Source: Thermotoga sp. SG1 (lineage in GTDB: Bacteria; Thermotogota; Thermotogae; Thermotogales; Thermotogaceae). From it: a DNA stretch of 64,000 nt. Location: assembly GCF_002865985.1 (NCBI RefSeq), contig NZ_LNDD01000002.1, positions 1 to 64,000 of the forward strand. Direction: 5' to 3'. Under the pieces are notes generated by a model, which was given only the letters and a program-made list of their open reading frames with translations, did no database searches and was not told the DNA's origin. Below, piece by piece: positions 1 to 64,000 of this stretch. The translations under genes and the position numbers were made by a program. Within the stretch, counting starts at the first letter, position 1. Every line of letters starts with the position of its first letter.

Positions 1-304
1 GGTGAAGGGAGAAGAGATCACAAAGAGGTTCAAAGAGATCCTTGGAAGGATAGAGGAGATCAACAGTATGATAGAGAACACGGCGGCAACAGCTCAGGAG
101 CAGGGAGCTGCGGCGGAAGAGATGGCGAGTGCCATGGACAACGTCACAAAGGTTGTGGAGAAAGTTGTGGAAAGTCTCTCAAGAATGGAGTCCCTCATCG
201 AAAACCAGACCAGCTCCTCTGCAAAAGTCAGTGAGGCAGCAGAGAAACTTTTGAAAATGTCTGAGACACTCTCTGAACTGGTATCAAAATTCAGAGTGGG
301 GTGA
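1..304 (+). CDS. Methyl-accepting chemotaxis protein, C-terminal fragment
   Basis: The gene enters from the left edge, so only about 100 C-terminal residues are visible. They form a continuous amphipathic coiled coil with the phrase TAATAQEQGAAAEEMASAMDN, typical of the cytoplasmic signalling hairpin of chemoreceptors, then a heptad-rich tail ending in LVSKFRVG. In such proteins this part packs with CheA and CheW. The ligand domain and membrane segments lie outside the window, so the stimulus is unknown. A terminator follows at once. Confidence 0.85.
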   Translation, partial: VKGEEITKRFKEILGRIEEINSMIENTAATAQEQGAAAEEMASAMDNVTKVVEKVVESLSRMESLIENQTSSSAKVSEAAEKLLKMSETLSELVSKFRVG

Positions 305-319
305 ATCCCCACTCTTTTT
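294..319. terminator. Rho-independent terminator, probably bidirectional
   Basis: Perfect 8-bp inverted repeat GAGTGGGG / CCCCACTC around a 5-base loop, followed by a T run on the plus strand. It sits between the end of the chemoreceptor gene and the end of the convergent flavoprotein gene, whose stop codon overlaps the T run. Confidence 0.85.
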
Positions 320-869
320 ATTCCAGAAGTTTTTCTCCGATTTCTTTAGCTTTTTTGAGAAGATCTGTTCTGTTCAGAACGGAACCAGGGTCGTTCAGGC
401 CGTTTCCACCGATGATTCCCACCGTTTCCATTCCGAGAAATTCAAAAAATCTCGAGATCTCTTTCATAACACTCTCACCGGTATTACCACCACCCTGAGA
501 GTAAACAAGAACCAGACGTTTTCCAGACAAAGGTTTTTCTTCCGAATTTAGCCTCATCAGTGCAAACAGCCGATCTATGAATATTTTTGTCTGACCTGTC
601 ACATAGTCCATGTATATGGGTGATCCTATAACTATCCCCTGGGATTCTTTCAGCGCCAGATATAACTCCTTCATATCGTCGTTTTGTTTGCATTCGCCAT
701 GTTCCTGACAGTAAAAACAGCCCTGGCATCCATTGATTTTCATGTCGTTGAGAATGTAGATTCTTGCCTCTACGCCCTTTCTTCTTGCACCCTCCAGTAC
801 CTTTTCAACCAAAATTTTTGTGTTTCCATTTTTTCTGGGACTACCGACTATTCCTGTAACTTTCGACAT
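318..869 (-). CDS. Iron-sulfur flavoprotein (Isf-like NADPH-dependent FMN reductase fold)
   Basis: 183 residues. The N-terminus VTGIVGSPRKNGNTKIL is the FMN-phosphate loop of the flavodoxin-like FMN reductase fold. A compact cysteine cluster CQGCFYCQEHGEC (CX2CX2CX5C) near residue 49 matches the 4Fe-4S motif of iron-sulfur flavoproteins. The segment GSPIYMDYVTGQTK is the usual isoalloxazine-binding loop. Members of this family move electrons from ferredoxin, often for oxygen or peroxide detoxification in anaerobes; the partner here is not visible. The ATG at 869 is preceded by GGGGGTGAG. Monocistronic and convergent with the chemoreceptor gene. Confidence 0.85.
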   Translation of the reverse strand: MSKVTGIVGSPRKNGNTKILVEKVLEGARRKGVEARIYILNDMKINGCQGCFYCQEHGECKQNDDMKELYLALKESQGIVIGSPIYMDYVTGQTKIFIDRLFALMRLNSEEKPLSGKRLVLVYSQGGGNTGESVMKEISRFFEFLGMETVGIIGGNGLNDPGSVLNRTDLLKKAKEIGEKLLE

Positions 870-943
870 AATCTCACCCCCACAACATTTTATTGTTCCG
901 ATGTTAAAATCATCACTGGATCAAATAAATAGGGAGTGACACT

Positions 944-2482
944 TTGAGAATAAGAAGGCTTCCTGAAAGCTTGGTCAGAAAAATAGCAGCAGGTGAGGTA
1001 ATTCACAATCCTTCCTTCGTCGTGAAAGAGCTCGTTGAAAACAGCCTGGATGCACAGGCAACTAAGGTGGTTGTTGAGGTCGAAAACGGTGGGAAGAATC
1101 TCGTGAGAGTATCAGACAACGGAACGGGGATGACAAAGGAAGAAGTCCTCGTTGCTATAGAACCTCACACAACGAGTAAGATTGAAAAAGAAGAAGATCT
1201 CTACAGGATCAGAACGTACGGTTTCAGAGGAGAGGCTCTTGCTTCGATCGTTCAGGTGAGCAGAACCAGAATTGTGACTAAAACGAAAGAGGATGTCCTT
1301 GCAACTCAGGTTCTGATAACCGGAGGAAAAGTGGAAGAAATCTCTGAAACCCACAGAGACAGCGGTACAACAGTTGAGGTGAAAGATCTTTTCTTCAATC
1401 TACCCGTTCGAAGAAAGTCGCTGAAATCTTCCTCAATAGAACTCAGAATGTGTCGTGAGATGTTCGAAAGATTCGCCCTTGTGAAAAACAACGTGGACTT
1501 CGCCTTCATCTCGGACGGAAGAATAGTTCATTCTTTCCCAGCAACGAGCGGCCCTTTCGAAAGGGCTCTTTTGATACTCGAGGATCTGAGAAAGGGCTAT
1601 ATAACGTTCGAGGAAGAACTTTCGGATCTGAAGATAAAAGGAATCGTTTCAACGCGTGAAATCACACGACCGAATAGAACAGGAGAGTACTTCTATGTGA
1701 ACGGACGCTTTGTCATCTCTGAGGAACTCCACGAGGTTCTCATGAAGGTCTACGACCTTCCAAAAAGAAGGTATCCGATCGCCGTTTTATTCGTAGAAAC
1801 AGATCCAGAAAAACTCGATGTCAACATACACCCTTCGAAGATCGTGGTGAGGTTTCTGGAGGAAGAAAAGATCAAAAGAGCCCTGGAGGAGGTTTTAGCG
1901 AAAAACCTTGCAAGAAAGTGGTACAGATCGGTCACGTACGAAGAAATCTCCTCCCGGGCACTCAGCGTGGCAGAATCTTCCTCCTACAGGTGGTTTCTTG
2001 TGAAGAAAAAGTACGCTGTTGTGGAGACTGAAGATGCCCTTTTTTTCATCGATCTTCACGCACTTCATGAGCGGGTCATATACGAAGAGATCCTGTCAAA
2101 AAAAGTATGGAGATCGAAGAACCTGAAGAGAAGGATCATTACCAGCCTGCCGGATGAAGAACGGGAAAAACTGCAAGAACTGGGTTTTTCTTTCCAGTTT
2201 GAAGGTGAATCTCTGGTTGTTCAGAAGGTTCCAGAGTTTCTCACAGAGGATGCCGTGGAGGAATTCTTCAAGGAGATCATCCACGGTAGTACGGAGATGT
2301 TGAAGGAAAAAATCGCCCTTGCTGCGTGCAAGCTTGCCACAAAATCCGGTGAATTCGATGAAAAGACGGCTTCAAGACTTGTAGATCTTTACTTCCAGAA
2401 GAAATACGAAAGATGCCCACACGGAAGACCGATCTCTTTCAGGATCAGTTATGAAGATCTGGACAGGTTCTTCGAGCGTTAA
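944..2482 (+). CDS. mutL: DNA mismatch repair protein MutL
   Basis: 512 residues, TTG start with GGGAGTGA just upstream. The N-terminal GHKL ATPase is complete: EN at residues 32-33, DNGTGM at 58-63 and GFRGEAL at 93-99. The C-terminal domain carries [12 protein letters not shown] at about 370-381, matching the DXHAX2EX4E metal-binding motif of MutL homologues with nicking activity, plus ACK and CPHGRP (C491) elements. It should therefore be an endonuclease-type MutL that acts after MutS in mismatch repair, as expected in a bacterium without Dam/MutH. It ends convergently with the DUF190 gene, the two stop codons overlapping. Confidence 0.95.
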
Positions 2483-2787
2483 CCCATTTTTACAACTTCG
2501 ACATCGATTAAGAGGACAAGACCATCGAAATCTATGCCGTCGAGTTCTTTCAAAAACGTATTTATCCTTCCTTCTTCGTCGACGATCTCCAGAACAATAG
2601 GAAGATCCGGTGAGAGGCTGAAAAAGTCACTTCTGTGTATGTGCCTCTTGTGGCCAAATCCCATTATTCCTCTGTAGACGGTTACTCCCTTCATGCCAAG
2701 TTCATAGGCTCTCTTCACAAGGTACTCAAAGAGAGGTTTTCCTTTGTGTTTGTCCTTTTCCCCAAGATAGATCTTCAAAAGCTTCAT
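2479..2787 (-). CDS. DUF190 family PII-like protein
   Basis: 102 residues of the DUF190 family. It starts [23 protein letters not shown], and [22 protein letters not shown] is the family signature. As I recall, the T. maritima homologue has a PII-like ferredoxin fold. DUF190 genes commonly neighbour crcB/fluC, as here, where its ATG overlaps the upstream fluoride channel gene by 4 bases. A regulatory role in fluoride export is a guess from that context. Last gene of the SDR-crcB-DUF190 unit; its stop codon overlaps that of mutL. Confidence 0.85.
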
Positions 2788-3176
2788 ATCTTTCCTCTCC
2801 CCAGAATCATACCGAAATAGGCACCGGTGAAAGAAAGCAGCAAGTTAGTCAACATGTACACCACTCCCCTTGCCGGACTTTCTTCTATGAGAGAAAGCGT
2901 CTCATACGTGAAAGTAGAAAAGGTAGTGAAGGCACCAAGAAGACCTGTTCCAAAAAAGAGGATCACTTCCTTCGACACGGGAACCTTTTCAAGAGAGGCA
3001 AACATCATAAGAGATAGAAAAAAAGATCCAGTGGTGTTCACAACGATTGTTCCAAGGGGAAGATAGGAGAATGGAAAAAGGGAGTTGAACATTTTGGAGA
3101 TGAAATACCTGAAGACGGCTCCGATCGATCCGCCGATTGCCACAAGGAGATATTCCAACCTGTCTTCACTCCTCAT
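2784..3176 (-). CDS. crcB: Fluoride channel CrcB/FluC
   Basis: 130 residues with four hydrophobic segments. Signature stretches of the Fluc family are visible: [16 protein letters not shown] near the N-terminus, [17 protein letters not shown], and [18 protein letters not shown] with the conserved phenylalanine/threonine track and central Na+ site. The protein works as a dual-topology dimer exporting fluoride through the inner membrane. It overlaps both neighbours, SDR upstream and DUF190 downstream. I see no fluoride riboswitch in the short upstream sequence. Confidence 0.9.
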
Positions 3177-3936
3177 AGATCATCTTTATCGTCATTCCTC
3201 CATCGACGGTGAAATTCACTCCTGTTATGAAACCGGCCTTTTCATCGTCCACAAGGAAGACACACAGATGAGCTATATCCAGCGGGTTTCCTACCCTTCC
3301 TGCGGGGTGCTGTTCATGATCGATGGGTCTCAAGTCTGGCTTTTTTCTCAGAGATTTCTTCTTCCACTCCGATGTCTCTATCCATCCCGGACTGATGCAC
3401 ACCACTCTTATTTTGTACTTTGAAAGGCTCACAGCCAGAGAATGAGTGAGGGCAACAAGACCTCCTTTTGAGGCTGAATAAGGCTCCGTATCTGGTTCTG
3501 ACTGGAAAGCTCTTGTGCTTGCGATGTTTATGATCACTCCACCGCCGCGTTTTATCATCTCTTCTGCGCAGTATCTGGAACAGATGTAGGGACCTGTGAG
3601 ATTCACTCTGATCACTCTTTCCCACTCTTCAAGGGACCTTTCGAATATGCTTTTCACGGACGTGATGGCCGCGTTGTTCACAAGAACATCTATTCCACCG
3701 TAGAGTTCCACGGTTCTTTTCACCATGTTCTTCACAGATTCTTCATTGGAAACGTCCGTTTTCACAAAGGTGACATCCAGTCCCTTCGATCTCAGAATCT
3801 CTTCTCTTTCAAGGCCAGCTTCTTCATCTATTTCTGCTATGACAACTTTCATTCCGTTTTCTGCAAAAAGTTGAGCGATCGCAGCGCCTATTCCCTGTCC
3901 ACCACCCGTGACAACAGCGACCTTACCAGAAAGCAT
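3166..3936 (-). CDS. Short-chain dehydrogenase/reductase (SDR)
   Basis: 256 residues from the ATG at 3936, which has GGAGGGAG 5 bases upstream; a longer reading frame to 4029 would run through the upstream terminator and is unlikely. Classical SDR: TGGGQGIG cofactor loop at 10-17, NNAA at 87-90, catalytic S140, Y153 and K157 (YSASK), and the C-terminal phrase VDGGM. It oxidises or reduces a hydroxyl or keto group with NAD(P); D37 after the second strand is compatible with NAD. The substrate is not deducible. It overlaps crcB by 11 bases. Confidence 0.85.
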   Translation of the reverse strand: MLSGKVAVVTGGGQGIGAAIAQLFAENGMKVVIAEIDEEAGLEREEILRSKGLDVTFVKTDVSNEESVKNMVKRTVELYGGIDVLVNNAAITSVKSIFERSLEEWERVIRVNLTGPYICSRYCAEEMIKRGGGVIINIASTRAFQSEPDTEPYSASKGGLVALTHSLAVSLSKYKIRVVCISPGWIETSEWKKKSLRKKPDLRPIDHEQHPAGRVGNPLDIAHLCVFLVDDEKAGFITGVNFTVDGGMTIKMIYEE

Positions 3937-3947
3937 GATTCTCCCTC

Positions 3948-3975
3948 CAAAAAAGGGCGGGGTTCCCCGCCCTTT
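3948..3975 (-). terminator. Terminator of the por operon
   Basis: Eleven-bp inverted repeat AAAGGGCGGGG / CCCCGCCCTTT with a 2-base spacer, read on the minus strand into six T. It begins at the porB stop codon and ends 11 bases before the SDR start, so the SDR unit probably depends on read-through or a promoter inside this short gap. Confidence 0.85.
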
Positions 3976-4949
3976 CATCTGATCGGTTTGTCTTTTGTCA
4001 CCTCTTCCAGTGCTAGGAGTCTTTCCCATCTCCTGTCAACATACTCCTGAAGTTCGTCTATGATCTCTTTCGCGTCGGGTCTTGAGAGCAGTCTTCTGAA
4101 CCTTCCCTGGGCTTTCAGAAATTCCTCCACGGGTTTGAACTGTCTTGGCTTTCTTGTAACTCTGTAGACTCCCCTTTCCACTTCGTACAGAGGCCAGTAC
4201 TTTGTTTCCACAGCAAGTTTCGAGATCTCAACCGTTTTGTCGTCGTTCACCCTCCAGAACCTGACACAGGGAGAGAACACCGCAAGGAAAGAAGGTCCAT
4301 CGAAGTTCAGTGCCTTTTCCACTTTGGCGAAGAAGTCCATCGGCTCGGACAGGGCAGCAGTTGCGGCGTAGACATTCTCATGAGCTGCCACGATCTCGAC
4401 GATGTTCTTTTTCAACTGAACCTTTCCGGGAAGTTTCTTTCCAACGGGAGCCGTTGTTGTGTCGGAACCCGGTGGTGTGGAACTGGATCTCTGGTTTCCT
4501 GTGTTCATGTAACCTTCGTTGTCGTAGAGGACATAGAGCACCTTGTGGCCTCTCTCAATCTTTCCAGAAAGCGACTGCAAACCGATGTCGTACGTTCCTC
4601 CGTCTCCTCCGAACGCTATGAAGGCGTACTTTTTATCTTCTGGAATCTTTCCTTTGTTCTTAAGAGCTCTGTAGGCGGTTTCTACACCGCTCATCGTTGC
4701 TGCGACGTTTTCGAAGGCGTTGTGGATGTAGGGAACGCTCCAGGCGGTGTATGGATAGATGGTGGTGGAAACCTCCAGACAACCTGTTGCTAGTCCAACA
4801 ACGGGTTCGTACCCAAGGTGTCTTGCGATCATCATAACGAATTTGACCGTGATGGGAGCACCGCATCCAGGGCAGAGCCTGTGCCCCTGTGTGATACCTA
4901 TTTCCTTCTTGTCGAACTCCTGTGCCAGTTGTTTTATGTTAACGGGCAT
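3975..4949 (-). CDS. porB: Pyruvate:ferredoxin oxidoreductase, beta subunit
   Basis: 324 residues. It binds thiamine diphosphate and the catalytic 4Fe-4S cluster: CPGCG at 26-30, GDGGTYDIG from 115 and the Mg/TPP-binding stretch ending YMNTGNQRS. With the alpha, gamma and delta subunits it oxidises pyruvate with CoA to acetyl-CoA, CO2 and reduced ferredoxin, the main outlet of sugar fermentation in Thermotoga. Last gene of porC-D-A-B, 14 bases after porA. Confidence 0.95.
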   Translation of the reverse strand: MPVNIKQLAQEFDKKEIGITQGHRLCPGCGAPITVKFVMMIARHLGYEPVVGLATGCLEVSTTIYPYTAWSVPYIHNAFENVAATMSGVETAYRALKNKGKIPEDKKYAFIAFGGDGGTYDIGLQSLSGKIERGHKVLYVLYDNEGYMNTGNQRSSSTPPGSDTTTAPVGKKLPGKVQLKKNIVEIVAAHENVYAATAALSEPMDFFAKVEKALNFDGPSFLAVFSPCVRFWRVNDDKTVEISKLAVETKYWPLYEVERGVYRVTRKPRQFKPVEEFLKAQGRFRRLLSRPDAKEIIDELQEYVDRRWERLLALEEVTKDKPIR

Positions 4950-4963
4950 TCTTCACACCTCCT

Positions 4964-6142
4964 TCATTCTCTGAGGCCAAGATATCTCTGTTCGTCGGCG
5001 ATCAGATTTCCGTTTATGGCGTCCTCAAAGGCTTTTCTGATGTGTTCCGGTTTAATATCCCTTCCACCAAGACCGTAAACGTAGGATCCAAGACTTGGCC
5101 TTGCGGCCACTTCGTACAGGGAGGATTTAACAGCTTCATACAGGGGAGCTTCTGCTCCGAAGGAAACTGCTCTGTCAAGCACGATAACGCTCTTTCTACC
5201 GTTGAGAAGCTCCTGGAGTTGTTCCTTCGGGAACGGTCTGAACATCCATATCTTCAATGCACCAACTTTGTGCCCTTCCTCTCTGAGTTCGTCGATAACG
5301 TACTTTATCGTGCTGTTTGTGGAACCGAGGGCCACCATCACGTGTTCTGCGTCGTCTAGTTTGTACGGTTCGACGAACCAGTATCTTCTTCCAAACGTTT
5401 CTTCGAACTCTCTTGCAATCTCCGGAAAGACCTTCTTCACATTTTCCATTGCTTCTATCTGCTGTCTTTTGTGTTCAAAGTAGTAATCGTAAAGATCAAG
5501 AGGTCCCCACGTCACCGGATGTTCTGTGTCCAGGAGAGGATACATGGGTTTCAGTTCACCGACGAACTTCTTCACAAGGTCGTCGGGATAAAACTCAACG
5601 GGTTCCACCCCGTGGGAGAGGATGAATCCATCGAGGTTCACCATGACGGGAAGTCTCACATCGGGGTGTTCTGCCAGTCTCACAGCAAGGATGGTGAAGT
5701 CGTAGGCCTCTTGGTTTGTCTCTGCAAAGAGCTGTATCCAGCCTGAGTCTCTTTCTGCCATAGCATCGCTGTGATCACAATGTATGTTTATCGGACCACT
5801 CAGAGCCCTGTTTACAACGGGCATCACTATGGGAAGTCTGTAGGATGCAGCGATGTAAACTATTTCATGCATCAGGGCAAGACCGTTCGCACTGGTTGCT
5901 GTCATTGCCCTTGCGCCTGCTGCGGCAGCTCCCACAACGGCACTCATTGCACTGTGTTCGCTCTCAACAGGTATCATCTCTGTTCTGACGACGCCGTCTG
6001 CGACGAACCTAGCAAAGTATTCCACGATGGGAGTTTGTGGAGTTATGGGGTACGCCGCGACGACATCGGGCTCTATCTGTCTCATCGCATTGGCAACAGC
6101 TTCGGCACCGGTGACGGCCACTCTCTCAACGACCCTTTCCAT
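4964..6142 (-). CDS. porA: Pyruvate:ferredoxin oxidoreductase, alpha subunit
   Basis: 392 residues from the ATG at 6142; an in-frame ATG two codons earlier (6148) touches the ribosome site GAGGAGGG and is too close. The sequence has AYPITPQTPIVEY and the SEHSAMSAVVGAAAAGARAMTATSANGL region typical of POR domain I, where the conserved threonine near the TPP is found. It supplies the pyrimidine-binding half of the TPP site and the CoA region. It lies 2 bases after porD, pointing to translational coupling. Confidence 0.95.
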   Translation of the reverse strand: MERVVERVAVTGAEAVANAMRQIEPDVVAAYPITPQTPIVEYFARFVADGVVRTEMIPVESEHSAMSAVVGAAAAGARAMTATSANGLALMHEIVYIAASYRLPIVMPVVNRALSGPINIHCDHSDAMAERDSGWIQLFAETNQEAYDFTILAVRLAEHPDVRLPVMVNLDGFILSHGVEPVEFYPDDLVKKFVGELKPMYPLLDTEHPVTWGPLDLYDYYFEHKRQQIEAMENVKKVFPEIAREFEETFGRRYWFVEPYKLDDAEHVMVALGSTNSTIKYVIDELREEGHKVGALKIWMFRPFPKEQLQELLNGRKSVIVLDRAVSFGAEAPLYEAVKSSLYEVAARPSLGSYVYGLGGRDIKPEHIRKAFEDAINGNLIADEQRYLGLRE

Positions 6143-6144
6143 CT

Positions 6145-6444
6145 TCATCCCTCCTCACCCAGAAACTCCGTCTCAGGTCTCATCTCTATAGCCTGCTTTG
6201 GACAGACGTTTGCACAGAGCCCGCAACCTTTGCAGTAGTCGTAGTTGAATCCCTTCATGATTCCGCCTTCCTGAACGATTGCCTGATCAGGACAGTACAG
6301 CCAGCAGAACATACAATCTATACATTTTTCTTTGTGAAGTATGGGTCTCATCACACGCCACGTTCCCGTTTTGTATTCTCTCGCTGTTCCTGGTTTGTCA
6401 ATAACGCCACCGATGGGGATCTCCTTCCAGCTTTTAAGGGACAT
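6145..6444 (-). CDS. porD: Pyruvate:ferredoxin oxidoreductase, delta (ferredoxin) subunit
   Basis: 99 residues with two classical 4Fe-4S motifs, CIDCMFCWLYCPDQA and CKGCGLCANVCPKQA, as in an 8Fe ferredoxin. The subunit wires electrons from the TPP/4Fe-4S centre of porB to external ferredoxin. The N-terminal extension SWKEIPIGGVIDKPGTAREYKTG is characteristic of PorD. Between porC and porA in the operon. Confidence 0.95.
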   Translation of the reverse strand: MSLKSWKEIPIGGVIDKPGTAREYKTGTWRVMRPILHKEKCIDCMFCWLYCPDQAIVQEGGIMKGFNYDYCKGCGLCANVCPKQAIEMRPETEFLGEEG

Positions 6445-6456
6445 TTTTACACCTCC

Positions 6457-7035
6457 TCACTCTGAGCATTTCACTTCTTCGTATCCGCGTCTGAGGGCTC
6501 TCTTGTTTGCTTCCACCACTTCCTGGGGGAATTTCTTTCCGAACATCTTTTCGATTCTCTGTTCTATTACCTCAAGTGGCACAACTCCTGTTACTCTGAC
6601 CAGTGCTCCAAGCATGGGCGTGTTCGGTATACCACGTTTTATTTCCTGAAGGGCAATATCTGTGGCATCGACCACGCAGATCTTTCCGTTGAAGCCTGTT
6701 TTCTGTCGGACGAACTCGAAGTCTTTCACCGTGTTCACAAGGAGGATTCCGTCTTCCGAGAGACCTTCTACAATGGCGGGAGAAAGTAGCGTTTCATCGA
6801 TTACCACGACAACGTCTGGATTCTCTATGGCGGATCTCACTCTGATGTACTCATCGCCTATTCTGTTGAACGCCCTCATGGGAGCACCCGTTCTTTCTGC
6901 ACCGTATTCTGGAAACGCCTGAACGAATTTTCCTGCTTCCAGTGCCGCCTCTGCCAGCATCTGAGAGGCGCTCTTTGCACCCTGCCCGGCTCTACCGTGC
7001 CAGCGAATCTCAAAGTATTTCTTCGCAACGGGCAT
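6457..7035 (-). CDS. porC: Pyruvate:ferredoxin oxidoreductase, gamma subunit
   Basis: 192 residues from the ATG at 7035, placed 7 bases after AAGGAGGTG; an upstream in-frame start at 7056 would include the ribosome site and is rejected. EIRWHGRAGQGAKSASQMLAEAA is the hallmark of the gamma domain of 2-oxoacid oxidoreductases. First gene of porC-D-A-B, behind a sigma-A-like promoter. Confidence 0.93.
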   Translation of the reverse strand: MPVAKKYFEIRWHGRAGQGAKSASQMLAEAALEAGKFVQAFPEYGAERTGAPMRAFNRIGDEYIRVRSAIENPDVVVVIDETLLSPAIVEGLSEDGILLVNTVKDFEFVRQKTGFNGKICVVDATDIALQEIKRGIPNTPMLGALVRVTGVVPLEVIEQRIEKMFGKKFPQEVVEANKRALRRGYEEVKCSE

Positions 7036-7054
7036 CGATCGCACCTCCTTACAC

Positions 7055-7084
7055 AATGTAATTTAACCCACGTAATTGTATCAA
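7055..7084 (-). promoter_or_regulatory. Predicted sigma-A promoter of the por operon
   Basis: On the minus strand TTGATA (7079-7084) and TACATT (7055-7060) are separated by 18 bp and lie just upstream of the porC ribosome site. Confidence 0.5.
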
Positions 7085-7125
7085 ATACATAGTTCATTTC
7101 ATAAATGGAATATTTGAACGAATTA

Positions 7126-7956
7126 TTAAATTTTCAGATCCTTCAGTTTCTTTTGAGCAGAGACCACGGAGTTTATCACTCTGGTTATCGTTGTAAATCC
7201 TCTTGTTGTCTCTTCCAGCACCTTTGTAGCTGAGTTGATCTCTTCGCTTTCTTCGATCAATGCTTTATTTGAGTTGTCAAGGGTGTCTTTCACCTCTTGA
7301 AGGAGAGCCACGTTTTTTTCCATGAACTGGATCATGCTCTGAAGGGTTCTTCCCACCGTTTCGAAAAGGTTTGCCATGAACTCCAGATTTTCAAGGGAGC
7401 GCTGAGTGGATTCTATTATCTCTCTTGTCTTGATTTCAATCTGTTTTGTCACCCTGTTCGTCTCGTTGGAGAGGTTTTGAACCTCGCTTGCAACCACCGC
7501 AAAACCTCTTCCGGCTTCTCCTGCCCGAGCTGCTTCTATGGTGGCGTTCAGAGCAAGGATGTTAGTTTCCCTTGCTATTTTCATGATACTTTGAACGAGT
7601 TCTTCTATGGATTTTATGTTTTCCAGTGTTTCCGCTATTTGTGAAGATGCCTCATTCACTCTATCGACAACCTGATCAACGCTTGTACCCGATTTTTTTA
7701 GATCCTCGATGATCTGGCTGTTCATGTTTTCCATTTCCTGAACGGCTTCAATCAGTTTCTCACTGTTTTTTTGAAAGTCTTGAGAGATCTTTTGAAACAC
7801 CCTGTTAAGCTCTATGAATCTATCTTTGATGTTCTCGACTTTCCGCTGGACCCTCTGAAGCTTTCTGTTCAGAGCTTCATCGAGCTGACTGGTGAACGAT
7901 ATGATGGTATTTTCTGCAAAGAAGGCGGAAGTCAGTTTATCCATGATTTCTCTCAT
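7126..7956 (-). CDS. Soluble methyl-accepting chemotaxis-type signalling protein
   Basis: 276 residues with no predicted membrane segment or signal peptide. Residues from about 110 to 190 contain the chemoreceptor signalling tip: [36 protein letters not shown], then [14 protein letters not shown]. The rest is long coiled coil. A short N-terminal region ([21 protein letters not shown]) replaces a sensor domain. The ATG at 7956 follows GAGGTGATCCC. It lies 9 bases after the metallo-beta-lactamase-fold gene, so it may signal the state of that diiron protein to the chemotaxis array, for example oxygen or redox. That link is inferred from gene order only. Confidence 0.85.
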
Positions 7957-7965
7957 GGGATCACC

Positions 7966-8727
7966 TCACACAGAATAAAGATTGTCAACAAGGTCGACTC
8001 CACACTTGAGATTTCTGAACCACTCCAAGAACTTCTTCACGGACTCGCCTCTGAAAACAGCTCCATGTTGTGGGGCTATCATCTCTATGGGCCTCTTTGA
8101 GACCATGTCCACCCATTTTTTACAGACTACGTTGGAAGCCATGTATCTTTTGTGAAATGCCTCCATCAGCGGAACGTGCTTTTCGAAGTTGTCGACGTAC
8201 CTGTATCTCTTTCCGCGCTCGAATACCGCTGCCCCGATGTCACCGGAAAACAGTATCTTCGCGACAGGATCGTAAACGACGAAGTTTCCGGTTGAGTGGA
8301 GGAAATGAGCGGGCAATATCTCAAGTTCATTTCCGCTGGCAAGTTTTATCTTCGATCCTCTGTCTGGGATGGGAACGATCCTTTTCTGATCGAAAATTCC
8401 AAAGTGAGGAAGGAACCTGACCCAGAGAGAGGAGATGTATACTTTTGCGTTTTCACATATGGAAAGCCACAGGAGGATTCCAGAGGTGACGTCGGGATCC
8501 TGGTGTGTGTAGAATATGTGTTTTATACCGGAAAGATCCGTTATCTCTGCTATGTTGGACATGACACGTGGAAAGACGTGTGCCCCGCCGGGATCCAAAA
8601 GAACTCCCTCGTTACCGTCCATTATCAGATACTGGTTTGTCTGAACGATTTCTTCTTCTTTTTCTTCCCATCCCAGGAAGAAGAACTTGTGCTGTCCATC
8701 ATCGTAGAGAACCTCGTTATCGAACAT
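7966..8727 (-). CDS. Metallo-beta-lactamase-fold diiron protein (flavodiiron/ODP-like, no flavodoxin domain)
   Basis: 253 residues. The fold resembles the N-terminal domain of flavodiiron proteins: QTNQYLIMDGNEGVLLDPGG, then metal ligands in THQDPDVTSG, HSTGNF, SGDIGA and PQHGAVF. In the first motif the usual H-x-E-x-D is H-Q-D-P-D, so one glutamate is replaced by aspartate. The flavodoxin domain that normally feeds electrons is missing. Such stand-alone oxygen-binding diiron proteins have been linked to sensing, and here the next gene is a chemotaxis signalling protein. The ATG follows GGAGGTGGTCG. Confidence 0.8.
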   Translation of the reverse strand: MFDNEVLYDDGQHKFFFLGWEEKEEEIVQTNQYLIMDGNEGVLLDPGGAHVFPRVMSNIAEITDLSGIKHIFYTHQDPDVTSGILLWLSICENAKVYISSLWVRFLPHFGIFDQKRIVPIPDRGSKIKLASGNELEILPAHFLHSTGNFVVYDPVAKILFSGDIGAAVFERGKRYRYVDNFEKHVPLMEAFHKRYMASNVVCKKWVDMVSKRPIEMIAPQHGAVFRGESVKKFLEWFRNLKCGVDLVDNLYSV

Positions 8728-8817
8728 CGATCGACCACCTCCTGAACTTTCGCCCTCTTTAATTCTATCACTTCACGAATTTTTCTTTTCTTTTCGGTGT
8801 ACAGCATCCTAGAATGG

Positions 8818-8823
8818 TATAAT
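8818..8823 (+). promoter_or_regulatory. Probable -10 element ahead of the NuoE-like gene
   Basis: TATAAT in the 170-bp gap between divergent transcription units; the -35 region is poor. It is about 75 bases upstream of the first gene of the NADH-oxidising module. Confidence 0.4.
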
Positions 8824-8900
8824 TGGTGTGATGAATGTGAAAAAAATATCAGATGAAAATTGTGAAAAAAATCTCGATTTAATCTTGTTAGGAGGTGGCC

Positions 8901-9392
8901 GTGTTGGTTAAGTCAAAGGAAGAACTCTTCAAAGAACTGGATGGATTCATAGAAAAGAACAACTACGAAGGAAAAAAAGATGTCCTCATACAAGTTCTTC
9001 ACAAAGCCCAAGAATTGTTCGGTTATCTTCCCGCTGACGTTCTCGAATTTATTTCGGAGAAACTCAATGTTCCTCTCTCCAAGATCTACGGTGTGGTCAC
9101 TTTCTACAACTTCTTCTCCACAAAACCGAAAGGAAAGCACCAGATCAAGGTGTGTCTTGGAACTGCATGCTATGTGAAGGGAGCAGATAGGATCTTTGAA
9201 AGATTCCTTGAAGAACTCAAGGTGAAGCCAGATGAACCTACTAGCGACGGACTCTTCTCTGTTCACGGTGTGAGATGTCTTGGTGCGTGCAGTATGGCAC
9301 CGGTTGTCATGGTGGACGAGGACGACTTTTACGGTAGAGTGACACCCGACATGGTACCTCAGATCATAAACAAGTACAGGCGGGAGGGATGA
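8901..9392 (+). CDS. NuoE/HydC-like [2Fe-2S] subunit
   Basis: About 163 residues. Thioredoxin-fold 24-kDa subunit: CLGTACYVKGA and, 36 residues on, CLGACSMAPV give the four cysteines for one 2Fe-2S cluster. The N-terminal four-helix part contains LGYLP-like FGYLPADVLEFISEKL and VYGVVTFYNFF-like IYGVVTFYNFF. Partner of the downstream NuoF-like flavoprotein. The start is uncertain among GTG 8895, GTG 8901 and TTG 8904 because the ribosome site GGAGG is at 8891-8895; the two later ones have better spacing. Confidence 0.85.
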   Translation: MLVKSKEELFKELDGFIEKNNYEGKKDVLIQVLHKAQELFGYLPADVLEFISEKLNVPLSKIYGVVTFYNFFSTKPKGKHQIKVCLGTACYVKGADRIFERFLEELKVKPDEPTSDGLFSVHGVRCLGACSMAPVVMVDEDDFYGRVTPDMVPQIINKYRREG

Positions 9393-9395
9393 GGA

Positions 9396-9776
9396 ATGGG
9401 TAAGGTGAAAAGCCTGGAAGAACTCATGAAGATAAAAGAACAAGCTCTCAAGGATTTACAGCTGAGGGGCGAGACGGGTAAGAGAGGGAAAATAACGGTT
9501 GCCATGGGAACATGTGGAATTGCTGCCGGTGCGAAAGAGACTCTGAAAGCGATCGTTGAGGCACTCAACGAACACGGTGTGGATGATGTGGCCGTGGTTC
9601 AGTCTGGTTGCATGGGCCTCTGTGAGGTTGAACCGACGGTGGAAGTGAGGCTCGAAGGGCAGGAACCCGTTGTGTACGGTAGGGTGACACCTGAGAATGC
9701 AAAGAGGATAGTGAAGATGCATATATTGGAAGGTAGAGTGGTAGAAGATCTAGTTGTCAAAAGAGGAGAAGTCTGA
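9396..9776 (+). CDS. Thioredoxin-like [2Fe-2S] ferredoxin (HndB-like subunit)
   Basis: 126 residues. The first ~30 form a helical linker, then GTCGIAAGAKETL and SGCMGLCEVEP give a thioredoxin-fold 2Fe-2S domain. Only three of the four canonical cysteines are present: the second one of the first motif is alanine, as in HndB-type subunits. Three bases downstream of the NuoE-like gene and 17 bases before the flavoprotein start, so one complex is likely. Confidence 0.8.
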   Translation: MGKVKSLEELMKIKEQALKDLQLRGETGKRGKITVAMGTCGIAAGAKETLKAIVEALNEHGVDDVAVVQSGCMGLCEVEPTVEVRLEGQEPVVYGRVTPENAKRIVKMHILEGRVVEDLVVKRGEV

Positions 9777-9793
9777 CACTGGAGGTGAAGAGA

Positions 9794-11617
9794 GTGCCAC
9801 TCACAACGAACACGATCCTCATCTGTGCGGGAGGAGCCTGTATCTCTGCGGGTGAAAAGAGTGTCAAGGACGCCCTCGAAGAAGAATTGAAAAAGTACGG
9901 TCTCGATGAAGTTGTCAGGGTGATAGAGACGGGTTGTATGGGTGCGTGTACACTGGGTCCGATCGCTGTGATTTATCCGGAAGGAGTGTTCTATCAGAAA
10001 CTCACTCCTGAGGCAGCAAAAGAGATAGTAGAAGAACACATTCTCAAGGGAAGGATCGTCGAAAAACATCTTTACAAAGCACCGGAAGGAAAACCCGTCC
10101 CGCGGGTTCATGAAGAAGTTCCATTCTTCAAAAAACAGGTGAAGATCGTCACAAGAAATCTCGGGATCATAGATCCAACGAAGATAGAAGAATACATCGC
10201 AAGGGATGGATACTTTGCCCTTGCAAAGGCTCTTCAGATGAAACCAGAAGATGTGATAAGGGAGATCAAAGACAGTGGCCTCAGGGGAAGAGGAGGAGCA
10301 GGTTTTCCAACAGGGCTCAAGTGGGAGTTGGCTGCAAAACAAAAGGCTGAGAGGAAGTTCGTTGTGTGTAACGCAGACGAAGGAGATCCAGGAGCGTTCA
10401 TGGACAGATCCATCCTCGAGGGAGATCCACACGCTGTCATAGAGGGTATGGCGATCGCCGCCTATGCAATCGGTGCTCAGAAGGGCTTTGTCTACGTCAG
10501 GGCTGAGTATCCCCTCGCCATAGAAAGGCTCAACATTGCATTGGAACAGGCAAGAGAATACGGTTTTCTCGGGGAAAACATCATGGGAACAGATTTCTTC
10601 TTCGACATAGAAATCAGAATCGGAGCTGGAGCGTTTGTTTGCGGTGAAGAGACGGCACTCATGGCTTCCATAGAAGGAGAAAGAGGTCAACCCAGGGTGA
10701 AGCCCCCTTATCCCGTTGAGAAGGGACTGTGGGGATACCCAACGGTGATCAACAACGTTGAAACGCTGGCGAACGTTCCCTGGATCATCAGAAACGGTGC
10801 GAAAGAATTCAGAAAGTATGGAACAGAGACCTCTCCGGGTACGAAGGTGTTCGCACTTGCCGGTAAAGTAAAGAACACGGGACTTGTGGAAGTTCCAATG
10901 GGAATCACCCTCAGAGAACTCATCTACGAGATCGGTGGAGGAATAGCAGGAGACAAGAAACTGAAAGCCGTCCAGACTGGAGGCCCTAGTGGGGGATGTA
11001 TTCCCGCCGAGTACATAGACACCCCTGTTGATTTTGAGTCTCTTCAGAAACTTGGGGCGATCATGGGTTCTGGTGGAATGATCGTGATGGACGAGGATGA
11101 TTGTATGGTCGACGTTGCGAGGTTCTTCCTAGAGTTCACCGTGGAAGAGTCCTGTGGAAAGTGTACTCCTTGCAGAGAAGGAACAAAGAAAATGCTCGAA
11201 ATCCTGGAAAAGATCACATCTGGAGAGGGAACCGAGGAAGATATTGAAGAACTCGAGAAACTCGCAAACGTGATAAAGGATACTTCCCTCTGTGGACTCG
11301 GCCAGACCGCACCAAACCCTGTTCTTTCAACCCTGAGGTACTTCAGAGACGAGTATCTTGCGCACGTCAGAGAGAAAAAGTGCCCTGCCAAGAAATGTAA
11401 AGCACTCATCAGTTACGTGATAGATCCAGAAAAGTGTGTCGGTTGTACCGCCTGTGCGAGGGTGTGTCCTGTTCAGTGTATAAGCGGTCAGGTGAGACAA
11501 CCACATGTGATAGATCAGGCAGAGTGTGTCAGGTGCGGTAGTTGTATCGAGGTCTGCAGGTTCGGTGCCATCAGCAAAGTCACACCGGCTTTGCCCGTGG
11601 AGGAGGCGGTAGAATGA
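9794..11617 (+). CDS. NuoF/HydB-like NADH-oxidising flavoprotein with extra iron-sulfur domains
   Basis: 607 residues from GTG 9794 (GGAGG 8 bases upstream; GTG 9785 overlaps it). Domains in order: an N-terminal thioredoxin-like 2Fe-2S domain (CAGGACISAGEKS, TGCMGACTLGP), the NuoF core with FMN/NADH motif GLRGRGGAGFPTGLKW, the N3 cluster motif ESCGKCTPCREGT, and two C-terminal 4Fe-4S motifs (CVGCTACARVCPVQC, CVRCGSCIEVCRFGA). This is the layout of the beta subunit of multimeric, electron-bifurcating [FeFe] hydrogenases, but no HydA-type catalytic subunit is nearby. It probably transfers electrons between NADH and ferredoxin or an unknown partner. Confidence 0.88.
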   Translation: MPLTTNTILICAGGACISAGEKSVKDALEEELKKYGLDEVVRVIETGCMGACTLGPIAVIYPEGVFYQKLTPEAAKEIVEEHILKGRIVEKHLYKAPEGKPVPRVHEEVPFFKKQVKIVTRNLGIIDPTKIEEYIARDGYFALAKALQMKPEDVIREIKDSGLRGRGGAGFPTGLKWELAAKQKAERKFVVCNADEGDPGAFMDRSILEGDPHAVIEGMAIAAYAIGAQKGFVYVRAEYPLAIERLNIALEQAREYGFLGENIMGTDFFFDIEIRIGAGAFVCGEETALMASIEGERGQPRVKPPYPVEKGLWGYPTVINNVETLANVPWIIRNGAKEFRKYGTETSPGTKVFALAGKVKNTGLVEVPMGITLRELIYEIGGGIAGDKKLKAVQTGGPSGGCIPAEYIDTPVDFESLQKLGAIMGSGGMIVMDEDDCMVDVARFFLEFTVEESCGKCTPCREGTKKMLEILEKITSGEGTEEDIEELEKLANVIKDTSLCGLGQTAPNPVLSTLRYFRDEYLAHVREKKCPAKKCKALISYVIDPEKCVGCTACARVCPVQCISGQVRQPHVIDQAECVRCGSCIEVCRFGAISKVTPALPVEEAVE

Positions 11618-12042
11618 TAGGTCCGAAGGATCTTTTGAACATCGCTTTGAAGATCGAATCAACCGGGTACTCCTACTACAAAAACCTGGCAGAGAAAACA
11701 GAAGGGGAAACAAAAGCACTCTTTGAAAGGCTTGCAGAACAGGAAAGAGATCATTCAAGAAGATTCAAGGAAATCTTGGACAAATACGAACAAGATCTCA
11801 ATCCTTCCGATGAGGTTCTCGGATACCTTGAGTCCCTTGCCGAGATCTCGATCTTCCCAAAGCTGGAGGACACACCACCCGATGACCTGAGAGAAGCTGT
11901 AAGAAGAGCAATAGAGGTGGAGAAAGACTCCATTGTTTTCTACAGTGAAATATTGGGTTTTGTGCCAGAAAAAGAGCCGATTCAGTTGATCATCGATGAG
12001 GAAAAAAAGCACCTTAGAGATCTTTTGAGACTTGATGTGTGA
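11614..12042 (+). CDS. Ferritin-like/rubrerythrin-type diiron protein
   Basis: 142 residues from ATG 11614, which overlaps the stop of the flavoprotein (ATGA) and so is co-translated with it. Four-helix bundle with two E..EXXH pairs: ALKIESTGYSYY...LAEQERDH and AIEVEKDSIVFY...IDEEKKH, matching a diiron site. There is no C-terminal rubredoxin domain. Such proteins reduce peroxide or oxygen, and the coupling to an NADH-oxidising module suggests it draws electrons from it. That is an inference. Confidence 0.82.
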   Translation: MIGPKDLLNIALKIESTGYSYYKNLAEKTEGETKALFERLAEQERDHSRRFKEILDKYEQDLNPSDEVLGYLESLAEISIFPKLEDTPPDDLREAVRRAIEVEKDSIVFYSEILGFVPEKEPIQLIIDEEKKHLRDLLRLDV

Positions 12043-12047
12043 AACAG

Positions 12048-12071
12048 CCCCGCCGACCGGCGGGGTTTTTT
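12048..12071 (+). terminator. Rho-independent terminator
   Basis: CCCCGCC / GGCGGGG stem with a GACC loop and six T. It ends the NADH-module operon 6 bases after the ferritin-like gene, immediately before the PlsY-fusion gene. Confidence 0.88.
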
Positions 12072-12079
12072 CGAGGTGA

Positions 12080-13243
12080 GTGAAAATAGTTCTTTCTCTT
12101 CTGATCGGATACTTCCTTGGCAGTTTCTTGCCCGCTTATTTTCTTGTGAAAGCCATGGCGGGGATCGATGTGAGGAGCGTGGGAACAAGGCACGCAGGTA
12201 CCATGAACGTTTATCGAACGGTTGGATTATGGCCGGCCGCCGTCACTGCTTTTTACGACACAACAAAAGGTATCCTCGCCGTTCAAATCTCGAAAATGAT
12301 GGGACAATCGGATTTTGTCGCACTTCTTTCAGGATATTTTGCAGTAATAGGTCATGTTTTTCCTTTCTATTTACAGTTCAAAGGGGGAAAGGGAGCGGCA
12401 ACCAGCGTTGGTCTTCTTCTCTTCTTTCTTTGGAATACGTGGTTGAAACTTCCGGTTCAATATTTTCTTTCTGACCTGCTTGTTCTTTTGTTACTTGTGT
12501 TCACTTTCTTTTGGGCTACCAGAAAAGGAGACGTTGTAGGATTGTTCGTTCTTCCCGCTCTTGGGTTAGTCCTATCGTTCAGGAGAGTAGACAACCTCTG
12601 GTTTCTCTGGGTCCTTGTGGGTACACTCTGGACGATCAATCTGAGAAACGTGCTTGAGGAAAAAGTCATCAAACTGGGCGAAGCAAGCTGGAGAGTTCTG
12701 GTCAGACCCTCTGCTTTTTTGCTCCTTCTTCTTGGATTGAAGATGGAAAAGGAAAAATTTTTGCTTCTTGTGGTGATAGTTTTCTCCATCTTCCTTCTGG
12801 CCGATATCTCGAGGTTGATCAGTCGGCGGGTTCACAGATTCTTCCACGAGGAACTTGAGGTGAAGATCTACAGAAGCGAAGAAAGAAAAAAGATCTCCTC
12901 CATGACGTTATTTTTGCTTGGAGTACTTCTCAGTTTTCTGCTTTTCGAAAGGGAGATCTCTTTCACAGCGGGATGTTTTCTCATCTTCGGTGATATGACT
13001 GCAAAGATCGTGGGAGTCTCCTTTGGAAGGAAAAGGCTGTTTCACAAAAGTTTCGAAGGAACAATGGCGGCTTTTGCCGTCAACCTTTTTGTCGCTTATA
13101 CGATCTTTCTTTCTGGGTTGATGGATTTCTTTCCCGCCTTTTTGGGAAGCGTGGTTGCCACAACATGTGAGGTTCTTCCTCTGTCGATAGATGACAACGT
13201 ATCCGTTCCTGTGTTCTCTTCTCTTGCGATGAATCTATTCTGA
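12080..13243 (+). CDS. PlsY-type glycerol-3-phosphate acyltransferase fused to a dolichol/phytol-kinase-like domain
   Basis: 387 residues, membrane-spanning throughout, GTG start after GAGGTGA. Residues 1 to about 195 show PlsY motifs: GYFLGSFLPAYFL, GTRHAGTMNVYRTVG and GHVFPFYLQFKGGKGAATSVG, which use acyl-phosphate to acylate glycerol-3-phosphate. From about 210 on, LIFGDMTAKIVGVSFGR, HKSFEGTMAAF and DDNVSVPVFSSL match the CTP-dependent dolichol/phytol kinase family. A fusion of the first phospholipid acylation step to a lipid kinase-like domain is unusual. Neither the substrate of the second domain nor its activity can be read from the sequence. Confidence 0.8.
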   Translation: MKIVLSLLIGYFLGSFLPAYFLVKAMAGIDVRSVGTRHAGTMNVYRTVGLWPAAVTAFYDTTKGILAVQISKMMGQSDFVALLSGYFAVIGHVFPFYLQFKGGKGAATSVGLLLFFLWNTWLKLPVQYFLSDLLVLLLLVFTFFWATRKGDVVGLFVLPALGLVLSFRRVDNLWFLWVLVGTLWTINLRNVLEEKVIKLGEASWRVLVRPSAFLLLLLGLKMEKEKFLLLVVIVFSIFLLADISRLISRRVHRFFHEELEVKIYRSEERKKISSMTLFLLGVLLSFLLFEREISFTAGCFLIFGDMTAKIVGVSFGRKRLFHKSFEGTMAAFAVNLFVAYTIFLSGLMDFFPAFLGSVVATTCEVLPLSIDDNVSVPVFSSLAMNLF

Positions 13244-13244
13244 C

Positions 13245-13925
13245 TCACTCCACCTCTGCCAGAATACTGACGGGCCCTCCATCCAGTCCTTTGAATCTCA
13301 CTGGAAGTGCTATCACACGTTTTATCTTCTTTCCAACAACAGGTTCCAAATTCACATCTTCGAAGATGATTATCGGTCTTTTTCTACTGAAATTCTTCGA
13401 AAGAAGCCACCTGTGTGCAGGATATCCCTCTTTTGCTCCCGAAACGATGGGATCGGCACTGAGAAAATCGAGCATGATCGCCCTGAGTGAGGGAACTTCT
13501 TCTCTCAAAAATTTTGCAAGTTCAGGGGAAATTCCAGGAAACAGGAATCTGTAAGTGGCAGGATCTTCTTTTCTGAACCTTGCAAATCCTGATCTGAACA
13601 GAAGAAGATCCACTCTGCTCAGATCCAATCCTTCGAGGTCCTCCAAGGTGAACAGTTCCATTGGTTCTTTTTCCCTGTTCACTAGCAAAGGATGTTCGAA
13701 CACGAAATATTCCAGTGGTATCTGATCGAGAGTCCAACCGTCTTCACAAAAGTGATATGGGGCATCCACATGAGTTCCTGTGTGGGAGAAATGATGGATC
13801 ATTGTGGTGTTGGCAACATCTCCTTGCTCGATCCTATCCACCGGCTCGAAACGGGTAGGAGGGTTATCTGGATACGTCAACATTTTCTCCTCTATGGGGT
13901 AAGATAGTTCTATGAACATACCCAT
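13245..13925 (-). CDS. Cyclase/kynurenine formamidase-like metal hydrolase
   Basis: About 226 residues. HTGTHVDAPYHF is the metal-binding signature of the cyclase family (Pfam Cyclase), and HRWLLSKN plus the C-terminal VRFKGLDGGPVSILAEVE are also typical. The family hydrolyses amide or formamide bonds (formylkynurenine, isatin) but the substrate here is unknown. Starts are ambiguous among GTG 13928, ATG 13925 and ATG 13919. It is divergent from the transglutaminase-like gene and convergent with the PlsY fusion, leaving a single intergenic base. Confidence 0.78.
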   Translation of the reverse strand: MGMFIELSYPIEEKMLTYPDNPPTRFEPVDRIEQGDVANTTMIHHFSHTGTHVDAPYHFCEDGWTLDQIPLEYFVFEHPLLVNREKEPMELFTLEDLEGLDLSRVDLLLFRSGFARFRKEDPATYRFLFPGISPELAKFLREEVPSLRAIMLDFLSADPIVSGAKEGYPAHRWLLSKNFSRKRPIIIFEDVNLEPVVGKKIKRVIALPVRFKGLDGGPVSILAEVE

Positions 13926-13951
13926 CACTTCCCTTCCAGGAGGTTAAGATC

Positions 13952-15268
13952 ATGGAGTTTCTCATCTACAGTTTACCAGAAGAAATCATCCGAGAGGAAA
14001 TGCTTGGAAACTATTCGACTGCTTTGAGATTGATCGAAGACTTTTTGAGGAAAGACCTACCATCCCTTCATCGAGGAAGACTTCTCTACGAGAAAGAGAG
14101 GATCGAAAGGCTCCTTGAAGATTATCCTTTCGATGAAAGAGAAGCCTATGAAAAACTCAAAGAGACGTTTGAGAATTTCTCTGAAGAAGAGTTCCATCAT
14201 CTTTTAGAGAACGGCGCTTTCGATTACATCGTTGTTGATGGAAAAAGAAAGTTCGAAAGACGCTTTCATCACAACCTTGTTTTTGCAAAGCCCGAGTACG
14301 AAAAAAGACTCAAAAAGAAAGATGAAAAGAGAGAGAAAGCAAGGAAGATTCTTCATGAACGTCTGAGACGTCTCATAAATGGAGAAAATCCAAAGAAATA
14401 TCGTGTAAGAGCAAGAATTACCCTGAAATTGAAGAAAACTACTTCCAAGAACCGTGTGTGGCTTCCGTTTCCAAAGGAAGATCTTCAGGTGGAAAGTGTG
14501 AAACTTTTGAGGGCGAGTCACAGAACGTTCTATATTGCACCAAACGATGTTCCCCAGCGCACGATATATTTCGAAGGAAAGGAAAACACCTATTTTGTAG
14601 AGTTCGAGTACATCATCAGAGAGTGGGTGAATCGTGTTGAGCCAGAGAAGGTTTCAGAAACGGGGGTTGTTGGAGAGTTTCTGAGAGAAGAACCTCCTCA
14701 TATCGTCTTTTCACCGAAACTCAGATGGCTCACCGAAGAGATCGTGGGAAAGGAAACCAATCCGTATCTGAAAGCAAAGAAGATCTACGACTGGATCACC
14801 TTCAACGTGAGGTACTCTTATGTGAAACCGTACGCTCTCTACGAGAACATCACAGATTTTGTGGCGAACAACCTGAAAGGTGATTGTGGTTTTCAGGCTC
14901 TGTTGTTCATAACGATGTGTAGAATAGCAGGTGTTCCGGCGAGATGGCAGTCCGGATGGTACATAAATCCACTCTTTGCTTCCCCACACGACTGGGCACT
15001 CTTTTACATCGAACCTTATGGATGGCTTCCAGCGGATCTTTCCTTTGGAGGTGCAAGGAGGGAAAGGGAAGATTTCAGAAGTTTCTACTTTGGAAACCTG
15101 GATGGTTTCAGGATGGTGGCAAACGACGATTTCATGAAAGATTTCGATCCCAAACCACGCTTTTTCAGGAACGATCCAACTGACAATCAGATGGGAGAGG
15201 CAGAAAGTGATGAAGGTCGTCTTCCGTTCGAAAGTTTTATAGAAGTTTTGAGTTTTGAGGAGGTGTGA
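13952..15268 (+). CDS. Transglutaminase-like cysteine protease
   Basis: 438 residues. The catalytic triad of the transglutaminase core is visible: cysteine in LKGDCGFQALL, histidine in SPHDWALFYI and aspartate in LPADLSFGG. The N-terminal ~140 residues are charged and helical, with no signal peptide, so the protein is probably cytoplasmic. It ends 3 bases before the L-Ala-D/L-Glu epimerase gene. In that context, cleavage of murein-derived peptides is plausible, but this is inferred. ATG 13952 has GGAGG 9 bases upstream. Confidence 0.8.
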   Translation: MEFLIYSLPEEIIREEMLGNYSTALRLIEDFLRKDLPSLHRGRLLYEKERIERLLEDYPFDEREAYEKLKETFENFSEEEFHHLLENGAFDYIVVDGKRKFERRFHHNLVFAKPEYEKRLKKKDEKREKARKILHERLRRLINGENPKKYRVRARITLKLKKTTSKNRVWLPFPKEDLQVESVKLLRASHRTFYIAPNDVPQRTIYFEGKENTYFVEFEYIIREWVNRVEPEKVSETGVVGEFLREEPPHIVFSPKLRWLTEEIVGKETNPYLKAKKIYDWITFNVRYSYVKPYALYENITDFVANNLKGDCGFQALLFITMCRIAGVPARWQSGWYINPLFASPHDWALFYIEPYGWLPADLSFGGARREREDFRSFYFGNLDGFRMVANDDFMKDFDPKPRFFRNDPTDNQMGEAESDEGRLPFESFIEVLSFEEV

Positions 15269-15271
15269 AGG

Positions 15272-16309
15272 ATGTCGAAAATAGTGGACGTGAAGTTCAC
15301 TCTCAGAAGGTACGAGTACGAAAAGCCGTTCCATATAACAGGAAGCATCTCCTCAGAGAGCAGAAACGTGGAGGTCGAAATCACACTCGAGAGCGGAATC
15401 AAGGGTTATGGAGAGGCATCTCCTTCGTTCAGAGTGAACGGGGAGAGGGTGGAAGCTCTTTTGGCAATTGAAAACGTAGTAAAAAACATGATCACCGGCT
15501 TTGACGTTCGAAACTATGCAAGGATCTTTGAGATCACGGATAAACTCTTTGCTTTCCCGAGTTTGAAAGCAGCTGTACAGTTTGCTGTTCTCGATGCTCT
15601 GGCTCAGGAACTGGGAACTCAGGTTTGTTATCTCCTAGGAGGAAAGAAAGATGAAATAGAGACAGACAAAACCGTGGGAATAGACACAGTAGAGAATAGG
15701 ATAAATGATGCAAAGAGGATCTTCGAGGAAGGTTTCAGGGTTATAAAGGTCAAAGTTGGAGAGAACCTGAAAGAAGACATAGAAGCGATGGAAGAGATAG
15801 CGAGGGTCACTCCCGGTGCGAAATACATCGTCGATGCCAATATGGGATACACTCCCAAAGAAGCGGTGGAGTTCGCAAAAGAAGTTTATCAAAAAGGAAT
15901 AGACGTTGCAGTTTTCGAACAACCAGTGAAAAGAGAAGATATCGACGGTCTGAAGTTTGTAAGGTTTCATTCTCCGTTTCCAGTGGCGGCGGACGAATCT
16001 GCAAGGACGAAGTTTGACGTGATGAGACTGGTGAAAGAAGAAGCAGTGGATTATGTGAACATAAAACTCATGAAGTCCGGTATCTCCGATGCACTTGCCA
16101 TAGTGAAGATAGCAGAAACAGCCGGATTAAAACTCATGATCGGGTGTATGGGAGAGTCCAGCCTTGGGATAAATCAGAGCGTTCACTTTGCTCTCGGAAC
16201 CGGGGCGTTCGAGTACCATGATCTGGACAGTCATCTGATGTTGAAAGAGGGAAAATTCAGAGGGAAATTTGTTCAGGAAGGATCGAAGATGAGGGTGAAG
16301 GAAGAATGA
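15272..16309 (+). CDS. L-Ala-D/L-Glu (dipeptide) epimerase, enolase superfamily
   Basis: 345 residues. Muconate-lactonizing subgroup of the enolase superfamily: KVKVG with the catalytic lysines near 160, metal ligands in IVDANMGY, FEQPVKRED and AADESA, and the second lysine in NIKLMKSG; the C-terminal DXD is in YHDLDSH. The product epimerises L-Ala-D-Glu released from peptidoglycan to L-Ala-L-Glu so that it can be hydrolysed. I recall that the T. maritima homologue at this place in the gene order has this function. Overlaps the helicase start by 4 bases. Confidence 0.9.
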   Translation: MSKIVDVKFTLRRYEYEKPFHITGSISSESRNVEVEITLESGIKGYGEASPSFRVNGERVEALLAIENVVKNMITGFDVRNYARIFEITDKLFAFPSLKAAVQFAVLDALAQELGTQVCYLLGGKKDEIETDKTVGIDTVENRINDAKRIFEEGFRVIKVKVGENLKEDIEAMEEIARVTPGAKYIVDANMGYTPKEAVEFAKEVYQKGIDVAVFEQPVKREDIDGLKFVRFHSPFPVAADESARTKFDVMRLVKEEAVDYVNIKLMKSGISDALAIVKIAETAGLKLMIGCMGESSLGINQSVHFALGTGAFEYHDLDSHLMLKEGKFRGKFVQEGSKMRVKEE

Positions 16310-18258
16310 CGGTTCATCAGTTTGTGAAGAAACTCATAAAACTTGTGGAACTCGAAAGAAACGCCGAGATCTCTGCCATGCTCGATGAAATAAAGCGGCT
16401 CTCCGGAGAGGAAAGGGAAAAGAAAGGCCGAGCCGTTCTTGGTCTCACGGGAAAGTTTGTGGGAGAAGAACTCGGGTACTTTCTTGTGAGATTTGGAAGA
16501 AGAAAGGAAATAGACACCGAAATCAGTGTGGGAGACCTTGTGCTCATAAGTAAAGGAAATCCTTTAAAGAGTGATTACACAGGAACGGTGGTAGAAAAAG
16601 GAACAAGATTCATCACCGTTGCGGTTGACAGACTTCCTTCTTGGAAACTCAAAAACGTCAGAATAGACCTGTTTGCGAGTGACATTACATTCAGAAGACA
16701 GATAGAGAATCTACAGAGCCTCTCTTCAGAAGGAAAAAAAGTCTTGGAATTTCTACTCGGAAAAAGAGAGCCAGCGGAATCGGTCGAAGAAGAGTTCACC
16801 CCGTTCGATGAGGGACTCAACGAAAGTCAGAAGGAAGCAATTTCTCTGGCTCTTGGAAGTCTTGATTTCTTTCTCATACACGGTCCGTTCGGAACAGGAA
16901 AGACAAGAACTCTTGTGGAGTACATAAGGCAGGAGGCAGAGCGCGGTAAAAAACTTCTTGTCACGGCAGAAAGCAATCTTGCAGTGGACAATCTGGTGGA
17001 AAGGCTCTGGGGAAAGGTGTCTCTTGTGAGGATCGGTCATCCCTCGAGGGTGTCACCCCACCTGAAAGAATCCACCCTCGCACACCAGATAGAAACCCAC
17101 GATGAATACACAAAGGTGAAAGAGATGAAGGAAAATCTTTCCAGACTGATCGAGAAAAGAGACAGATTCACAAAACCATCTCCCCAGTGGAGAAGAGGTC
17201 TGAGTGATGAAAAGATCCTGGAATACGCCGAAAAGAACTGGAGCGTCAGAGGAGTTCCAAAAGAAAAGATAAAAGAGATGGCCGAGTGGATAAAGCTGAA
17301 CAACCAGATCCAGGAAGTGCGGGAGTTGATCGAAGCAAAAGAAGAGGCGATAGCAAGAAGCATCGTGAGAAAAGCCCAGGTGGTGCTCTCCACCAACTCG
17401 TCCGCCGCCCTCGATATAGTCTCTGGTATTCTCTTCGACGTCGTGGTGGTGGATGAAGCATCCCAAGCAACGATTCCTAGCATCCTGATTCCCATATCCA
17501 GGGGGAAAAAGTTCGTTCTTGCGGGAGACCACAAACAACTTCCCCCAACGATACTCTCAGAAGAGGCAAGGGATCTGTCCAGAACACTCTTTGAAGAACT
17601 CATAAGACGCTATCCTGAAAAATCCGCCCTTCTCGACATTCAGTACCGTATGAACGAGTTGTTGATGGAATTTCCGAGTAATGAATTTTACGACGGAAAG
17701 CTGAAAGCAGCTGAAACTGTCAGAAATATCACGCTCTTTGATCTTGGCGTAGAGATTCCAAACTTTGGAAGATTTTGGGATATTGTGTTATCTCCCAAGA
17801 ACGTTCTTGTGTTCATAGATACGAAAGACAAGCCGGATAGATTCGAAAGACAGAGAAAGGACTCACCATCCAAAGAAAATCCATTGGAGGCGCAGATAGT
17901 GAAAGAAACAGTGGAAAGACTTCTTTCGATGGGAGTGAAGGAAGAATGGATAGGCGTCATCACTCCCTACGATGATCAGGTAGATCTTATAAAAAGTTTA
18001 ATCGGTGAAAATGTGGAAGTTCATAGCGTGGATGGGTTTCAGGGAAGAGAAAAAGAGGTGATCATCATATCCTTTGTGAGATCCAACAGGAATGGAGAAA
18101 TAGGTTTTCTCGAAGACCTGAGAAGGCTCAACGTCTCTCTCACAAGAGCCAAAAGAAAGTTGATAGCAATAGGAGACTCCAGCACTCTCTCTGTTCATCC
18201 AACGTACAGAAGGCTCGTGGAATTTGCAAAGCAGAAGGGGACTTATGTGAAATTCTGA
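16306..18258 (+). CDS. SF1B helicase, Upf1/IGHMBP2-like
   Basis: 650 residues. All helicase motifs are present: GPFGTGKTRTL (I), VVVDEASQA (II), GDHKQLPPTI (III), LDIQYRMNELL (IV), VHSVDGFQGREKEVIII (V) and NVSLTRAKRKL (VI). An N-terminal beta-barrel-like region (ISKGNPLKSDYTGTVVEKG) precedes the core as in Upf1-like enzymes. It should unwind DNA or RNA 5' to 3'. Its ATG overlaps the epimerase stop, so it is the last gene of the operon. Confidence 0.9.
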   Translation: MTVHQFVKKLIKLVELERNAEISAMLDEIKRLSGEEREKKGRAVLGLTGKFVGEELGYFLVRFGRRKEIDTEISVGDLVLISKGNPLKSDYTGTVVEKGTRFITVAVDRLPSWKLKNVRIDLFASDITFRRQIENLQSLSSEGKKVLEFLLGKREPAESVEEEFTPFDEGLNESQKEAISLALGSLDFFLIHGPFGTGKTRTLVEYIRQEAERGKKLLVTAESNLAVDNLVERLWGKVSLVRIGHPSRVSPHLKESTLAHQIETHDEYTKVKEMKENLSRLIEKRDRFTKPSPQWRRGLSDEKILEYAEKNWSVRGVPKEKIKEMAEWIKLNNQIQEVRELIEAKEEAIARSIVRKAQVVLSTNSSAALDIVSGILFDVVVVDEASQATIPSILIPISRGKKFVLAGDHKQLPPTILSEEARDLSRTLFEELIRRYPEKSALLDIQYRMNELLMEFPSNEFYDGKLKAAETVRNITLFDLGVEIPNFGRFWDIVLSPKNVLVFIDTKDKPDRFERQRKDSPSKENPLEAQIVKETVERLLSMGVKEEWIGVITPYDDQVDLIKSLIGENVEVHSVDGFQGREKEVIIISFVRSNRNGEIGFLEDLRRLNVSLTRAKRKLIAIGDSSTLSVHPTYRRLVEFAKQKGTYVKF

Positions 18259-18279
18259 AATTTGAATCCAGAAAACGTA

Positions 18280-18302
18280 CCGGGCTTTGAGCCCGGTTTT
18301 TT
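18280..18302 (+). terminator. Rho-independent terminator after the helicase gene
   Basis: CCGGGCT / AGCCCGG stem with a TTG loop followed by six T. It marks the end of the left housekeeping block; the first copy of the 19-base element begins 15 bases later. Confidence 0.9.
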
Positions 18303-18317
18303 GTTTCATTGTTTTTC

Positions 18318-18336
18318 CAGAAAGTGTACTTAAAAA
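18318..18336 (+). repeat. 19-base element, copy 1 (CAGAAAGTGTACTTAAAAA)
   Basis: Identical over at least 20 bases (with the preceding C) to the copy at 29854. Its core AAGT-GT-ACTT has dyad symmetry. First of a tandem pair upstream of a 28-residue gene. Confidence 0.8.
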
Positions 18337-18395
18337 TTCAGAAGGAAACAAAACAGAGAGGTAACCAAAATGCGTTCGTGGGTTATTTGTGATGT

Positions 18396-18414
18396 CAGAA
18401 AGTGTACTTACAAA
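18396..18414 (+). repeat. 19-base element, copy 2 (CAGAAAGTGTACTTACAAA)
   Basis: One mismatch to copy 1, 78 bases downstream of it. It ends 38 bases before the start codon of the 28-residue gene, and no TATAAT-like hexamer is seen between. The position fits a core promoter or an operator. Confidence 0.78.
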
Positions 18415-18452
18415 TTTGGAGGATGAAACTGAAAAGAAAGGAGGTGAACCAG

Positions 18453-18539
18453 ATGAGTACCATCAAAGTAATTTCGGCGATCTTGACAGGTGTAGCAACG
18501 ACATTAGAAATCATCGAAGAGATTACTGAAGAGTCTTAA
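18453..18539 (+). CDS. 28-residue hydrophobic/acidic peptide
   Basis: A very short open frame with a strong ribosome site (AAAGGAGGTGA, 5 bases before ATG). The peptide begins MSTIKVISAILTG; residues 4-20 are hydrophobic or small and could form one helix, and the last eight are acidic (EEITEES). It forms a complete transcription unit: the paired 19-base element upstream and a terminator 27 bases downstream. No homologue is known to me. It could be a small toxin, a signal peptide or an accessory factor of the polymerase system that shares its upstream element. Coding status rests on the ribosome site and the unit layout. Confidence 0.6.
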   Translation: MSTIKVISAILTGVATTLEIIEEITEES

Positions 18540-18566
18540 GAAGAATGACCCGATAAGTATTTCCTG

Positions 18567-18594
18567 GCAGTGGGAGCTTTCCCACTGCTTTTTT
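18567..18594 (+). terminator. Rho-independent terminator after the 28-residue gene
   Basis: Nine-bp perfect stem GCAGTGGGA / TCCCACTGC with a GCTT loop, then six T. Confidence 0.92.
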
Positions 18595-18677
18595 CGACAC
18601 AATTAGATATTCAGAAGTGAGATACAAAAAGCAAAAGATTCATCGATCCACTTTTGTAAAATCCGAGGTGGTCACAC

Positions 18678-19100
18678 ATGAAAGTTCTCCAAAAAGAAGG
18701 TATCAGGACCGAACTCAAACAATTTGTTGGAAAAACTGTTAAGATTGTTGGTAATGTGAAAAAATTCGGTGCGACAAGACATCCGTCTTGCAATTATCCA
18801 ACGATGTTATTAACTAATGTTATCGTCAGATACGGAAGCAAATCAGTGAAAATCGATCATCTGTGGACGGTGATAAAAAGATTGCCCCACACTCTTGATA
18901 TAGCAGTTGGGGATAGGATAGGTTTTAAAGCAGATGTTGTCAGGTACAGTCTTTTGCCTGCCTTCAAAAACAAAAATGACATACTGCATTTCAGGTATAA
19001 CTACGGAGTTGCAAACCCAAGGGATTTCAGGATTATCAGGCGTTCAGTTAGATCGAGAAAAAGAACAACTCTGTACGATGCATTTTTGAAAGTCCTGTGA
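18678..19100 (+). CDS. Hypothetical protein, possibly OB-fold nucleic-acid binding
   Basis: 140 basic residues; ATG preceded by GAGGTGGTCAC. VGKTVKIVGNVKKFG, then DHLWTVIKR, AVGDRIGFKADVVRYS and YNYGVANPRDFRIIRR read as alternating beta strands of an OB-like barrel, as in small single-stranded nucleic-acid binding proteins of mobile elements. The C-terminus (RRSVRSRKRTT) is strongly basic. Two cysteines only, no zinc site. It stands alone between the 28-residue gene and cas6. The OB assignment is from pattern, not from a match I can verify. Confidence 0.55.
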   Translation: MKVLQKEGIRTELKQFVGKTVKIVGNVKKFGATRHPSCNYPTMLLTNVIVRYGSKSVKIDHLWTVIKRLPHTLDIAVGDRIGFKADVVRYSLLPAFKNKNDILHFRYNYGVANPRDFRIIRRSVRSRKRTTLYDAFLKVL

Positions 19101-19214
19101 TTCGAAAAATCTGAAGACAAAAAATATCACCATGGGGGGTGTTTAGGAGAATTACACGCTGTGTGACTTACTAATTTAATGATAAAATTATCACAAGAAA
19201 GAAGGGGGTATGAT

Positions 19215-19967
19215 ATGAGGATAAAAATTCATTTTCAAACTACGGAGGCTATAATTCCTCTGAATTACAACTACCTTCTTTCGTCGTTTATCTACAAAAA
19301 GCTGGCTTCTCAGAACGAGAACTTCGCCAAATTTCTTCATGAGAGAGGATACGGAGAAAGATTCAAATTTTTTACTTTCTCTCAACTTTTTTTGGAAAAC
19401 TCAAAGGTGAAGGATGATAAGCTAGTGATATTTCCGGGAAAGGGATGGTGGCACGTATCTTCCCCTGTCGTCGACTTTGTAAGGTATATGTTCTCCTCTC
19501 TATCTGAAAATCCTGTGATAAGAGTTGGAAAGGCAGAATTCGTGGTTCAGTCAATCACAGTTGAAGATTCTCTTCCAGTCCTTTCAGAATACAACTTCAT
19601 CATGATCTCTCCTCTTGTTGTGAGTGTTCCTGAAGAAAAAAACGGGAAACTGGTTCACAGATACCTTCACCCCGGTGAAGAAGGCTTTTACGAGGCTTTC
19701 AAGAGAAACCTGTATAAGAAGTACCGCATCTTTTATGGAAAAGACCCAGAGGGTGATGTAGAAATCATTCCAGATTGGAACTATATAAAATCCAAAGAGC
19801 GTATAACAAAAAGAATCAAGTTGAAAGATGTATTCGTCAGAGCTGTTGTCTTTCCATTTAGAGTAAGGGGTGATAGGAAACTGATAGAGATCGGTTATGA
19901 GGCAGGCTTTGGAGAAAAGAACAGTATGGGATTTGGAATGGTAGCTTTGAAAGGGGGAGAAGCATGA
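19215..19967 (+). CDS. cas6: CRISPR repeat endoribonuclease Cas6
   Basis: 250 residues from ATG 19215 (GAAGGGGGTATGAT upstream; an earlier in-frame ATG at 19179 lacks a ribosome site). Two RAMP folds: N-terminal IKIHFQTTEAIIPLNYNYLLSSFIYKKL with histidine in FLHERGYG as likely general acid/base, and the C-terminal glycine-rich loop GFGEKNSMGFGMV. It cuts the array transcript within the repeat to make crRNAs for all three effector complexes here. It overlaps the CARF gene by 4 bases. Confidence 0.92.
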   Translation: MRIKIHFQTTEAIIPLNYNYLLSSFIYKKLASQNENFAKFLHERGYGERFKFFTFSQLFLENSKVKDDKLVIFPGKGWWHVSSPVVDFVRYMFSSLSENPVIRVGKAEFVVQSITVEDSLPVLSEYNFIMISPLVVSVPEEKNGKLVHRYLHPGEEGFYEAFKRNLYKKYRIFYGKDPEGDVEIIPDWNYIKSKERITKRIKLKDVFVRAVVFPFRVRGDRKLIEIGYEAGFGEKNSMGFGMVALKGGEA

Positions 19968-21106
19968 GGGATCATGTGATTTGTACAGTGGGGGCAAGTC
20001 TTCAAAACAATATCGTTAGGGGTTTGGTCTTTGGTGAGGAAGCCAAGAGGTTTTATGAAGAAGATAGGCTTTCAGAGATATCCAGAATTTTGAGAAAACA
20101 GGATGATCCTCTGAACAACAGAAACTTTGGAGCAGAGATCAACTCTATGGCAAGCATCGTCAAACAGGGAATTGTAGATCAAAGAGAAACACTCTACCTT
20201 CTTGTTTCAGACACTACCGAAGGGGAAAAGATTGGCAAGATTCTAAAAGACTATTTCAAAGAAAACGACCATGAGTTGGACTTTAAAAATGTTCATGTGG
20301 TGAAAGTAGAAGGATTGAACGACAGTGACGAATTCACTTTCAGAAACAAAGGATTGAGAAACCTTATCAGGGAGATGGCGAAGTATGCGAGATTGAATAG
20401 AGAAAGGGTTGTCATCAATGCAACGGGAGGATACAAAGCACAGATAGCCTACGCAGTGGCTCTGGGACAGGCTCTTGGCATACCTGTTTGTTACAGATTT
20501 GATAGATTCAATCACATGGTGGAACTTCCCCCTCTTCCGATAGGCTTAGATCAAAAAATCTACAACGAAAACAAACTGATCTTTACTCTTCTCGACGCTG
20601 CCGGTGAATTAGAACTTTCAGAATTTCTAAAGGTTATTGGGTGGAAAAGCTGGGCAGATGTCCCTGAAAAGATGAAGCTGTTTCTTGATAGAGTACATAT
20701 AGACGGGAAAGACTTTGTTGCTTTGAATCCAATGGGTTTGATCTACGCAGAGAGCGTTGAATGGGACTACTCAGCCATCGATCATCCCATATTCTACTCT
20801 AACAGAGAACCTGAAGAAAAACTGGTTGGCTTTGAAATTCATGGTCAAAAGGTCGTTAAACAGGCTTACAAGATAATTGAAAAGTTGGTTGAACTTCCAT
20901 GGATAAACTCTCTGCACCTGACAGGCAGTTCTGAGAAGAGTTCTGGAAGTTCTATCAGGACACTTGTTCAGGATGGATGTTTAAAGGTAGAACTTTTTAC
21001 AGAAAAAGGAGCACTTTATATGAAAGCCTATTGTAGGTACAGGTCGGATCGTTTTTTGGAAGCTGTAAGATTCAAAGTGGAAAAGGTTCTGTCCGAGAAT
21101 ATCTAA
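19964..21106 (+). CDS. CARF-domain type III CRISPR effector (APE2256-like), possible RelE-like C-terminus
   Basis: 380 residues. The N-terminal CARF domain (1-195) has HVICTVGASLQNNI and VVINATGGYKAQIAYAVALG, the two ligand-loop motifs, and ends MVELPPLPIGLD. Residues about 200-275 look like a small helical/winged-helix middle part. The last ~90 (two helices, then short strands KVELFTEKGALYMKAYCRYRS) could be a RelE-type mRNA interferase as in CARF-RelE (Cami1) proteins, but catalytic residues cannot be confirmed by eye. It should bind cyclic oligoadenylate made by Csm1 or Cmr2. Co-translated with cas6. Confidence 0.85.
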   Translation: MRDHVICTVGASLQNNIVRGLVFGEEAKRFYEEDRLSEISRILRKQDDPLNNRNFGAEINSMASIVKQGIVDQRETLYLLVSDTTEGEKIGKILKDYFKENDHELDFKNVHVVKVEGLNDSDEFTFRNKGLRNLIREMAKYARLNRERVVINATGGYKAQIAYAVALGQALGIPVCYRFDRFNHMVELPPLPIGLDQKIYNENKLIFTLLDAAGELELSEFLKVIGWKSWADVPEKMKLFLDRVHIDGKDFVALNPMGLIYAESVEWDYSAIDHPIFYSNREPEEKLVGFEIHGQKVVKQAYKIIEKLVELPWINSLHLTGSSEKSSGSSIRTLVQDGCLKVELFTEKGALYMKAYCRYRSDRFLEAVRFKVEKVLSENI

Positions 21107-21130
21107 AAAACGCCCGCCTGGGCGTTTTTT
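21105..21130 (+). terminator. Terminator after cas6-CARF
   Basis: AAAAAACGCCC / GGGCGTTTTTT inverted repeat with a 4-base loop, ending in six T. It overlaps the CARF stop region and could act in both directions. Confidence 0.9.
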
Positions 21131-21185
21131 GTTCTTCTCACCTTTTCTGTCACCTTTTTTCATAGCATAAAGCATGAATAACAGG

Positions 21186-21264
21186 AAAAACCGGTGGGCT
21201 GATCAGATCTGTGCTGTCACGATCGATTCAAGAAGGACTCTCATTCCTGCCGGTTCGGTTTTTT
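21186..21264 (+). ncRNA. Possible structured RNA with terminator-like 3' end
   Basis: In the 254-bp gap between the CARF gene and the next gene, AAACCGG (21188-21194) can pair with CCGGTT (21250-21255), enclosing 55 bases with further short self-complementary parts (GATCAGATC; AGGACTCTCATTCCT). The closing stem is followed by CGG and a run of six T. No known RNA family is recognised, and covariation cannot be tested here. Confidence 0.25.
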
Positions 21265-21384
21265 GCATACCTTGTAAAAAACGAAGTCTTTTGTTGCCAC
21301 GAATGAAATGACAGAGATTTGAAGTGTCTTTTTTAAAAAAAGATCATGGCCGAAACACGGAAAAAGTGAATAGGAGGTGTTTTC

Positions 21385-21906
21385 ATGAAGAGGTTTTTTA
21401 TTTTGACCATTGTTCTGTCCTGTACATTGATGTTTTCCATGTGGTATACAAATGTCGAGAAAGATCTACTCACAGGCAGCAAGAAGGTTTTTATCTACAC
21501 TACGGCGACGGACTATGACTATGTGCCCGATAACTTCCTGGTAGTACCTTCTCTTTATATTCGTATCGATTACTCCTTGAGAAAAGTCGAACCCTATGTT
21601 TACTGGGATCATTTTGTTGGAACGTTGTACGAACACACGGTTGTTTACAAGTTTGACTATGAAGAACCGATATTTGATCTCTGGAATCCTTCAACTAACG
21701 GTGAAGCGAGTTTTTACAGTTCTAATTATTCTGGAAAATCTGTTTATCAATTTTTAGAGAAATTGATGAAAACAAAAACGTTCGTAATAAGAGCGTGGAC
21801 ATATCAGCAAATCCCTATAACGGCAGTTTTCGACGTTTCAGGACTCTCTCACATCATAGAACCATATCTTGAGGATATAAAAAGATTTTCTGGGAGATCG
21901 TTGTGA
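21385..21906 (+). CDS. Hypothetical exported protein
   Basis: 173 residues, ATG after AGGAGGTGTTTTC. The N-terminus MKRFFILTIVLSCTLMFSMW is a signal peptide or signal anchor; the rest is rich in aromatic residues (Y, W, F) and beta-like, with the segment TFVIRAWTYQQIPITAVFDVSG near the end. No family recognised. It lies alone between the CARF terminator and the convergent end of the AAA+ gene (10 bases away). A loose resemblance to the 19-base element lies about 60 bases upstream but is not counted as a copy. Confidence 0.7.
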   Translation: MKRFFILTIVLSCTLMFSMWYTNVEKDLLTGSKKVFIYTTATDYDYVPDNFLVVPSLYIRIDYSLRKVEPYVYWDHFVGTLYEHTVVYKFDYEEPIFDLWNPSTNGEASFYSSNYSGKSVYQFLEKLMKTKTFVIRAWTYQQIPITAVFDVSGLSHIIEPYLEDIKRFSGRSL

Positions 21907-21916
21907 GAGCTGTGAA

Positions 21917-23299
21917 TCAGATATCTAGATCTTTTTCAAGGATAATATCCCTATCGGCGATACTAGCTTTTATCAGGGCATTGCTGAGTATTTCTTCAAG
22001 TTCTCTGAAGTTTCCAGTGAAGTTGTGTTTCTCCAGTTTTTTGATAGCTCTCATACTAATGTACCTGACATTTCCTGTATTATAGGGAGATGTGCTCAGA
22101 ACAAAACTGATTAACAATCTAAAATCCTCTTTTCTTTCATTCAGTGACGGAAGCTTTATTCTAAAGAGAAATCTTCTGTAAAGATCTGTTCTAAAGGTGC
22201 CTTTGGTAATCTCATGCTCAAGATCTTTGTTTGTTGCTGCAATAATGATGGTTGGAGCGAAGAACTGTTCTGTTCTTCCAAGTGGTCTGACTTTCAAGTT
22301 ATCAAGATAAAGAAGAAGCTTTGCCTGTGTCTCAGGTGGTAGTTCCCCTATCTCATCCAGAAAAACTACCCCGCCTGAATAGGAGAGAAATTCTCCAGGG
22401 TAGTCCTTCGAGTCGGTAAAACTTCCTTCTGCACTACCAAACAACTCTGTTTCAACGAGATTTCCGAGATTTAGAATAGATATCTTCGAATAAAAGTCAG
22501 AAAATTCCACCTTGTCAATCTTGATGTTTTCATAAATACTTCTTGCTATGAGCTCTGCAAGAAGAGTTTTCCCAGATCCAGTTGGCCCTTCTATGAGAAC
22601 AGAAGGAACAATTCGATAATTTTGCTCAAAATATTTCTCAAAATTAGAAAATTCGATTAGAGATTTCCATTTCTGATCCCCGCTCTTTTCCCATTGATTC
22701 ATTATTTTCTTTCTTTCTTTTAGAATCTCTACCAGTTTAAGTTTTTCATATATTATTCTTAACTGACGTATTATGTATCTTATGTTCTCTACTGTTTTTT
22801 CCATTGCGGGGTCCAGAAACAAGCTCACAAACTTTTTACCACGATCTTCTGCACTGTATTTCCAGTCTATGCTTTTTCTGATTTCTTTCTCTTCGATCTC
22901 ATCTTCTAGAAGATCTCTGATTATTTCCTTTACTCTTGCTTCAAATTTCCCCTTCTCTTCGTATTCTGTCATGAAGTTTTTCTTGGAGAAGATGCCAGAT
23001 ACTGGATAGTCAATAAGGTGGTCTATTAGAGAAGATGGGATGGATTTTTCTACAAAGAACAAAATGCGTTCGAAGTCTTTTTTGTAATGTTCACACACTC
23101 TGGGATCGTCTGTGATGAGTATTATCTTCTGTGATTTTTCAGGGAGTTTTTCATGAACCTCAAATCTTTCCAGTTCCGGCTTTCCCAAATCTTTCGCAAC
23201 TTTTTCTTTGAGGTTTTTGAGGATTTCGCTTACGACGTCTTTCAGATTCGTGTCTCGGAAGAAGATCACTATGTCAACTTTGGAGTTTCTTGAGGACAT
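21917..23299 (-). CDS. Sigma54-activator-like AAA+ ATPase without GAFTGA motif or DNA-binding domain
   Basis: 460 residues. Residues 1-130 resemble a degenerate receiver-like Rossmann domain (VDIVIFFRD, KIILITDD, YPVSGIFSKKNF). The AAA+ core follows: Walker A GPTGSGKT (238-245), ETELFGSAEGSFTDS (283-297), Walker B VVFLDE (311-316), Arg-finger region FRTDLYRRF (369-377) and sensor II NFTGNFRELEE. The loop that contacts sigma54 in true activators (GAFTGA) reads GSFTDS, and the protein stops right after the AAA+ lid with no Fis-type helix-turn-helix. I know of no sigma54 in Thermotoga. It is the last gene of the polymerase operon, so a role in promoter opening for that polymerase is plausible but unproven. 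Confidence 0.82.
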   Translation of the reverse strand: MSSRNSKVDIVIFFRDTNLKDVVSEILKNLKEKVAKDLGKPELERFEVHEKLPEKSQKIILITDDPRVCEHYKKDFERILFFVEKSIPSSLIDHLIDYPVSGIFSKKNFMTEYEEKGKFEARVKEIIRDLLEDEIEEKEIRKSIDWKYSAEDRGKKFVSLFLDPAMEKTVENIRYIIRQLRIIYEKLKLVEILKERKKIMNQWEKSGDQKWKSLIEFSNFEKYFEQNYRIVPSVLIEGPTGSGKTLLAELIARSIYENIKIDKVEFSDFYSKISILNLGNLVETELFGSAEGSFTDSKDYPGEFLSYSGGVVFLDEIGELPPETQAKLLLYLDNLKVRPLGRTEQFFAPTIIIAATNKDLEHEITKGTFRTDLYRRFLFRIKLPSLNERKEDFRLLISFVLSTSPYNTGNVRYISMRAIKKLEKHNFTGNFRELEEILSNALIKASIADRDIILEKDLDI

Positions 23300-23939
23300 G
23301 TTTTTTCACCTCTTTCTTTTTCCTTTCTCCCATGGTAGGATACTCTTCATCCAGCATTTTCTCTAGCTTTTCCTCCAGTTTCGAGGGACTCAAACTCTGC
23401 ACGATTTTAATGTCTTCTAAACGCTTCTCCAAAAAGTGCTCAGCCAGGGATTCTGCACTCTCTTTTTTGGGTCTTCCTTTTGCGGTGAAATAGTTCAAGG
23501 AGTATAGATTTTCTTTGGTCTTTATAACAACACCGTATTTTTTCAGATTCGTTCTTGACTTCCCACCTGAAGTGATGTTTCCCTTTATTTCTTCAATTTC
23601 CTTTCCTTCGTTGAGTTTTTCCGTGATCTCTTCCACAATTTCCCTGTACGGAACCTTTTCATAAGGTTTTGTGAAAAAACATCGATATCCTTTTTTGGTT
23701 TTTAAAATGAAAGCTGCACACTGTAAGGGTTTCTCATACCCCAACGTTTCGATGTTGTATTCTAAATCTCGATAAACAGAGGTTTCTCTTTCGTCATCCC
23801 ATGTGGTGTCCTCTGGTTCTATCTCGAGATACTCATCAGGAGTCTCGTAGACATCAGAGAGTGCGTATCTTCGTTTTTGTTTTTGTGACGTTTTTTGTTC
23901 AGTACTCCTTTCTCTTTTTTGTTTCCTGATTTCAGACAT
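23274..23939 (-). CDS. Hypothetical protein of the RNA polymerase operon
   Basis: 221 residues, highly charged. The first ~30 are basic and low complexity (KQKRERSTEQKTSQKQKRR), then an acidic stretch (DEYLEIEPEDTTWDDERE), a beta-rich middle (CAAFILKTKKGYRCFFTKP) and a helical C-terminus (LEEKLEKMLDEEY). There is no clear helix-turn-helix or zinc site and I recognise no family. It starts 3 bases after the polymerase stop and overlaps the AAA+ gene by 26 bases, so it is made with them. A specificity, clamp-like or sigma-like factor is one possibility; nothing in the sequence proves it. Confidence 0.75.
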   Translation of the reverse strand: MSEIRKQKRERSTEQKTSQKQKRRYALSDVYETPDEYLEIEPEDTTWDDERETSVYRDLEYNIETLGYEKPLQCAAFILKTKKGYRCFFTKPYEKVPYREIVEEITEKLNEGKEIEEIKGNITSGGKSRTNLKKYGVVIKTKENLYSLNYFTAKGRPKKESAESLAEHFLEKRLEDIKIVQSLSPSKLEEKLEKMLDEEYPTMGERKKKEVKKHVLKKLQS

Positions 23940-23942
23940 TTT

Positions 23943-26900
23943 TTATTCCCCCTTCAACTTGTAGGCTGAGAACATGAAGGCTCTGGGATGTTTTTCTTCG
24001 AACGAATCACCTTTCTCGACAAGTTTTACAAGATTGTGCCCGTTTTGATAACTAATGGCCGTTAAAAATCCCCTTTCTTTGAGGAGTTCCTTCATCTTTT
24101 CTTTGTTTTCGTTAGTTCCCCAAGATTTCAATCTGTTCAGGATTTTCCTCTTTCCTTTCTTCATCTCTTCAAAGAGGATTTCAAAGTAGATAAAGTTCAG
24201 GTCTAATTTTTCAAAAATTCCTTTTGAGCTACTAAACAGTTCTCTTATTCTATCTTCATCGATCTCAGTAGAAAGTTTCTTTATGAAACCTACGAAAGAC
24301 TTTGACTCTTCCAGCTTTCTGAAAATGTACGCTCTCACTACAGCCATGTTAAAAGGCTTTCCGGTATGGAAGGTTTCCATTGAAAGCTGCGTTCCTCTCT
24401 CACCTATCGTGTGTCCTGCGTAGACCCCAACGTACTTCACTTCCAGTGGTTTGAACGTTGCAGGATCAAGACCGAAGGATCTTCTGGTGACCTTTCCACC
24501 GATGGGGGAATATATCCTCACCTTCCTGGGGTTTTTTGATATTTCATCCAGGTCGCTCTCTTCTAGAAATTTCCTTTCATCTAGATCGTATCTTCCAAGA
24601 AGGGCGTTTTTCAACAAACCTGTTTCAGAGAGCCACTCGATGTCTTCTAAAGAGTACTCCAGAACACCTTCACCTTCTTCTTCCAAAATAACATCTCCCA
24701 ATATCTCCACAAGTTCTCTGGTGAAATCTCCGGCGTTTGCAACGTGGAGTTTCTTGTCCATAAGGGTTCTTCTTGCCCTTTTAGCTATGTAGTCGATGTA
24801 ATTTTCCAAACTCACACCGTTCAAGAAGTTTTCGTTCAAATGATCTATTTTCTCATTCAATTGGGTATATTGAACTTCGTTTCCACGACATTTCGTCTCC
24901 TTGATTATCTTGAAACTACCTTCGTCCTTCTCTATCTCGTAAATGCTCAGTGTGAGATTTTCTTCGGTAGCTTTTTCAAGAGCTTCTTGTAGGGCATTAA
25001 CAGCCTCATCGAATTTTCCAGATTGTATCAGACCACTGATATACTTCTGGGCTTCCTTTTTGTTTTTTGCTTTTCCAAGTCTGTAGAGTCCATAGACGAA
25101 ATCCTGGTCAACACTAATGGCAAGAGAACCGTTCTCAGGTGTGAAGGGAACGTTTTTAATGGTCATTCTGACAAGTTCTTGAGATTGTTCTATTGGGAAG
25201 TAAACTGCCATTGTGTCTCCATCGAAATCTGCGTTGAATCCTTTGCAGGCAAGTATAGGGAAACCTATTGCCAGTTCGTTCCAAAATCTGAACTTGAATG
25301 CAAGAACACTGTTTTTGTGAAGTGAGGGTTGCCTGTTGAGAAGGACATATTTCCCTTTGGCCCACTTGTTCAGCTCTTCGAGAGAAAGATCTTTTCCAGT
25401 GAATGCCTTTCCAAATTCCGCAGGAAGTAAAACGGTGTCTGGTTCGAGATACGGAGCAGGTACGATCACGCTTCTTCCTGAGTAGAACAACCTTCTTGCG
25501 ATCATTACATTTCTCACATAACCTTCTTTCTTGAAAAGGTTTATAAATTGTTTTTGGTTCTGTTTAGCTAGGGACTCCAAGAAATTGTTGAAATGTTCGT
25601 TTTCAAGAATACTGCTTTTTTCTATCCTTTCAACAATTTTTGTTTTCCCTTCTTCCACTACATAGGAGAAATTCTCTCCGGAAGAATCCTTTCCACCGAG
25701 TTTGTATATGAGAACATTCAATGCCTCGTTCAGTTTAGGTGTTGGATCATAATCTTTTGTATTGCATCTTCTGAAAACTTCCAGGGTTTTGAAAGCATTA
25801 TGCTCCAGAAGGCACCAAAATTCCATCTCACCGAACCTCTGACCACCTTTTCTTCTTCTTCCTTTGAAAGGTTGGAACGTTATAGGACTGATAGGTGCAT
25901 TTCGACCTATCACGTGTATTTTGTCACCCACGCAGTGATCGAGTCTGATGATGTACTGAAACCCGGCAAGTGCTCTTATTTCTCTGCCTTCGAATCTCAC
26001 TCTGTATCTTCCAAGCTCATCTGCACCAAGATCTCTCAACCTTTCTAGGATGTTCTTTCTTTCTTCGTCCGAGAATCTGTAATTCATAGGAAAGACGCTT
26101 TGATACAGGCCTTTTTTTATCAGAGGAGATATGGTAGTTTCATAAAGTTGTCCCAGGTTCATTCGGGAAACTACACCAAGTGGACTCAGAAGGACTTCTG
26201 CTTTTTGCCACCGACCGTCGATGAACACCTCCGGCATTTTTTCATCTGGCAAGATTTTACTCACTACTCCCTTGTTTCCATGTCTTCCCGATAATTTGTC
26301 TCCCACTTTGAGAGGTTTTATCACTTTCAAACGAAATTCGATCAGCATTTCGCTTTCTTCTTTGCTCTGAGCCTTGAAAGGATATTTGGGAGGATGAATT
26401 TTTATGGTTTCAATTACTGCATCGTAGTATCCCTCGTATCGCTTTGTCACCTTTTTGATATTTTTTCCATTTTCGTAGATCGACATTTCGACCAACGTAT
26501 CCCCTCTTCTTATCTTTGAACCTATATCTTTACACAGCCGAACTTCCGTTTTTATTTCGTTCGATTTCTTAGACGCCTCCCATGAAAAAACGATTGTGTT
26601 TCCTTTTTCTTCGATTTCCGACGGGAAAATGCCCATCAGAGTCACTTTGTAGGTTTCCTCAACTTCGGAAAGCATCTTCTTGGCGAAAGACTCACTGACC
26701 ACTATACCATCTTCGAAGTTCAATCCCTTATAGAGCATGTAAACTACAAAGGCATTTACACCTAACTTCAGACTCTTTTCGGCTTTGACGATCGGTTCTT
26801 CTGGATTCTTCAACGGCATGGCTTGTTTCAGATTTTTAGAACCCATCAGAACGCGTGCACCATCTGAGTGGAGTATGAATGGAATCTGATACGTGGCAAG

Positions 26901-27638
26901 ACTGAAGAGATCTCCTTCCTCTATCGAAAGTGTTTCAGGGTTGAAACTTGCATTTTCTGTGAGGGAAAGGAGAAGCCCAATCTTTTCCGATTCAGGCGTT
27001 TCAAAAAGATCCACTCTTCGAACGTGACTTTCATGTGGATAGCGCATGCTCTCTGGAACTTTTTCTCGTGGGTAAACCACTTTCTTTGCCAGAAAATTTC
27101 TTTCAAGATCGTTTAAGTTTTCGAGGTCCTGAAATACGAGTATCTTTACTCCGTAGGTCTTTTTTTCTTTTCTGAATACAGGGCAGAAGAGGGCTCCTTT
27201 TTTACCATAGAGCTTGTTTAAATGAGGTTCTGCTTTTTCTAGCTTCCCGGATGACAAATAGTAAAACAAAGTGGATGCAACTGCAAACAGATAGCCGGGC
27301 GCTACTTTGTGCGCATCAAGATTCATCACTCTGTTTTCTTCAAGTGTTGGTTCTTCCTCATTCTCTTCATCCTCTTCATTTGCCGCTTTGAAATCCGGTA
27401 TTATCACATAAGGAGTCACAAGTTTTTCTCCAAGAGCGATATAAACGTTCTCCTCGTTCGGAAACAAGAGTGGAAATTCGATTGCCTTATCATTAGCGGA
27501 GAATCTGACGATGCACGATGTATCGTTTTCCACTTCTTCCTGAATTTCTATTGAGAACTCTGGATTCACCCCAAACTGTTTTGAAAGGAAATTCAAAAGA
27601 TTCTTCAACACCGTTGTGGAAAACTCTGCCCCTTTCAT
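23943..27638 (-). CDS. Single-chain DNA-directed RNA polymerase: fused, trimmed beta and beta-prime cores
   Basis: 1231 residues. Beta-type blocks in order: HESHVRRVDLFETPE (202-216), LMGSKNLKQAMP (264-275), GLNFEDGIVVSE (305-316), GDKLSGRHGNKGVVSK (446-461), LSPLGVVSRMNLGQ (484-497) and GGQRFGEMEFW (598-608). Beta-prime blocks: YSGRSVIVPAP (719-729), LLNRQPSLHKN (766-776), catalytic NADFDGD (802-808, D804/D806/D808), bridge helix LHVANAGDFTRELVEIL (964-980), trigger loop TIGERGTQLSMETFHTG (1077-1093) and a C-terminal GFLTAISYQNGHN. Only ~100 residues separate the halves, so the beta-prime zinc ribbon, clamp and sigma-docking coiled coil are absent; the beta lobes are also reduced. Its ATG overlaps the CARF-HD stop. 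It should be an active, specialised polymerase, unlike the cellular two-subunit enzyme. Confidence 0.93.
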   Translation of the reverse strand: MKGAEFSTTVLKNLLNFLSKQFGVNPEFSIEIQEEVENDTSCIVRFSANDKAIEFPLLFPNEENVYIALGEKLVTPYVIIPDFKAANEEDEENEEEPTLEENRVMNLDAHKVAPGYLFAVASTLFYYLSSGKLEKAEPHLNKLYGKKGALFCPVFRKEKKTYGVKILVFQDLENLNDLERNFLAKKVVYPREKVPESMRYPHESHVRRVDLFETPESEKIGLLLSLTENASFNPETLSIEEGDLFSLATYQIPFILHSDGARVLMGSKNLKQAMPLKNPEEPIVKAEKSLKLGVNAFVVYMLYKGLNFEDGIVVSESFAKKMLSEVEETYKVTLMGIFPSEIEEKGNTIVFSWEASKKSNEIKTEVRLCKDIGSKIRRGDTLVEMSIYENGKNIKKVTKRYEGYYDAVIETIKIHPPKYPFKAQSKEESEMLIEFRLKVIKPLKVGDKLSGRHGNKGVVSKILPDEKMPEVFIDGRWQKAEVLLSPLGVVSRMNLGQLYETTISPLIKKGLYQSVFPMNYRFSDEERKNILERLRDLGADELGRYRVRFEGREIRALAGFQYIIRLDHCVGDKIHVIGRNAPISPITFQPFKGRRRKGGQRFGEMEFWCLLEHNAFKTLEVFRRCNTKDYDPTPKLNEALNVLIYKLGGKDSSGENFSYVVEEGKTKIVERIEKSSILENEHFNNFLESLAKQNQKQFINLFKKEGYVRNVMIARRLFYSGRSVIVPAPYLEPDTVLLPAEFGKAFTGKDLSLEELNKWAKGKYVLLNRQPSLHKNSVLAFKFRFWNELAIGFPILACKGFNADFDGDTMAVYFPIEQSQELVRMTIKNVPFTPENGSLAISVDQDFVYGLYRLGKAKNKKEAQKYISGLIQSGKFDEAVNALQEALEKATEENLTLSIYEIEKDEGSFKIIKETKCRGNEVQYTQLNEKIDHLNENFLNGVSLENYIDYIAKRARRTLMDKKLHVANAGDFTRELVEILGDVILEEEGEGVLEYSLEDIEWLSETGLLKNALLGRYDLDERKFLEESDLDEISKNPRKVRIYSPIGGKVTRRSFGLDPATFKPLEVKYVGVYAGHTIGERGTQLSMETFHTGKPFNMAVVRAYIFRKLEESKSFVGFIKKLSTEIDEDRIRELFSSSKGIFEKLDLNFIYFEILFEEMKKGKRKILNRLKSWGTNENKEKMKELLKERGFLTAISYQNGHNLVKLVEKGDSFEEKHPRAFMFSAYKLKGE

Positions 27639-29800
27639 TTCACAAGCACCTCCAGTTCGAAATCCGTAAGTTCAGCACTTTCCTTCTCCCTCTCTATTTC
27701 CTCTTTTATAGATTTCATTTCACTTTCGGCGTTGAATTCCGGATTTTTGAAGATCTTTATGAGAAGTTTTTTCGTTTTCTCATCGAATCTTGCAGGGAAC
27801 ACTGTGCTGACCGCTTTGTGTTTATCAAAGTGAACAAACTGCCTTGCTTTGAAAGCAATCTTGAAGAGGATTTCAGCTGTTCGAGAGGATAGTATTCTTT
27901 TTTTGTCACTTTCTAAAAGTTTGTAGAGGTAACTCTCCAATTCCTTTGAAATTTCTTCCATCTTTCTGGATCTATCTGGGCTTAACAGATCAATGTTCAA
28001 ATTGTAGATTTCTTCGATCTTATCCTGGATCGATCGAAACTCTTCCTTTTCCTTTTGATCGATCATAAGCCACTTTCTATACAGATAGTTTATTTCCTTT
28101 GAAGTCCTTTCGACTCTCATCCTCTGATAACTTTCTGTGACGGTTCGATCTGCCTGAACGTCCAGCCCATCGATGAATCTCAACCACTGAGCTGCTTTTA
28201 TGACTATTTTACGTAATTTCTCATCTTCTATCTGTTTTGCTTCATCGACAAGCGGTGATATTTTTATTTTGAAAGCCCTTGTAAGTATCTCCATTGTTTT
28301 GTTCAGAGTACTTTTCTGATAGATTGGTAAATGCTTTCTGTGATAGCGGCATACCAGTTTTATAGCGTTTACTACTTCTTCTTTTTTTTCACCAAAGATT
28401 TCTTTCAAAGATTTGGCGTTTTTGAACCCTTCGTCGATCCCCAAGACGTTGTATTCACCGCTCTCAATAAGGCTCACGGTGAGTTCGTTGTGCAGATCTC
28501 TTATGAGGGAAGGGAAACCTTCCAGAATGTACTCTCCGTCCGATGTTTTCAAGATCGGGTAGACATGACCAAGGTCGTGAACGTAGATGGCAACACCTAG
28601 AATGAAAAGGAACATATCCCTGTATGAAATCCCGTTTACATACTTACCTTCCAGATCTATTTCTTCGGATACTTTTTCAAGTCCCATCGTTCTGATGATG
28701 TGGTATGCTAGATTCATCAACCTTCTACTGTGTCTTTGAGAATGTTCAACGGTTTCAGGGATCTGATCACCTATCCACATGTACGACCAAACACGCTTTA
28801 TTCCCTCTCTTAAGTAACTTTTCAGTTCTTCAGAATCGATTATGTTTATGTACCTTTCTCCGTAGTCGAAAGGGACATCTCGTTTTTCTTTGTACAACTC
28901 CTTTATCTCGTTTAGAGGATAGTAAGAAACGGAACCATCTAGATATATGTCCTGAAGCTCCGAAGGAATATCAAGAAGGTCCATCTGCTCTGCCTGAATG
29001 AATGGAAGAATCTCATCAAGATAGGAATAATCCCAATCCATACCAAAAGGAGGTATTTCGAGTGTTTCTTGACTCCCTTCAAAGGAATAGAAAGCGTTTC
29101 TCCTGCTGTGAAAGGACATCACCGAGGTGATCAAAGTAACTATCTTGTAGGAGGCTGTTGCATTGAAAAGAACCGTTTTATCTTTCTCTCTATTTATCAG
29201 CTCTTTCAAGACTTTCCAAAGGTCAACAAAGAGAGAAGAATAACTTCCTCTATCTGCTGGGGAGAATTCTTTTTTAATTTCTTCCATACTTATGTTGATG
29301 TTTTCTTTGAATACTTCTTTCAACTTTTCAAGATGTTCATACTTTTTATTCTTATCGGGGAACGCTATCAGAACGATTTTATCGATGGCAAAGCCACTTT
29401 TGATTATTCCAACAAAAGAGCTAACTTCTGCTGGAAGCTCCTGTAATTCCAGTTTTGCTTCCCAGAGCATTTTTATTCTTTTCAGATGATTTTCCTCAGA
29501 GAAAATGGGTTTTATATCTTTCAAGGCTTTTTCCATATTTCTCTTAGTAAGTACGGAGGTGCCTATGGGACAGATGAGAGTGGCAGGGCTTTTGAGTATG
29601 TTCTTCGCCAGTTTTATAGCTTCAAAGAGAGAAAATCCAGAGAATTCTTCTTTTTCACCGTCTGTTTCTATAACTATCATATCTTTTTTTCTATAGTCTA
29701 TGGGCTTTCCAGAATAAGAAAAAGAAAATCCAATCTTGGAGGAGTATCTTATAGTGATTGTTACATCAGAAGATTTTGAAAAAACACGTGCGACTTTCAC
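27635..29800 (-). CDS. CARF-HD protein (cyclic-oligonucleotide sensor fused to HD hydrolase)
   Basis: 721 residues from GTG 29800, which has GGGGGG 7 bases upstream. A longer frame to ATG 29914 would run through the promoter region and a copy of the 19-base element and is rejected. N-terminal CARF-like domain: TLICPIGTSVLTKRN (~75-89) and VLFNATASYKIVTLI (~210-224), then LEIPPFGMDWD, mirroring the CARF gene at 19964. C-terminal HD domain: H353/H357 (HSQRHSRR), YVHDLGH (~406-412), LHNELT (~436) and CRYHRKHLP (~484-491), then a long helical tail. It may cut nucleic acid, or degrade the signal. First gene of the operon with the fused RNA polymerase. Confidence 0.85.
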   Translation of the reverse strand: MKVARVFSKSSDVTITIRYSSKIGFSFSYSGKPIDYRKKDMIVIETDGEKEEFSGFSLFEAIKLAKNILKSPATLICPIGTSVLTKRNMEKALKDIKPIFSEENHLKRIKMLWEAKLELQELPAEVSSFVGIIKSGFAIDKIVLIAFPDKNKKYEHLEKLKEVFKENINISMEEIKKEFSPADRGSYSSLFVDLWKVLKELINREKDKTVLFNATASYKIVTLITSVMSFHSRRNAFYSFEGSQETLEIPPFGMDWDYSYLDEILPFIQAEQMDLLDIPSELQDIYLDGSVSYYPLNEIKELYKEKRDVPFDYGERYINIIDSEELKSYLREGIKRVWSYMWIGDQIPETVEHSQRHSRRLMNLAYHIIRTMGLEKVSEEIDLEGKYVNGISYRDMFLFILGVAIYVHDLGHVYPILKTSDGEYILEGFPSLIRDLHNELTVSLIESGEYNVLGIDEGFKNAKSLKEIFGEKKEEVVNAIKLVCRYHRKHLPIYQKSTLNKTMEILTRAFKIKISPLVDEAKQIEDEKLRKIVIKAAQWLRFIDGLDVQADRTVTESYQRMRVERTSKEINYLYRKWLMIDQKEKEEFRSIQDKIEEIYNLNIDLLSPDRSRKMEEISKELESYLYKLLESDKKRILSSRTAEILFKIAFKARQFVHFDKHKAVSTVFPARFDEKTKKLLIKIFKNPEFNAESEMKSIKEEIEREKESAELTDFELEVLVK

Positions 29801-29831
29801 ATAGATCCCCCCATTCGTTGTACTCGTGTTT

Positions 29832-29837
29832 ATTTTA
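29832..29837 (-). promoter_or_regulatory. Candidate -10 of the CARF-HD/RNA polymerase operon
   Basis: On the minus strand TAAAAT lies about 30 bases before the GTG start. Where a -35 hexamer should be (16-17 bases upstream) the 19-base element ends instead, so the element would overlie the -35 region of this operon. Confidence 0.4.
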
Positions 29838-29853
29838 ACATGATCCTGTGTGC

Positions 29854-29872
29854 CAGAAAGTGTACTTAAAAA
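29854..29872 (+). repeat. 19-base element, copy 3 (CAGAAAGTGTACTTAAAAA)
   Basis: Exact copy of the element at 18318, in the divergent region between the RNA polymerase operon and the DUF1232 gene. Confidence 0.82.
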
Positions 29873-29926
29873 CATGGAAAAATTTTCAGATTGGCAGACT
29901 TCCAGGAAAATCATAAAACGGTTTGT

Positions 29927-29945
29927 CGGAAAGTGTACTTAAAAA
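29927..29945 (+). repeat. 19-base element, copy 4 (CGGAAAGTGTACTTAAAAA)
   Basis: One mismatch to copy 3 and 73 bases downstream of it. It ends 30 bases before the DUF1232 start codon, with only a ribosome site between, so it takes the place of a promoter. Both copies 3 and 4 are followed by CATGGAA. Confidence 0.82.
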
Positions 29946-29975
29946 CATGGAACAACACTAGAAGGAGGTGGTTCG

Positions 29976-30317
29976 ATGGACTACTTAGATAATTACAAAA
30001 GAGACAACATCTCGGAATCAGAACTGAACGCTGCGGCAAGAAAAGCGGAAAAGAAGAAGAATGTGCTCGGCAAGGCTTTTCAAAAGTTCAAAGATCTCTG
30101 GGCACTCCTCGAAGCAGTCATGAGTGGGAGAATGAAGATACCGGGAAAGACCAAGGCAATAATCATAGGAGCTATTCTGTACTTTCTCATACCTACTGAT
30201 CTCATAGCAGATTTTATACCAGCTGTAGGCTACATAGATGATATAACGGTCATTGCAATGGTCTACAACGAAGTGAAAGACCTCATAATGAAAGCTAAGA
30301 GCAAAGGGATCATCTAA
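29976..30317 (+). CDS. DUF1232 (YkvA-like) small membrane protein
   Basis: 113 residues, ATG after AGAAGGAGGTGG. The N-terminal 55 residues are charged and helical; KTKAIIIGAILYFLIPTDLIADFIP and AVGYIDDITVIAMVYNEV form the DUF1232 signature with a hydrophobic helical hairpin. Function of the family is unknown; members are seen next to toxins and in stress loci. It is divergent from the RNA polymerase operon, carries the tandem 19-base element as its only visible promoter, and has its own terminator. Confidence 0.85.
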   Translation: MDYLDNYKRDNISESELNAAARKAEKKKNVLGKAFQKFKDLWALLEAVMSGRMKIPGKTKAIIIGAILYFLIPTDLIADFIPAVGYIDDITVIAMVYNEVKDLIMKAKSKGII

Positions 30318-30318
30318 C

Positions 30319-30344
30319 GGACGCACTCTTGTGTCCTTTTTTTT
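30319..30344 (+). terminator. Terminator after the DUF1232 gene
   Basis: GGACGCA / TGTGTCC stem (one G-U pair) with a CTCT loop and eight T, directly after the stop codon. Confidence 0.85.
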
Positions 30345-30372
30345 CAATTTCATTTAATTTGGATATTTGTTT

Positions 30373-30378
30373 TATAAT
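30373..30378 (+). promoter_or_regulatory. Probable -10 of the csm operon
   Basis: TATAAT 40 bases before the csm1 start, in an AT-rich stretch; the -35 is weak. Confidence 0.4.
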
Positions 30379-30417
30379 TCTTAATAATGAACACCAGGAT
30401 AAGGGGGTGAGTTTCTC

Positions 30418-32583
30418 TTGAGCGACACAGAGAGGGAGGAAATAGTTCTGGGTGCTCTCATTCACGATGTGGGAAAGGTTGTGAGAAGAGCGGAAAAAAG
30501 CGCAGAAAAACATCAACTGGCAGGGTATGATTTCACAAACAAAGCAAAGAAGTTTGCAAAGTTCCAAAAATACATACACTATCACCATGAAAAAGATCTT
30601 AAAGAAAAGAAGTTAGATGATGAAAAGGTTTGGTATGTGTGCTTTGCGGACAATCTGTCCAGCAGTGAAAGAATGACTGAGGGAGGCAGGTTCAACGAAC
30701 ATCGCAGGATAGAAAATCTTCTTTCAAAGATTCCTGAAAAGGAAAACGCAAGAAAGCCTACCTACTTCCCCGTTAAGTCCGCAGACAGAATAACAGAGGC
30801 TGTCACTGAAATGGAAGAAGAAGAGAAAAGTCACATTGATCTTTATGAATCGTTCGTTAAAGATGCAGAGAAGATAACCCTATCTCCAGATGATGTGAAT
30901 TTCCTTGTGTACAAGTATTTCTCCTTCATTCCTCAGGAAACCAAAGTGGAAGGAGACATGGATATTTCTCTCTACGACCATTTGAAGGTCACGGCCATGC
31001 TCGCCATTTCCCTGTACGATTACGCGAAGGAAAATAACCTAACGTTCCGAACTTACGATGAGATGAAGAACTATTTCAAAAATCCCGCTGTGAAACCCTT
31101 CCTCCTTGTGGGAGGAGACGTTTCTGGAATACAGAACTTCATCGCCAGTGTTTCTTCAAAGGGAGCTCTCAGGTCTTACAGAGGAAGGAGTTTCTTCATA
31201 GAAATCCTTCAAGAAGTTGTTGTGGATGAGATTCTTGAAAGAACGGGCTTTTACAGAACGAACGTTCACTTCATAGGCGGTGGTCACTTCTATATTGTTC
31301 TTTCCAACACAGAAAAGGTGAAGAAGGCTCTTGAAGGTATCAGAAAGGAGCTGAACGCCTGGTTTAGAAAGAAAGGGCTTTCACTCCATCTTGTGATGGA
31401 ATACACACAGTTTTCAGCGAATGATGTCAGCGACATGAAAAATATCTTCGATGACATAGTAAAGAAGGTGAACCTGAGAAAACTCAGAATGTACACAGAA
31501 GAAGACCTCGAAGAACTTTTCCCGGACGATCTTTCTTCGATTACAGAAAGGGGAAGTTTTACGTGTAAAGTGTGTGGAAACAGGGTTGAAAAGCTCTTCA
31601 CCCTAGGCGATAGTGAAGAAGAAATAGCCTGTGATTTCTGCAGAGAAATGTACGAACTCGGAAAAGATCTTCTCAAGAAAGATCACGTTTATATCGTTGA
31701 AAAGGAAAATGGAAAGTTCGAGATCTTCGACAAACACTTCGAGTTCTCTAAAAAACCAGAAAAAGGTGCTTACAAAATAAGAGACATATATCAGTTCTCA
31801 GAAAACGAAGAAAACGTCAGAAGAATCCAGGTGATAACGTATTTCGAGCACCAAGAGTTCGAGGAGATCGCAAAAGAAGCACCTGGAAAGAAGATAGCAA
31901 GCCTTCTTGTTGACGTTGACAATCTGGGAAGGATCTTTCGTGATGGTCTTAAAAGAAAAACCCTTTCAAGATACAGCACACTTTCAAGGCTCATGAGTTT
32001 CTTCTTCAAAGAAAGGGTTGAAAAAATTGTCGAGGGAAAAAACGTAATGGTGATCTATTCTGGAGGAGACGACCTCTACCTTGTTGGAGGCTGGAACGAT
32101 GTGCTCGATGTTGCTAAACAATTGAGAGAGGAGTTTTCGAAGTTTACGACGAACGACTTCATCACCTTCTCTGCAGGCTATGTTATAACAGACGAAAAAA
32201 CGAGTATGAGACTCATAAGAGAGATGTCCGAAAGGGCAGAAAGTTCTGCAAAAAGATCAGGAAAGAACAGCATCGCATTCTCGAGCAAAAACTACTATGC
32301 CGTTAGCTGGGAGATGTTCTTCAAAATGTACGAAGTTTATTCGGAGTTGAAGGAACTTGCAACGAAAGTGGACAGAAGCGTTATCAGGAAGGCTCTCAAA
32401 CTCACACAAGAGGACACCCCTCTCAACAGAGCCTTTCTTGCCTACATAGAAGCAAGAGAGAACAAAGAAGAGGACAAAAGAGTGGCCAGTCTGACAAGAG
32501 AAAAACTCGAAGAACTCGGAGAAGACAGTTTGAACGTAATTCTCCAGTTTGTAGATCTTCTTGCAAGGAAAAAGGAGGGATGA
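30418..32583 (+). CDS. csm1: Type III-A Cas10/Csm1, HD nuclease and cyclase subunit
   Basis: 721 residues, TTG start after GGGGGTGA. N-terminal HD nuclease ALIHDVGKVV (H16-D17), first palm GGDVSGIQNFI, a treble-clef zinc site CKVCGN / CDFCREM (~381-412), and the second palm with intact YSGGDDLYLVG (GGDD at about 549-552). It should cut single-stranded DNA and make cyclic oligoadenylate from ATP when the Csm complex finds target RNA. The helical C-terminal domain follows. First gene of csm1-5, spaced 3 bases from csm2. Confidence 0.95.
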   Translation: MSDTEREEIVLGALIHDVGKVVRRAEKSAEKHQLAGYDFTNKAKKFAKFQKYIHYHHEKDLKEKKLDDEKVWYVCFADNLSSSERMTEGGRFNEHRRIENLLSKIPEKENARKPTYFPVKSADRITEAVTEMEEEEKSHIDLYESFVKDAEKITLSPDDVNFLVYKYFSFIPQETKVEGDMDISLYDHLKVTAMLAISLYDYAKENNLTFRTYDEMKNYFKNPAVKPFLLVGGDVSGIQNFIASVSSKGALRSYRGRSFFIEILQEVVVDEILERTGFYRTNVHFIGGGHFYIVLSNTEKVKKALEGIRKELNAWFRKKGLSLHLVMEYTQFSANDVSDMKNIFDDIVKKVNLRKLRMYTEEDLEELFPDDLSSITERGSFTCKVCGNRVEKLFTLGDSEEEIACDFCREMYELGKDLLKKDHVYIVEKENGKFEIFDKHFEFSKKPEKGAYKIRDIYQFSENEENVRRIQVITYFEHQEFEEIAKEAPGKKIASLLVDVDNLGRIFRDGLKRKTLSRYSTLSRLMSFFFKERVEKIVEGKNVMVIYSGGDDLYLVGGWNDVLDVAKQLREEFSKFTTNDFITFSAGYVITDEKTSMRLIREMSERAESSAKRSGKNSIAFSSKNYYAVSWEMFFKMYEVYSELKELATKVDRSVIRKALKLTQEDTPLNRAFLAYIEARENKEEDKRVASLTREKLEELGEDSLNVILQFVDLLARKKEG

Positions 32584-32586
32584 GAC

Positions 32587-32988
32587 GTGGAGGTTTCTCT
32601 CAAAAGCGATTTGATGGATCTTGTGAAAAAGGCAGAGGAGATTGGGAAAAACCTTTCCAACACAAACCAACTCAGAAAATTCCACGGACACCTGACAAAG
32701 ATATGGAGCAAGTACGCTTACAACAGAAGAAAGTACAGTCAGAACCAGCAAGCATTCAAAGAGGATATTCTGAATGAAGTCCATTTCATGAAGATATTTC
32801 TTGCTTATCAGGCCGGCAGGGGTGTTTCCGAAGACATCAAAAAACTCAGAAAAGTTCTTGAACCACTCATAGATGAGATAAAAACGCCAGAAGATTTCGA
32901 GAAATTCAAAAAGTTCTACGATGCAGTTCTTGCGTACCACAAGTTCTATTCTGAAACCGCAAGGAATAGCAGATCAGTGAGAAAGTGA
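32587..32988 (+). CDS. csm2: Type III-A Csm2 small subunit
   Basis: 133 residues, all alpha-helical and basic (LRKFHGHLTKIWSKYAYNRRKYSQNQ; FLAYQAGRGVSEDIKKL), as expected for the Csm2 small subunit that lines the crRNA-target duplex. GTG start after GGAGGGATGAG. Position between csm1 and csm3 confirms it. Confidence 0.88.
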   Translation: MEVSLKSDLMDLVKKAEEIGKNLSNTNQLRKFHGHLTKIWSKYAYNRRKYSQNQQAFKEDILNEVHFMKIFLAYQAGRGVSEDIKKLRKVLEPLIDEIKTPEDFEKFKKFYDAVLAYHKFYSETARNSRSVRK

Positions 32989-33001
32989 GGAGGGATGAGC
33001 G

Positions 33002-33772
33002 GTGGAGAGACCGATTCATGGAAAGTACATTATAAAAGGAAAGATCATCTTAAAAACAGGTCTCAGAGTGGGTGGTCAAGAACTCGGTGTGAACATCGGA
33101 GGAGTTGATAATCCTGTTATCAGAAATCCTCTTACCGGCGAACCTTACATTCCAGGAAGCTCCATAAAGGGAAAGATGAGAAGTCTGATGGAAAGATTGA
33201 AAAATAAGGATCTCGTACCTATAGTTGATGGGAGTACTAAGATAAGTATTCACATTTGCAAAGAAAAAGATTGTGAGATATGTCGCCTTTTTGGAGCATC
33301 TGGAAAATTAGATAATGAGAAGAGGATAAGCATTCCTTCTCGTCTTATCGTAAGAGATGCCTTTCTCACGGAAGAGTCGAAAGACAGACTCCTCAACATG
33401 GAAACAGATCTTCCATATACGGAATGGAAAACAGAAAACGCTCTTGATAGGGTCACATGCAGTGCTGTTCCAAGACCGGTCGAAAGAGTTCCTGCAGGTG
33501 CAGAATTTGAATTTGAAATTGTTTACACTGCAGAGAACAAAGAACATATAAAAGAAGACCTTGAAAACATAGCAACCGCACTTGAACTCGTCGAAGACGA
33601 CTATCTTGGGGGAAGTGGAAGCAGAGGATACGGGAAGGTTGAGTTCAAAATAGAAGAGTTGATCTTCAAGAGTTCAGACTACTACCTTGGAAAAGAAGAT
33701 CCAAAATCGAAAACTCTTAAAGGAGATATCGAAGACTTCAAGAAAGCTATCTCTGAACTTGTGAAAGGGTGA
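33002..33772 (+). CDS. csm3: Type III-A Csm3 (Cas7-like backbone RNase)
   Basis: 256 residues. RAMP fold: KGKIILKTGLRVGG, IPGSSIKGKMRSLMERL, the GASG motif within CRLFGASGK, and the glycine-rich loop LGGSGSRGYGKVEF. D34-region GVDNPVIRNP probably holds the conserved aspartate that cleaves target RNA every six bases. The zinc-like pair CKEKDCEIC is present. GTG start after GAGGAGGGATGAG. Confidence 0.93.
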   Translation: MERPIHGKYIIKGKIILKTGLRVGGQELGVNIGGVDNPVIRNPLTGEPYIPGSSIKGKMRSLMERLKNKDLVPIVDGSTKISIHICKEKDCEICRLFGASGKLDNEKRISIPSRLIVRDAFLTEESKDRLLNMETDLPYTEWKTENALDRVTCSAVPRPVERVPAGAEFEFEIVYTAENKEHIKEDLENIATALELVEDDYLGGSGSRGYGKVEFKIEELIFKSSDYYLGKEDPKSKTLKGDIEDFKKAISELVKG

Positions 33773-33777
33773 TAGAA

Positions 33778-34665
33778 GTGCGCCTTCTTGTGAAAATGAA
33801 TTTCCGGGGTGGTTTCAGGGTGGGAAGGGGGGATGAATCCGATTCCACCCTCCCCACCATTCACTCTGATACCATCTACGGGGCTATTGTGTATCATGCG
33901 TTTAAACATTCGGATAAAGCAGAAGATTTTGCAAAAAATCTAAAGGTTTCCTCCCTTATTTTCCTTAAAAAATCTGACAAAAAAGAGCGCCTTCTTGTTC
34001 CAAAGCCTCTTTCGTACAACGTTCTTGATCCAGAGGATGAAGACAGCAAGAAGGGAGACTTCAAGAAATTGAAAAAAGCGAACTATGTATTTCTGGACAG
34101 TCTTAAGGATTACACATCGATAGAAAAGGCAATGGAATCTGTATGTGAAGAGTCTCCGGTAGAAGTTTCAAGAATACCAAGAAACACTCTGGACAGAGTC
34201 ACAAACTCTTCAAACCTTTATTTTGTTGAGGTTGCTTTTGTAAAAGAAAGCTTCACACCAGTTGTACTGGCGGAGTTTCCAGACGAATACGAGGAATTAT
34301 TCAAGGCTTCTGTGAGATCTCTTGGTGACAGCGGACTTGGTGGAGATTCAACTTACGGATACGGTTTGTTCGATGCAGACTTTGAAGAAGCTCCCTTTCT
34401 TTCGGAAGAAGGAAAATACTATCTTTCTCTGTCTCTTTTTATACCTTCTGTTGAAGAAAGAAGAAGATTGAACGAAGGCTTCTACAAAGTGGTAAGAAGA
34501 AGAGGCGTGAAAAAAGACGTTATGAAGGTTAAAAAAGAACTCCACTATATCCAAGAAGGTTCCGTATTTCCTTTCAAACCTGTGGGCCGTGGGGTGTTGA
34601 AGATAGAAGATTATTTCGTTCAGACCTCACCACTCTGTGTGGCATTCGGTGGTGATGCATCATGA
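33778..34665 (+). CDS. csm4: Type III-A Csm4 (Cas5-like)
   Basis: About 295 residues. RAMP protein with MNFRGGFRVGRG, SDTIYGAIVYHAF and the glycine-rich GDSGLGGDSTYGYGLF; it binds the 5' handle of the crRNA and docks to Csm1. Start chosen at GTG 33778 because AAAGGGTGAT then has normal spacing; GTG 33769, which overlaps the csm3 stop, is the alternative. Overlaps csm5 by 4 bases. Confidence 0.9.
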   Translation: MRLLVKMNFRGGFRVGRGDESDSTLPTIHSDTIYGAIVYHAFKHSDKAEDFAKNLKVSSLIFLKKSDKKERLLVPKPLSYNVLDPEDEDSKKGDFKKLKKANYVFLDSLKDYTSIEKAMESVCEESPVEVSRIPRNTLDRVTNSSNLYFVEVAFVKESFTPVVLAEFPDEYEELFKASVRSLGDSGLGGDSTYGYGLFDADFEEAPFLSEEGKYYLSLSLFIPSVEERRRLNEGFYKVVRRRGVKKDVMKVKKELHYIQEGSVFPFKPVGRGVLKIEDYFVQTSPLCVAFGGDAS

Positions 34666-35786
34666 AAGTAATCCTCCAAACCCTCACACCGCTTCACATA
34701 GGAAGTGGAGAAAAGTACCCACCTTGCAATCTCGTTGTGCTTGGAAGTGGTGAAAGAAAAAACCATGCGGTAAGACTCAAAACAAGAAAATTTCTTGAAA
34801 TTTTCGCCAAGCACAAAGAACTCAAAGATTCTCTTTCAACTCCTCTCACTCCATCTATCGCTGGTGATTTAACTGACGGCATTTTCTACGAAGTGAGCCT
34901 TTATTCAGATTTTAAAACCAGAAAAAGAGCTCCCGAAATATTGGAGTTGATCCATCATCCAGACGGAACCGTCTACATTCCCGGAAGTTCTCTGAAAGGA
35001 GCCATTAGACTTGCACTGACATGGTACGTCTTGAAGAACAACAAAAAATATCTTGAAAAGTTTCGTGAAAATGTCAGGCAAGATATTTCAAATCGAAGAA
35101 GAAATTTTTTCAGAACACGTAAATTCTTAGATGAACTGTTTAGATTCGACCACCAAAACATCAACAGCGATTACTTTCGTTTCTTGAGAATTTCTGATTC
35201 TGAAAGAATAGTCGCACAGGTTGTTGTCCATGATGTTGGTGTGTTTTACATGGCCCGTCCAAATAACAATCCAAGAACATTTCCCGTGGAGTTTGTGCCT
35301 ATCAAAAAGGAATTCAAGTTTGATATAACCTTTGCAAAGGACGATTACAGATATTTCCTTGAAGAAACAAGGAAGCGTTACAAAGTGGATCTTCCAGAAA
35401 GCCTCGAAGAGATTTTGAAGATCGTTGATGATTTCTACACAGAGGTGTTCAAATTTGAAAAAGAGCGTTTCGAAAAGGCAAAAGAAAACTTCAAAAACAT
35501 AGACACTGAAAAGATAGAAAAAAGGTTTGAACAGATAGAAAAGGCAAAGAAGGAAAATACCTTTCTGATTCACGTAGGATACGGTGGAGGACTCATGGCA
35601 AACTCTCTGTTCATTTTGCTCGACGAAGAGACAAGAAAAAGGGTGAGAAACATCATAAAGAATCACGGAAACGACGAAGCGCCTCTCACAAGGAGATATC
35701 TTGTCCAAGAAGAGAATAGAAGTTACAAACTCATCTCTCCCATAGGGTGGTGTGTTCTGTGGTTGGAAGGTTCCCAGTCTACGTAG
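34662..35786 (+). CDS. csm5: Type III-A Csm5 (Cas7-like, 3' end of the complex)
   Basis: 374 residues. RAMP protein with LQTLTPLHIGSGEKYPPCNLV at the start and YIPGSSLKGAIRLALTWYVL; the second half contains long charged helices and HVGYGGGLMANSLFILL, the glycine-rich loop. It caps the Csm backbone and helps mature the crRNA 3' end. It overlaps the next gene by 40 bases. Confidence 0.9.
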   Translation: MKVILQTLTPLHIGSGEKYPPCNLVVLGSGERKNHAVRLKTRKFLEIFAKHKELKDSLSTPLTPSIAGDLTDGIFYEVSLYSDFKTRKRAPEILELIHHPDGTVYIPGSSLKGAIRLALTWYVLKNNKKYLEKFRENVRQDISNRRRNFFRTRKFLDELFRFDHQNINSDYFRFLRISDSERIVAQVVVHDVGVFYMARPNNNPRTFPVEFVPIKKEFKFDITFAKDDYRYFLEETRKRYKVDLPESLEEILKIVDDFYTEVFKFEKERFEKAKENFKNIDTEKIEKRFEQIEKAKKENTFLIHVGYGGGLMANSLFILLDEETRKRVRNIIKNHGNDEAPLTRRYLVQEENRSYKLISPIGWCVLWLEGSQST

Positions 35787-36331
35787 AAGAGGAACTCTCC
35801 GGTGAGAAAAAGTGGGAGTTCGTTCTTTCAAAAATCGAGTCGATCGATCCAGCGGTTGCATCCTTCATAGAAGAAGCACCCGATGGGACGTTTCGTGTGA
35901 TAGGCCCTTTCAGGGTGAGGAGCGGGTATGCACTTGTTCTCTCCTCACCCCTTTCTTCACTTTTTCGTTTCCTCGTTCTCAACGTCCCGCGCGTGATGAA
36001 TGCCGTCGTGAAACCCGAAAGAGCGTACGTTGAAATCTACGACAAAAAGACCCTCTTTGAAGATCCAGGTGTGTTTGCTTTGAAGGTAAAAGGTGTAAAT
36101 TCCTTTTCTTTGAAACAACTCAAAGAGGACATGAAGCTCTTTCTAGGAGAAGAAATCGAGCCAAATTTCCTCCCTGTTTCCGCGAAAAATCTTAAAAGTG
36201 GCCTTGTCGTCACTTTGAGAACGCTAGATCCTCAAACAACGGCTCTTGTGAGACTTTCAAGACTGTGTGGTGTGGGAAAAAACAGAAGGCTTGGACTGGG
36301 AGATGTGGAAGTTTACAGGGTTGTTGAATGA
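35747..36331 (+). CDS. Csm-operon RAMP/Cas6-like protein
   Basis: 194 residues, GTG start (35747 or 35756) inside the end of csm5. The C-terminal RLSRLCGVGKNRRLGLGDVEV is the glycine-rich loop of RAMP/Cas6 proteins (compare GFGEKNSMGFG of cas6 at 19215). The N-terminal half (FRVIGPFRVRSGYALVLSSPL; IYDKKTLFEDPG) looks like a shortened ferredoxin fold. It may be an accessory RAMP of the Csm complex or a decayed second Cas6; no obvious catalytic histidine is visible. Last gene of the csm operon. Confidence 0.65.
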   Translation: MVCSVVGRFPVYVEEELSGEKKWEFVLSKIESIDPAVASFIEEAPDGTFRVIGPFRVRSGYALVLSSPLSSLFRFLVLNVPRVMNAVVKPERAYVEIYDKKTLFEDPGVFALKVKGVNSFSLKQLKEDMKLFLGEEIEPNFLPVSAKNLKSGLVVTLRTLDPQTTALVRLSRLCGVGKNRRLGLGDVEVYRVVE

Positions 36332-36501
36332 GAAACGCTTTCCCTCCCTTTTACTTTTTAAAGCCTTTCCTGCCTGAAGTTTCCCGGGGTTGCCTCCGTT
36401 AGAGCATATCTACCAGGTTCTATTCTCTCCATCAAAAAACTCAACCTGCCGTGCAAGAAAGAATGGGAGAGGACCAATGTGCAAAGAGGAGGTCAGATAT
36501 C

Positions 36502-36906
36502 ATGAAGAAGGGATTTGTCTTTCTTGGATTGGTTGTTGCTGCGTTGCTTCTGGTTACTTCCTGCGTGTCGTCCAGTTCTGGTCCTTCTATTCCTGTTATA
36601 AAAGGAAGATGGGAAAGTCAGACATTTACGGGTGATTTTGACAACAATGGGACGGTAGAATCAATGAAATTTGTCCTGGTCGTTGAACAACAAGACGGAT
36701 TCAGTTTTACGGGTAGATTCGGTGCAAACAGCATGGGAATAGATATCCTTTTAGATATAACTGGTACTATAGACCAGTACGGGTACTTAACAATCAGGCT
36801 CACTGGATTCGAGAATGCAACACCATTAACTGGAAGATACGAAAGTGGAAAGATAAAGATCTACTATCCTCAATACGGTGAAATAGTGCTTTTTAAAACC
36901 TCCTAG
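36502..36906 (+). CDS. Hypothetical lipoprotein
   Basis: 134 residues from ATG 36502 (AGGAGGT 8 bases upstream; an earlier frame start at 36451 has no ribosome site). MKKGFVFLGLVVAALLLVTSC is a lipoprotein signal with lipobox LVTSC, then a serine-rich linker. The mature part (IKGRWESQTFTGDFDNNG, VVEQQDGFSFTGRFG, LTIRLTGFENATPLTGRYE) is a small beta-barrel-like repeat domain. Function unknown. It ends 2 bases from the convergent DUF5685 gene. Confidence 0.8.
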   Translation: MKKGFVFLGLVVAALLLVTSCVSSSSGPSIPVIKGRWESQTFTGDFDNNGTVESMKFVLVVEQQDGFSFTGRFGANSMGIDILLDITGTIDQYGYLTIRLTGFENATPLTGRYESGKIKIYYPQYGEIVLFKTS

Positions 36907-36908
36907 CC

Positions 36909-37702
36909 TCAACTACATTTTCCCTTTTCTTTCAAAATTTGCTCTGTTACAACCGGTATCCCAAGGTACACTATGTTATCAAGAATTGGCTTGTTTCTCC
37001 TTATATCCAGAAGATCGTACGTCTTCCAGATTTCGTTGACACAGCTTTCGAGAATGCTCTTTGTAGCGGCCTTTGCTTTTTCAAAATCTCTGTACTCTTC
37101 GACGAGGGGGTTGTATACCCCCTTCTTTTTATCCTTCTCGAAATCATCGAACGCGTCAACGATGTAGAGCCACTCTCCAAGGTACGTACCAAGATAGTAA
37201 AGGATTCTCTTTTGTTTTTCTTCTTCAACGGTCGATTCCAGGATCTTTCCAAGTATTCTTCCCTGCTCTTTTGCGAGTTCTTCAAAATTTGCCTTTTTTC
37301 TTTCAAGCGAGTAGAATTCGTTAAAGAGTTTCGATATTTCTGGATCTTTTTTCAAAAAGGATTTGATCAGAAGATAAATTGGATTTTTTGTGTCTAGGTA
37401 GTTATCTTTCATCTTCTCAGAAAGAAGCGCCACAAAAATTTCCGCAACACGGTTTATAGATTCAGATTGGTAGTATTCCACCTTTTTCAAGGTGAAGAAA
37501 CAGAAGTTTTTCTTTTTCTCTACATGCTCACCTTTCAGACTCGAAAGAAGAAGAGAAAGTGAAGCTGCCTCGTAGGTGAGAAGAAATCTTGGAACGATAG
37601 AATATCTCTTCAGAGCACGGCAGATCCCGCAGTAGTATCTTCGAAACTCTTCGTATTCTTTAACCTTGAGCTCACACTTCAATGGTTTGATATATCCAAA
37701 CA

Positions 37703-37706
<4 letters not shown>
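36909..37706 (-). CDS. DUF5685 family protein
   Basis: 265 residues. Starts MMFGYIKPLKCELKVKEYEEFRRYYCGICRALK, the family hallmark with a CX2C pair; then mostly helical, with FLLTYEAASLSLLLSSL and EWLYIVDAFDDFEKDKKKGVYNPL resembling an all-helical metal- or prenyl-synthase-like bundle. Function unknown. It overlaps the membrane protein upstream by 4 bases and travels with a J-domain protein, so the three genes form one unit. Confidence 0.78.
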
Positions 37707-39152
<1,446 letters not shown>

Positions 39153-40666
39153 GTTTCAATACTTCCTTAGAGGTATGGAAACTCTTTACCCTACTCAATG
39201 ATTATCTATTACGATCAAAGTTTCAATACTTCCTTAGAGGTATGGAAACGCGGTAATCAAATTTTGCAAGCACTCAGAGAACAGGGTTTGGGTTTCAATA
39301 CTTCCTTAGAGGTATGGAAACACAGCTGTTTTCTGTAAATTCTCCTGAATTCTTTTTTCGTTTCAATACTTCCTTAGAGGTATGGAAACTGTCCTCTTGT
39401 GTGACTTCCAGTAGCAAAGATTCCTTGTTTCAATACTTCCTTAGAGGTATGGAAACTTAATACAACTGACGGTGACGTGCAAGTGACTGGGAACGTTTCA
39501 ATACTTCCTTAGAGGTATGGAAACGTGATGGAGATATTATTCTTGTTTGTAAGCTCAAGTGTTTCAATACTTCCTTAGAGGTATGGAAACTCTAACAGGG
39601 AATATAGTACACTAAGAAAATATATAGTTTCAATACTTCCTTAGAGGTATGGAAACAAGATTATTAAACCTCCGCTTCGTTCGGTTCCAAAAGTTTCAAT
39701 ACTTCCTTAGAGGTATGGAAACTACTTTGTCTGATGAGATAGCCGATATCCTTGCGAAGTTTCAATACTTCCTTAGAGGTATGGAAACGATATCGGAAAC
39801 CGGCTTAGGATGGGCGTTTTGAAAGTGTTTCAATACTTCCTTAGAGGTATGGAAACATTTCCACCCATCCTTCACCATCTAAATAGCCCGCATCTTGTTT
39901 CAATACTTCCTTAGAGGTATGGAAACAACAGAAGCCCTATACCCTGTGATAGTGATGTAACTTGTTTCAATACTTCCTTAGAGGTATGGAAACTTGGTGG
40001 TGTAAAGATAGAAGCGCAAGCTGCTCCAAGTTTCAATACTTCCTTAGAGGTATGGAAACCAGATAAAAGAACTATCAGAAATACAAGACGCACGAGGTTT
40101 CAATACTTCCTTAGAGGTATGGAAACTCGAAGAAGGAGACATCGTCGTTTGTGTCGTCGGGGGGTTTCAATACTTCCTTAGAGGTATGGAAACTCCCTTG
40201 AGGAGTCTGTCAGTCTTGCCAGTTCGTTTAGTTTCAATACTTCCTTAGAGGTATGGAAACTAGCATTTTCCAAGATCCCTAGCATATGCTTTCCCAGTTT
40301 CAATACTTCCTTAGAGGTATGGAAACCACTATTAGAAACACCGATATCACACATTATAGAGGAATGTTTCAATACTTCCTTAGAGGTATGGAAACATATA
40401 TTCATAATCTTCGTTGTGCCAGTTGAAGTTTTGTTTCAATACTTCCTTAGAGGTATGGAAACGGAGTAGACGTACCCGTGAATAGAACTGAAACCACACG
40501 TTTCAATACTTCCTTAGAGGTATGGAAACTTGGGGCGTGGTGGGCATGGGTTAATCATCAAGTGTATGTGTTTCAATACTTCCTTAGAGGTATGGAAACT
40601 AGCATCGTTGAAGTAATCTTGCAATTTCTGGAGCTAGTTTCAATACTTCCTTAGAGGTATGGACAT
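39153..40666 (+). CRISPR. CRISPR array, 23 repeats and 22 spacers
   Basis: A 30-base repeat beginning GTTTCAATACTTCCTTAGAG and ending GTATGGAAAC. Repeat 1 is 39153-39182; the repeats I read through to 40570-40599 are identical, and the 23rd (40637-40666) ends GGACAT instead of GGAAAC. Spacers are 36-42 bases and all differ by eye. A degenerate last repeat at the right and a promoter at the left show that new spacers enter at the left and transcription runs rightward. The repeat class fits the I-B/III systems of Thermotoga, with Cas6 (19215) as processor. Confidence 0.99.
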
Positions 40667-40685
40667 TGTCGATAAGAAGGAGGGT

Positions 40686-40716
40686 AGCCTCAATCCTTCC
40701 TTTTTGGGTATAGGCA
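40686..40716 (+). repeat. Decayed CRISPR repeat beyond the array end
   Basis: GCCTCAATCCTTCCTTTTTG followed by GGTATAGGCAC keeps the order and spacing of the repeat with several changes. It lies 20 bases after the last recognisable repeat and suggests an older, eroded tail. Confidence 0.6.
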
Positions 40717-40729
40717 CCGAACTTTTTGG

Positions 40730-40748
40730 CGGAAAATGTGCCTAAAAA
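40730..40748 (+). repeat. Degenerate fifth copy of the 19-base element
   Basis: CGGAAAATGTGCCTAAAAA differs from copy 4 (29927) by three transitions in 19 bases and is also followed by an AT-AGAAACA tail like CATGGAACA there. It is 128 bases upstream of cas8b, first gene of the I-B/III-B operon. Confidence 0.45.
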
Positions 40749-40875
40749 TATAGAAACAAAGACGAAAACGAAAAACTTCAAAGACTGGGTGGAATTGTTC
40801 GAAAACGAAAGGTTAAAACAGCAAACAATACAAACAGAGCTGGTTCATTGAAAAGAATTTACTGGGGGGATCGAG

Positions 40876-42513
40876 ATGTTGAAGAAAATCTATGATCTTG
40901 GAAAAACTCAGACCAGTTCTTTTTCCGATTTCGCTGAAGAAGTTCCTGAGGAAGAAGGCCTTGTCATCTCTCTTGAGACCACGCCAAACGGCTTGATTTT
41001 CAAAGGGATCGTACCTGTTCAGAAAAATCCTGGAGGGAAAAGTTCAAAGGTTTTTCTCTACAGAAAACAGCGTGGGAATTTTTCTGTGTCTTCCTCTCCT
41101 ACAATGAAATTTTTGCCCGAGAAAAAAGATAAAGATAAAGACTCTGCACAAAGAACTTTTGAAATATTCACAGGCTTTTTTGATCATCCAACTTTGTCTG
41201 ACATAAGGCAAGTTTTAGAAAACAACAAACAACTCATAATTGACCTACTTAGAAAACACGATTTAAGAAAAAGATTTCTAACAATATCCATAGATGGAAG
41301 ATTCCCAGCAGAAGTTCCAAAGATAATTCAAGTGTTCGAAGAGACAGTTAAGAAAGGAAAAAGCAATGGAGAGACAAAGTGTTTTCTCTGTGGAAAGGAA
41401 GCTAACCTAAGATTGAGTGACATATTCAAATTCGCCACGTTCGACAAACCTAGTTTCACACCATTCCTTTCCAAAAAGCCTCCCATACAGATATGTGAAG
41501 ACTGCAAAAGTATTTTGGAGAAAGCAAGGAGAGTGATCGATGAGAAGCTTTCCTTTTCGTTTTTTAAAAACAGAATCCTTTGGATCATTCCCTCTGTATC
41601 TGAATCAGATATTTTGGAATCCGTTGTGGAGAAGATCGCAGAGATAAAAGACACAGAAGGAAGATCAAAACTTCGAAGTTTTGCACGGTTAGAGAAGGAT
41701 ATAGAGAACGTTTTGGCTAACGAAAAAGCTGTTTTCGATTTCATCGTGATAGAGAAAGAGCAACAGGCAGAAAGAATTGTTCTTCACACCGAAGAGGTTT
41801 CTCCCACAAGGATAAAGAAAGTCCTCGAAGAATCGGAAAAGCTGGAAAATCAACTGAAAGAGGATGGATTCAACGTTTCTGTGAATCTCTTTACAATATA
41901 CAAGTTCTTTGAAAAGGTCGACAGATACTTCAACACGCTGTTCAACGCTGTCTTCTCCGAAGGGGCCTTTGACAAGAGGTTGTTAATAACACTTTTTCTT
42001 TCCAGAATAAGAAGCGATATTCTTGGAAAAGAAGACAAGCGTTCAACAATCGAGGCCTTTGCAACGTACGTCTATCTGAAACGCTTGAACGTTTTGAAAG
42101 GGGGTGTTCCTACCTTGAAAGGAGAAGATTTCTTTTCAAAGTATCCCGAATTCTTCGATGAACCGTGGAAAAAGGCGGTGTTTCTGGAAGGAGTTCTTGC
42201 AAGTTACCTTCTTTATCTTCAGTACGTCAAGAGAAACTCCAAAGCCTTCATGAAAAAACTGAAAAGCCTTAGATTGAACAAAAAAGATGTGGAAGGACTT
42301 CTCCCGGAGATCAGAGCCAAGATAGAAGCGTACAACGGCATGAACGAAAACGTGGCGGAACTTTTCATGGAAACAGCCAAGGCATTTTTGGAAGCGGGAA
42401 ATTGGTCTGCACTACCAGATGAAATCAGTTTTGTTTTTGTTTCAGGGTTGACACTTGGAAAGACTTTCTTCAAGGAGGTAGATGCTGATGAATCCGGTGC
42501 TGAACAGGAGTGA
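40876..42513 (+). CDS. cas8b: Type I-B Cas8b/Csh1 large subunit (TM1802-like)
   Basis: 545 residues, ATG after GGGGGGATCGAG. A zinc-binding pair of CX2C motifs, CFLCGKEAN (~170) and CEDCKSIL (~211), the N-terminal GVIPVQKNPGG-like strand and a long helical C-terminal half typical of Csh1. It forms the large subunit of the type I-B Cascade, involved in PAM recognition. It overlaps cas7. First gene of a 13-gene operon ending with cmr6. Confidence 0.87.
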   Translation: MLKKIYDLGKTQTSSFSDFAEEVPEEEGLVISLETTPNGLIFKGIVPVQKNPGGKSSKVFLYRKQRGNFSVSSSPTMKFLPEKKDKDKDSAQRTFEIFTGFFDHPTLSDIRQVLENNKQLIIDLLRKHDLRKRFLTISIDGRFPAEVPKIIQVFEETVKKGKSNGETKCFLCGKEANLRLSDIFKFATFDKPSFTPFLSKKPPIQICEDCKSILEKARRVIDEKLSFSFFKNRILWIIPSVSESDILESVVEKIAEIKDTEGRSKLRSFARLEKDIENVLANEKAVFDFIVIEKEQQAERIVLHTEEVSPTRIKKVLEESEKLENQLKEDGFNVSVNLFTIYKFFEKVDRYFNTLFNAVFSEGAFDKRLLITLFLSRIRSDILGKEDKRSTIEAFATYVYLKRLNVLKGGVPTLKGEDFFSKYPEFFDEPWKKAVFLEGVLASYLLYLQYVKRNSKAFMKKLKSLRLNKKDVEGLLPEIRAKIEAYNGMNENVAELFMETAKAFLEAGNWSALPDEISFVFVSGLTLGKTFFKEVDADESGAEQE

Positions 42514-43387
42514 AATTCTCTTCATCTACGATGTGAAGTGGGCAAATCCAAACGGAGATCCCCTCGACGAAAACAGACCACGCTTCGATGAGGAAACTTC
42601 AAAACTCTTTGTCACCGATGTGAGACTCAAAAGGACGGTTAGAGATTATCTCGCAGAGCGCTACAACGAAACCCTTTGGGTAACAGGCGAAGCCGTAGTA
42701 CCTGAAGAGAGAATGAGAGAACTTGATATCACAGATGTGGCCGATGCATGTCAGAAGTGTATCGATATCAGACTCTTTGGAGCAGTTATCCCACAGGCGA
42801 AGAAGGGGGCTATGGAGACTTCCATAACGGGTCCCATCCAGTTCAGATACGGAATGAGCCTTCACAGAGTGAAACTCATGACAGTTCAGGGAACCGCTGC
42901 GTTTGCCACAAAGGATTCCAAGCAGAGAAGTTTTCGCGAGGATCAGCTGGTTCCATATGCTCTCGTTGCTTTCTACGGAGTGATAAATCAAAACTCTGCG
43001 AGGTTCACTGGTCTCACGGAAGACGATGTTTCTAAATTCCTCGAAGGAGTATGGTTAGGCACGAAGAATCTCATCACAAGATCGAAGATGGAACACAACC
43101 CCAGACTTCTTGTGAGGGTCATTTACAAGGAAGGTGTGAATTACCACTCTGGAGAACTCGATTACCTTGTGAAAGTTGTCTCCGAGAAAGAAGACGAAGA
43201 GATAAGAGACGTCTCCGAGCTGAAACTCGACATCACGGATCTTCGAAGAAGACTCGATTCTTTGAAAGACAAAATCGAAAAAATTGAGTACAGCGTCGAT
43301 GATCGCCTCAGACTCTTGGAAAACGGTATCGAAAGATCTTTCAAGGAGATATTCGGAGGGTTTCAACTTGAAAAGCTGGAGTGGTAA
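42488..43387 (+). CDS. cas7: Type I-B Cas7 (Csh2) backbone with coiled-coil tail
   Basis: 299 residues from ATG 42488 (AAGGAGGTA 7 bases upstream; ATG 42482 is too close). Cas7 features: SEILFIYDVKWANPNGDPLDENRPR, VTDVRLKRTVRDYL, DIRLFGAV and GPIQFRYGMSLH. It coats the crRNA spacer in Cascade. The last ~75 residues (ELKLDITDLRRRLDSLKDKI..., then RLRLLENGIERSF) form a clear heptad coiled coil that is not part of the usual RRM core. Two bases before cas5. Confidence 0.92.
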   Translation: MNPVLNRSEILFIYDVKWANPNGDPLDENRPRFDEETSKLFVTDVRLKRTVRDYLAERYNETLWVTGEAVVPEERMRELDITDVADACQKCIDIRLFGAVIPQAKKGAMETSITGPIQFRYGMSLHRVKLMTVQGTAAFATKDSKQRSFREDQLVPYALVAFYGVINQNSARFTGLTEDDVSKFLEGVWLGTKNLITRSKMEHNPRLLVRVIYKEGVNYHSGELDYLVKVVSEKEDEEIRDVSELKLDITDLRRRLDSLKDKIEKIEYSVDDRLRLLENGIERSFKEIFGGFQLEKLEW

Positions 43388-43389
43388 TT

Positions 43390-44049
43390 ATGAAAGTTCT
43401 CGTTTTTGATGTTTCCGCTCCGTATGCTCTGTTCAGAAGGCCATACACGACCACCTCTTCCTATACTCTTCCTTTTCCACCAAGAACGACGATTCTGGGA
43501 CTTATTGGTTGCGTTCTTGGCTATCCCAAACCATCAAAACTCAACAATGCAAAAGTAGCGGTTCAAATAAAAGGTCCCCTGAGATTTTTGAGAACAGGAA
43601 CAAACTTTGTCGAAACAAAAAGAGAAAAGAAAGCTTCAAAGAGGATCAGGGTCAGTCTCCAACTACTGAAGGAACCGTCTTACAGAATCTTCTTCAGTTG
43701 GGACAACGAAGATTTTCACCGATTGAAACTTCTTCTTGAAAACAACGAAACCATTTTCACTCCGTACCTTGGAGTAGCTAGTTTCATAGCAAAACTGGAT
43801 TATGTTGGAGAATACAACGCTGTACGTGTGGATCCCCCATGTGAGGTACACACGGTTGTTCCAAACACTGTAAAGCTTGCTCCAGAGCCGGCTCATTATC
43901 TTGTGTTTGAAAGGGTTACAAGAGAAATGGATGAAGAAAGAAACCTCATTGAGGCTACAACCTACATATTTAGAAGGGATCTCTCTCCTGTGAAGGTGGA
44001 AGGTGGAGAAGTGTGGAAAGTAGAAGGCCAAAATATAGTCTGGATGTGA
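43390..44049 (+). CDS. cas5: Type I-B Cas5
   Basis: 219 residues from ATG 43390; a GTG at 43381 is inside the ribosome site. FDVSAPYALFRRPYTTTSSYTLPFPPRTTILGLIGCVLG is the N-terminal Cas5 signature, followed by the single RAMP fold. It binds the 5' handle of the crRNA in Cascade. Stop overlaps the cas3 start. Confidence 0.92.
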   Translation: MKVLVFDVSAPYALFRRPYTTTSSYTLPFPPRTTILGLIGCVLGYPKPSKLNNAKVAVQIKGPLRFLRTGTNFVETKREKKASKRIRVSLQLLKEPSYRIFFSWDNEDFHRLKLLLENNETIFTPYLGVASFIAKLDYVGEYNAVRVDPPCEVHTVVPNTVKLAPEPAHYLVFERVTREMDEERNLIEATTYIFRRDLSPVKVEGGEVWKVEGQNIVWM

Positions 44050-46205
44050 TGAGGTCTCATCCCGACAGGAAGTTGGTTGACCACCTAAACGGTGTGAAGA
44101 AAAGATCTCTGGAGAAGTTCTACTCACTCGATCTTTCTTGGAAAGAGTTGTTCGGGTATGGAAAAGATGTACTGGAGAAATTCATTCTACTGGTTTCAGA
44201 ATCACACGATATCGGCAAAGGAACTGTGTATTTTCAAGACTATTTGAACGGTGAGAAAGTGAACAAATCTTTGAGAAATCACGCCCTTTTTTCTGCTGTT
44301 GCATTTTTCCACAGATCAAAGGAGTTGCCGGAGAAACTCAGACTTTTTGGTTTCGAGATCGTAAGAAAGCACCATGGTCGTTTCGACGATTTCTTGGAGA
44401 GTGATCCAAACAAGGACGTTCTTAAAAAACAGTTCGAATCCCTCCCATTCGATCTTTTGGAAGTGTACAATCTTGTCGACATGGATCTATCCGATACCAT
44501 CGAGGAGCTCAGAAAAACAAAAAGCAAATTCGCACTTCTTGGCGAAAAAAGTCTATCCGATTATTTTTTGATACACCTTTTCATGTCCATTCTTGTCTCC
44601 TCTGACAGAGAGGATGTAGTCTTCAAAGATGAAACACTACCCCCGCTTCCTTCTTACGAAAAAGAAAAGATCCTTGCTTACAGAGAAAGACTGGGAAAGA
44701 AGAATCAGATCGATCGTTTGAGATGGGAGTTTCAGGAAGAGGTGCTGAGGTTTCAGCCAGAAAGAGGAAAGATCTACTCTATAACAGCACCGACCGGAAT
44801 AGGGAAAACTTTGGGAAATCTCCTTTTTGCCAGTCATTTTGCTGATGATGACACGATTGTGATCTACGCTCTTCCTTTCATCAACATTATAGAGCAGACG
44901 GTGGAGAAAATCAGGGAAATGTTCGAGACAGACGATCCTTTCTTTGTTTTGCCTTTCCATCATCTTTCAAATCCGGAATACTCCAGCAAGTACGAAGAAG
45001 TTGAAGATCTTTTGATAAATCTTTGGCACTCCCGGGTTGTTGTTACTACCTTCGTTTCGCTCTTAGAATCTATCATTACTCTGAGAAAGATTCCCTTCTT
45101 CTACAAACTTCCGAAGGCAGTCCTCATACTCGATGAAGTTCAGGCGATTCCCCACGAATACTGGAGCGCTGTGGAAAAGACTATCAGGTTTCTCTCAAAG
45201 ATGGGAACCACCGTGGTTCTTTCCACCGCCACAAAACCATCTCTTTTGAAAGACGCACAAGAAGTAGTGTTTGATAAAAAAATCTACTTCAGCCGGCTAA
45301 ACAGAACCATACTCAAGATAGAAAGAGAAATGAGTTTTGAAGAATACAAACAATTCATAAAAGATACCTTGAAAGACGGCAAAAGAACACTTATCATTAC
45401 AAACACTATAAAAGAGGCGGAAGAGATATACGACACCGTAGAGGGAATAGGGAAGGTGTGTTTTCTTTCTTCCCGAGTGATACCAAAACACAGAATGGAA
45501 ATTGTATCCAAAATAAACGAATACGACATATGTGTAACAACTCAAGTTGTGGAAGCGGGGGTAGACATCTCCTTTGAAAGGGTGATAAGGGACATAGCAC
45601 CCGTTGACAGTATTGTTCAGGCAGCGGGCAGATGTAACAGGCACTTTGAAACAAAGAAAGGAGAAGTGATCGTCGCTCCGGTCAAGGACAAGCGAAACGT
45701 TCTTTTCTCTTCTTACGTTTATGGAAGGTTCCTTACAGACACCGCAAAAAAGATATTGGAAAATTATGAAACCTTAGAAGAGAGTGAATTTTTCGAACTT
45801 GTAGAAAGATTTTTTGATCACGTAAACAGATTTGGAAATCCCGATGCAAAGAAGATCGGTGAAGCTTTGGAGATATTGAACTTCGCGAAAATAGGACAAT
45901 TTAGTCTCATCACACCGGAGCCGACGGTTCCATTTGTTGTTTTGGTAGATGAAGAATCTGAAAGAGTTTTCGAAGAGTTTCAAAAGTTTTTCGACAAAAA
46001 AAGAACAAGAGAGAGTTTCTCGATTTTGAAGAAGCTTTTTAGGGAACTTTCCCCCTACATCGTGAGCGCGAGGGTAAAGAAAGATGCTGTGTATCCTGAG
46101 ACGATAGCAGGCATGGTGGTTATTCCAAGAAACGTTCTTGACAACTGGTACCATCCGATCAAGGGGCTCAGGGTGGAAGGCTCAGGCGAGGTGATTGTGA
46201 TTTGA
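44049..46205 (+). CDS. cas3: Type I Cas3 nuclease-helicase
   Basis: 718 residues from ATG 44049, overlapping the cas5 stop. N-terminal HD nuclease: VDHLNGVKKRS, SESHDIGKGTVYFQDYL and NHALFSAVAFFH supply the metal-binding histidines and aspartates. SF2 helicase: TAPTGIGKTLGNLL (I), LILDEVQAIPH (II), STATKPSLL (III), TTQVVEAGVDISF (V) and VQAAGRCNRH (VI). It is recruited to the R-loop and degrades the non-target strand. Motif II is DEVQ. Confidence 0.95.
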   Translation: MRSHPDRKLVDHLNGVKKRSLEKFYSLDLSWKELFGYGKDVLEKFILLVSESHDIGKGTVYFQDYLNGEKVNKSLRNHALFSAVAFFHRSKELPEKLRLFGFEIVRKHHGRFDDFLESDPNKDVLKKQFESLPFDLLEVYNLVDMDLSDTIEELRKTKSKFALLGEKSLSDYFLIHLFMSILVSSDREDVVFKDETLPPLPSYEKEKILAYRERLGKKNQIDRLRWEFQEEVLRFQPERGKIYSITAPTGIGKTLGNLLFASHFADDDTIVIYALPFINIIEQTVEKIREMFETDDPFFVLPFHHLSNPEYSSKYEEVEDLLINLWHSRVVVTTFVSLLESIITLRKIPFFYKLPKAVLILDEVQAIPHEYWSAVEKTIRFLSKMGTTVVLSTATKPSLLKDAQEVVFDKKIYFSRLNRTILKIEREMSFEEYKQFIKDTLKDGKRTLIITNTIKEAEEIYDTVEGIGKVCFLSSRVIPKHRMEIVSKINEYDICVTTQVVEAGVDISFERVIRDIAPVDSIVQAAGRCNRHFETKKGEVIVAPVKDKRNVLFSSYVYGRFLTDTAKKILENYETLEESEFFELVERFFDHVNRFGNPDAKKIGEALEILNFAKIGQFSLITPEPTVPFVVLVDEESERVFEEFQKFFDKKRTRESFSILKKLFRELSPYIVSARVKKDAVYPETIAGMVVIPRNVLDNWYHPIKGLRVEGSGEVIVI

Positions 46206-46678
46206 TCTCAGGCTCGGTTGTTCTGAGTTACATCAACTGCAAAAGAGAAGCCTGGCTCATGTCTCGAAACATCGTTCCTGATCAAAACAACATGTACATC
46301 GAAATAGGAAGGTTTCTTCATGAAGATTACAACTCAGGTCCCAATCTTCCAGGAATGAAAGTGGACATGCTTTTCGAGAGAGATGGAGTGAAGGTTGTAG
46401 GGGAAGTTAAGAAATCATCTGCTTCGATCAAGGGAGCTGAACTTCAGCTTTTGTACTATCTTTTCAGGCTGGAAGAGAGAGGAGTGAAAGCAAAAGGAGA
46501 GATCATAGTGCCAGCGGAAAACAGAAGGATCACCGTTGAATTGACAGAAGAGAAAAGAGAAAAAATAAAGAAGGTGATCGAAGAAATTTCTCTTCTGATA
46601 AAAGAAGATCTCCCACCACTTCCCGAAAGAAAAGGAATTTGTAGAAAGTGTGGGTATGAGCTGTTTTGTTTCTCGTGA
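46202..46678 (+). CDS. cas4: Cas4 exonuclease
   Basis: 158 residues, TTG start overlapping the cas3 stop, with GAGGTGAT upstream. Cysteine in YINCKREAW and the C-terminal CRKCGYELFC supply the 4Fe-4S cluster; VDMLFERDG and VGEVKKSS are the RecB-type nuclease motifs (D, E-X-K). It trims prespacers with PAM selectivity for Cas1-Cas2. Confidence 0.93.
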   Translation: MISGSVVLSYINCKREAWLMSRNIVPDQNNMYIEIGRFLHEDYNSGPNLPGMKVDMLFERDGVKVVGEVKKSSASIKGAELQLLYYLFRLEERGVKAKGEIIVPAENRRITVELTEEKREKIKKVIEEISLLIKEDLPPLPERKGICRKCGYELFCFS

Positions 46679-46687
46679 GGTGGAAAG

Positions 46688-47647
46688 ATGGAAAGTGTGT
46701 ATCTTTTCACCAGCGGAAGTTTGCGAAGAAAGGCAAACACCATATGTATCGAAACAGAATCTGGAAAGAAGTACATTCCTGTTGAAAACGTGATGGACAT
46801 AAAGGTGTTTGGGGAAGTTGATCTGAACAAAAGGTTCCTGGAGTTTCTCACCCAGAAAAGAATCCCTCTTCATTTTTTTAACAGAGAAGGGTACTATGTA
46901 GGCACCTTTTATCCCAGAGAATACTTGAATAGTGGTTTTTTGATCTTGAAGCAGGCAGAACACTGCATCGATAAAAAGAAGCGTCTGTTTCTTGCAAAAA
47001 GGATTGTTTCTGGATCGATCCAGAGCATGATCGGATTTTTAAAGAAAAGAAAGGTGACAGACGATTCTCTCAGAGAATACAAAGAAAAAACAGAAAAAGC
47101 AGAGGACATCTCTGAACTGATGGGAATAGAAGGAAATGCAAGAGAAGAATATTACTCAAAGCTGGACGAACTGGTATTTGACGAAGAGTTTCGCATAGGA
47201 AAAAGAACCAGAAGACCTCCAAAAAACTTTGCAAACACCTTGATCAGTTTTGGAAATTCCCTCCTTTACACCACCATTTTGAGCCTCATATATCAGACTC
47301 ATCTTGATCCGAGAATTGGATATCTACATGAGACCAATTTCAGAAGGTTCACACTGAATCTGGATATTTCAGAGCTCTTCAAACCGGTCATCGTAGACAG
47401 ATTGTTTTTGAACCTTGTTAATACAAAACAAATAAACGAAAAGCATTTCGATGAGGTTTCTGAAGGTTTGATGTTGAACGATCAAGGAAAGAGTCTTTTC
47501 ATAAAAAACTACGAACAAGTTCTCAGAGAAACTGTCTTTCACAAAAAGTTGAACCGAAATGTCTCGTTGAGATCTCTCATAAAGATGGAACTTTACAAAC
47601 TTGAAAAACATCTTTTGGGAGAAAAGTTGTACGAACCTCTTTTGTGA
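46688..47647 (+). CDS. cas1: Cas1 integrase
   Basis: 319 residues. N-terminal beta-sandwich (LRRKANTICIETE, IPVENVMDIKVFG), central EGNAREEYY, and the active-site region GYLHETNFRRFTLNLDISELFKPVIVDRLF with the conserved histidine and aspartate. With Cas2 it inserts new spacers next to the leader. Followed by cas2 after 9 bases. Confidence 0.96.
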   Translation: MESVYLFTSGSLRRKANTICIETESGKKYIPVENVMDIKVFGEVDLNKRFLEFLTQKRIPLHFFNREGYYVGTFYPREYLNSGFLILKQAEHCIDKKKRLFLAKRIVSGSIQSMIGFLKKRKVTDDSLREYKEKTEKAEDISELMGIEGNAREEYYSKLDELVFDEEFRIGKRTRRPPKNFANTLISFGNSLLYTTILSLIYQTHLDPRIGYLHETNFRRFTLNLDISELFKPVIVDRLFLNLVNTKQINEKHFDEVSEGLMLNDQGKSLFIKNYEQVLRETVFHKKLNRNVSLRSLIKMELYKLEKHLLGEKLYEPLL

Positions 47648-47656
47648 GTGATCATC

Positions 47657-47920
47657 ATGTATATCATCATGGTTTATGACGTTAACGAAAAGCGTGTTGC
47701 AAAAATCCTAAAGACTGCAAGGAAATATCTGAAATGGGTCCAAAACTCCGTTCTTGAAGGCGAACTTTCTCCAGGGAAATACGAGAAGTTAAAATTAGAG
47801 ATAGAAAGATTGATTGACAAAAAAGAAGATTCTGTGAGGTTTTATGTGATGGATTCTAGAAAAGTTTTCGAATTGGAGGCACTGGGTTTAGAGAAATCTG
47901 ATAATGGGTTCATCCTCTGA
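47657..47920 (+). CDS. cas2: Cas2
   Basis: 87 residues from ATG 47657 (GTG 47648 is the alternative). YIIMVYDVNEKRVAKILK with the conserved aspartate, and WVQNSVLEGELSPGKYEKL are typical. Structural partner of Cas1 in spacer integration. Confidence 0.95.
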   Translation: MYIIMVYDVNEKRVAKILKTARKYLKWVQNSVLEGELSPGKYEKLKLEIERLIDKKEDSVRFYVMDSRKVFELEALGLEKSDNGFIL

Positions 47921-47934
47921 GGGAGGTGACGGTT

Positions 47935-49206
47935 TTGGAACAAATCAAGTGCAGAATTGTGACGCCAATGTTTTCAAGGGGGGCAAGCTATTCCTTCGAA
48001 TTGAGTTCACAGAGTATCAAAGGTGTTCTCAGATTCTGGTTCAGAGCGATCGCTCCAACGATAATAGATATTTACACATTTGAGGACACGGAAAATCTCA
48101 GTGACAAAGAACAAAAAAGATGGAACAATGAAAAATACAAAGGTTTGAAATATCTTGAGAGTTTGATCTTCGGATCTCAAGAAAGAAAGGCACCGTTCGG
48201 GTTGGAAGTTAGAACATATGGTGAACCGAAAACTCTGGGAACCTTTGTAGAAAAAAACAATAAGAAAGGATACAAGGTTCAAATATGCGAATCTCTAAAA
48301 TCCCTCAGATATTTTTTGTATGGACTGTACGATGAAAATAACAAGGCGGTCTATGAATATCTTCCTCCTGAAGCCAGGTTCAGTATATTCCTTCACACAA
48401 GAGATGAAAATATCAAACAAATTATCTTGAATCTGTTGTGGCTTGTTTCCACGTTTTCTGGCTTTGGAGCGAAAACCAGAAAAGGATTCGGAGAATTTGA
48501 AATAATAGACCCTTCTCTTGATAGAAACGATTATATTGGAGCTATAGAAAATTGTAAAGAAGCAATAAGAGAATTTGTAAAGAAACACAATTCCAAAAGC
48601 AACATTAGACTCAGGTTGCAACCAACCAAATTCGAAGAAATGCCAGAATTTCCAAATTTCGCTGATTGTATGATATTAAAATCTCCCGCAAAAAAGGTAA
48701 AAAATGTCATTGAAGCTTTAAAGGAAGCTGCTAACGTTTATATCGAACTGAAAAAACAACTCAGATATTCCGACGGAGATTGTGTTAGACACATCAAAAA
48801 TCACTTGGTGAATTCGCGAAAAGCAAAAATACACGTGCCCACTGCTATATTGGGCCTTCCTCTTCAATATCAAGGGAAAGGGTTTCAAGGTAGAAAAGTA
48901 GTTGTCTTTTCATCCCTGAAAGAACTCAAAATCGATAAGGGAAGAATCGATAAGGGAAGAAAAGCATCTCCACTCTTTATTTCTGCTCACCGAAAAGATG
49001 AAAAGAATTGGGAGTTGATCTTCCTTCTCATGAGAAGCAATGTAACATCTGAAAAAGACGGCAGTTTGATAGCGGAAGTGATTAAAGATAAAGAATCACA
49101 GGATTTCGAAGTCAAGGTTTTTGTGAAAGAAAAGGAGGATTATGAAAAAGTCACCAGTATCTTAAAAACACAAGGCTTTGAGGAGCTTCAGGGGGGATAT
49201 TCGTGA
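47935..49206 (+). CDS. cmr1: Type III-B Cmr1
   Basis: 423 residues from TTG 47935; GTG 47926 overlaps the ribosome site GGGAGGTG. RAMP protein beginning IKCRIVTPMFSRGA, with SQSIKGVLRFWFRAIA and the glycine-rich SGFGAKTRKGFGEFEI. It caps the 3' end of the crRNA in the Cmr complex. Contains a perfect in-frame 15-base tandem duplication at 48931-48960 (IDKGR twice). Overlaps cmr2 by 4 bases. Confidence 0.9.
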   Translation: MEQIKCRIVTPMFSRGASYSFELSSQSIKGVLRFWFRAIAPTIIDIYTFEDTENLSDKEQKRWNNEKYKGLKYLESLIFGSQERKAPFGLEVRTYGEPKTLGTFVEKNNKKGYKVQICESLKSLRYFLYGLYDENNKAVYEYLPPEARFSIFLHTRDENIKQIILNLLWLVSTFSGFGAKTRKGFGEFEIIDPSLDRNDYIGAIENCKEAIREFVKKHNSKSNIRLRLQPTKFEEMPEFPNFADCMILKSPAKKVKNVIEALKEAANVYIELKKQLRYSDGDCVRHIKNHLVNSRKAKIHVPTAILGLPLQYQGKGFQGRKVVVFSSLKELKIDKGRIDKGRKASPLFISAHRKDEKNWELIFLLMRSNVTSEKDGSLIAEVIKDKESQDFEVKVFVKEKEDYEKVTSILKTQGFEELQGGYS

Positions 49207-51572
49207 ATAACAGAGAAGAATTCTGGAAATCCAAGATATCCGCTCTTTTCCATGATCCTATAACGAAGGCCTTTGATGTTATAAAACATGAAGAAGTATC
49301 AAAAAAGATCCTGCAAACCCTTGAGGTCGAACCCGAAAGAGGAAGAGAAGACCCATTGGCAAGTGCCATGGACAGATTCCCGATTCCATATGAAAGAATT
49401 GGAAAGCAGATTTACGTCTCATTCGCTGAAACTGTTTTTGTCCATCCTTTCACCGGAGAAGAACTAAATGAAGTGAAAGATTTCTTTCAAAGCCAGAACA
49501 TCGAAGAAATGAAAAGGCTCCTGGATGGCAGATTGAAAGAATTGAAAGAGAAAAACCATTCTTATGAAAAACTCTTCCATGCTCTCTGGTGGAATCTGCC
49601 CTACCTTGTGAACGGAAGCCAGTTTCTTCCAGCGGATACCAGAATAGCCAACCACTCGATAATAGACCACTTGGACGTCACATCTGCCCTGAAGGGCTGT
49701 TTAGAAGGCAATGAAATAAAAGCTTCTCTAATAGCGGTTGCAATAGGCCCTGTTCAGGAGATCATTTCCCAGGCCAGAAAGGCAAGGGATTTGTGGGCAG
49801 GAAGCTATCTTCTCTCGTATCTCATCTACGCCGCCATAGAAACTGTTGGGAAAAAATACGGTTTCGATTCCATCATATCTCCTTATTTAAGAGGGAACTA
49901 CTTTGTTGAAAAAACTCTCAATGATATGGGGGTCTATCTTGGAAACTACTGTCCTGTACCTTCGAACGAAAGCGTCGCATCTCTTCCGAACCTTTTCGTC
50001 GCAATAGTTCCAGAATCGGAAGTAAAATGCATTCTCGAAGACTGCGAAAAATCAATTAAAGACAGGTGGAAAGAACTCACTGATAAAACAAAGGAAAAAC
50101 TGAAGAAATATAAATATACATTCAACGAGGAATCCTTCAACTGCCAAGTAGGTCTTTTCCCCGATATACAAACAGCAAGTGTGTCTTTTTCCAATCCCGA
50201 CGAAGTTGAAAGGACCATAAAAAAACTTTTCGTGGGAAAGGATATAGAAAAGTTCAGAGAGGCTTTGAAAATAGTGAAAGACCACGGTGGATACAAGGAG
50301 AATTCGGGTGCGTTCTACAGATATTTTCATCAACTTCTTTCTGCAAAACTTGCCGCAAAAAAGGCAGCCAGATCTTTTCCGAAGTACGAAGAAAATATTT
50401 ACCCGGGTTTTCCGGATCTTATGGATGCAGACGATTTCGGGGCAGGAGTCAGAGCATGTGTTTTGTGGGAGGATATAGAAAAGGTTGACAAACTTGGAAC
50501 ACTGAATGCCGTGAAAAGACTCCTTCCAGAGATTATTGGAATCAAACTAAAATTTGATTCAACGACAGATATTGCAAAGAACAACGAAGCAAATCAGAAT
50601 ATCAAAGATCCTGGGAAGTTCAAGAACGGGTACATTGGAGTTCTTCTGATGGATGGAGATCAGATGGGAAAGTGGATGTTTGGAGAAAAAGCCCCTCCTC
50701 TGGAAAAAGTGGTTCATCCAAAAGTCAAAGATGCTTTCGAAAGAAATGAAGAATTGAGCAAGGTGTGGGAAATTTTAAGAAAGATAAGAACAATCCAGCC
50801 CGCGTACCACAGAGGTGTTTCAAGAACCCTTGGAATCTTTTCTCAATTTGTTAGTAGTATAGTAGAGAAACACAAGGGTATGCTCATTTACAGTGGTGGG
50901 GACGATGTTCTGGCACTTCTTCCTGCAGACAGTGTTTTGGAATGTGCCAACAAGTTGAGAAAGTTCTTTTCTGGAAAGGGAGTAGAGATAGAGGGGAAAG
51001 AGTTTGTAGCAAAAGATGGAATTCTCTATCTAAATGGCGAACCATTTGCCCCATTGATGGGTGAAAATACCACAATGAGTGCAGGTATTGCCGTTGTCCA
51101 TCACAAATTTCCACTTCAGGTGGCCCTGAAAATGGCAAGAGCAGCGGAAAGACAGGCAAAGAACAGATATGGTCGGAATGCCTTCTGCATCTCTCATGTG
51201 AAAAGATCTGGTCAGATGATCTTCATTGGATCGAAGTGGGAAATAGGCGATATGGATGTGGTTGACAGATCCTTGAAGATCCTGGAAGATATGGAGAACA
51301 AAAAAGTCTCCCACCGAAGCCTGTACAAACTTCTTTCTCCAGATTATGTTCTCTTCGAAGAATACTTTGAAAAGTTCATAGAATATGTTTTGAAAAGATC
51401 TATCCATACAGAAAAAGATGAGAAGAAGATAATAGAAGAACTCAAAGACCACCTGAAAAAGATGGTCGACTTCTACATGAAGGATTTACACTTTACCTTC
51501 GCAGAGGCCGTTTCGAACACTCTCGAATTTTTGATAACTTTTCGTACCATGAAGAGAGGTGAAGTTTCGTGA
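49203..51572 (+). CDS. cmr2: Type III-B Cas10/Cmr2
   Basis: 789 residues. N-terminal degenerate HD region (ISALFHDPITKAF, H17-D18), first palm AIGPVQEIISQARKARDLWAGSYLLSYL, and the second palm with intact YSGGDDVLALLP (GGDD at about 565-568). It should synthesise cyclic oligoadenylate when Cmr binds target RNA, so the window encodes two such cyclases. Helical C-terminal domain follows. Start GTG overlaps cmr1, stop overlaps cmr3. Confidence 0.94.
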   Translation: MNNREEFWKSKISALFHDPITKAFDVIKHEEVSKKILQTLEVEPERGREDPLASAMDRFPIPYERIGKQIYVSFAETVFVHPFTGEELNEVKDFFQSQNIEEMKRLLDGRLKELKEKNHSYEKLFHALWWNLPYLVNGSQFLPADTRIANHSIIDHLDVTSALKGCLEGNEIKASLIAVAIGPVQEIISQARKARDLWAGSYLLSYLIYAAIETVGKKYGFDSIISPYLRGNYFVEKTLNDMGVYLGNYCPVPSNESVASLPNLFVAIVPESEVKCILEDCEKSIKDRWKELTDKTKEKLKKYKYTFNEESFNCQVGLFPDIQTASVSFSNPDEVERTIKKLFVGKDIEKFREALKIVKDHGGYKENSGAFYRYFHQLLSAKLAAKKAARSFPKYEENIYPGFPDLMDADDFGAGVRACVLWEDIEKVDKLGTLNAVKRLLPEIIGIKLKFDSTTDIAKNNEANQNIKDPGKFKNGYIGVLLMDGDQMGKWMFGEKAPPLEKVVHPKVKDAFERNEELSKVWEILRKIRTIQPAYHRGVSRTLGIFSQFVSSIVEKHKGMLIYSGGDDVLALLPADSVLECANKLRKFFSGKGVEIEGKEFVAKDGILYLNGEPFAPLMGENTTMSAGIAVVHHKFPLQVALKMARAAERQAKNRYGRNAFCISHVKRSGQMIFIGSKWEIGDMDVVDRSLKILEDMENKKVSHRSLYKLLSPDYVLFEEYFEKFIEYVLKRSIHTEKDEKKIIEELKDHLKKMVDFYMKDLHFTFAEAVSNTLEFLITFRTMKRGEVS

Positions 51573-52558
51573 AACTGTGGGGAATATTTTTTGAACCCGA
51601 AGATTGGGTTGGTTTTCGCGAAGTGAGAAGTTTCTCCTTCTCGGACAGAGTGGAGAGTGTTTTTCCAACATCGTTTCCCTTTTATGGAGCCGTCAGGACT
51701 GCTTTGATGAGAAGAGGCAAAGATTTTGACCCCGGAGATTCAGAAAGGGCAGGAACGATCAGGATGTTCGGACCTTTCATCTTTGAGAACACCTCCGACG
51801 GAAAGAAAATCTGCTTTCCCATTCCAAAGAATGTGTACAAAGTTGGTGATGAGTACAAAACCATGCCGGTTCTGGAAACGGAAGAAGGATTTCTTCCCTG
51901 GAAACCAGAATTAGACGCAGACAGCAAAATCGAGGAAGATTTCATTGAACTGAGAGAACTCGAAAGGATGAGAAAAGGAGAAAGTTTCAAGGCCGTTTCC
52001 CTTAAACATGCTGAGTTTGTTGCCAGAGAAACCCGTGTGGGAATTGCCCTTGAAACTGATAAGAAAAGAGCCAGAGAGAGAATGATATACTCGATATCCT
52101 ACTACAGGTTCAGAAACGGCGGCTTCGTTATGCTAACAGACGATGAAAGAACAGCAGAATTGATATCCGAAATTGAAGGGGTATTCCTTGGATTCAGAAG
52201 TAGATGGGTAAACGTGGAGATCGAGGAGATAAAAACGGATGTGTTTGATCCTCTTGAAAAGGAAAATGTCGCGGTTTACCTCGTGACCCCTGCCGTGTTC
52301 AGTGGTGGAGGTGTTCCTTCTTCGAGGACTTTGGTAGGAAGAAAGATTCTGACAACGGTTGGTGTACGAAAACTTCCAGTGTCAGGATGGGATCTTCAGA
52401 AGAAAATGCCCAAGAAGATTTATCATGCAGTATCTCCTGGTGCGGTTTACTATCTTGGTGATAAAGCCAATGAAAATGAGCATGAGGAAAGTGAACTTAG
52501 GGACTTTGGATTCGGAAGGTACGTGTTCATGGAATGGAAAAAACTTAGGGAGGGATAG
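51569..52558 (+). CDS. cmr3: Type III-B Cmr3 (Cas5-like)
   Basis: 329 residues. WGIFFEPEDWVGFREVRSF and the turn FPFYGAVRTALMRRG open the RAMP fold typical of Cmr3; FSGGGVPSSRTLVGRK and VSPGAVYYLG are later conserved elements. It binds the crRNA 5' tag and contacts Cmr2. GTG start after GAGGTGAAG. Confidence 0.9.
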   Translation: MKLWGIFFEPEDWVGFREVRSFSFSDRVESVFPTSFPFYGAVRTALMRRGKDFDPGDSERAGTIRMFGPFIFENTSDGKKICFPIPKNVYKVGDEYKTMPVLETEEGFLPWKPELDADSKIEEDFIELRELERMRKGESFKAVSLKHAEFVARETRVGIALETDKKRARERMIYSISYYRFRNGGFVMLTDDERTAELISEIEGVFLGFRSRWVNVEIEEIKTDVFDPLEKENVAVYLVTPAVFSGGGVPSSRTLVGRKILTTVGVRKLPVSGWDLQKKMPKKIYHAVSPGAVYYLGDKANENEHEESELRDFGFGRYVFMEWKKLREG

Positions 52559-52562
52559 GAAG

Positions 52563-53435
52563 ATGGAAGAAAAGCAGGTTTTTCTCCTCTACGCAGAAAC
52601 CCAGGTTCACGCGGGAACTGGTTTTGAAACGGGTGTTGTTGATCTTCCGATTCAAAGGGAAAGAACCACGAAGTTTCCCGTTATACAGGGAATAAAAGGA
52701 GCGTTGAGGGCGTATTTCAGAGTGAATAGCAAAGACAAGGGTAAAGAAATAGAGATATTCGGAAGCGATCCTGAAAGTGGAGAAGAAACTAAACCTGGAA
52801 ATCTGAACTTCTCCGAAGCAAAGATACTTCTGTTTCCTGTTAGAAACCCGGACAAACTTTTCGTTTGGGTCACTTGTCCCCTTGTCTTGGTAAGATTTGC
52901 AAAAGCGGTCGATGAAGAAGAGGTTATCAAAGAAATAGAAGAAAGGGCAAAGATAGATTACGACAAGTGTCTTCCTCTCTTCGATGCGAGAAAAGTCTAT
53001 CTTGAGGAGATAAAACTGGAGGCAGTTGATATAGATCTTCCAAAAACAAGAAGGTTGATAGCCAAAATTTCTAGATGTGCACCGATAGATTATTTGAAAA
53101 ACAAGATAAAAAGTGATGTGGTCATAGTGAACGATACTCTCTTTTCTGAGATAGTTCAAAGCATGACAGAAGTAGTGCCGAGAATAAGGATTAACAGGGA
53201 GACAAAAACAGTCGAAGAAGGTGGGTTGTGGTATGAAGAATATCTGCCGCAAGATACGGTGATGTACTTTGTGGTGAGAAAAAGTTATTACAACAACATG
53301 AAAGATTCTTTGATGGAGACTTTTAAAAGTACAGTACACGGTAATCTCGTTAATATCGGAGGAAAAGAAACCGTTGGAAAAGGTATGGTGTGGATCTACG
53401 CGTGGGGGGATGAAGATGGAGATTCTCAGTCTTAA
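52563..53435 (+). CDS. cmr4: Type III-B Cmr4 (Cas7-like backbone RNase)
   Basis: 290 residues from ATG 52563 after AGGGAGGGA. LLYAETQVHAGTGFETGVVDLPIQRERTTKFPVIQGIKGALR is the Cmr4 N-terminus; the aspartate in VVDLPIQRE is the likely site for target RNA cleavage. C-terminal glycine-rich NIGGKETVGKGMVW. Overlaps cmr5 by 20 bases. Confidence 0.93.
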   Translation: MEEKQVFLLYAETQVHAGTGFETGVVDLPIQRERTTKFPVIQGIKGALRAYFRVNSKDKGKEIEIFGSDPESGEETKPGNLNFSEAKILLFPVRNPDKLFVWVTCPLVLVRFAKAVDEEEVIKEIEERAKIDYDKCLPLFDARKVYLEEIKLEAVDIDLPKTRRLIAKISRCAPIDYLKNKIKSDVVIVNDTLFSEIVQSMTEVVPRIRINRETKTVEEGGLWYEEYLPQDTVMYFVVRKSYYNNMKDSLMETFKSTVHGNLVNIGGKETVGKGMVWIYAWGDEDGDSQS

Positions 53436-53796
53436 ACTTGGGAAAAAAGCTATGGAGCTAGTCAGGGAAATATCTGAAAACGACAAAGTATCTGAGAAAG
53501 AAAAAGATGACTATCTCAAAACAGTGAAAAAACTGGGAAGTTTAATCGTGCAAAATGGTATCCTTGGAGCAATGATCTTCCTCGAAGAAAAGAAAAAGAA
53601 TACGGTATTAAATCATCTTAAGAAATTGATCGAAGAGATGACGGGCATAGGAAATTTATCTGAAGATATGATGAACAATATCGATATCGAAAAATACTTG
53701 AAGATTCAGATAGCGGCACTCGAGGCTTCAAAATGGCTCAAAAGGTGTGCAGAGATCCTCATAGGTGGTGAGAAAAATGAATCTTCCAGAGAGTAA
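53416..53796 (+). CDS. cmr5: Type III-B Cmr5 small subunit
   Basis: 126 residues from ATG 53416 (GGGGGG upstream; ATG 53410 is too close). All helical, with LGSLIVQNGILGAMIFLEEKKK, matching the Cmr5 small subunit that lines the target strand. Overlaps cmr6 by 20 bases. Confidence 0.9.
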   Translation: MEILSLKLGKKAMELVREISENDKVSEKEKDDYLKTVKKLGSLIVQNGILGAMIFLEEKKKNTVLNHLKKLIEEMTGIGNLSEDMMNNIDIEKYLKIQIAALEASKWLKRCAEILIGGEKNESSRE

Positions 53797-54493
53797 AAAT
53801 TTGAGTTTGTATTGGGACAAGTACAGTTTCTTTTCTTTGAAAAAAAGCGATAATAACAAAGAGGGAATTCTTAAAAAAATGATTGATCTTCTTCAAAATC
53901 TCAAGGAAAAAAAGTACATCTTAGATATTTTGCAAACACGTCGGAAACTCATTCATGAAAAAAGAAAACCAATAATCAATCTAAAAATGAAGGTGAGAAG
54001 CAAACTCCTTGTGGGGGCTGGATCTCCTTCTCCTGTCGAGGTCGGTATCACACTCTCCAGAAACTACGGTGTTCCTGTTATCCCAGGAAGTGCCATAAAA
54101 GGAACTTTCGCCAGTTTTCTTTACGAAAATGGGGAATTTGACAAATTCTCTCATATCTTTGGGGATGAAGAAAAGGAGGGAGCATTGATCTTTCTCGATG
54201 CGATACCTGTATCAGATTTGAGACTCTCAGTTGACATCATCAATCCACACTTTCAACCTTATTACATGCAAGAAAAGTCTCCACCGAACGATTGGTATGA
54301 TCCAGTTCCTGTGAAATACATCGTTGTGGGAGAAGGAATATTTCAGTTTACAGTTCTGGAAGATCTCGAAAGGTCGATCAAAGATTCAGAAAAGAAAGAG
54401 ATAAAAGAAAGATTCATAGAGATGCTCAAAGTCTATGGACTTGGTGCAAAGACAAATTACGGATACGGTCGGTTCAATGATGTTCTATCATGA
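53777..54493 (+). CDS. cmr6: Type III-B Cmr6
   Basis: 238 residues from ATG 53777. RAMP protein: SKLLVGAGSPSPVEVGITLSRNYGVPVIPGSAIKGTFASF, IFGDEEKEGALIFLDAIP, and GLGAKTNYGYGRF at the C-terminus. Part of the Cmr backbone near Cmr1. Last gene of the operon that starts at cas8b. Confidence 0.92.
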   Translation: MNLPESKNLSLYWDKYSFFSLKKSDNNKEGILKKMIDLLQNLKEKKYILDILQTRRKLIHEKRKPIINLKMKVRSKLLVGAGSPSPVEVGITLSRNYGVPVIPGSAIKGTFASFLYENGEFDKFSHIFGDEEKEGALIFLDAIPVSDLRLSVDIINPHFQPYYMQEKSPPNDWYDPVPVKYIVVGEGIFQFTVLEDLERSIKDSEKKEIKERFIEMLKVYGLGAKTNYGYGRFNDVLS

Positions 54494-54544
54494 AATTGTG
54501 ATACAATATCAAATGATAAGGATCCCGAACTTCTCTGTGTTTTG

Positions 54545-54588
54545 AAAAGAGCGCGCCACGAGCCTAAAAGGCTCTGGCCGCTCTTTTT
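54545..54588 (+). terminator. Terminator of the cas/cmr operon, ahead of the GGDEF gene
   Basis: Bulged stem AAAAGAGCG...GAGCC / GGCTC...GCTCTTTT with a TAAAA loop and a T run. It ends 16 bases before the GGDEF start codon, so the GGDEF gene must be read through it or started from a promoter beyond it. Confidence 0.75.
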
Positions 54589-54604
54589 TGAGGTGGGGGG
54601 AAAC

Positions 54605-55444
54605 ATGAAAAATGGCCATCACGAACTTTTGAAAAGAACACTGGGTTCCATTCAAAGTGTACAGGGGTTTGTTCTTTTGGAAAACGAAAGGGAAGAACTC
54701 TCTGTGAAATTATCAGTGGGGAAGGTTCCTCTTTTCTTCAAAGAAGGTTTTTCTTTCACGATAGACGAGGTGTTAGAACTTTTCAAGTTTCAGAGGGATG
54801 CCGCTGTGGTCTCCCTCATAAAAGACAGTGAGTGTCGAAAAATGTTGCTACTTTACTTGAAGAAACCGTTGGAGAAAGAAACTATCTTGTTGATCCAGTC
54901 ATTGCTTTCTGCATCAGAATGTGAGGATTTCTATCTCAATGTAAGAGAACTGGAGCACATGGCCTATCACGATCCTCTAACAGGGCTTCCAAACAGGCGT
55001 TATTTTTTCGAATTTGGGGGCAAATATCTCGACATTGCAAAACGTGAGGGCAAGAAGGTTTTTATACTCTTTTTGGACCTTTCTGGTTTTAAGAAGATAA
55101 ACGATACTTACGGTCATCCTTTCGGCGATGAGGTTTTGAAAACCATATCGAAGAGGATTATTGACCGGATAAGAAAAAGCGACGTCATATCCCGTTTTGG
55201 AGGAGATGAATTCGCTTTATTGTTATACGATATGAAGGAAGATTACCTGGATTCTTTCCTGGAGAGACTTTTTTCTGCTTTCAAGATGCCCGTTAGAATA
55301 GGGAGCACTGAAACCCACATATCTGCCAACGTGGGTGTTGCAAAATTTCCAGAGGATGGAACGAATTTGGAAGAACTCTTGAAAGTGGCCGACTCGAGGA
55401 TGTACAAGGCAAAAAAGATGAAAACCCACTATGTTTTTGTTTGA
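54605..55444 (+). CDS. Diguanylate cyclase (GGDEF domain)
   Basis: 279 residues from ATG 54605, after GAGGTGGGGGG; an earlier frame start lies in the terminator. The first ~120 residues form an unrecognised, soluble sensor-like region. The GGDEF domain starts at AYHDPLTGLPNRRYF; FLDLSGFKKINDTYGHPFGDEVL and RFGGDEFALLL are intact, and RKSD five residues before GGDEF is a product-inhibition (I) site. It should make cyclic di-GMP. It follows the cmr operon closely but after a terminator. Confidence 0.88.
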   Translation: MKNGHHELLKRTLGSIQSVQGFVLLENEREELSVKLSVGKVPLFFKEGFSFTIDEVLELFKFQRDAAVVSLIKDSECRKMLLLYLKKPLEKETILLIQSLLSASECEDFYLNVRELEHMAYHDPLTGLPNRRYFFEFGGKYLDIAKREGKKVFILFLDLSGFKKINDTYGHPFGDEVLKTISKRIIDRIRKSDVISRFGGDEFALLLYDMKEDYLDSFLERLFSAFKMPVRIGSTETHISANVGVAKFPEDGTNLEELLKVADSRMYKAKKMKTHYVFV

Positions 55445-55456
55445 GAATTTTTCCGC

Positions 55457-55945
55457 TTATTTTTCTATTGAAATCCTACTTCCTACCTTAAATCCGTGCC
55501 TTTCGAAAAAGCCCTTCTTCACTTCCAGAGCGTATTTGAATGGTTTTGGAGCATAGTAAACCTTGCATGGTTCTTTTTCACATGGCTCCATTTCCTGAAT
55601 GGAAAATATGATGCCATTTCTGTCTATAAAGGCGATTTCGAGGGGAACGTAGGTGTTTTTCATCCAGAAGCCGCTTCTTGTATCTTCTTCGAAAACAAAG
55701 AGCATCCCGAAATCGTCCGGGATGCTCTCTCTGTACATCAGGCCAATTGAACGCAGAAGAGGTGTGTTTGCTATTTCAACACGGAGTTTCAGAGATTTCT
55801 TTCCATCGGTGATCACAATCTCTCCTTCTGGAAATTTCACCTTCTTTTCCTGACCGGATGCAACTATGATCGCTACAATTCCAGCTACGATCAGAGCAAG
55901 AAAAATCAGCCTTTTAATGTTCAGGAGTTTCAAATTCTGGGTCAC
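55457..55945 (-). CDS. DUF192 family membrane-anchored protein
   Basis: 162 residues. One N-terminal hydrophobic segment ([19 protein letters not shown]) anchors it outside the membrane. The DUF192 core has [28 protein letters not shown] and [16 protein letters not shown]. Function of the family is unknown. The GTG start overlaps the end of xylA by 4 bases; a later TTG is possible. Confidence 0.85.
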
Positions 55946-57276
55946 CTCAGTTCCAGAATGGTCTTCACTATGTAGCTGTTGAGAAGACTTTCGAGGTACT
56001 CCTGCTTTCCAGATGGAAGTTCTATCGTCTCTTTGTCTATTATATACTCTTCGAGTTTTTCAAAGTCCACTTTCCCTTCAACAATTTCCTTTCCGATGCC
56101 CTCCCTGAAACTTCTGTACTTTTCTTCGATGAATCTATCCAGAACACCATCCTTCACGAGTTTGTATGCCACCTTGAAGCCGAGAGCAAAGGTGTCCATT
56201 CCCGCTATGTGCCCTATGAAGAGGTCCTCCACTTTGTAAGAAGCCCTCCTCACCTTCGCATCGAAGTTGAGCCCGCCTTTTGTGAAGCCTCCCGCTTTTA
56301 TCACTTCGTACATGGCAAGAGTTGTATCGTAGACGTTTGTTGGGAACTGGTCGGTATCCCATCCAAGAAGAAGATCTCCCTGGTTTGCATCGATACTTCC
56401 GAGTTTTCCAAGAATTCTTGCCATTCTCAGCTCATGCTGGAAGGTATGGCCAGCGAGCGTGGCGTGATTCGCCTCGATGTTGAATTTGAAGTACTCATCG
56501 AGACCATGACTCTTCAAAAAGGCATAGGCGGTTGCAACGTCGAAGTCGTACTGGTGTTTGGTGGGTTCTTTTGGTTTTGGTTCAATGAGGAACTGTCCGG
56601 TAAAACCGATCTTTTTTGCGTAATCCACGGCCATTCTGAGGAAGCGGGCGAGGTTTTCGAGTTCAAGTTCAAGGTTCGTGTTGAGGAGTGTTTCATATCC
56701 TTCTCTCCCGCCCCAGAAGACATATCCTTCTCCTCCGAGTTCTTTGGTGATTTCGAGGGCCTTTTTCACCTGGGCAGCTGCGTACGCAAAAACATCTGCA
56801 CTGCAGGTTGTCGCTGCACCGTGCATGTATCTTGGATGTGAAAAGAGATTTGCGGTACCCCAGAGGAGTTTCACGTTGCTGTCTTTCATCCTCTCTTTGA
56901 TTCTCTCCACCACTCTGTCCAGAATTTTGTTTGTCTCTCTCAGTGTTTTTCCCTCGGGAGCGATGTCTCTGTCGTGGAAGCAGAAGTACTCGATGTTGAG
57001 TTTTTCGCAGAATTCAAAGAGAGCATCCACCCTTGCAAAGGCCTTGTCTATAGGGTCGGTGTACTTGTTCCAGGGACGATCGGCCGTTGGATCTCCGAAC
57101 GGATCTCTTCCTTCGTTCACGAAGGTATGCCAGAAGGCAACGGAGAATTTCAGATGGTCCTTGAGAGGTTTACCGTCGATCACCTCGTTTGGATCGTAGA
57201 ATTTGAATGCAAACGGGTTTGTGCTTTCTTTACCTTCAAACTGCACTTTTGGGATTTCTGGAAAGAACTCTGCCAT
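55942..57276 (-). CDS. xylA: Xylose isomerase, class II
   Basis: 444 residues, the long class II form with an N-terminal insert ([26 protein letters not shown]). Catalytic and metal-binding parts: [28 protein letters not shown] and [17 protein letters not shown]. It converts D-xylose to D-xylulose and also D-glucose to fructose; the Thermotoga enzymes are the well-known thermostable ones. ATG after GGGAGGTGTTCAC, behind a sigma-A promoter. Confidence 0.97.
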
Positions 57277-57309
57277 GTGAACACCTCCCTAAATTTTTTC
57301 TATCAATCA

Positions 57310-57339
57310 ATTATATAAAATTCCACGGGGTTATTTCAA
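57310..57339 (-). promoter_or_regulatory. Predicted sigma-A promoter of xylA
   Basis: On the minus strand TTGAAA (57334-57339), 18-bp spacer, TATAAT (57310-57315), about 34 bases before the xylA start codon. The same stretch overlaps a weaker plus-strand TTTCAA-17-TATACT (57334-57362) for the M20 peptidase gene. Confidence 0.65.
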
Positions 57340-57383
57340 ATATTTTTTTAGAGAGATATACTTGTACTTGGGAGGTGTTTCAG

Positions 57384-58574
57384 ATGGAGATAACAAAAAA
57401 GATAGAAGAATTGAAAGACGAGATGGTGGATTCCCTGAAAAGGTTCATATCGATCAACTCAGTGAACCCAGCCTTCGGTGGTCCTGGAGAAAAAGAGAAA
57501 GCCGACTGGCTCGAAGAACTTCTCAGAAAAATGGGATACAGTGTTCAGCGTTATGATACAAAAGACCAGAATGGAATATGGAGATCGAACCTGCTTGCGA
57601 CGATTCCTGGCAAAGACAAAAGCAAAACCCTGTGGATAGTAACGCACATAGATACTGTTCCGCCCGGGGATCTTTCGCTGTGGAAGACGGATCCTTTCAC
57701 CCCCGTTGTGAAAGATGACAGGGTGTATGGAAGAGGTGCTGAGGACAACGGCGGGTCGATGGTTGCTTCTATATACGCGGGGAAGGCCCTCATGGAATTA
57801 GGCGTAGTTCCCGAGTACAACTTTGGTCTTGCGCTCGTTGCCGATGAGGAAGCAGGAAGCAGATATGGAATCCAGTGCCTCATAGAAAAGGGTGTTTTCA
57901 GGCCAGATGACATGTTTCTGGTGCCCGATGCTGGAAACGAGAGGGGAGACTTCATAGAGATTGCAGAAAAGAGCATTCTCTGGTTCAAAGTGACGGTGAA
58001 CGGAAAGCAGGGTCATGCCTCAAGGCCGAGGACCACAGAGAACGCCCTCAGAAAAGGAGCGCAGATCATAACGGAGCTGGATGAGACACTCCACAGGAAA
58101 TATTCAGAAAAAGACGAACTCTTCGACGAGCCACTCAGCACCTTCGAGCCAACCCGTTCGGAAAAGACCGTGGATAACGTGAACACGGTTCCAGGAAGAT
58201 TCGTCTTCTACTTCGATTGCAGAGTCCTTCCGCGCTACGATCTTGACGACGTTCTGTCCACCGTGGAGTCGATCCTTGACGGAAGAGGAGCGGAACTTGA
58301 GGTGGTGGTGAAACAGCCTGCTCCAGATCCCACGCCGGTTGATTCTGAACTCGTTGTGAAACTTTCGAGTATTTTGAGAAGTCTAAGAGGTCTGGAGGCC
58401 AGGGCTGGTGGTATCGGGGGAGGCACCTGTGCGGTTTTCTTCAGAAAAAAAGGCTGGCCTGCTGTTGTCTGGAGTACCATAGAGGAAACTGCACATCAAC
58501 CAAACGAGTACAGAAGGATATCCCATATGGTGGAGGACGCAAAGATCTTTGCACTTCTTGGTGTTGAGAGGTGA
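57384..58574 (+). CDS. M20 family metallopeptidase/deacylase
   Basis: 396 residues from ATG 57384 (GGGAGGTGTTTCAG upstream); the open frame extends 177 bases further upstream but lacks a ribosome site. Di-zinc M20 motifs: VTHIDTVPPGD, GRGAEDNGGSM, ADEEAGSRYG, PDAGNERG and the dimerisation domain start KVTVNGKQGHASRP. The C-terminal TAHQPNEY supplies the last zinc ligand. ArgE/DapE/carboxypeptidase G2 relatives; substrate uncertain, dipeptides or acyl-amino acids. Confidence 0.88.
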   Translation: MEITKKIEELKDEMVDSLKRFISINSVNPAFGGPGEKEKADWLEELLRKMGYSVQRYDTKDQNGIWRSNLLATIPGKDKSKTLWIVTHIDTVPPGDLSLWKTDPFTPVVKDDRVYGRGAEDNGGSMVASIYAGKALMELGVVPEYNFGLALVADEEAGSRYGIQCLIEKGVFRPDDMFLVPDAGNERGDFIEIAEKSILWFKVTVNGKQGHASRPRTTENALRKGAQIITELDETLHRKYSEKDELFDEPLSTFEPTRSEKTVDNVNTVPGRFVFYFDCRVLPRYDLDDVLSTVESILDGRGAELEVVVKQPAPDPTPVDSELVVKLSSILRSLRGLEARAGGIGGGTCAVFFRKKGWPAVVWSTIEETAHQPNEYRRISHMVEDAKIFALLGVER

Positions 58575-58578
58575 AGGG

Positions 58579-59130
58579 ATGCTAAGAACGATAGCAGATC
58601 ATTTGATGGACGTTGCTCAGAACTCGGTGAAGGCAGGTGCCAGAAATGTAAAGATAATAATAGAAGAAACTGACGAATGGTTCACGTTCACCGTGGAAGA
58701 CGATGGACCGGGAATAGAGGATCCGGAGAAGGTGTTCGATCCGTTCTTCACAACAAGAGATCCCCGTTTGAGAAAAGTGGGGCTTGGTCTTCCCTTCCTC
58801 AAGCAGGCAGCAGAACAATCTGGAGGTAGGGTCAGTCTGTGGACTCATCCTGGGAAAGGAACGGTTGTGAAGGCTTCTTTCAATTTGAAAAGTGTTGACT
58901 GCCAGCCCATAGGAGATCTGGCAAGCACACTGGTGAGTCTGATTCTATCTGATCCGAACGTGAACTGGTACGTGCTGAGGAAAAAAGACGGGAGAGGCTA
59001 TGAAATAGACACCGGCAAGTTGAAAAAAGACGGGCTGTGGGCCCCAGAAAATCCAAAGTTTGCATCCTTTCTTTTTGAGACACTGGAAAATCTTGAGGAA
59101 GACCTGAGGAGAGGTGAAAAAGATGGGTGA
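58579..59130 (+). CDS. GHKL ATPase domain protein (orphan histidine-kinase-like)
   Basis: 183 residues from ATG 58579 after GAGGTGAAGG. ATP-binding boxes are complete: N box DVAQNSVKAGARNV, G1 EDDGPGI, F box FDPFFTT and G2 GLGLPFLKQAAEQSGG. There is no histidine-containing dimerisation domain or sensor. The C-terminal ~65 residues are specific. Similar stand-alone ATPases accompany iron-sulfur and hydrogenase genes in anaerobes; here it sits between a peptidase and a methyltransferase, so function is open. Confidence 0.8.
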   Translation: MLRTIADHLMDVAQNSVKAGARNVKIIIEETDEWFTFTVEDDGPGIEDPEKVFDPFFTTRDPRLRKVGLGLPFLKQAAEQSGGRVSLWTHPGKGTVVKASFNLKSVDCQPIGDLASTLVSLILSDPNVNWYVLRKKDGRGYEIDTGKLKKDGLWAPENPKFASFLFETLENLEEDLRRGEKDG

Positions 59131-59758
59131 GAAAAAGTTCGAACATTACTACACGGTGGAACCCACATCGAAACTCAGGGTCAGAGAAGCAAAACTCGTG
59201 TTGAAGAATGGACACGAGTATGTCTTCAAGACACCTTCAGGCGTGTACTCCTACGGTAGGATAGACAAGGCAACGAAGGTTCTCCTTGAGAACATGAAGG
59301 TTCACGGAAAAAGGGTGCTCGATCTGGGATGTGGGTACGGTGTGATAGGGATCGTCCTGAAAAAAGAGTATCCAGATCTGGAGGTTTACATGAGCGATAT
59401 AAATAAACGGGCGGTGGAGTTCACCAAGATAAACGCAAAAGACCACAACGTGGAAGTCGATATACGATGGGGAAATCTCTACGAACCATGGGAAGGCATG
59501 AAGTTCGACATGATCGTGTGCAACCCGCCCATAGTTGCTGGCAAAGAGGTGTGGATGGAGATCGTGGAAAGGGCACCTGAGTTTCTGGAAGACGGTGGAA
59601 GCCTTCAAATGGTGGCTTACCACAACAAGGGTGGAAGACGTATAAAGGAGTACATGAGAGAGGTTTTCGGAAACGTAGAGGAGCTCTGCAAAACCGGTGG
59701 GATAAGGGTTTACAGATCAGTAAAAGGACTGAAGGAAGATGAAGATAACGTTGAGTAA
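59123..59758 (+). CDS. Class I SAM-dependent methyltransferase (RsmC/small-RNA-methylase-like)
   Basis: 211 residues from ATG 59123 (GAGGAGAGGTG upstream; GTG 59114 is the alternative). KRVLDLGCGYGVIGIVL is motif I; YMSDINKRAVEFTKINA binds the ribose; MIVCNPPIVAG is the NPP(I/Y) motif of base-amino methylases acting on rRNA. Family: RsmC/RlmG-like. Overlaps the ABC ATPase gene by 20 bases. Confidence 0.85.
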   Translation: MGEKKFEHYYTVEPTSKLRVREAKLVLKNGHEYVFKTPSGVYSYGRIDKATKVLLENMKVHGKRVLDLGCGYGVIGIVLKKEYPDLEVYMSDINKRAVEFTKINAKDHNVEVDIRWGNLYEPWEGMKFDMIVCNPPIVAGKEVWMEIVERAPEFLEDGGSLQMVAYHNKGGRRIKEYMREVFGNVEELCKTGGIRVYRSVKGLKEDEDNVE

Positions 59759-60503
59759 TGTCTCTTTTGAATACAGCGGAAGACGTGTGCTAGAAAACGT
59801 GAGCATGGAGTTCGAAACGGGAAAACTCTACATCTTGGTCGGAAAAAACGGTTCTGGAAAGACCACCTTGTTGAAGGTGATATCGGGTCTTCTGGAGGCA
59901 AAAGGAAACGTTTTCATAGACGGAACACCTGCCGATCCTCTCACGCTCAGAAAAAACGTTGGATACGTCTTTCAGAATCCATCTTCACAGATAATCGGTG
60001 CCACTGTTGAAGAAGACGTGGCTTTTTCTCTTGAGATACTCGGTCTCGACAGGGATGAGATGCAAAGGAGAATAAAAAGGGTTCTCGAACTTGTGGGACT
60101 CGCCGGGTTAGAAAAAGAGGATCCTTTAAATCTTTCTGGAGGTCAGAAACAGAGACTGGCCATCGCCTCCATGCTGGCGCGCGATACACATTTTCTGGCT
60201 CTGGACGAGCCTCTTTCCATGCTCGATCCTCCCTCTCAGAGAGAGATATCAAAAGTGATAGAAGATCTCAAAAAAGAGGGGAAGGGAATTATCATTGCCA
60301 CTCACGAATTGGAATATCTGGAAGATTTCGATGTGATACTGCACATGAGAGATGGTAGAATTGATTTTTGCGGAAGCTGGGAAGTGTTCATGGATAAAGG
60401 GTTCGAAGATGTAGAGGTGCCATTCAAGTGGAAACTCTGGAAAAAAATTGGAAAAGAAACCAAATGGGAGGTAGAGGATGCGGATACTTTTGACGAACGA
60501 TGA
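59739..60503 (+). CDS. ecfA: ECF/cobalt-type ABC transporter ATPase
   Basis: 254 residues. Walker [15 protein letters not shown] loop [18 protein letters not shown] (the Q-N-P-x-x-Q form typical of ECF ATPases), signature [15 protein letters not shown], Walker [13 protein letters not shown] and the switch ATHELEYLE. It energises an energy-coupling-factor vitamin or metal importer together with membrane subunits encoded elsewhere. I recall the T. maritima homologue as one of the two EcfA ATPases. Overlaps surE by 26 bases. Confidence 0.88.
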
Positions 60504-61233
60504 CGGGATAAATTCTAAAGGAATAATCCTGCTGGCGGAGTACCTTTCGAAAGAGCACGAAGTCTTCGTTGTGGCACCGGACAAAGAGCGAAGTGCAACG
60601 GGACACAGCATCACCATACACGTTCCACTCTGGATGAAAAGGGTTTTCATAAGTGAAGACGTGGTGGCTTACTCCACAACGGGGACACCTGCAGACTGTG
60701 TCAAACTCGGCTACAACGTGATCATGGAAAAGAGAGTGGATCTCGTGGTGAGTGGGATCAATAGAGGTCCGAACATGGGAATGGACATCCTCTACTCTGG
60801 TACCGTTTCCGGAGCCATGGAAGGTGCCATGATGAACATACCATCGATAGCGATCTCAAGTGCAAGTTACGAAAGTCCCGATTTCGAAGGAGCGGCAAGA
60901 TTCCTGATAGGCTTTTTGAAGGAGTTCGATCTCTCACTTCTTGATCCTTTCACCATGCTGAACATAAACGTTCCCATCGGTGAAATAAAGGGCTGGAAAC
61001 TGACAAAACAGAGTCGAAGAAGGTGGAACGACTATTTCGAAGAGAGAATATCACCCTTTGGAGAGAAGTACTACTGGATGATGGGAGAAGTGGTGGAAGA
61101 CGACGATCGAGAGGACGTGGATTACAAGGTGGTTCGGCAAGGTTATGTTTCTGTAACACCCATACATCCGTTTCTCACCAACGAAGGTTGTCTCAGGAAA
61201 CTCAGGGAGGTGTATGAATCGTGTACAGAGTGA
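60478..61233 (+). CDS. surE: 5'/3'-nucleotidase SurE
   Basis: 251 residues. [15 protein letters not shown] with the metal-binding [15 protein letters not shown] and [25 protein letters not shown] are the SurE active-site blocks. It dephosphorylates nucleoside monophosphates in the cytoplasm, divalent metal dependent. Overlaps def by 13 bases. Confidence 0.95.
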
Positions 61234-61715
61234 GGGTCTTCGGAGATCCTGTTTTGAGAAAAAGGGCAAAACCCGTAACAAAGTTCGATGAAGTTTTGAA
61301 GCGAACGATAGAGAGGATGATAGAGACGATGTATCACTACGATGGCGTGGGACTTGCGGCACCTCAGGTTGGAATATCCCAGAGGTTTTTTGTGATGGAT
61401 GTGGGAAACGGCCCTGTGGCGGTTATAAATCCCGAGATCCTCGAAGCCAGTTCTGAAACGGAAATAGCGGAAGAGGGTTGTCTGAGCTTTCCCGAGATCT
61501 TCGTCGAAATAGAAAGGAGTAAGAAGGTGAAGGTGAGATATCAGAATGTTCGTGGAGAGTTCGTTGAAGAGGAACTAGAGGGGTATCCTGCGAGGGTCTT
61601 TCAACACGAGTTCGATCATCTGAACGGAGTGCTTATAATAGACAGGATAAAACCTGCAAAAAGACTTCTTCTGAGAAAGAAACTGATGGATATTGCAAAA
61701 TCTGCCAGAGAATGA
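61221..61715 (+). CDS. def: Peptide deformylase
   Basis: 164 residues. Three motifs: [18 protein letters not shown] (metal-binding cysteine) and QHEFDHLNG (two metal histidines and catalytic glutamate). It removes the N-formyl group from nascent proteins. GTG (in frame with [10 protein letters not shown]) overlaps surE. Confidence 0.96.
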
Positions 61716-61728
61716 GGAGGGAATCACT

Positions 61729-62700
61729 GTGAAAAAATGGCTTTTGATGGTGGTTCTAGTCGTCCTTTTTTCCTCGGTCTTTTCTTTTTCTCCACCTGTT
61801 GATTCTCCGCGTGTTTCTGCGACTTTTGGGGAGTACAGAGGAAGTGGAAACAGAGGACCTCATTTTCACATGGGAATGGATTTCTCCACTGGTTTGAAGG
61901 AAGGCGTTCCCATCTACGCTTCTGAGAGGGGATGGCTTGTCAGACTCGAGATCGACAGAGACGATATATACGGCTATACGGTGGTTCTGGAACATGAAAA
62001 CGGCTACAGAACACTGTACGCTCATTTGAGCAGGTTTGCAAAGAAACTCGAAGTGATCGTTGATTCTCTGAAAGAAGAATTTGGAGATGTGAGGATCGTT
62101 GTGGAGTTTCCAGAAAGAGAGATCTGGTTTGAAAAGGGAGAAGTTCTAGGATACTCCGGTACTACCGGGGAAGCGCCCATACCGCACGCCCACTTTGAGA
62201 TAAGAGATAAAAAAGAAGAAATCTCTTACGATCCATCGAATTTTCTGAACCTTCAAAAGCCCGTGGACGAAGATATCTTCCTGGAAAAGTTGAAAATAGG
62301 AGACAACGTTTATGACTTCATTGAAAACAGAACCTACCCTTTCACTGGAAACTTCCCGGTTCTTTCCATAAAGGCCTATTCAAGAGGATTCAACAACACT
62401 CTGGGGCTCAAAAAGATCTCACTTCTGATGGAAGGAGAAGAGATCTATCAGATCTCCTTTGAACAGATCCCATGGTCTGAGTTTACAAATGTCTGGGGAG
62501 TGTACGACAGAAAGTCCGTATCGGCGGCGTACAGATTTGAACTCTGGTACAAACTCTTTCCAGAGACGTTCTCCTCCCTTGTGAAGGTCAATAAATTTCC
62601 AGAAATCGGAAAATTCCCAGACTTTGCCAAGTACACCATCGTGCTGGAGGATACATGGGGTATGAAAAAGGAGTTTTCCTTCTATCTGCAAAGGAGGTGA
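61729..62700 (+). CDS. Exported M23 peptidase (LytM type)
   Basis: 323 residues from GTG 61729 (GGAGGG upstream; longer frame overlaps def). Signal peptide MKKWLLMVVLVVLFSSVFSF. Peptidase M23 domain: HFHMGMDFS (H and D zinc ligands), EHENGYRTLYAHLSR and HAHFEI. The C-terminal ~150 residues are an extra beta domain. A cell-wall endopeptidase, or, if the Zn site is used otherwise, a divisome regulator. Confidence 0.88.
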   Translation: MKKWLLMVVLVVLFSSVFSFSPPVDSPRVSATFGEYRGSGNRGPHFHMGMDFSTGLKEGVPIYASERGWLVRLEIDRDDIYGYTVVLEHENGYRTLYAHLSRFAKKLEVIVDSLKEEFGDVRIVVEFPEREIWFEKGEVLGYSGTTGEAPIPHAHFEIRDKKEEISYDPSNFLNLQKPVDEDIFLEKLKIGDNVYDFIENRTYPFTGNFPVLSIKAYSRGFNNTLGLKKISLLMEGEEIYQISFEQIPWSEFTNVWGVYDRKSVSAAYRFELWYKLFPETFSSLVKVNKFPEIGKFPDFAKYTIVLEDTWGMKKEFSFYLQRR

Positions 62701-62704
62701 AGAG

Positions 62705-63031
62705 GTGCTCTTTTTATTCTTCGGGAAAAGGAAAAAGAACCTGGACAGGGATCCTTTCTACAGAGAAAAAGGGGCCCTGGTTGTTTACATAAAGTGTGAA
62801 CGGTGTGGAGAGATGTTCAGAAGTCATCTGAGGAGAGGATACGACTTCATTGTGGACTATGACAATCCAGGCGTTCCCTACAGGATAGATAAGCTCTACG
62901 TGGGCTCCAAATGCCCCAACAAGATCCATCTTGTTGCCACGTTCACATCTTCTTACAAGCCGGTGTCGGTCTCCATCGAGGGTGGCAGTTTCATCACCAA
63001 AGAAGAGTACGAAGACGCTCAAAAACAATAA
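62705..63031 (+). CDS. Small hypothetical protein with cysteine motif
   Basis: 108 residues, GTG start 4 bases after the M23 gene, ribosome site AAGGAGGTGAAGAGG. Hydrophobic start MLFLFFGKRKKN; a CERCGEMF pair and C in GSKCPNK could hold zinc. Beta-rich (VDYDNPGVPYRIDKLYVG). Function unknown; conserved place next to metK in my recollection of T. maritima. Confidence 0.72.
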   Translation: MLFLFFGKRKKNLDRDPFYREKGALVVYIKCERCGEMFRSHLRRGYDFIVDYDNPGVPYRIDKLYVGSKCPNKIHLVATFTSSYKPVSVSIEGGSFITKEEYEDAQKQ

Positions 63032-63104
63032 CGTAACCTTCTTTTAAGAGAAGATATGATAAACTATCAAGGCTGTCATACGACCAGCGAAAGGAGGATG
63101 GGAG

Positions 63105-64000
63105 ATGAGAAGACTTTTCACCAGTGAAAGTGTCACAGAAGGTCACCCTGACAAGGTTGCAGATCAGATCTCGGATGCTATACTGGACGCTATGCTCGAG
63201 CAGGATCCAAGGAGCAGAGTCGCAGTTGAAACACTCGTAACCACAGGGCTGGTCATTGTAGCAGGAGAGGTTACAACGAGGGCGTACGTGGAGATACCAG
63301 ATATCGTGAGAAAAACGATCCTTGAGATAGGATACACGAGGGCAAAATATGGTTTCGACGGAGAAACGTGTGGAGTGCTCACAAGCATACACAGCCAGTC
63401 TCCAGACATAGCACTCGGTGTGGACAAAGCTCTTGAGGTAAAGAGCGGAGAAGAGGTAGCGGACGAACTGGAGGCACTTGGTGCGGGAGACCAGGGAATC
63501 ATGTTCGGTTACGCTACAAACGAGACACCCGAGTACATGCCACTTCCAATCACGCTAGCTCATCGTTTGGCCATGAGACTTGCTGAGGTCAGGAAGAAGG
63601 GTATTCTTCCATTCCTCAGGCCAGACGGGAAAACACAGGTGACGATAGAGTACGAGGACGACAAACCGGTGCGTGTCGACACCGTCCTCATATCCACACA
63701 GCACGATCCCGACATCTCCCAGGCGGATCTGAGAGAGGCGATCATCGAACACGTTATAAATCCTGTCATACCGGAAGAATACAGAGATGACAAAATGAAA
63801 ATTCTTGTCAATCCAACTGGAAGGTTCGTTCTTGGTGGCCCAATGGCTGACACGGGTCTCACCGGCAGAAAGATAATAGTTGACACCTATGGAGGATGGG
63901 TACCACACGGAGGAGGAGCCTTCAGCGGTAAGGATCCAACGAAAGTTGACAGATCGGCTCACTATATGGCAAGATATGTAGCGAAGAACGTGGTTGCTGC
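63105..64000 (+). CDS. metK: S-adenosylmethionine synthetase, 5' part
   Basis: About 299 residues visible, the gene leaves the window at the right edge before its stop; the full family length is about 395. ATG 63105 after AAGGAGG. Motifs: [20 protein letters not shown] (ATP/Mg), [36 protein letters not shown] and [16 protein letters not shown]. It makes S-adenosylmethionine from ATP and methionine, feeding methyltransferases including the one at 59123. Confidence 0.96.

What the first reader, a model, noticed from the sequence alone, without database searches (positions are those of the whole stretch)
21917..29800. Four-gene operon: CARF-HD, RNA polymerase, unknown 221-residue protein, AAA+ ATPase
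Seen: the four minus-strand genes overlap or touch (ATGA at 27635-27638, 3-base gap, 26-base overlap) and so make one unit. Known: CARF domains bind cyclic oligoadenylate made by Cas10. Inferred: the unit links type III signalling to transcription by a dedicated polymerase, with the AAA+ as remodeller and the CARF-HD as sensor or signal hydrolase. Alternatives: an immune system of its own that merely sits in the island, or a replication module.
Basis: partly seen in the sequence, partly recalled or inferred. Interest (0 to 1): 0.92.

Follow-up and report, generated by a model that had tools for sequence, protein, structure and literature searches.

The report
CRISPR-linked private RNA polymerase with own promoters
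These heat-loving bacteria seem to carry a spare, stripped-down RNA polymerase with its own start factor, ATP-driven starter and private promoters, which switches on CRISPR, toxin and tiny-membrane-peptide genes and is tied to the alarm molecule of type III CRISPR immunity; a whole second transcription machine devoted to antiviral defence has not been described in the papers I could search.

Summary
The four-gene unit is real. Its invariant core is three genes: a single-chain beta-beta' RNA polymerase (1231 aa), the '221-residue' protein and an NtrC/RtcR-type AAA+ lacking a DNA-binding domain. The core recurs in the same order in 27 of 103 Thermotogota genomes. All 20 genomes with the CARF-HD protein also have this polymerase (P about 9e-16). 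A linked CARF gene separates RNAP genomes with Cas10 (19 of 21) from those without (0 of 6).

New finding: a 26-bp element, AAAAAGTGTnnnTAnnAAnnTTGGA, lies in front of genes in these islands (four copies here). In the own lineage its exact form occurs nowhere else in five whole genomes. Conservation stops at its edges, no sigma-A promoter lies upstream, and ribosome-binding sites begin inside or directly after it. It is therefore probably the core promoter of this polymerase. Genes behind it: csm, cas8 and cas6 operons, DarT toxin, helicases, tiny membrane peptides, CARF-HD.

The 221-aa protein resembles, weakly but collinearly, the sigma54 DNA-binding domain; the AAA+ keeps a GAFTGA-like loop although this genus has no sigma54. 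Best reading: a private sigma54-like transcription machine for defence genes, wired by CARF-HD to type III signalling. Control by cyclic oligoadenylate is inferred, not shown.

The parts
27635..29800 (-). CARF-(CYTH)-HD protein, 721 aa (GTG start at 29800); predicted sensor of cyclic oligoadenylate with an intact HD phosphohydrolase site
   Evidence: Pfam Cas_APE2256 + HD-CE; PADLOC CARF7--CARF_CYTH_HD, E=0, 1082 bits; CARF lysine and the HD histidines/aspartates conserved in 9 relatives
23943..27638 (-). Single-chain beta-beta' RNA polymerase, 1231 aa (about 625 aa beta-like, about 605 aa beta'-like)
   Evidence: Pfam; GDKLSGRHGNKG at 446, NADFDGD at 802, bridge-helix segment at 956, GTQLSMETFH at 1082; 31% to own RpoB and 31-37% to own RpoC, with about 690 residues of RpoB and 550 of RpoC N-terminal to the matching parts largely unmatched; family in 27/103 Thermotogota
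23274..23939 (-). 221-aa protein: basic N-terminal helix, acidic disordered linker, beta-hairpin plus HTH-like core resembling the sigma54 DNA-binding domain; proposed private initiation factor
   Evidence: 22 homologues, always between RNAP and AAA+; AF2 model pLDDT 79; Foldseek top hit sigma54 (weak); hhalign to sigma54 DBD E 0.012, score 19.8 against 10.1 +/- 1.8 for column shuffles
21917..23299 (-). AAA+ activator of the NtrC/RtcR type without HTH domain; GAFTGA loop reads GSFTDS
   Evidence: Sigma54_activat 7.4e-34; best NCBIfam match RtcR 5e-47; G[AS][FY]T[DG][AS] loop, Walker A/B and the arginine-finger region conserved in 13 homologues
29855..29880 (+). Promoter-like element, copy 1 upstream of the DUF1232-csm operon
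   Evidence: AGAAAGTGTACTTAAAAACATGGAAA
29928..29953 (+). Promoter-like element, copy 2, 22 bp before the start codon of the DUF1232 gene that heads the csm operon
   Evidence: GGAAAGTGTACTTAAAAACATGGAAC followed by GGAGG and ATG
18319..18344 (+). Promoter-like element, first of a tandem pair after a terminator
   Evidence: AGAAAGTGTACTTAAAAATTCAGAAG
18397..18422 (+). Promoter-like element, second of the pair, directly before the tiny peptide gene
   Evidence: AGAAAGTGTACTTACAAATTTGGAGG
18453..18539 (+). Tiny hydrophobic peptide gene (28 aa, MSTIKVISAILTGVATTLEIIEEITEES), own transcription unit
   Evidence: SD AAGGAGGTG, intrinsic terminator at 18566-18596; similar tiny peptides follow the element in G092, G060, G008 and G025/G030
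29976..35786 (+). Proposed target operon: DUF1232, cas10/csm1, csm2-csm5 (type III-A)
   Evidence: element at the same place upstream of csm in G095
40731..40756 (+). Degenerate element 120 bp upstream of cas8b (type I-B)
   Evidence: 3 mismatches here; exact core directly before the orthologous cas8b in G091 and G094, which lack the RNAP
19179..21106 (+). cas6 and CARF-DUF2103 (Csm6-like) genes of the same island
   Evidence: the orthologous slot between helicase and cas6 holds the element pair in G095 and G092

Best explanation
The unit encodes a complete private transcription machine for defence genes. A trimmed single-chain RNA polymerase is steered by a miniature sigma54-like factor (the 221-aa protein) to a 26-bp promoter (AAAAAGTGTnnnTAnnAAnnTTGGA, start site near its 3' end). 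As in sigma54 systems, the closed complex needs an ATP-driven AAA+ activator with a GAFTGA-like loop to open. In islands with type III CRISPR, viral RNA makes Cas10 produce cyclic oligoadenylate, the CARF-HD protein senses it and, directly or by limiting the signal, sets the activity of the machine. The machine then expresses CRISPR operons, toxins (DarT), helicases and tiny membrane peptides, even when a phage has taken over the host polymerase. Shown by sequence: gene order, conservation, polymerase catalytic motifs, the promoter-like element and what lies behind it, the CARF-HD/RNAP/Cas10 co-occurrence, absence of sigma54 in this genus. Inferred: that the element is read by this polymerase, the roles of the 221-aa protein and AAA+, control by cyclic oligoadenylate, and the benefit against host-polymerase takeover.
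For: Three-gene core in fixed order in 27/103 Thermotogota genomes. CARF-HD in 20 genomes, all with the RNAP, P = 9e-16; Cas10 in 19/21 RNAP genomes with a linked CARF gene and 0/6 without, P = 9e-5. Exact element GAAAGTGTACNTNNAAA: 10 hits in the five RNAP genomes of the own order, all in the islands; 13 in the other 98 genomes, at least 9 of them inside coding sequence. The PWM from this lineage finds lineage-specific versions in independent loci above all shuffles (L098, L100, L102, L108; G025, G030, G020). Lineage core AAAAGTGTGATTA: 5 in G025, 5 in G030, 3 in G008, all near the island. 32 instances: conservation ends at the element, SD begins within or right after it, no sigma-A promoter enrichment upstream. 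AAA+ with G[AS][FY]T[DG][AS] loop, no HTH, closest to RtcR; no sigma54 in G000, G095 or G097. 221-aa protein resembles sigma54 DBD.
Against: No experiment. The sigma54 resemblance is weak (hhalign E 0.012 but probability 3.6%; Foldseek E 0.9) and the structural and sequence alignments place it on different parts of sigma54. The element was not found with this PWM in about half of the RNAP loci, so it is either more divergent there or not universal. Three same-genus genomes without the RNAP keep copies (G091, G092, G094); G092 looks like a decayed locus with truncated cas10, but the other two are unexplained. G024 has three copies and no RNAP found (420 contigs). Six RNAP genomes have no CARF and no type III, so cOA control cannot be general. 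The 221-aa family is very divergent (mean column identity 24%).
Confidence: 0.66

Rival explanations
1. The RNAP core is a general CRISPR or defence transcription unit, and CARF-HD is a separate cOA effector or ring-nuclease-like off-switch that only shares the island; cOA does not control the polymerase.
For: Core occurs without CARF and Cas10 in 6 of 27 genomes, four of them beside type I-B or cas6 genes; CARF-HD occupies different positions (upstream, downstream, divergent, up to about 50 kb away); HD site intact, so it may act as an enzyme by itself.
Against: CARF-HD never without RNAP in 103 genomes (20/20), although Cas10 is common without RNAP; CARF-HD or another CARF gene is in the same operon in G000, G095, G055, G067, G008, G039, G042, G045; CARF-HD itself carries the element in G008.
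Confidence: 0.2
2. The element is an operator or RNA leader signal for a regulator, and the host sigma-A polymerase transcribes these genes; the private RNAP does something else, such as copying or amplifying RNA.
For: Copies persist in G091 and G094 without the RNAP, upstream of cas8b; some copies lie 120-210 bp from the gene start.
Against: No conservation or sigma-A promoter enrichment upstream (observed best 12-mer 7.2 against 7.45 in shuffles); SD starting inside or right after the element in several loci leaves no room for a later start site; exact copies confined to RNAP islands in the own lineage.
Confidence: 0.12
3. The RNAP operon is a captured phage or mobile-element transcription module, selfish or remnant, lying in a defence island by chance.
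For: Single-chain or reduced multisubunit-type RNAPs are otherwise known from phages (YonO, PMC5467207; jumbo-phage nvRNAPs, PMC7598289).
Against: No relative in IMG/VR with family patterns; phage and plasmid hits are only canonical RpoB/RpoC or nvRNAPs at about 30% identity; best matches are bacterial beta/beta'; conserved across Thermotogota beside cas genes.
Confidence: 0.05

Closest known systems
YonO of prophage SPbeta (PMC5467207)
   Same: One polypeptide with the two-barrel active site of multisubunit RNAP, transcribing a dedicated operon
   Different: YonO is a phage late-gene polymerase lacking most msRNAP domains; here the chain is chromosomal, much closer to bacterial beta/beta' (31-37% over the core), always paired with a 221-aa-type protein and an AAA+ activator, and tied to CRISPR
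Sigma54 (RpoN) plus bacterial enhancer-binding proteins, especially RtcR (CARF-AAA+-HTH)
   Same: AAA+ of the RtcR/NtrC family with GAFTGA-like loop; partner resembling the sigma54 DBD; a CARF protein as sensor
   Different: AAA+ has no HTH and a different N-terminal domain, CARF is in a separate protein, partner lacks a recognisable core-binding domain, polymerase is not the host one, promoter is not a -24/-12 sigma54 promoter
Type III-E CASP/Craspase sigma switch (PMC10028731) and CalpL-CalpT-CalpS (PMC11417357, PMC11229360)
   Same: Type III recognition feeding into a transcriptional response, with promoters inside the own locus
   Different: Those release an ECF-type sigma for host RNAP by proteolysis; here a whole private polymerase with AAA+-type activation is encoded, with no protease
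AR9 / phiKZ non-virion RNAPs (PMC9209446, PMC7598289)
   Same: Non-canonical RNAP with a dedicated promoter-recognition subunit and short private promoters
   Different: Phage-encoded, split into 4-5 chains, no AAA+ activator, no link to CRISPR
PADLOC CARF7--CARF_CYTH_HD
   Same: The CARF-HD protein belongs here (E=0)
   Different: Its fixed partnership with an RNAP operon is in no library or paper I could search

Membership tests
CARF_CYTH_HD (PADLOC CARF7) | Full-length match to the model | tested here: met
   1082 bits over residues 27-759 of the longest ORF, E=0
CARF_CYTH_HD (PADLOC CARF7) | Binds cyclic oligoadenylate | not testable with these tools
   CARF lysine conserved, binding untested
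Two-barrel (multisubunit-type) RNA polymerase | Both double-psi barrels with catalytic motifs | tested here: met
   NADFDGD, GDKLSGRHGNKG and a conserved trigger-loop segment in one chain
Canonical bacterial RNAP (rpoB/rpoC) | Curated family cut-off | tested here: not met
   TIGR02013 178 bits against cut-off 801; TIGR02386 121 against 963; a separate canonical rpoB/rpoC pair is present
Sigma54 (Sigma54_DBD, PF04552) | Match to the curated family | tested here: not met
   No Pfam hit for the 221-aa protein and no PF04552 hit in the own genome
Sigma54 (Sigma54_DBD, PF04552) | Beta-hairpin, HTH and RpoN-box-like helix of the DBD | tested here: inconclusive
   Collinear hhalign E 0.012, above 150 column shuffles; Foldseek top hit sigma54 at E 0.9, VIA Z 5.2, but the registers disagree
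Bacterial enhancer-binding protein (NtrC/RtcR AAA+) | AAA+ with GAFTGA loop, Walker A/B and arginine-finger region | tested here: met
   Sigma54_activat 7.4e-34; loop G[AS][FY]T[DG][AS] in 13/13, DL[YF]xRF conserved
Bacterial enhancer-binding protein (NtrC/RtcR AAA+) | C-terminal HTH | tested here: not met
   All sequences that reach the C-terminus end after the AAA+ lid
Bacterial enhancer-binding protein (NtrC/RtcR AAA+) | Acts on sigma54 of the host | tested here: not met
   No sigma54 in G000, G095 or G097, which carry the operon
Type III cOA effector | Genetic linkage to Cas10 systems | tested here: met
   CARF-linked RNAP loci: 19/21 genomes with Cas10; RNAP without CARF: 0/6

The most novel reading that the evidence does not exclude
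Thermotogota carry a second, complete, sigma54-like transcription apparatus (single-chain RNAP, miniature sigma54 relative, AAA+ activator, private promoters) as a switchable defence regulon, activated through type III cyclic oligoadenylate via CARF-HD, so that immune and suicide genes can be transcribed when a phage has disabled the host polymerase.
Probability: 0.5. Interest if true: 0.96.

Novelty: categorically new. Interest (0 to 1): 0.93.

Why it matters
Known CRISPR-to-transcription links redirect the host polymerase through a sigma factor or a CARF-HTH regulator. A cell-encoded polymerase reserved for immunity would be a new principle: transcription of defence and suicide genes independent of the polymerase that phages attack. 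It would also give a minimal, purifiable, thermostable model of sigma54-type, AAA+-driven promoter opening, explain what a known orphan CARF family does, and provide a ready list of unknown effectors (everything behind the 26-bp element, including a recurring tiny membrane peptide).

Tried and rejected
Using the 221-aa protein to count homologues was misleading (5 genomes) and led me to note that CARF-HD mostly occurs without the RNAP; the RNAP profile reversed this. A pattern scan with the single RNAP sequence found nothing; family-specific stretches worked. The 866-aa neighbour in G058/G060 is a glycosyltransferase and a mere flank. No viral-contig relatives. The first 4-sequence model of the 221-aa protein was poor (pLDDT 69). 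BFVD search gave nothing usable. Sequence search of PDB with the 221-aa profile: nothing significant. The 83-aa protein behind the element in G095 looked RelE/DUF4258-like by eye but has no Pfam match, so I do not claim a toxin there. Element hits L109-L116 and L120 lie inside coding sequence and are taken as chance. Literature searches found no description of this RNAP; papers not in the open library were not searchable.
Full report
OBSERVATION. The four minus-strand genes are exactly as described: 4-bp ATGA overlap between CARF-HD and RNAP, 3-bp gap, 26-bp overlap. The likely start of CARF-HD is the GTG at 29800. Pfam gives CARF (Cas_APE2256) and HD-CE; an RNAP in one chain with Rpb2_6 and Rpb1_2/Rpb1_5; nothing for the 221-aa protein; Sigma54_activat for the AAA+. 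PADLOC names the first protein CARF7--CARF_CYTH_HD (E=0). The island also holds csm (type III-A), cmr (type III-B), type I-B cas genes and a CRISPR array.

THE POLYMERASE. Residues 290-649 match own RpoB 846-1247 at 31%; residues 696-854 match RpoC 616-806 and 1023-1093 match RpoC 1271-1345. Most of the N-terminal beta lobes and of the N-terminal beta' part are missing or unrecognisable: 1231 residues against 1267 + 1690. Catalytic motifs are intact. The closest matches are bacterial beta/beta', not the phage nvRNAPs. Canonical rpoB and rpoC are present elsewhere in the genome.

DISTRIBUTION. A profile of a family-specific RNAP stretch separates this family (115-151 bits) from canonical RpoB (60-71 bits) in 103 Thermotogota genomes; 26 genomes have it, and G012 (81.5 bits) was confirmed by its full-length match and by the partner genes, making 27. 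RNAP, 221-aa-type protein and AAA+ stand in the same order and strand wherever the contig allows. Outside Thermotogota nothing was found, but those scans used short exact peptide patterns or tblastn of phage and plasmid records and would miss distant relatives.

LINK TO TYPE III. CARF-HD occurs in 20 genomes and all 20 have the RNAP (hypergeometric P = 9e-16); relatedness of the genomes makes this P optimistic. In G039, G042 and G045 a different CARF gene is the first gene of the RNAP operon; in G000, G095 and G055 CARF-HD is; in G067 and G008 CARF-HD follows the AAA+ on the same strand. Strong Cas10 hits occur in 19 of 21 RNAP genomes with a linked CARF gene (exceptions G027 and G055, drafts with the CARF-HD gene at a contig edge) and in 0 of 6 without CARF. 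So the core is a module that is wired to type III where type III exists, and sits by type I-B or cas6 genes in others (G060, G012, G023, G054).

THE ELEMENT. A repeat search showed a 17-bp identical string at 18320, 29856 and 29929 and near-copies at 18398 and 40732. Genome-wide, exact GAAAGTGTACNTNNAAA occurs 4 times in G000, 4 in G095 and 2 in G060, all in the RNAP/cas islands, and nowhere else in five genomes. In 98 other Thermotogota genomes there are 13 hits. Four of them are in CRISPR loci of sister genomes (G091, G092 twice, G094); the others lie inside coding sequence. A matrix from these copies found lineage-specific versions in loci not used to build it, scoring above every shuffle: AAAAAGTGTGCATA (G101), AAAAAGTGTGTGTA (G002), GGAAAGTGTATACA / GGAAAGTGTGTATA (G097); AAAAAGTGTGATTATA (G025, G030) and AAAAAGTGTAAATGTA (G020). 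The form AAAAGTGTGATTA is found 5, 5 and 3 times in G025, G030 and G008, all near the island, and not in eight related genomes; G024 also has three.

WHY A PROMOTER. In 32 aligned instances information is confined to 26 bp; 55 bp upstream and 44 bp downstream are random. Where a gene could be assigned, the element points towards it. Shine-Dalgarno sequences start at column 22-27 in several loci (G101 cas8, G025 DarT and 57-aa gene), so the transcript must begin within or at the end of the element. Sigma-A-like sites upstream are not enriched (none in the two window regions).

THE REGULON. Behind the element: csm operons (G000, G095), type I cas8 (G101; upstream of cas8b in G091 and G094), cas6 and CARF-HD (G008), DarT with a macro-domain partner next to it (G025, G030), DEAD-box helicases of 1031 and 1050 aa (G025, G020), a lipoprotein-like gene (G002), and tiny one-helix peptides in six genomes: 28 aa here, 30 and 39 aa in G092, 37 aa in G060, 50 aa in G008, 49 aa in G025/G030. 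The unit in the window (element pair, SD, 28-aa ORF, terminator) is an isolated transcription unit. Tiny hydrophobic peptides and DarT suggest a suicide or dormancy arm; this is inference.

THE INITIATION FACTORS. The AAA+ keeps Walker motifs, the arginine-finger region and a loop G[AS][FY]T[DG][AS] in place of GAFTGA in all 13 sequences, but has no HTH; its nearest named family is RtcR, a CARF-containing sigma54 activator. Sigma54 is absent from G000, G095 and G097, so there the AAA+ must act on something else. The 221-aa family has a basic N-terminus, an acidic disordered stretch and a folded core plus C-terminal helical bundle. Foldseek's first PDB hit is sigma54 in an open complex, with two more sigma54 chains in the top 19 (E 0.9-5); VIA Z is 5.2 for Aquifex sigmaN, a level that is not significant by itself. 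Profile alignment to 31 Thermotogota sigma54 proteins is collinear over the beta-hairpin, helices and RpoN box (SRTNLKKYGV beside SRRGVTKYRK), score 19.8 against 10.1 +/- 1.8 in 150 column shuffles, 9.0 reversed and 12-14 for decoys. The structural alignment uses another part of sigma54, so homology is suggested, not established. By the curated family test the protein is not a sigma54.

MECHANISM. Most likely: RNAP + 221-aa factor bind the element as a closed complex; the AAA+ opens it with ATP; in type III islands cyclic oligoadenylate sensed by CARF-HD sets the activity. The intact HD site could turn the signal over, making CARF-HD a sensor with a timer. Confidence: private polymerase with private promoters about 0.8; sigma54-like initiation about 0.6; control by cOA through CARF-HD about 0.6.

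NOVELTY. Type III-to-transcription links exist (Csa3, CalpL-CalpS, CASP-sigma; PMC9704534, PMC11417357, PMC10028731), all using host polymerase. Neither PADLOC nor NCBIfam knows this RNAP as a family, and the searchable literature, including the 2025 CRISPR classification (PMC12669027), does not mention an RNA polymerase of this kind. Subscription papers could not be checked.

Noticed in passing
L162 (G092:C1:690000-709999): A same-genus genome without the RNAP operon keeps two perfect element-plus-tiny-peptide units; its cas10 is truncated (HD and Csm1_B only) and csm2-5 are gone, so it looks like a recently decayed locus.
   Followed up: yes
window 40731-40756; L117, L119: The copy upstream of cas8b is degenerate here but exact in G091 and G094, which have no private RNAP; either relics or a hint that something else also reads the element.
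   Followed up: partly
L042:5839-7280 (G060) and the matching part of L037 (G058): An element pair at the end of the AAA+ gene precedes a conserved operon of three small proteins (about 107, 116 and 105 aa) without Pfam match; possible effectors.
   Followed up: partly
L154 (G012:C17): The most divergent RNAP core (970 bits) sits next to a complete type I-B cas operon in a genome without Cas10.
   Followed up: no
L141 5457-7900 (G025), L143 (G030), L100 2943-8159 (G002): DarT/macro-domain genes and runs of small genes, several with their own element, fill the gap between the private RNAP and the type I cas operon; a DarT gene also lies near the RNAP in G053.
   Followed up: partly
L146, L147, L137 (G067, G077, G053): In some families the RNAP grows to 1414-1525 aa by insertions, and no copy of the element is found with the present matrix; a different promoter sequence may be used there.
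   Followed up: no
window 29976-30317: DUF1232 gene heads the csm operon right behind the element; a related gene follows the peptide unit in G092.
   Followed up: no
window 16306-18258: A UPF1/DNA2-type helicase gene precedes the peptide unit at the island edge in G000, G092 and G095.
   Followed up: no

Follow-up and report, generated by a model that had tools for sequence, protein, structure and literature searches.

The window analysed here, a 64,000-nt stretch of Thermotoga sp. SG1 (contig NZ_LNDD01000002.1, assembly GCF_002865985.1, positions 1-64,000), carries at 23943..27638 on the minus strand a gene for a 1231-residue single-chain RNA polymerase in which β and β′ are fused. The gene lies where a first, sequence-only reading had placed it: on one side are cas6 (19179..19967, plus strand; Pfam Cas_Cas6_C, 5e-35) and a CARF protein of the Cas_APE2256, Csm6-like family (19964..21106, plus strand; Pfam, 3.7e-35), and on the other is a plus-strand type III-A csm operon that begins with Cas10/Csm1 (30418..36331; NCBIfam TIGR02578, 572 bits) and in which Csm3, Csm5, and Csm4 were also identified. 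The first gene of the polymerase operon encodes a CARF-CYTH-HD protein (27635..29914, minus strand) that matches the PADLOC model CARF7 CARF_CYTH_HD with 1082 bits from residue 27, its true start probably lying downstream of 29914. The sequence-only reading had recognized the polymerase and missed the two genes downstream of it on the same strand, which encode a small protein of 221 residues (23274..23939) and a AAA+ ATPase of 460 residues (21917..23299). It had also described the polymerase gene as co-transcribed with a CARF protein. The shared operon stands for the window, where the CARF-CYTH-HD and polymerase genes overlap by 4 nt, but it recurs in one relative only; the polymerase keeps the small protein and the ATPase as its constant companions, and the CARF-HD protein is not one of them.

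The polymerase and its active centre

The polymerase frame starts with ATG and has no internal stops. Its Pfam matches (RNA_pol_Rpb2_6, E = 6e-40; Rpb1_2, E = 2.6e-21; Rpb1_5, E = 1.4e-8) run from β to β′, and its top relatives in the PDB are β and β′ subunits, in agreement with the fused frame first proposed. An alignment of 15 family members shows that the catalytic residues, which had been read as intact, are invariant: the NADFDGD aspartates D804, D806, and D808, the lysines K448 and K456 of the β GDK/GRHGNKG blocks, the RQP motif, and, in the bridge helix and trigger loop, R954, D961-K963, and G1079-E-x-G-T-Q-x-x-M-x-x-F1090. The bridge helix and trigger loop were also recovered in an HMM match to the RpoC of the same genome (domains 3 and 4). 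When the polymerase was mapped onto RpoB (1301 aa) and RpoC (1701 aa) of its own host, the collinear match began only at about residue 560 of RpoB and about residue 596 of RpoC, and RpoC gave no collinear match past the trigger loop. RpoC residues 1 to ~595, with the β′ zinc ribbon, clamp, and coiled coil, are unmatched in the polymerase, and the place of the clamp region is taken by a linker of ~60 residues that is longer and unconserved in some members. From these limits it follows that most of the β lobes and the β′ zinc ribbon, clamp, and coiled coil have no counterpart in the polymerase, as the sequence-only reading had also held. The identity of the polymerase is thus established at the level of sequence, and the data support its description as a single-chain msRNAP-type enzyme that is encoded at a CRISPR locus, has its active centre intact, and would be expected to synthesize RNA.

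A conserved triad linked to CRISPR

Relatives of the polymerase occur in 27 of 103 Thermotogota genomes and form one clade (UFB 100), nearly always in a triad of polymerase, small protein, and sigma54-activator-type AAA+ protein without a helix-turn-helix (HTH). Genes for cas or CARF proteins adjoin the module at no fewer than 21 of the 27 loci, and the Cas10 palm was detected in 19 of 27 module hosts versus 30 of 76 other genomes (P = 0.005); in two hosts, G003 and G010, a clear Cas10 was not found. The survey of gene neighbourhoods therefore upholds the CRISPR association that had been suspected, rather than a frame confined to integrated phage, and both the conservation of the triad and its CRISPR linkage are evident from the sequences compared. 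A scan of genome contigs with the single polymerase protein gave no match, and one with generic patterns from the polymerase alignment gave, among the matches listed, only canonical-type rpoB; the phage and plasmid records searched gave only partial matches of canonical type. We found no published description of such a CRISPR-linked polymerase module.

The small protein sits between the polymerase and the AAA+ protein in 22 aligned loci, and its sequence diverges fast. It is laid out as a Q/K/R-rich N-terminal tail, an acidic linker, two β hairpins, and a helical C terminus; profile searches gave no credible family match, and none of 20 members matched the Pfam models of the RpoN core-binding and DNA-binding domains. 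The resemblance of its Q-rich tail and acidic stretch to sigma54 is only an analogy; we propose that it may be the specificity factor of the polymerase. The AAA+ protein (Pfam Sigma54_activat, 7e-34, with AAA_lid_14) belongs to a family whose members end right after the AAA lid, with no C-terminal HTH in the family alignment, and in which a GAFTGA variant is conserved. It is the host's sole protein of the sigma54-activator class (545 bits, the next AAA+ protein scoring 41 bits). Sigma54 is present in many hosts of other families; it is absent from the host of the window, and PF04552 had no match in G000, G040, or G042. Because the host lacks sigma54, the module ATPase would need a different partner. 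Profile searches with its N-terminal domain matched no CARF, receiver, or other credible family, so that sensing of cOA by the ATPase is a guess. Single-sequence models, built with no alignments, were poor (pLDDT 34.7 for the ATPase and 51.5 for the small protein) and were set aside.

A promoter-like element and its cargo

At module loci an element of the form RAAAGTGT-(N)-AAA-(N)-TTGRA stands 32-58 nt ahead of start codons led by a Shine-Dalgarno (SD) sequence. On the plus strand of the window a distal copy, GAAAGTGTACTTAAAAATTCAG, lies at 18320..18343 and a proximal copy, GAAAGTGTACTTACAAATTTGG, at 18398..18421, with an ATG 55 nt on that opens a 28-residue hydrophobic peptide ORF, MSTIKVISAILTGVATTLEIIEEITEES (18453..18539, plus strand), which has the SD GGAGGTG and a hairpin-T terminator behind it. 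The slot of this ORF holds different small ORFs in G040 and G037. The element GAAAGTGTACTTAAAAACATGG occurs at both 29856..29879 (distal) and 29929..29952 (proximal), with an ATG 47 nt on that opens the gene of a 113-residue DUF1232 small membrane protein (29976..30317, plus strand; Pfam DUF1232, 4e-13), which has its own terminator and lies between the divergent operons. Paired copies are spaced 71-108 bp apart. Cargo headed by the element comprises hydrophobic peptides of 28-63 residues, DUF1232, DarT (immediately downstream of the element in two genomes), Cas2, and Cmr1. Part of it is not toxin-like (Cas2, Cmr1, and a helicase); the toxicity of the cargo is presumed.

The orientation of the element is consistent. 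Over a divergent stretch of 350 bp upstream of the module, AAGTGT[AG] occurs 14 times pointing away from the polymerase and never toward it, with 1.2 expected, and exclusion of the two loci that defined the motif still leaves 10 versus 1.0 expected (P 1.6e-7). TATAAT, by comparison, occurs upstream of the module 19 times toward the polymerase, versus 2.6 expected, and is absent from the element-bearing divergent regions. The core AAAGTGT followed by an SD and a start at +28..62 was counted 22 times, versus a mean of 2.65 and a maximum of 8 for permuted cores (0/60). Whole-genome matches cluster as well: all four to GAAAGTGTACNTNNAAA in the host fall inside the window and all four in G040 on its CRISPR contig, a variant of one lineage has all its matches (3/3 in G069, 4/4 in G074) either at the module or within the module's CRISPR region, and the TTGTCATA variant of one subclade has three of four at that subclade's modules. 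The G069/G074-type variant also has a match in G052, a genome of another family; there it is 26 kb away from the module and heads a 50-residue hydrophobic peptide. Element variants track the polymerase lineage. Counted by genome, the association with the module is only suggestive (Fisher P 0.11 for the presence of at least two matches and 0.05 for the G069 variant), because each pattern is lineage-specific. The element was not found in the f10 subclade (G083, G086, G089, and G097) or in G067 and G071, and an over-strict composite pattern gave 0 matches. We regard the element as new here, with its orientation, spacing, and clustering established as features of the DNA sequence.

Two other sets of sites were considered. 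Element-like sites inside cas4 before cas1 (46644, and L009 7447) fit the pattern and were set aside as coding, and a reading of the paired element as a mini CRISPR array was dropped, its copies being unlike the local CRISPR repeat. The output of a repeat-pair scan was dominated by CRISPR arrays.

A proposed private transcription machine and its alternatives

The type III effectors known so far cleave nucleic acids, attack membranes or proteins, or use a sigma factor to redirect the polymerase of the host. We propose, at roughly even odds, that the module is a dedicated immune transcription machine, in which the AAA+ protein, acting through the small protein, licenses a private polymerase to transcribe defence and toxin cargo from its own promoters. 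The phage-like polymerase would be expressed from an ordinary sigmaA promoter and held idle until the N-terminal domain of the ATPase senses infection, most likely through type III CRISPR signalling, a trigger that we infer. The ATPase, which has no DNA-binding domain, would then remodel the small protein as specificity factor, and the licensed polymerase would initiate at RAAAGTGT-(N)-AAA-(N)-TTGRA, or, within one subclade, at its TTGTCATA variant, to express cargo left silent by the host polymerase, such as DUF1232, toxins of the DarT type, hydrophobic peptides, and, in a subset of hosts, cas genes. Recognition of the element by this polymerase is suggested by their co-location.

The same sites could also be used by a DNA-binding regulator of the host RNA polymerase. 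The element would then be an operator or activator site, and the single-chain polymerase would act elsewhere, for example on CRISPR arrays or foreign DNA. The spacing of the paired copies looks operator-like, and genomes without the module carry intact copies ahead of cas8 (one each in G036 and G039); G037 has two elements in a decayed locus. We consider this possible but doubtful, as the triad aside there is no conserved regulator gene, the distance from the copies to the SD and start codon is that of a promoter, their variants go with the polymerase lineage, and TATAAT is missing from the divergent regions that bear them. Type III complexes require target RNA, and non-specific copying of invader DNA by the polymerase might let them detect silent phages, in keeping with its CRISPR linkage and its missing sigma-docking clamp region; such surveillance is improbable, since it leaves the oriented element, its cargo, and the sigma54-activator-type ATPase unexplained. 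Cellular RNA-dependent RNA polymerases of the same fold work in eukaryotic RNA silencing, and the clamp-less two-barrel fold, together with CAPP primase and Argonaute neighbours in G022 and a similar gene order in G021, might point to copying of crRNA or target RNA that amplifies guides or signal. We give this slightly less credence again, given that the nearest sequences are DNA-dependent phage and bacterial polymerases and that a promoter-like element is present. Least probable by our estimate is a phage polymerase module carried as a passive passenger or mobile island with no immune role: in the tree it groups most closely with polymerases from viral contigs and the copy in G005 is broken, but many Thermotogota families retain the triad, its catalytic sites intact, for the most part next to cas or CARF genes and with cargo of defence type.

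More tentative than the licensed private polymerase itself is the broader view that an infection-switched polymerase, with a AAA+ protein, an initiation factor of neither sigma70 nor sigma54 type, its own promoter class, and a swappable toxin and defence set beyond the reach of host or phage-hijacked polymerase, constitutes a third layer of CRISPR immunity. The module suggests that bacterial immunity can run a private transcription machine. If so, an immune polymerase with its own promoters would function after phage shutdown or takeover of host transcription, and lethal cargo would stay strictly silent until needed. The module would also provide a minimal heat-stable orthogonal polymerase-promoter pair and an AAA+-activated initiation system outside sigma54, and the element would be a marker for discovering new toxin genes.

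Comparison with known systems

The sequence-only reading had likened the polymerase to trimmed enzymes such as YonO of phage SPbeta. Both are single-chain polymerases, YonO being a DNA-dependent enzyme distantly related to msRNAP in which the trigger loop is undetectable and only a few active-site residues can be aligned (PMC5467207). Going by that description the likeness fails, as the module family aligns to β/β′ over ~700 columns, with full core blocks and a trigger loop; moreover, YonO is a phage late-gene polymerase, whereas the module polymerase is chromosomal and CRISPR-linked. Nearest by sequence are the polymerases of mReC Caudovirales (PMC7481178) and the IMG/VR msRNAPs (L126-L205). 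These viral-contig enzymes, fused (~2100 aa) or split (~900 + 1000 aa) β′/β, retain longer β′ N-terminal parts than the module polymerase, and neither the small protein nor a matching AAA+ protein was found beside them (L126-L205). The module ATPase shares with RtcR and sigma54 enhancer-binding proteins a variant GAFTGA loop, Walker A and B motifs, and arginine fingers. Unlike RtcR, which is a CARF-AAA+-HTH protein, it has neither an HTH nor a recognizable CARF domain and resides in a host without sigma54, and unlike the enhancer-binding proteins it has a single-chain polymerase as its fixed partner. CAPP, a primase-DNA polymerase proposed to act in adaptation and found in a CAPP-Cas1-Cas2-Argonaute operon (PMC8211822), is likewise a dedicated polymerase at Thermotogota type III loci, and such an operon is divergent from the module in G022 and, by gene order, in G021. 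In CalpL-CalpT-CalpS, a cA4-activated Lon protease of type III CRISPR frees a sigma factor (PMC11229360, PMC12751052). The module resembles Calp as a type III-linked device that would answer infection with a transcriptional programme; in Calp the sigma factor redirects the host polymerase, whereas the module has an entire polymerase of its own, a AAA+ protein as proposed remodeller, and a promoter-like element of a distinct kind.

Architecture and ancestry of the polymerase and its partners

The frame at 23943-27638 on the minus strand exists as the sequence-only reading described it, one uninterrupted polymerase of 1231 residues, and domain matches bear out the claimed order of beta before beta′, with Rpb2 domain 6 followed by Rpb1 domains 2 and 5. 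A PDB sequence search with this protein returned beta and beta′ subunits. The family profile matches the host's own RpoB from ~560 to 1260 and its RpoC, with gaps, from ~596 to 1357 (both at L043), and these match limits indicate that most of the beta lobes, the N-terminal part of beta′ (zinc ribbon, clamp, and coiled coil), and all but ~130 residues of what follows the trigger loop are absent. The losses noted earlier in the beta lobes and the beta′ N-terminal part were thereby confirmed, as was the intact active center, whose catalytic residues are invariant across 15 aligned members.

Relatives are encoded in 27 of 103 Thermotogota genomes, in a patchy pattern that includes just two of the seven genomes of the window's genus and a broken copy in G005. 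The window polymerase and 25 from relatives (n = 26) are monophyletic (FastTree support, 1.0; IQ-TREE UFB, 100) and group in trees with RNAPs of viral contigs, not with bacterial RNAP. Descent from a phage polymerase is plausible, with long-branch attraction possible because the family has a long stem. Sister to the family in the tree are small split RNAPs of IMG/VR viral contigs (L159-L202), which encode beta′ (~900 aa) and then beta (~1000 aa).

In nearly all sufficiently long loci, the polymerase gene is followed by genes for a 220- to 314-aa protein and a 430- to 490-aa AAA+ protein of the sigma54-activator type (23274-23939 and 21917-23299 in the window), together referred to here as the module; no small protein was called on two short G042 contigs. 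Sequence divergence in the small protein is fast, yet several features persist: an N-terminal tail rich in Q/K/R, an acidic linker, and two beta hairpins, the second ending in a GRP-like motif, the hairpins being read from the alignment with no trusted model. The AAA+ protein has retained Walker A, Walker B, a GAFTGA variant, and arginine-finger motifs; profile searches assigned its N-terminal domain to no credible family, and the chain ends behind the AAA lid, with no HTH. It is the sole protein of its class in the host genome (545 bits; next, 41 bits), and no sigma54 was found in that genome or in two relatives, so in this host the ATPase must have another target. Obvious candidates are its two genomic neighbors, the polymerase and the small protein.

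Linkage to CRISPR loci

Genes for Cas or CARF proteins lie within the ~10 kb covered at no fewer than 21 of 27 loci and include cas6, csm, cmr, type I cas, cas1/cas2, Csm6-like CARF, and CARF-CYTH-HD. Strongly scoring Cas10 palm domains occur in 19 of 27 module hosts versus 30 of 76 other genomes (Fisher P = 0.005); in two exceptions, G003 and G010, no clear Cas10 accompanies the module. In the window, the polymerase gene shares a 4-nt overlap with the CARF-CYTH-HD gene, which most relatives either lack or carry at another place in the locus. Next to cas6, the window and G037 both encode a conserved 140-aa protein (18678-19100 in the window).

A promoter-like element and the genes behind it

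Comparison of operon-upstream regions between the window and a 63%-identical relative (G040) yielded a conserved block, the element GAAAGTGTACTTAAAAACATGG, with core AAAGTGT, which occurs on the plus strand in pairs at 18320/18398 and 29856/29929. Each proximal copy precedes a Shine-Dalgarno sequence and an ORF with its own terminator: from 18398, ATG at +55 opens a 28-aa hydrophobic peptide (18453-18539), and from 29929, ATG at +47 opens a 113-aa DUF1232 protein (29976-30317). The pattern GAAAGTGTACNTNNAAA has four matches in the host genome, all inside the window, four in G040, all on a 45-kb CRISPR contig, and two in G005, adjoining its module; its backward control gave six matches in total across 103 genomes. 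A degenerate copy (GAAAATGTGCCTAAAAATATAG; 40700-40760) lies 5′ of the type I cas8 operon, and a G040 copy upstream of csm1 (L009:16869-17000) possibly serves a 21-aa ORF whose Shine-Dalgarno is poorly spaced.

Distant families also carry the core divergent from the module: across 25 loci, AAGTGT[AG] points away from the polymerase at 14 sites and toward it at none (1.2 expected each way), and without the two motif-source loci 10 sites remain versus 1.0 (P = 1.6e-7), figures that are neither fully blind nor fully independent because regions were partly read by eye and some loci are closely related. TATAAT is oppositely oriented, with 19 sites toward the polymerase gene versus 2.6 expected. These orientations suggest that an ordinary sigmaA promoter serves the polymerase gene and that the element leads the divergent neighbor. 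AAAGTGT followed by a Shine-Dalgarno and a start codon at +28 to +62 was found 22 times in module loci, about five of these doubtful matches inside coding sequence, versus a mean of 2.65 and a maximum of 8 for permuted cores (n = 60).

Lineage-specific matches indicate that element variants track the polymerase lineage. The G069/G074 variant AAAAAGTGTGATTAYNAA has nine matches in 103 genomes versus none for the backward control, and all three in G069 and all four in G074 map to the module or to the CRISPR region around it. The others are one in G059, which lacks the module, and one in G052, 26 kb from its module and near Cas10 genes, with a 50-aa hydrophobic peptide at +54; this last match is independent, having had no part in building the motif. 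In the G012/G021/G022 subclade, the element reads TTGTCATA..., which matches at these three module loci and in one other genome. No element was found in the f10 subclade or in G067 and G071.

The slot between a shared flanking gene and cas6 (19179-19967 in the window) holds the 28-aa peptide in the host, a basic protein of 83 aa in G040, and 30- and 39-aa peptides with a DUF1232 relative in G037, whose locus has lost most csm genes and has no module. A hydrophobic 17-residue stretch (KD at least 1.6) is present in seven of eight cargo peptides of 28 to 65 aa versus 9.6% of size-matched random ORFs, the eighth, a plainly non-hydrophobic, Cys-rich 57-aa ORF, being left unscored. A constant element followed by small, rapidly changing cargo is the pattern expected of toxins, and we regard these as putative toxins. 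The G037 locus (C1:688000-706000, L240) resembles a decayed window locus, with a csm1 match shortened to 474 aa, no csm2-5, and cas6 and two element-plus-peptide units retained.

Cargo is defense related beyond toxins alone. Divergent cargo is DarT in G069 and G074 (9.6e-33 in G069, where a macro-domain protein is next) and cas2 in G077, one further CRISPR-linked locus. Cargo includes cmr1 in G052, a helicase labeled "poss. alt. Cas3" by PADLOC in G064, and, in G022 (L018), an operon that diverges from the module and encodes a TOTE-type primase-polymerase (CAPP), radical SAM and Argonaute proteins, and products weakly matching Cas1 and Cas2; the CAPP operon divergent from the G021 module (L017) was assigned by gene order. 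At L033:6203-7573, DarT and a NADAR-DarT1-type antitoxin are encoded directly 5′ of the polymerase gene and in its orientation. In G003 and G005 (L011:5700-6640, L015:15690-16950), three small genes (~106, 120, and 70+ aa) next to the AAA+ gene follow element copies, and family matching gave no credible match for two of them.

Proposed mechanism and relation to known systems

Most likely, type III signaling would activate the AAA+ protein via its N-terminal domain or a CARF partner, the AAA+ protein would remodel the polymerase-bound small protein as enhancer-binding proteins do sigma54, and the polymerase would open the AAAGTGT promoter to make cargo mRNA. The parts and their co-location are supported by sequence; all causal steps between them we infer. 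The main rival reading treats the element as a regulatory site used by the host polymerase and draws on the intact copies before cas8 in G036 and G039. Both genomes lack the module, and their copies could be relics of one since lost, with G037 as a parallel.

No CRISPR-linked single-chain RNA polymerase was found described in the open-access literature, and an earlier mention is possible. Among polymerases, phage msRNAP relatives (PMC7481178) come closest, and YonO (PMC5467207) bears a looser likeness. In function, the closest analogue is Calp, where cA4 brings about the release of a sigma factor (PMC11229360, PMC12751052).

Follow-up and report, generated by a model that had tools for sequence, protein, structure and literature searches.

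Phages commonly disable the host RNA polymerase (RNAP), and of the effectors known to answer cyclic oligoadenylate (cOA), some break down proteins, nucleotides or nucleic acids and others serve as transcription factors on that host RNAP. The fusion of a CARF with an HD domain is an architecture already known, being described in PADLOC as the CARF7 protein CARF_CYTH_HD (PDLC01929). The cA4 effectors and ring nucleases Cami1, Sis0811/SSO1393 and Sso2081 are built on a CARF fold with a conserved Ser/Lys and carry RelE or no effector, and in Csa3 and RtcR a CARF signal is tied to transcription. Two kinds of polymerase are also relevant. In YonO of prophage SP-beta, considered here along with jumbo-phage RNAPs (PMC5467207, PMC7598289), one chain forms a two-barrel, DNA-dependent RNAP with a private set of genes to transcribe, and in the Helicobacter/Wolbachia-type RNAP (NCBIfam PRK09603, PRK14844) beta and beta' are fused in one chain of about 2850 aa. 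The locus described here lies in a stretch of 64,000 nucleotides from Thermotoga sp. SG1 (the window; contig NZ_LNDD01000002.1) and shares features with each of these. It has a four-gene operon of CARF-HD protein, RNAP, p2 and pseudoreceiver-AAA+ protein, in which two junctions are overlaps, one of 4 and one of 26 bases, and the third is a gap of 3 bases. This operon, which is conserved in two bacterial phyla, is what is new here. No paper on a CRISPR-linked RNAP was found in the searchable literature; papers on CARF superfamily classification, accessory type III genes or CRISPR-linked genes may mention one.

The first gene (27635..29800, minus strand) encodes 721 aa when read from a GTG at 29800, which is preceded by GGGGGG, or 759 aa from an alternative ATG at 29914. 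A preliminary description of this DNA had placed a CARF plus HD gene at 27635-29800; the GTG coincides exactly with that end point, and the motifs it had singled out (PIGTS, NATASYK, EIPPFGMDWD and HDLGH) were all found in the protein. Pfam identified the CARF domain (PF09651, residues 161-289, 35.7 bits against a cut-off of 24.8) and the HD domain (PF24391 HD-CE, residues 386-591, 34.2 bits against a cut-off of 27), and the PADLOC CARF_CYTH_HD model matched the full length (1082 bits, residues 27-759); PADLOC had no model match for the RNAP or p2. The CYTH catalytic signature (N-terminal ExExK, RxR) was missing from the window protein and from its counterpart in genome G003, while it was present in longer homologues, and the CYTH domain was absent from the Synergistota homologues. 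Since the signature is missing here, we use the name CARF-HD rather than CARF-CYTH-HD.

The conserved metal-ligand His and Asp residues that mark the HD superfamily (H391, H395, H446, D447, H450, H475, H525 and D582) were invariant in two alignments, of 15 and 19 sequences, in keeping with the earlier proposal of an intact metal site. In a structure model, whose N-terminus was at low confidence, the CARF fold lay nearest to the cA4 proteins Cami1 and Sis0811 (Z 13-15, a range that also covers SSO1393), with Sso2081 matching too (Z 12-15 when it is included), and the HD half resembled phosphodiesterases and exopolyphosphatase. In a profile alignment Ser120 and Lys257, both nearly invariant, fell on the Ser and Lys that SSO1393-type CARF domains conserve; the known proteins differ from CARF-HD in that here an HD phosphohydrolase domain and a link to an RNAP take the place of RelE or no effector. 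The ligand is likely to be cOA, because a cas10 gene of type III-A (30418..32583, plus strand) with HDVGK and cyclase GGDD motifs, a candidate source of cOA, sits in the same locus, and the HD domain is a putative metal-dependent phosphohydrolase. The same features could suit a protein acting mainly as an off-switch, which would degrade cOA at a ring-nuclease site in the CARF domain, at the HD site or at both while the RNAP was regulated otherwise. This appears unlikely to us: the Ser/Lys match and the presence of the ring nucleases Sis0811 and Sso2081 and of cyclic-nucleotide phosphodiesterases among the nearest folds are consistent with it, but the same Ser/Lys is kept by many CARF effectors, there is no need for a pure off-switch to accompany an RNAP, and the operon yielded no further nucleotide sensor.

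A second CARF7 protein (CARF_DUF2103) is encoded at 19964..21106 on the plus strand. As had been proposed, its CARF domain shares ancestry with that of CARF-HD (BLASTP E value 9e-7 over about 240 residues, with both proteins matching PF09651), and its homologue heads the RNAP operon in three genomes (G081, G086 and G088).

The placement of CARF-HD at the head of a polymerase operon, also proposed earlier, was borne out by the RNAP gene that comes next with a 4-base overlap (ATGA). Among 101 genomes of the class, all 19 with CARF-HD also had the RNAP, which occurred in 26 genomes in total and thus in seven that lacked CARF-HD (hypergeometric 4e-15, treating genomes without phylogenetic correction), and most of the class loci read keep RNAP, p2 and AAA+ together. 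In Synergistota, CARF-HD directly precedes the RNAP in ten loci, most of which continue with a p2-sized gene and an AAA+ gene, and one Synergistales contig had only an RNAP remnant. CARF-HD without RNAP was seen in one Pyramidobacter and one Omnitrophota genome. Because the linkage is kept in two phyla, it is not accidental. It is possible, though we think it improbable, that this linkage reflects co-expression only, with CARF-HD working on its own as a cOA-activated effector, either an HD nuclease or a nucleotide hydrolase, and the RNAP sustaining the transcription of immunity genes once a phage has put the host enzyme out of action. The invariant HD residues, the likeness of the HD half to phosphodiesterases and exopolyphosphatase, and the promoter-like elements (described below) that stand before cas operons, at a cas8b-type gene in G049 (L089:7202) and at cas6 in G063 (L102:10864), would all agree with such a protein. 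However, an independent effector would more often stand alone, as it does in the one Pyramidobacter case, whereas none of the 101 class genomes had CARF-HD without RNAP and the ten Synergistota loci keep the two adjacent.

The second gene (23943..27638, minus strand) encodes a single-chain, miniature beta-beta' RNAP of 1231 aa, in which both PF00562 and PF00623 scored over their cut-offs. The two-barrel motifs NADFDGD, GDKxxGRHGNKG and GExGTQ are all present, providing the catalytic D804/D806/D808, K448/K456 and the trigger-loop base GERGTQ; DFDGD and both beta lysines were kept in 31 RNAPs, as was the trigger-loop base in the aligned columns. Alignment with the host rpoC (29% identity over 399 columns) started at residue 615, and the beta' clamp helices, which bind sigma, were not found in the 1231-aa protein. 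Since host rpoC 1-614 had no match, we regard the protein as a two-barrel RNAP core and not as an rpoC orthologue; judged from its sequence, it has a full catalytic centre without the sigma-binding clamp. It shares the single chain and two barrels with YonO, but it is much closer to cellular beta/beta' than YonO and the jumbo-phage RNAPs are, and it lies in a chromosomal CRISPR operon. From the Helicobacter/Wolbachia-type fusions it differs in its size, in its scores (184-188 bits against cut-offs of 4632-5372) and in accompanying the normal rpoB and rpoC of the genome. There was no confirmed match to CARF-HD or the RNAP in viral contigs; among the phage and plasmid matches listed only partial ones were seen, to ordinary or jumbo-phage RNAPs, and the 20 of 46 phage matches listed for the RNAP included no SP-beta record. 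The preliminary description mentioned neither the fused beta-beta' single chain nor that this is a miniature second RNAP, nor the AAA+ activator or candidate promoters.

The acidic p2 protein (23274..23939, minus strand) consists of a basic N-terminus, an acidic linker and a domain of about 130 aa, and is a candidate specificity factor. A relationship of p2 to sigma-54 was considered and is not claimed, the alignment to two sigma-54 profiles being weak and confined to the HTH-wing (hhalign probability 5-20%, E value 0.001-0.008) and lost with the Synergistota p2. The last gene (21917..23299, minus strand) encodes a pseudoreceiver joined to an AAA+ ATPase of the sigma-54-activator type, for which RtcR-type AAA+ proteins were the top match in both PADLOC and NCBIfam. 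PF00158 was found in 18 of 18 such AAA+ proteins, and the GAFTGA-type loop typical of bEBPs is kept (consensus GAFTDA; GSFTDS in the window), but the chain stops at the lid domain, with no C-terminal DNA-binding HTH, and the genome is without a sigma-54 partner, as no PF04552 match was found in it or in G003. The N-terminal model matched receiver domains (Z 8-10) and lacked a conserved phospho-Asp; a CARF fold, which we had considered for this region, was not among the matches listed. With a receiver fold of this kind in the AAA+ protein, CARF-HD appears to be the sole candidate for a nucleotide sensor in the operon. Sensor and activator are thus separate proteins, unlike in Csa3 and RtcR, and their putative target is a dedicated RNAP rather than the host RNAP with sigma-54.

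A 23-bp promoter-like element, AAAGTGTNNNTR-N6..8-TGRA, clusters around the RNAP loci in several families and sits just 5' of ribosome sites; the genes behind it code for short hydrophobic peptides or DarT toxins, and some are cas genes. In the window, all on the plus strand, one copy (GGAAAGTGTACTTAAAAACATGGA, 29928..29952) precedes the gene for a small membrane-type DUF1232 protein (29976..30317), which is followed by a terminator at 30319-30336, and a second lies in the same divergent intergenic region (29855..29879). Another copy directly follows a terminator-like hairpin and T-run (18319..18341), and the next (18397..18419) precedes a short ORF (18453..18539) with a strong SD that encodes the 28-aa peptide MSTIKVISAILTGVATTLEIIEEITEES and is itself followed by a terminator-like hairpin. 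A diverged copy (40731..40753) lies upstream of the I-B cas operon. The 1.84 Mb genome contains four exact copies, every one in this locus. G003 has the element at two orthologous places, and it was recovered de novo in G063, G089 and G091. The middle triplet is constant in several genomes. The element gave 27 matches against 1 for a backward control, and 27 genome matches lay near RNAPs where 2.1 were expected; this second enrichment is in part circular, since the counted loci were among those used in refining the pattern. DarT genes lie behind the element in G063, G089/G091 and G049, the DarT of G091 adjoining a DarG homologue, while in some places the gene behind the element is a cas gene or a helicase and not a toxin. 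Petrotogaceae-like genomes, family f3 and Synergistota yielded no copy of the element in this form. A looser motif (18-mer, one mismatch) proved too unspecific across the 101 genomes. The spacing of pairs (71-78 bases) is like that of repeat-spacer units, but the idea of a degenerate CRISPR repeat was dropped because the element precedes ribosome sites and occurs singly.

These data suggest that the element is a promoter of the miniature RNAP and that the genes behind it form a putatively toxic regulon. Alternatively, the AAAGTGT element might belong to another regulator of the CRISPR locus or to the host RNAP, with the miniature RNAP making other RNA such as crRNA precursors or RNA-templated RNA. 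In favour of this, the element is present without the RNAP in G002 and G010; a few further relatives that lack the RNAP have a single copy. Yet G002 looks as though it arose from the same locus by deletion, the middle triplet of the element is constant within several RNAP genomes, and the AAA+ partner favours the opening of double-stranded promoters, and so we doubt this alternative.

The analysis thus shows a conserved operon whose catalytic residues are intact, an RNAP that has lost the clamp, a genome lacking sigma-54, and a clustered element with its downstream genes. Our main reading, to which we give a probability of about one half, is a CRISPR-linked, self-contained transcription circuit that runs from cOA through CARF-HD and the dedicated RNAP to a toxin-like regulon. 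Against it count the element in the RNAP-less G002 and G010, its lack in some of the groups, the cas and helicase genes behind some copies, and the genomes that have only one of CARF-HD and RNAP, the one Pyramidobacter among them. In this circuit Cas10 would recognize invader RNA and make cOA, probably cA4, which would be bound by CARF-HD, whose HD site may turn the polymerase module on, reset it, or both. Ordinary sigma factors would not serve the miniature RNAP in their usual manner; p2 would supply promoter specificity and the pseudoreceiver-AAA+ ATPase would drive promoter opening, so that the elements might direct the transcription of some cas genes and of genes for DarT-type toxins and short membrane-active peptides. 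The outcome would be an expression-based abortive or dormancy response, beside the cOA-activated nucleases. The preliminary description had suggested timed on/off control by an enzyme placed first in the polymerase operon. Since the polymerase is a second RNAP accompanied by an AAA+ activator and candidate promoters, such control is plausible for a dedicated circuit rather than for ordinary transcription. That a type III CRISPR alarm switches on a private RNAP with its own AAA+ activator, non-sigma specificity factor and promoters, making transcription of toxins and membrane peptides independent of the host RNAP, we put at slightly less than an even chance. If true, immune signalling would have a new output in a CRISPR module that brings along an RNA polymerase, the enzyme would be a new minimal cellular-type RNAP operating without the sigma-binding clamp, and the system would offer a test case for AAA+ activator action without sigma-54. 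Athalassotoga saccharophila NAS-01 and Fretibacterium fastidiosum are named carriers, and with these, the element and the partner proteins the system is directly testable in vitro.

The gene encoding the CARF-HD protein, placed at 27635-29800 by the preliminary description, is real, with an open frame on the minus strand from 27635 to 29914 that encodes 759 aa when counted from the ATG. A GTG at 29800, the end coordinate originally proposed, has a GGGGGG ribosome site and is the likelier start. Since the protein matches CARF PF09651 (residues 161-289) and HD-CE PF24391 (residues 386-591) above the Pfam cut-offs, and the PADLOC model CARF7--CARF_CYTH_HD with 1082 bits, it belongs to a previously described class. 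The common ancestry suggested for this protein and the window's other CARF protein, CARF_DUF2103 (19964-21106, plus strand), was borne out (E 9e-7). When 15 and 19 sequences were aligned, the HD metal residues were indeed kept, with H391, H395, H446-D447, H450, H475, H525 and D582 invariant along with R472, and most invariant residues sit in the HD half. Ser120 and Lys257 are conserved in the CARF half and correspond, by profile alignment, to the Ser/Lys of the SSO1393-type CARF. The CYTH signature (IERE-K, RIRL) of longer Thermotogota homologues was absent from the aligned window protein, and in the Synergistota homologues the CARF domain forms the very start.

An AlphaFold model (pLDDT 80; HD mostly >90, residues 1-76 mostly poor) placed residues ~109-343 nearest to Cami1 and to two ring nucleases, Sis0811 and SSO1393 (Z 13-15). 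For the HD half the nearest folds were exopolyphosphatase (Z 12.8) and cyclic-nucleotide phosphodiesterases (Z ~10.8), a likeness that in a helical bundle is only suggestive.

The gene lies upstream of a polymerase gene, as had been proposed, and overlaps it by ATGA. This RNAP (23943-27638, minus strand) is a single-chain beta-beta' protein of 1231 aa, with Rpb2_6 at 287-596 and Rpb1_2 at 760-818, and is encoded in addition to a normal rpoB and rpoC. It can be aligned with host rpoB 561-1230 and host rpoC 615-1346; because the latter alignment starts at 615, nothing in the protein corresponds to the N-terminal beta' clamp region with its sigma-binding clamp helices. Across 31 relatives there is no variation in the DFDGD triad, in either beta lysine or, where aligned, in the trigger-loop residues. 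The next gene, p2 (23274-23939), encodes a basic N-terminus followed by an acidic stretch and had no Pfam match. It is followed by a sigma-54-activator type AAA+ gene (21917-23299), whose product has a receiver-fold N-terminus lacking a conserved phospho-Asp and has no DNA-binding domain; no sigma-54 was found in this genome or in the genus-mate G003.

RNAP, a p2-sized gene and AAA+ are clustered in the majority of the loci read from this class, frequently adjoining type I-B or type III genes. All 19 CARF-HD genomes among the 101 of the class set contain RNAP, and seven further RNAP genomes lack CARF-HD. CARF-HD is the leading gene of the operon in G003 as in the window, is last in G036 and G063, adjoins the operon in G045 and G070, and sits elsewhere in the genome in others; CARF_DUF2103 is the first gene in G081, G086 and G088. 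Among 84,980 species genomes scanned, CARF-HD was confined to Thermotogota, Synergistota, one Omnitrophota and one further bacterium, the last with RNAP on a different contig. RNAP is the gene directly after CARF-HD in ten Synergistota loci, mostly followed by a p2-sized gene and AAA+, and is missing from one Pyramidobacter and the Omnitrophota genome. On one Synergistales contig, an N-terminal RNAP remnant with a stop lies directly 3' of CARF-HD (L197 8117-8248; G102:C69:588-719), an apparent case of RNAP decay. A helicase of ~1030-1050 aa lies immediately 5' of CARF-HD in G070, G089, G091 and G092 (L099, L100, L080, L098) and, where tested (L099), matches PADLOC C3a193, 'poss. alt. Cas3'. 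The divergent gap separating RNAP from CARF-HD in G045 contains about six tandem copies of GAACGCCTGGGAACGCCAAACT, spaced 109-119 bases (L083 13406-13990).

A candidate promoter-like element (AAAGTGT...) is repeated in the CRISPR locus of the window at 18319-18419, 29855-29952 and 40731. The four mismatch-free copies of RGAAARTGTACTTAMAAA in 1.84 Mb all fall within this locus, two ahead of the cas6 operon and two ahead of DUF1232-cas10, and in G003 the element occupies the two corresponding sites. When repeated intergenic 18-mers were sought de novo, related repeats emerged in G063, G089 and G091. The joint form, AAAGTGTNNNTR-N6..8-TGRA, has a middle triplet that is fixed within several genomes (GAT, GTG, GCA or AAA; ACN in the genus of the window). 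Most copies lie a few tens of bases 5' of a strong ribosome site; those of the window and G003 come immediately after terminator-like T-runs. The joint form gave 27 matches in the loci read versus 1 in a backward control; in a genome scan 27 matches were observed near RNAPs versus 2.1 expected, an enrichment whose p-value cannot be taken at face value because the pattern was partly refined on these loci. A CRISPR array of 23 repeats (GTTTCAATACTTCCTTAGAGGTATGGAAAC) lies at 39151-40685, upstream of the I-B cas operon.

In the window, the element is followed by a gene for a hydrophobic peptide of 28 aa, served by a terminator-like hairpin of its own, and by DUF1232, which has a terminator at 30319. 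Elsewhere this position is taken by peptides 30-50 aa long that contain a single hydrophobic stretch (G002, G010, G026, G063, G089 and G091) and by DarT toxin genes (G063, G089/G091 and G049); in G091 a homologue of DarG adjoins DarT. The occurrence of DarT behind the element in three families argues for a putative toxin-like regulon, although not exclusively one of toxins, as cas6, cas8b-type and helicase genes likewise follow the element in some genomes. In G003, an 83-aa protein behind the element (L105 16773-17021) had no match in Pfam or PADLOC and by eye resembles a small RelE/DUF4258-type toxin.

Cas10 of the window locus has an intact GGDD. In the simplest chain, Cas10 would make cyclic oligoadenylate (cOA), which would be bound by CARF-HD, and CARF-HD would in turn act on RNAP with p2 and AAA+ to yield transcripts from the elements; we infer the steps that follow binding and hold the chain with moderate confidence. 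The main objection is that the element is kept in two genomes lacking RNAP. The genus-mate G002 retains three copies of the element together with a DUF1232 gene and two short ORFs of hydrophobic character (L142 7255-12532), and because only one unrelated gene separates its cas6 from a cas10 fragment (81% identical), its locus looks like a deletion derivative. That reading does not account for G010, in which elements at 8263 and 6917 of an I-B locus (L143) precede a 35-aa hydrophobic ORF and a cas gene. The CRISPR-linked RNAP module as such was not found in PADLOC, NCBIfam or PHROGs, which gave partial or general RNAP matches only, nor was it reported in the searchable literature, a scope outside which the CARF-classification and CRISPR-linkage papers fall. 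We regard it, with moderate confidence in the mechanism, as a new system in which a CRISPR-linked polymerase may transcribe genes from the repeated elements in response to cOA.
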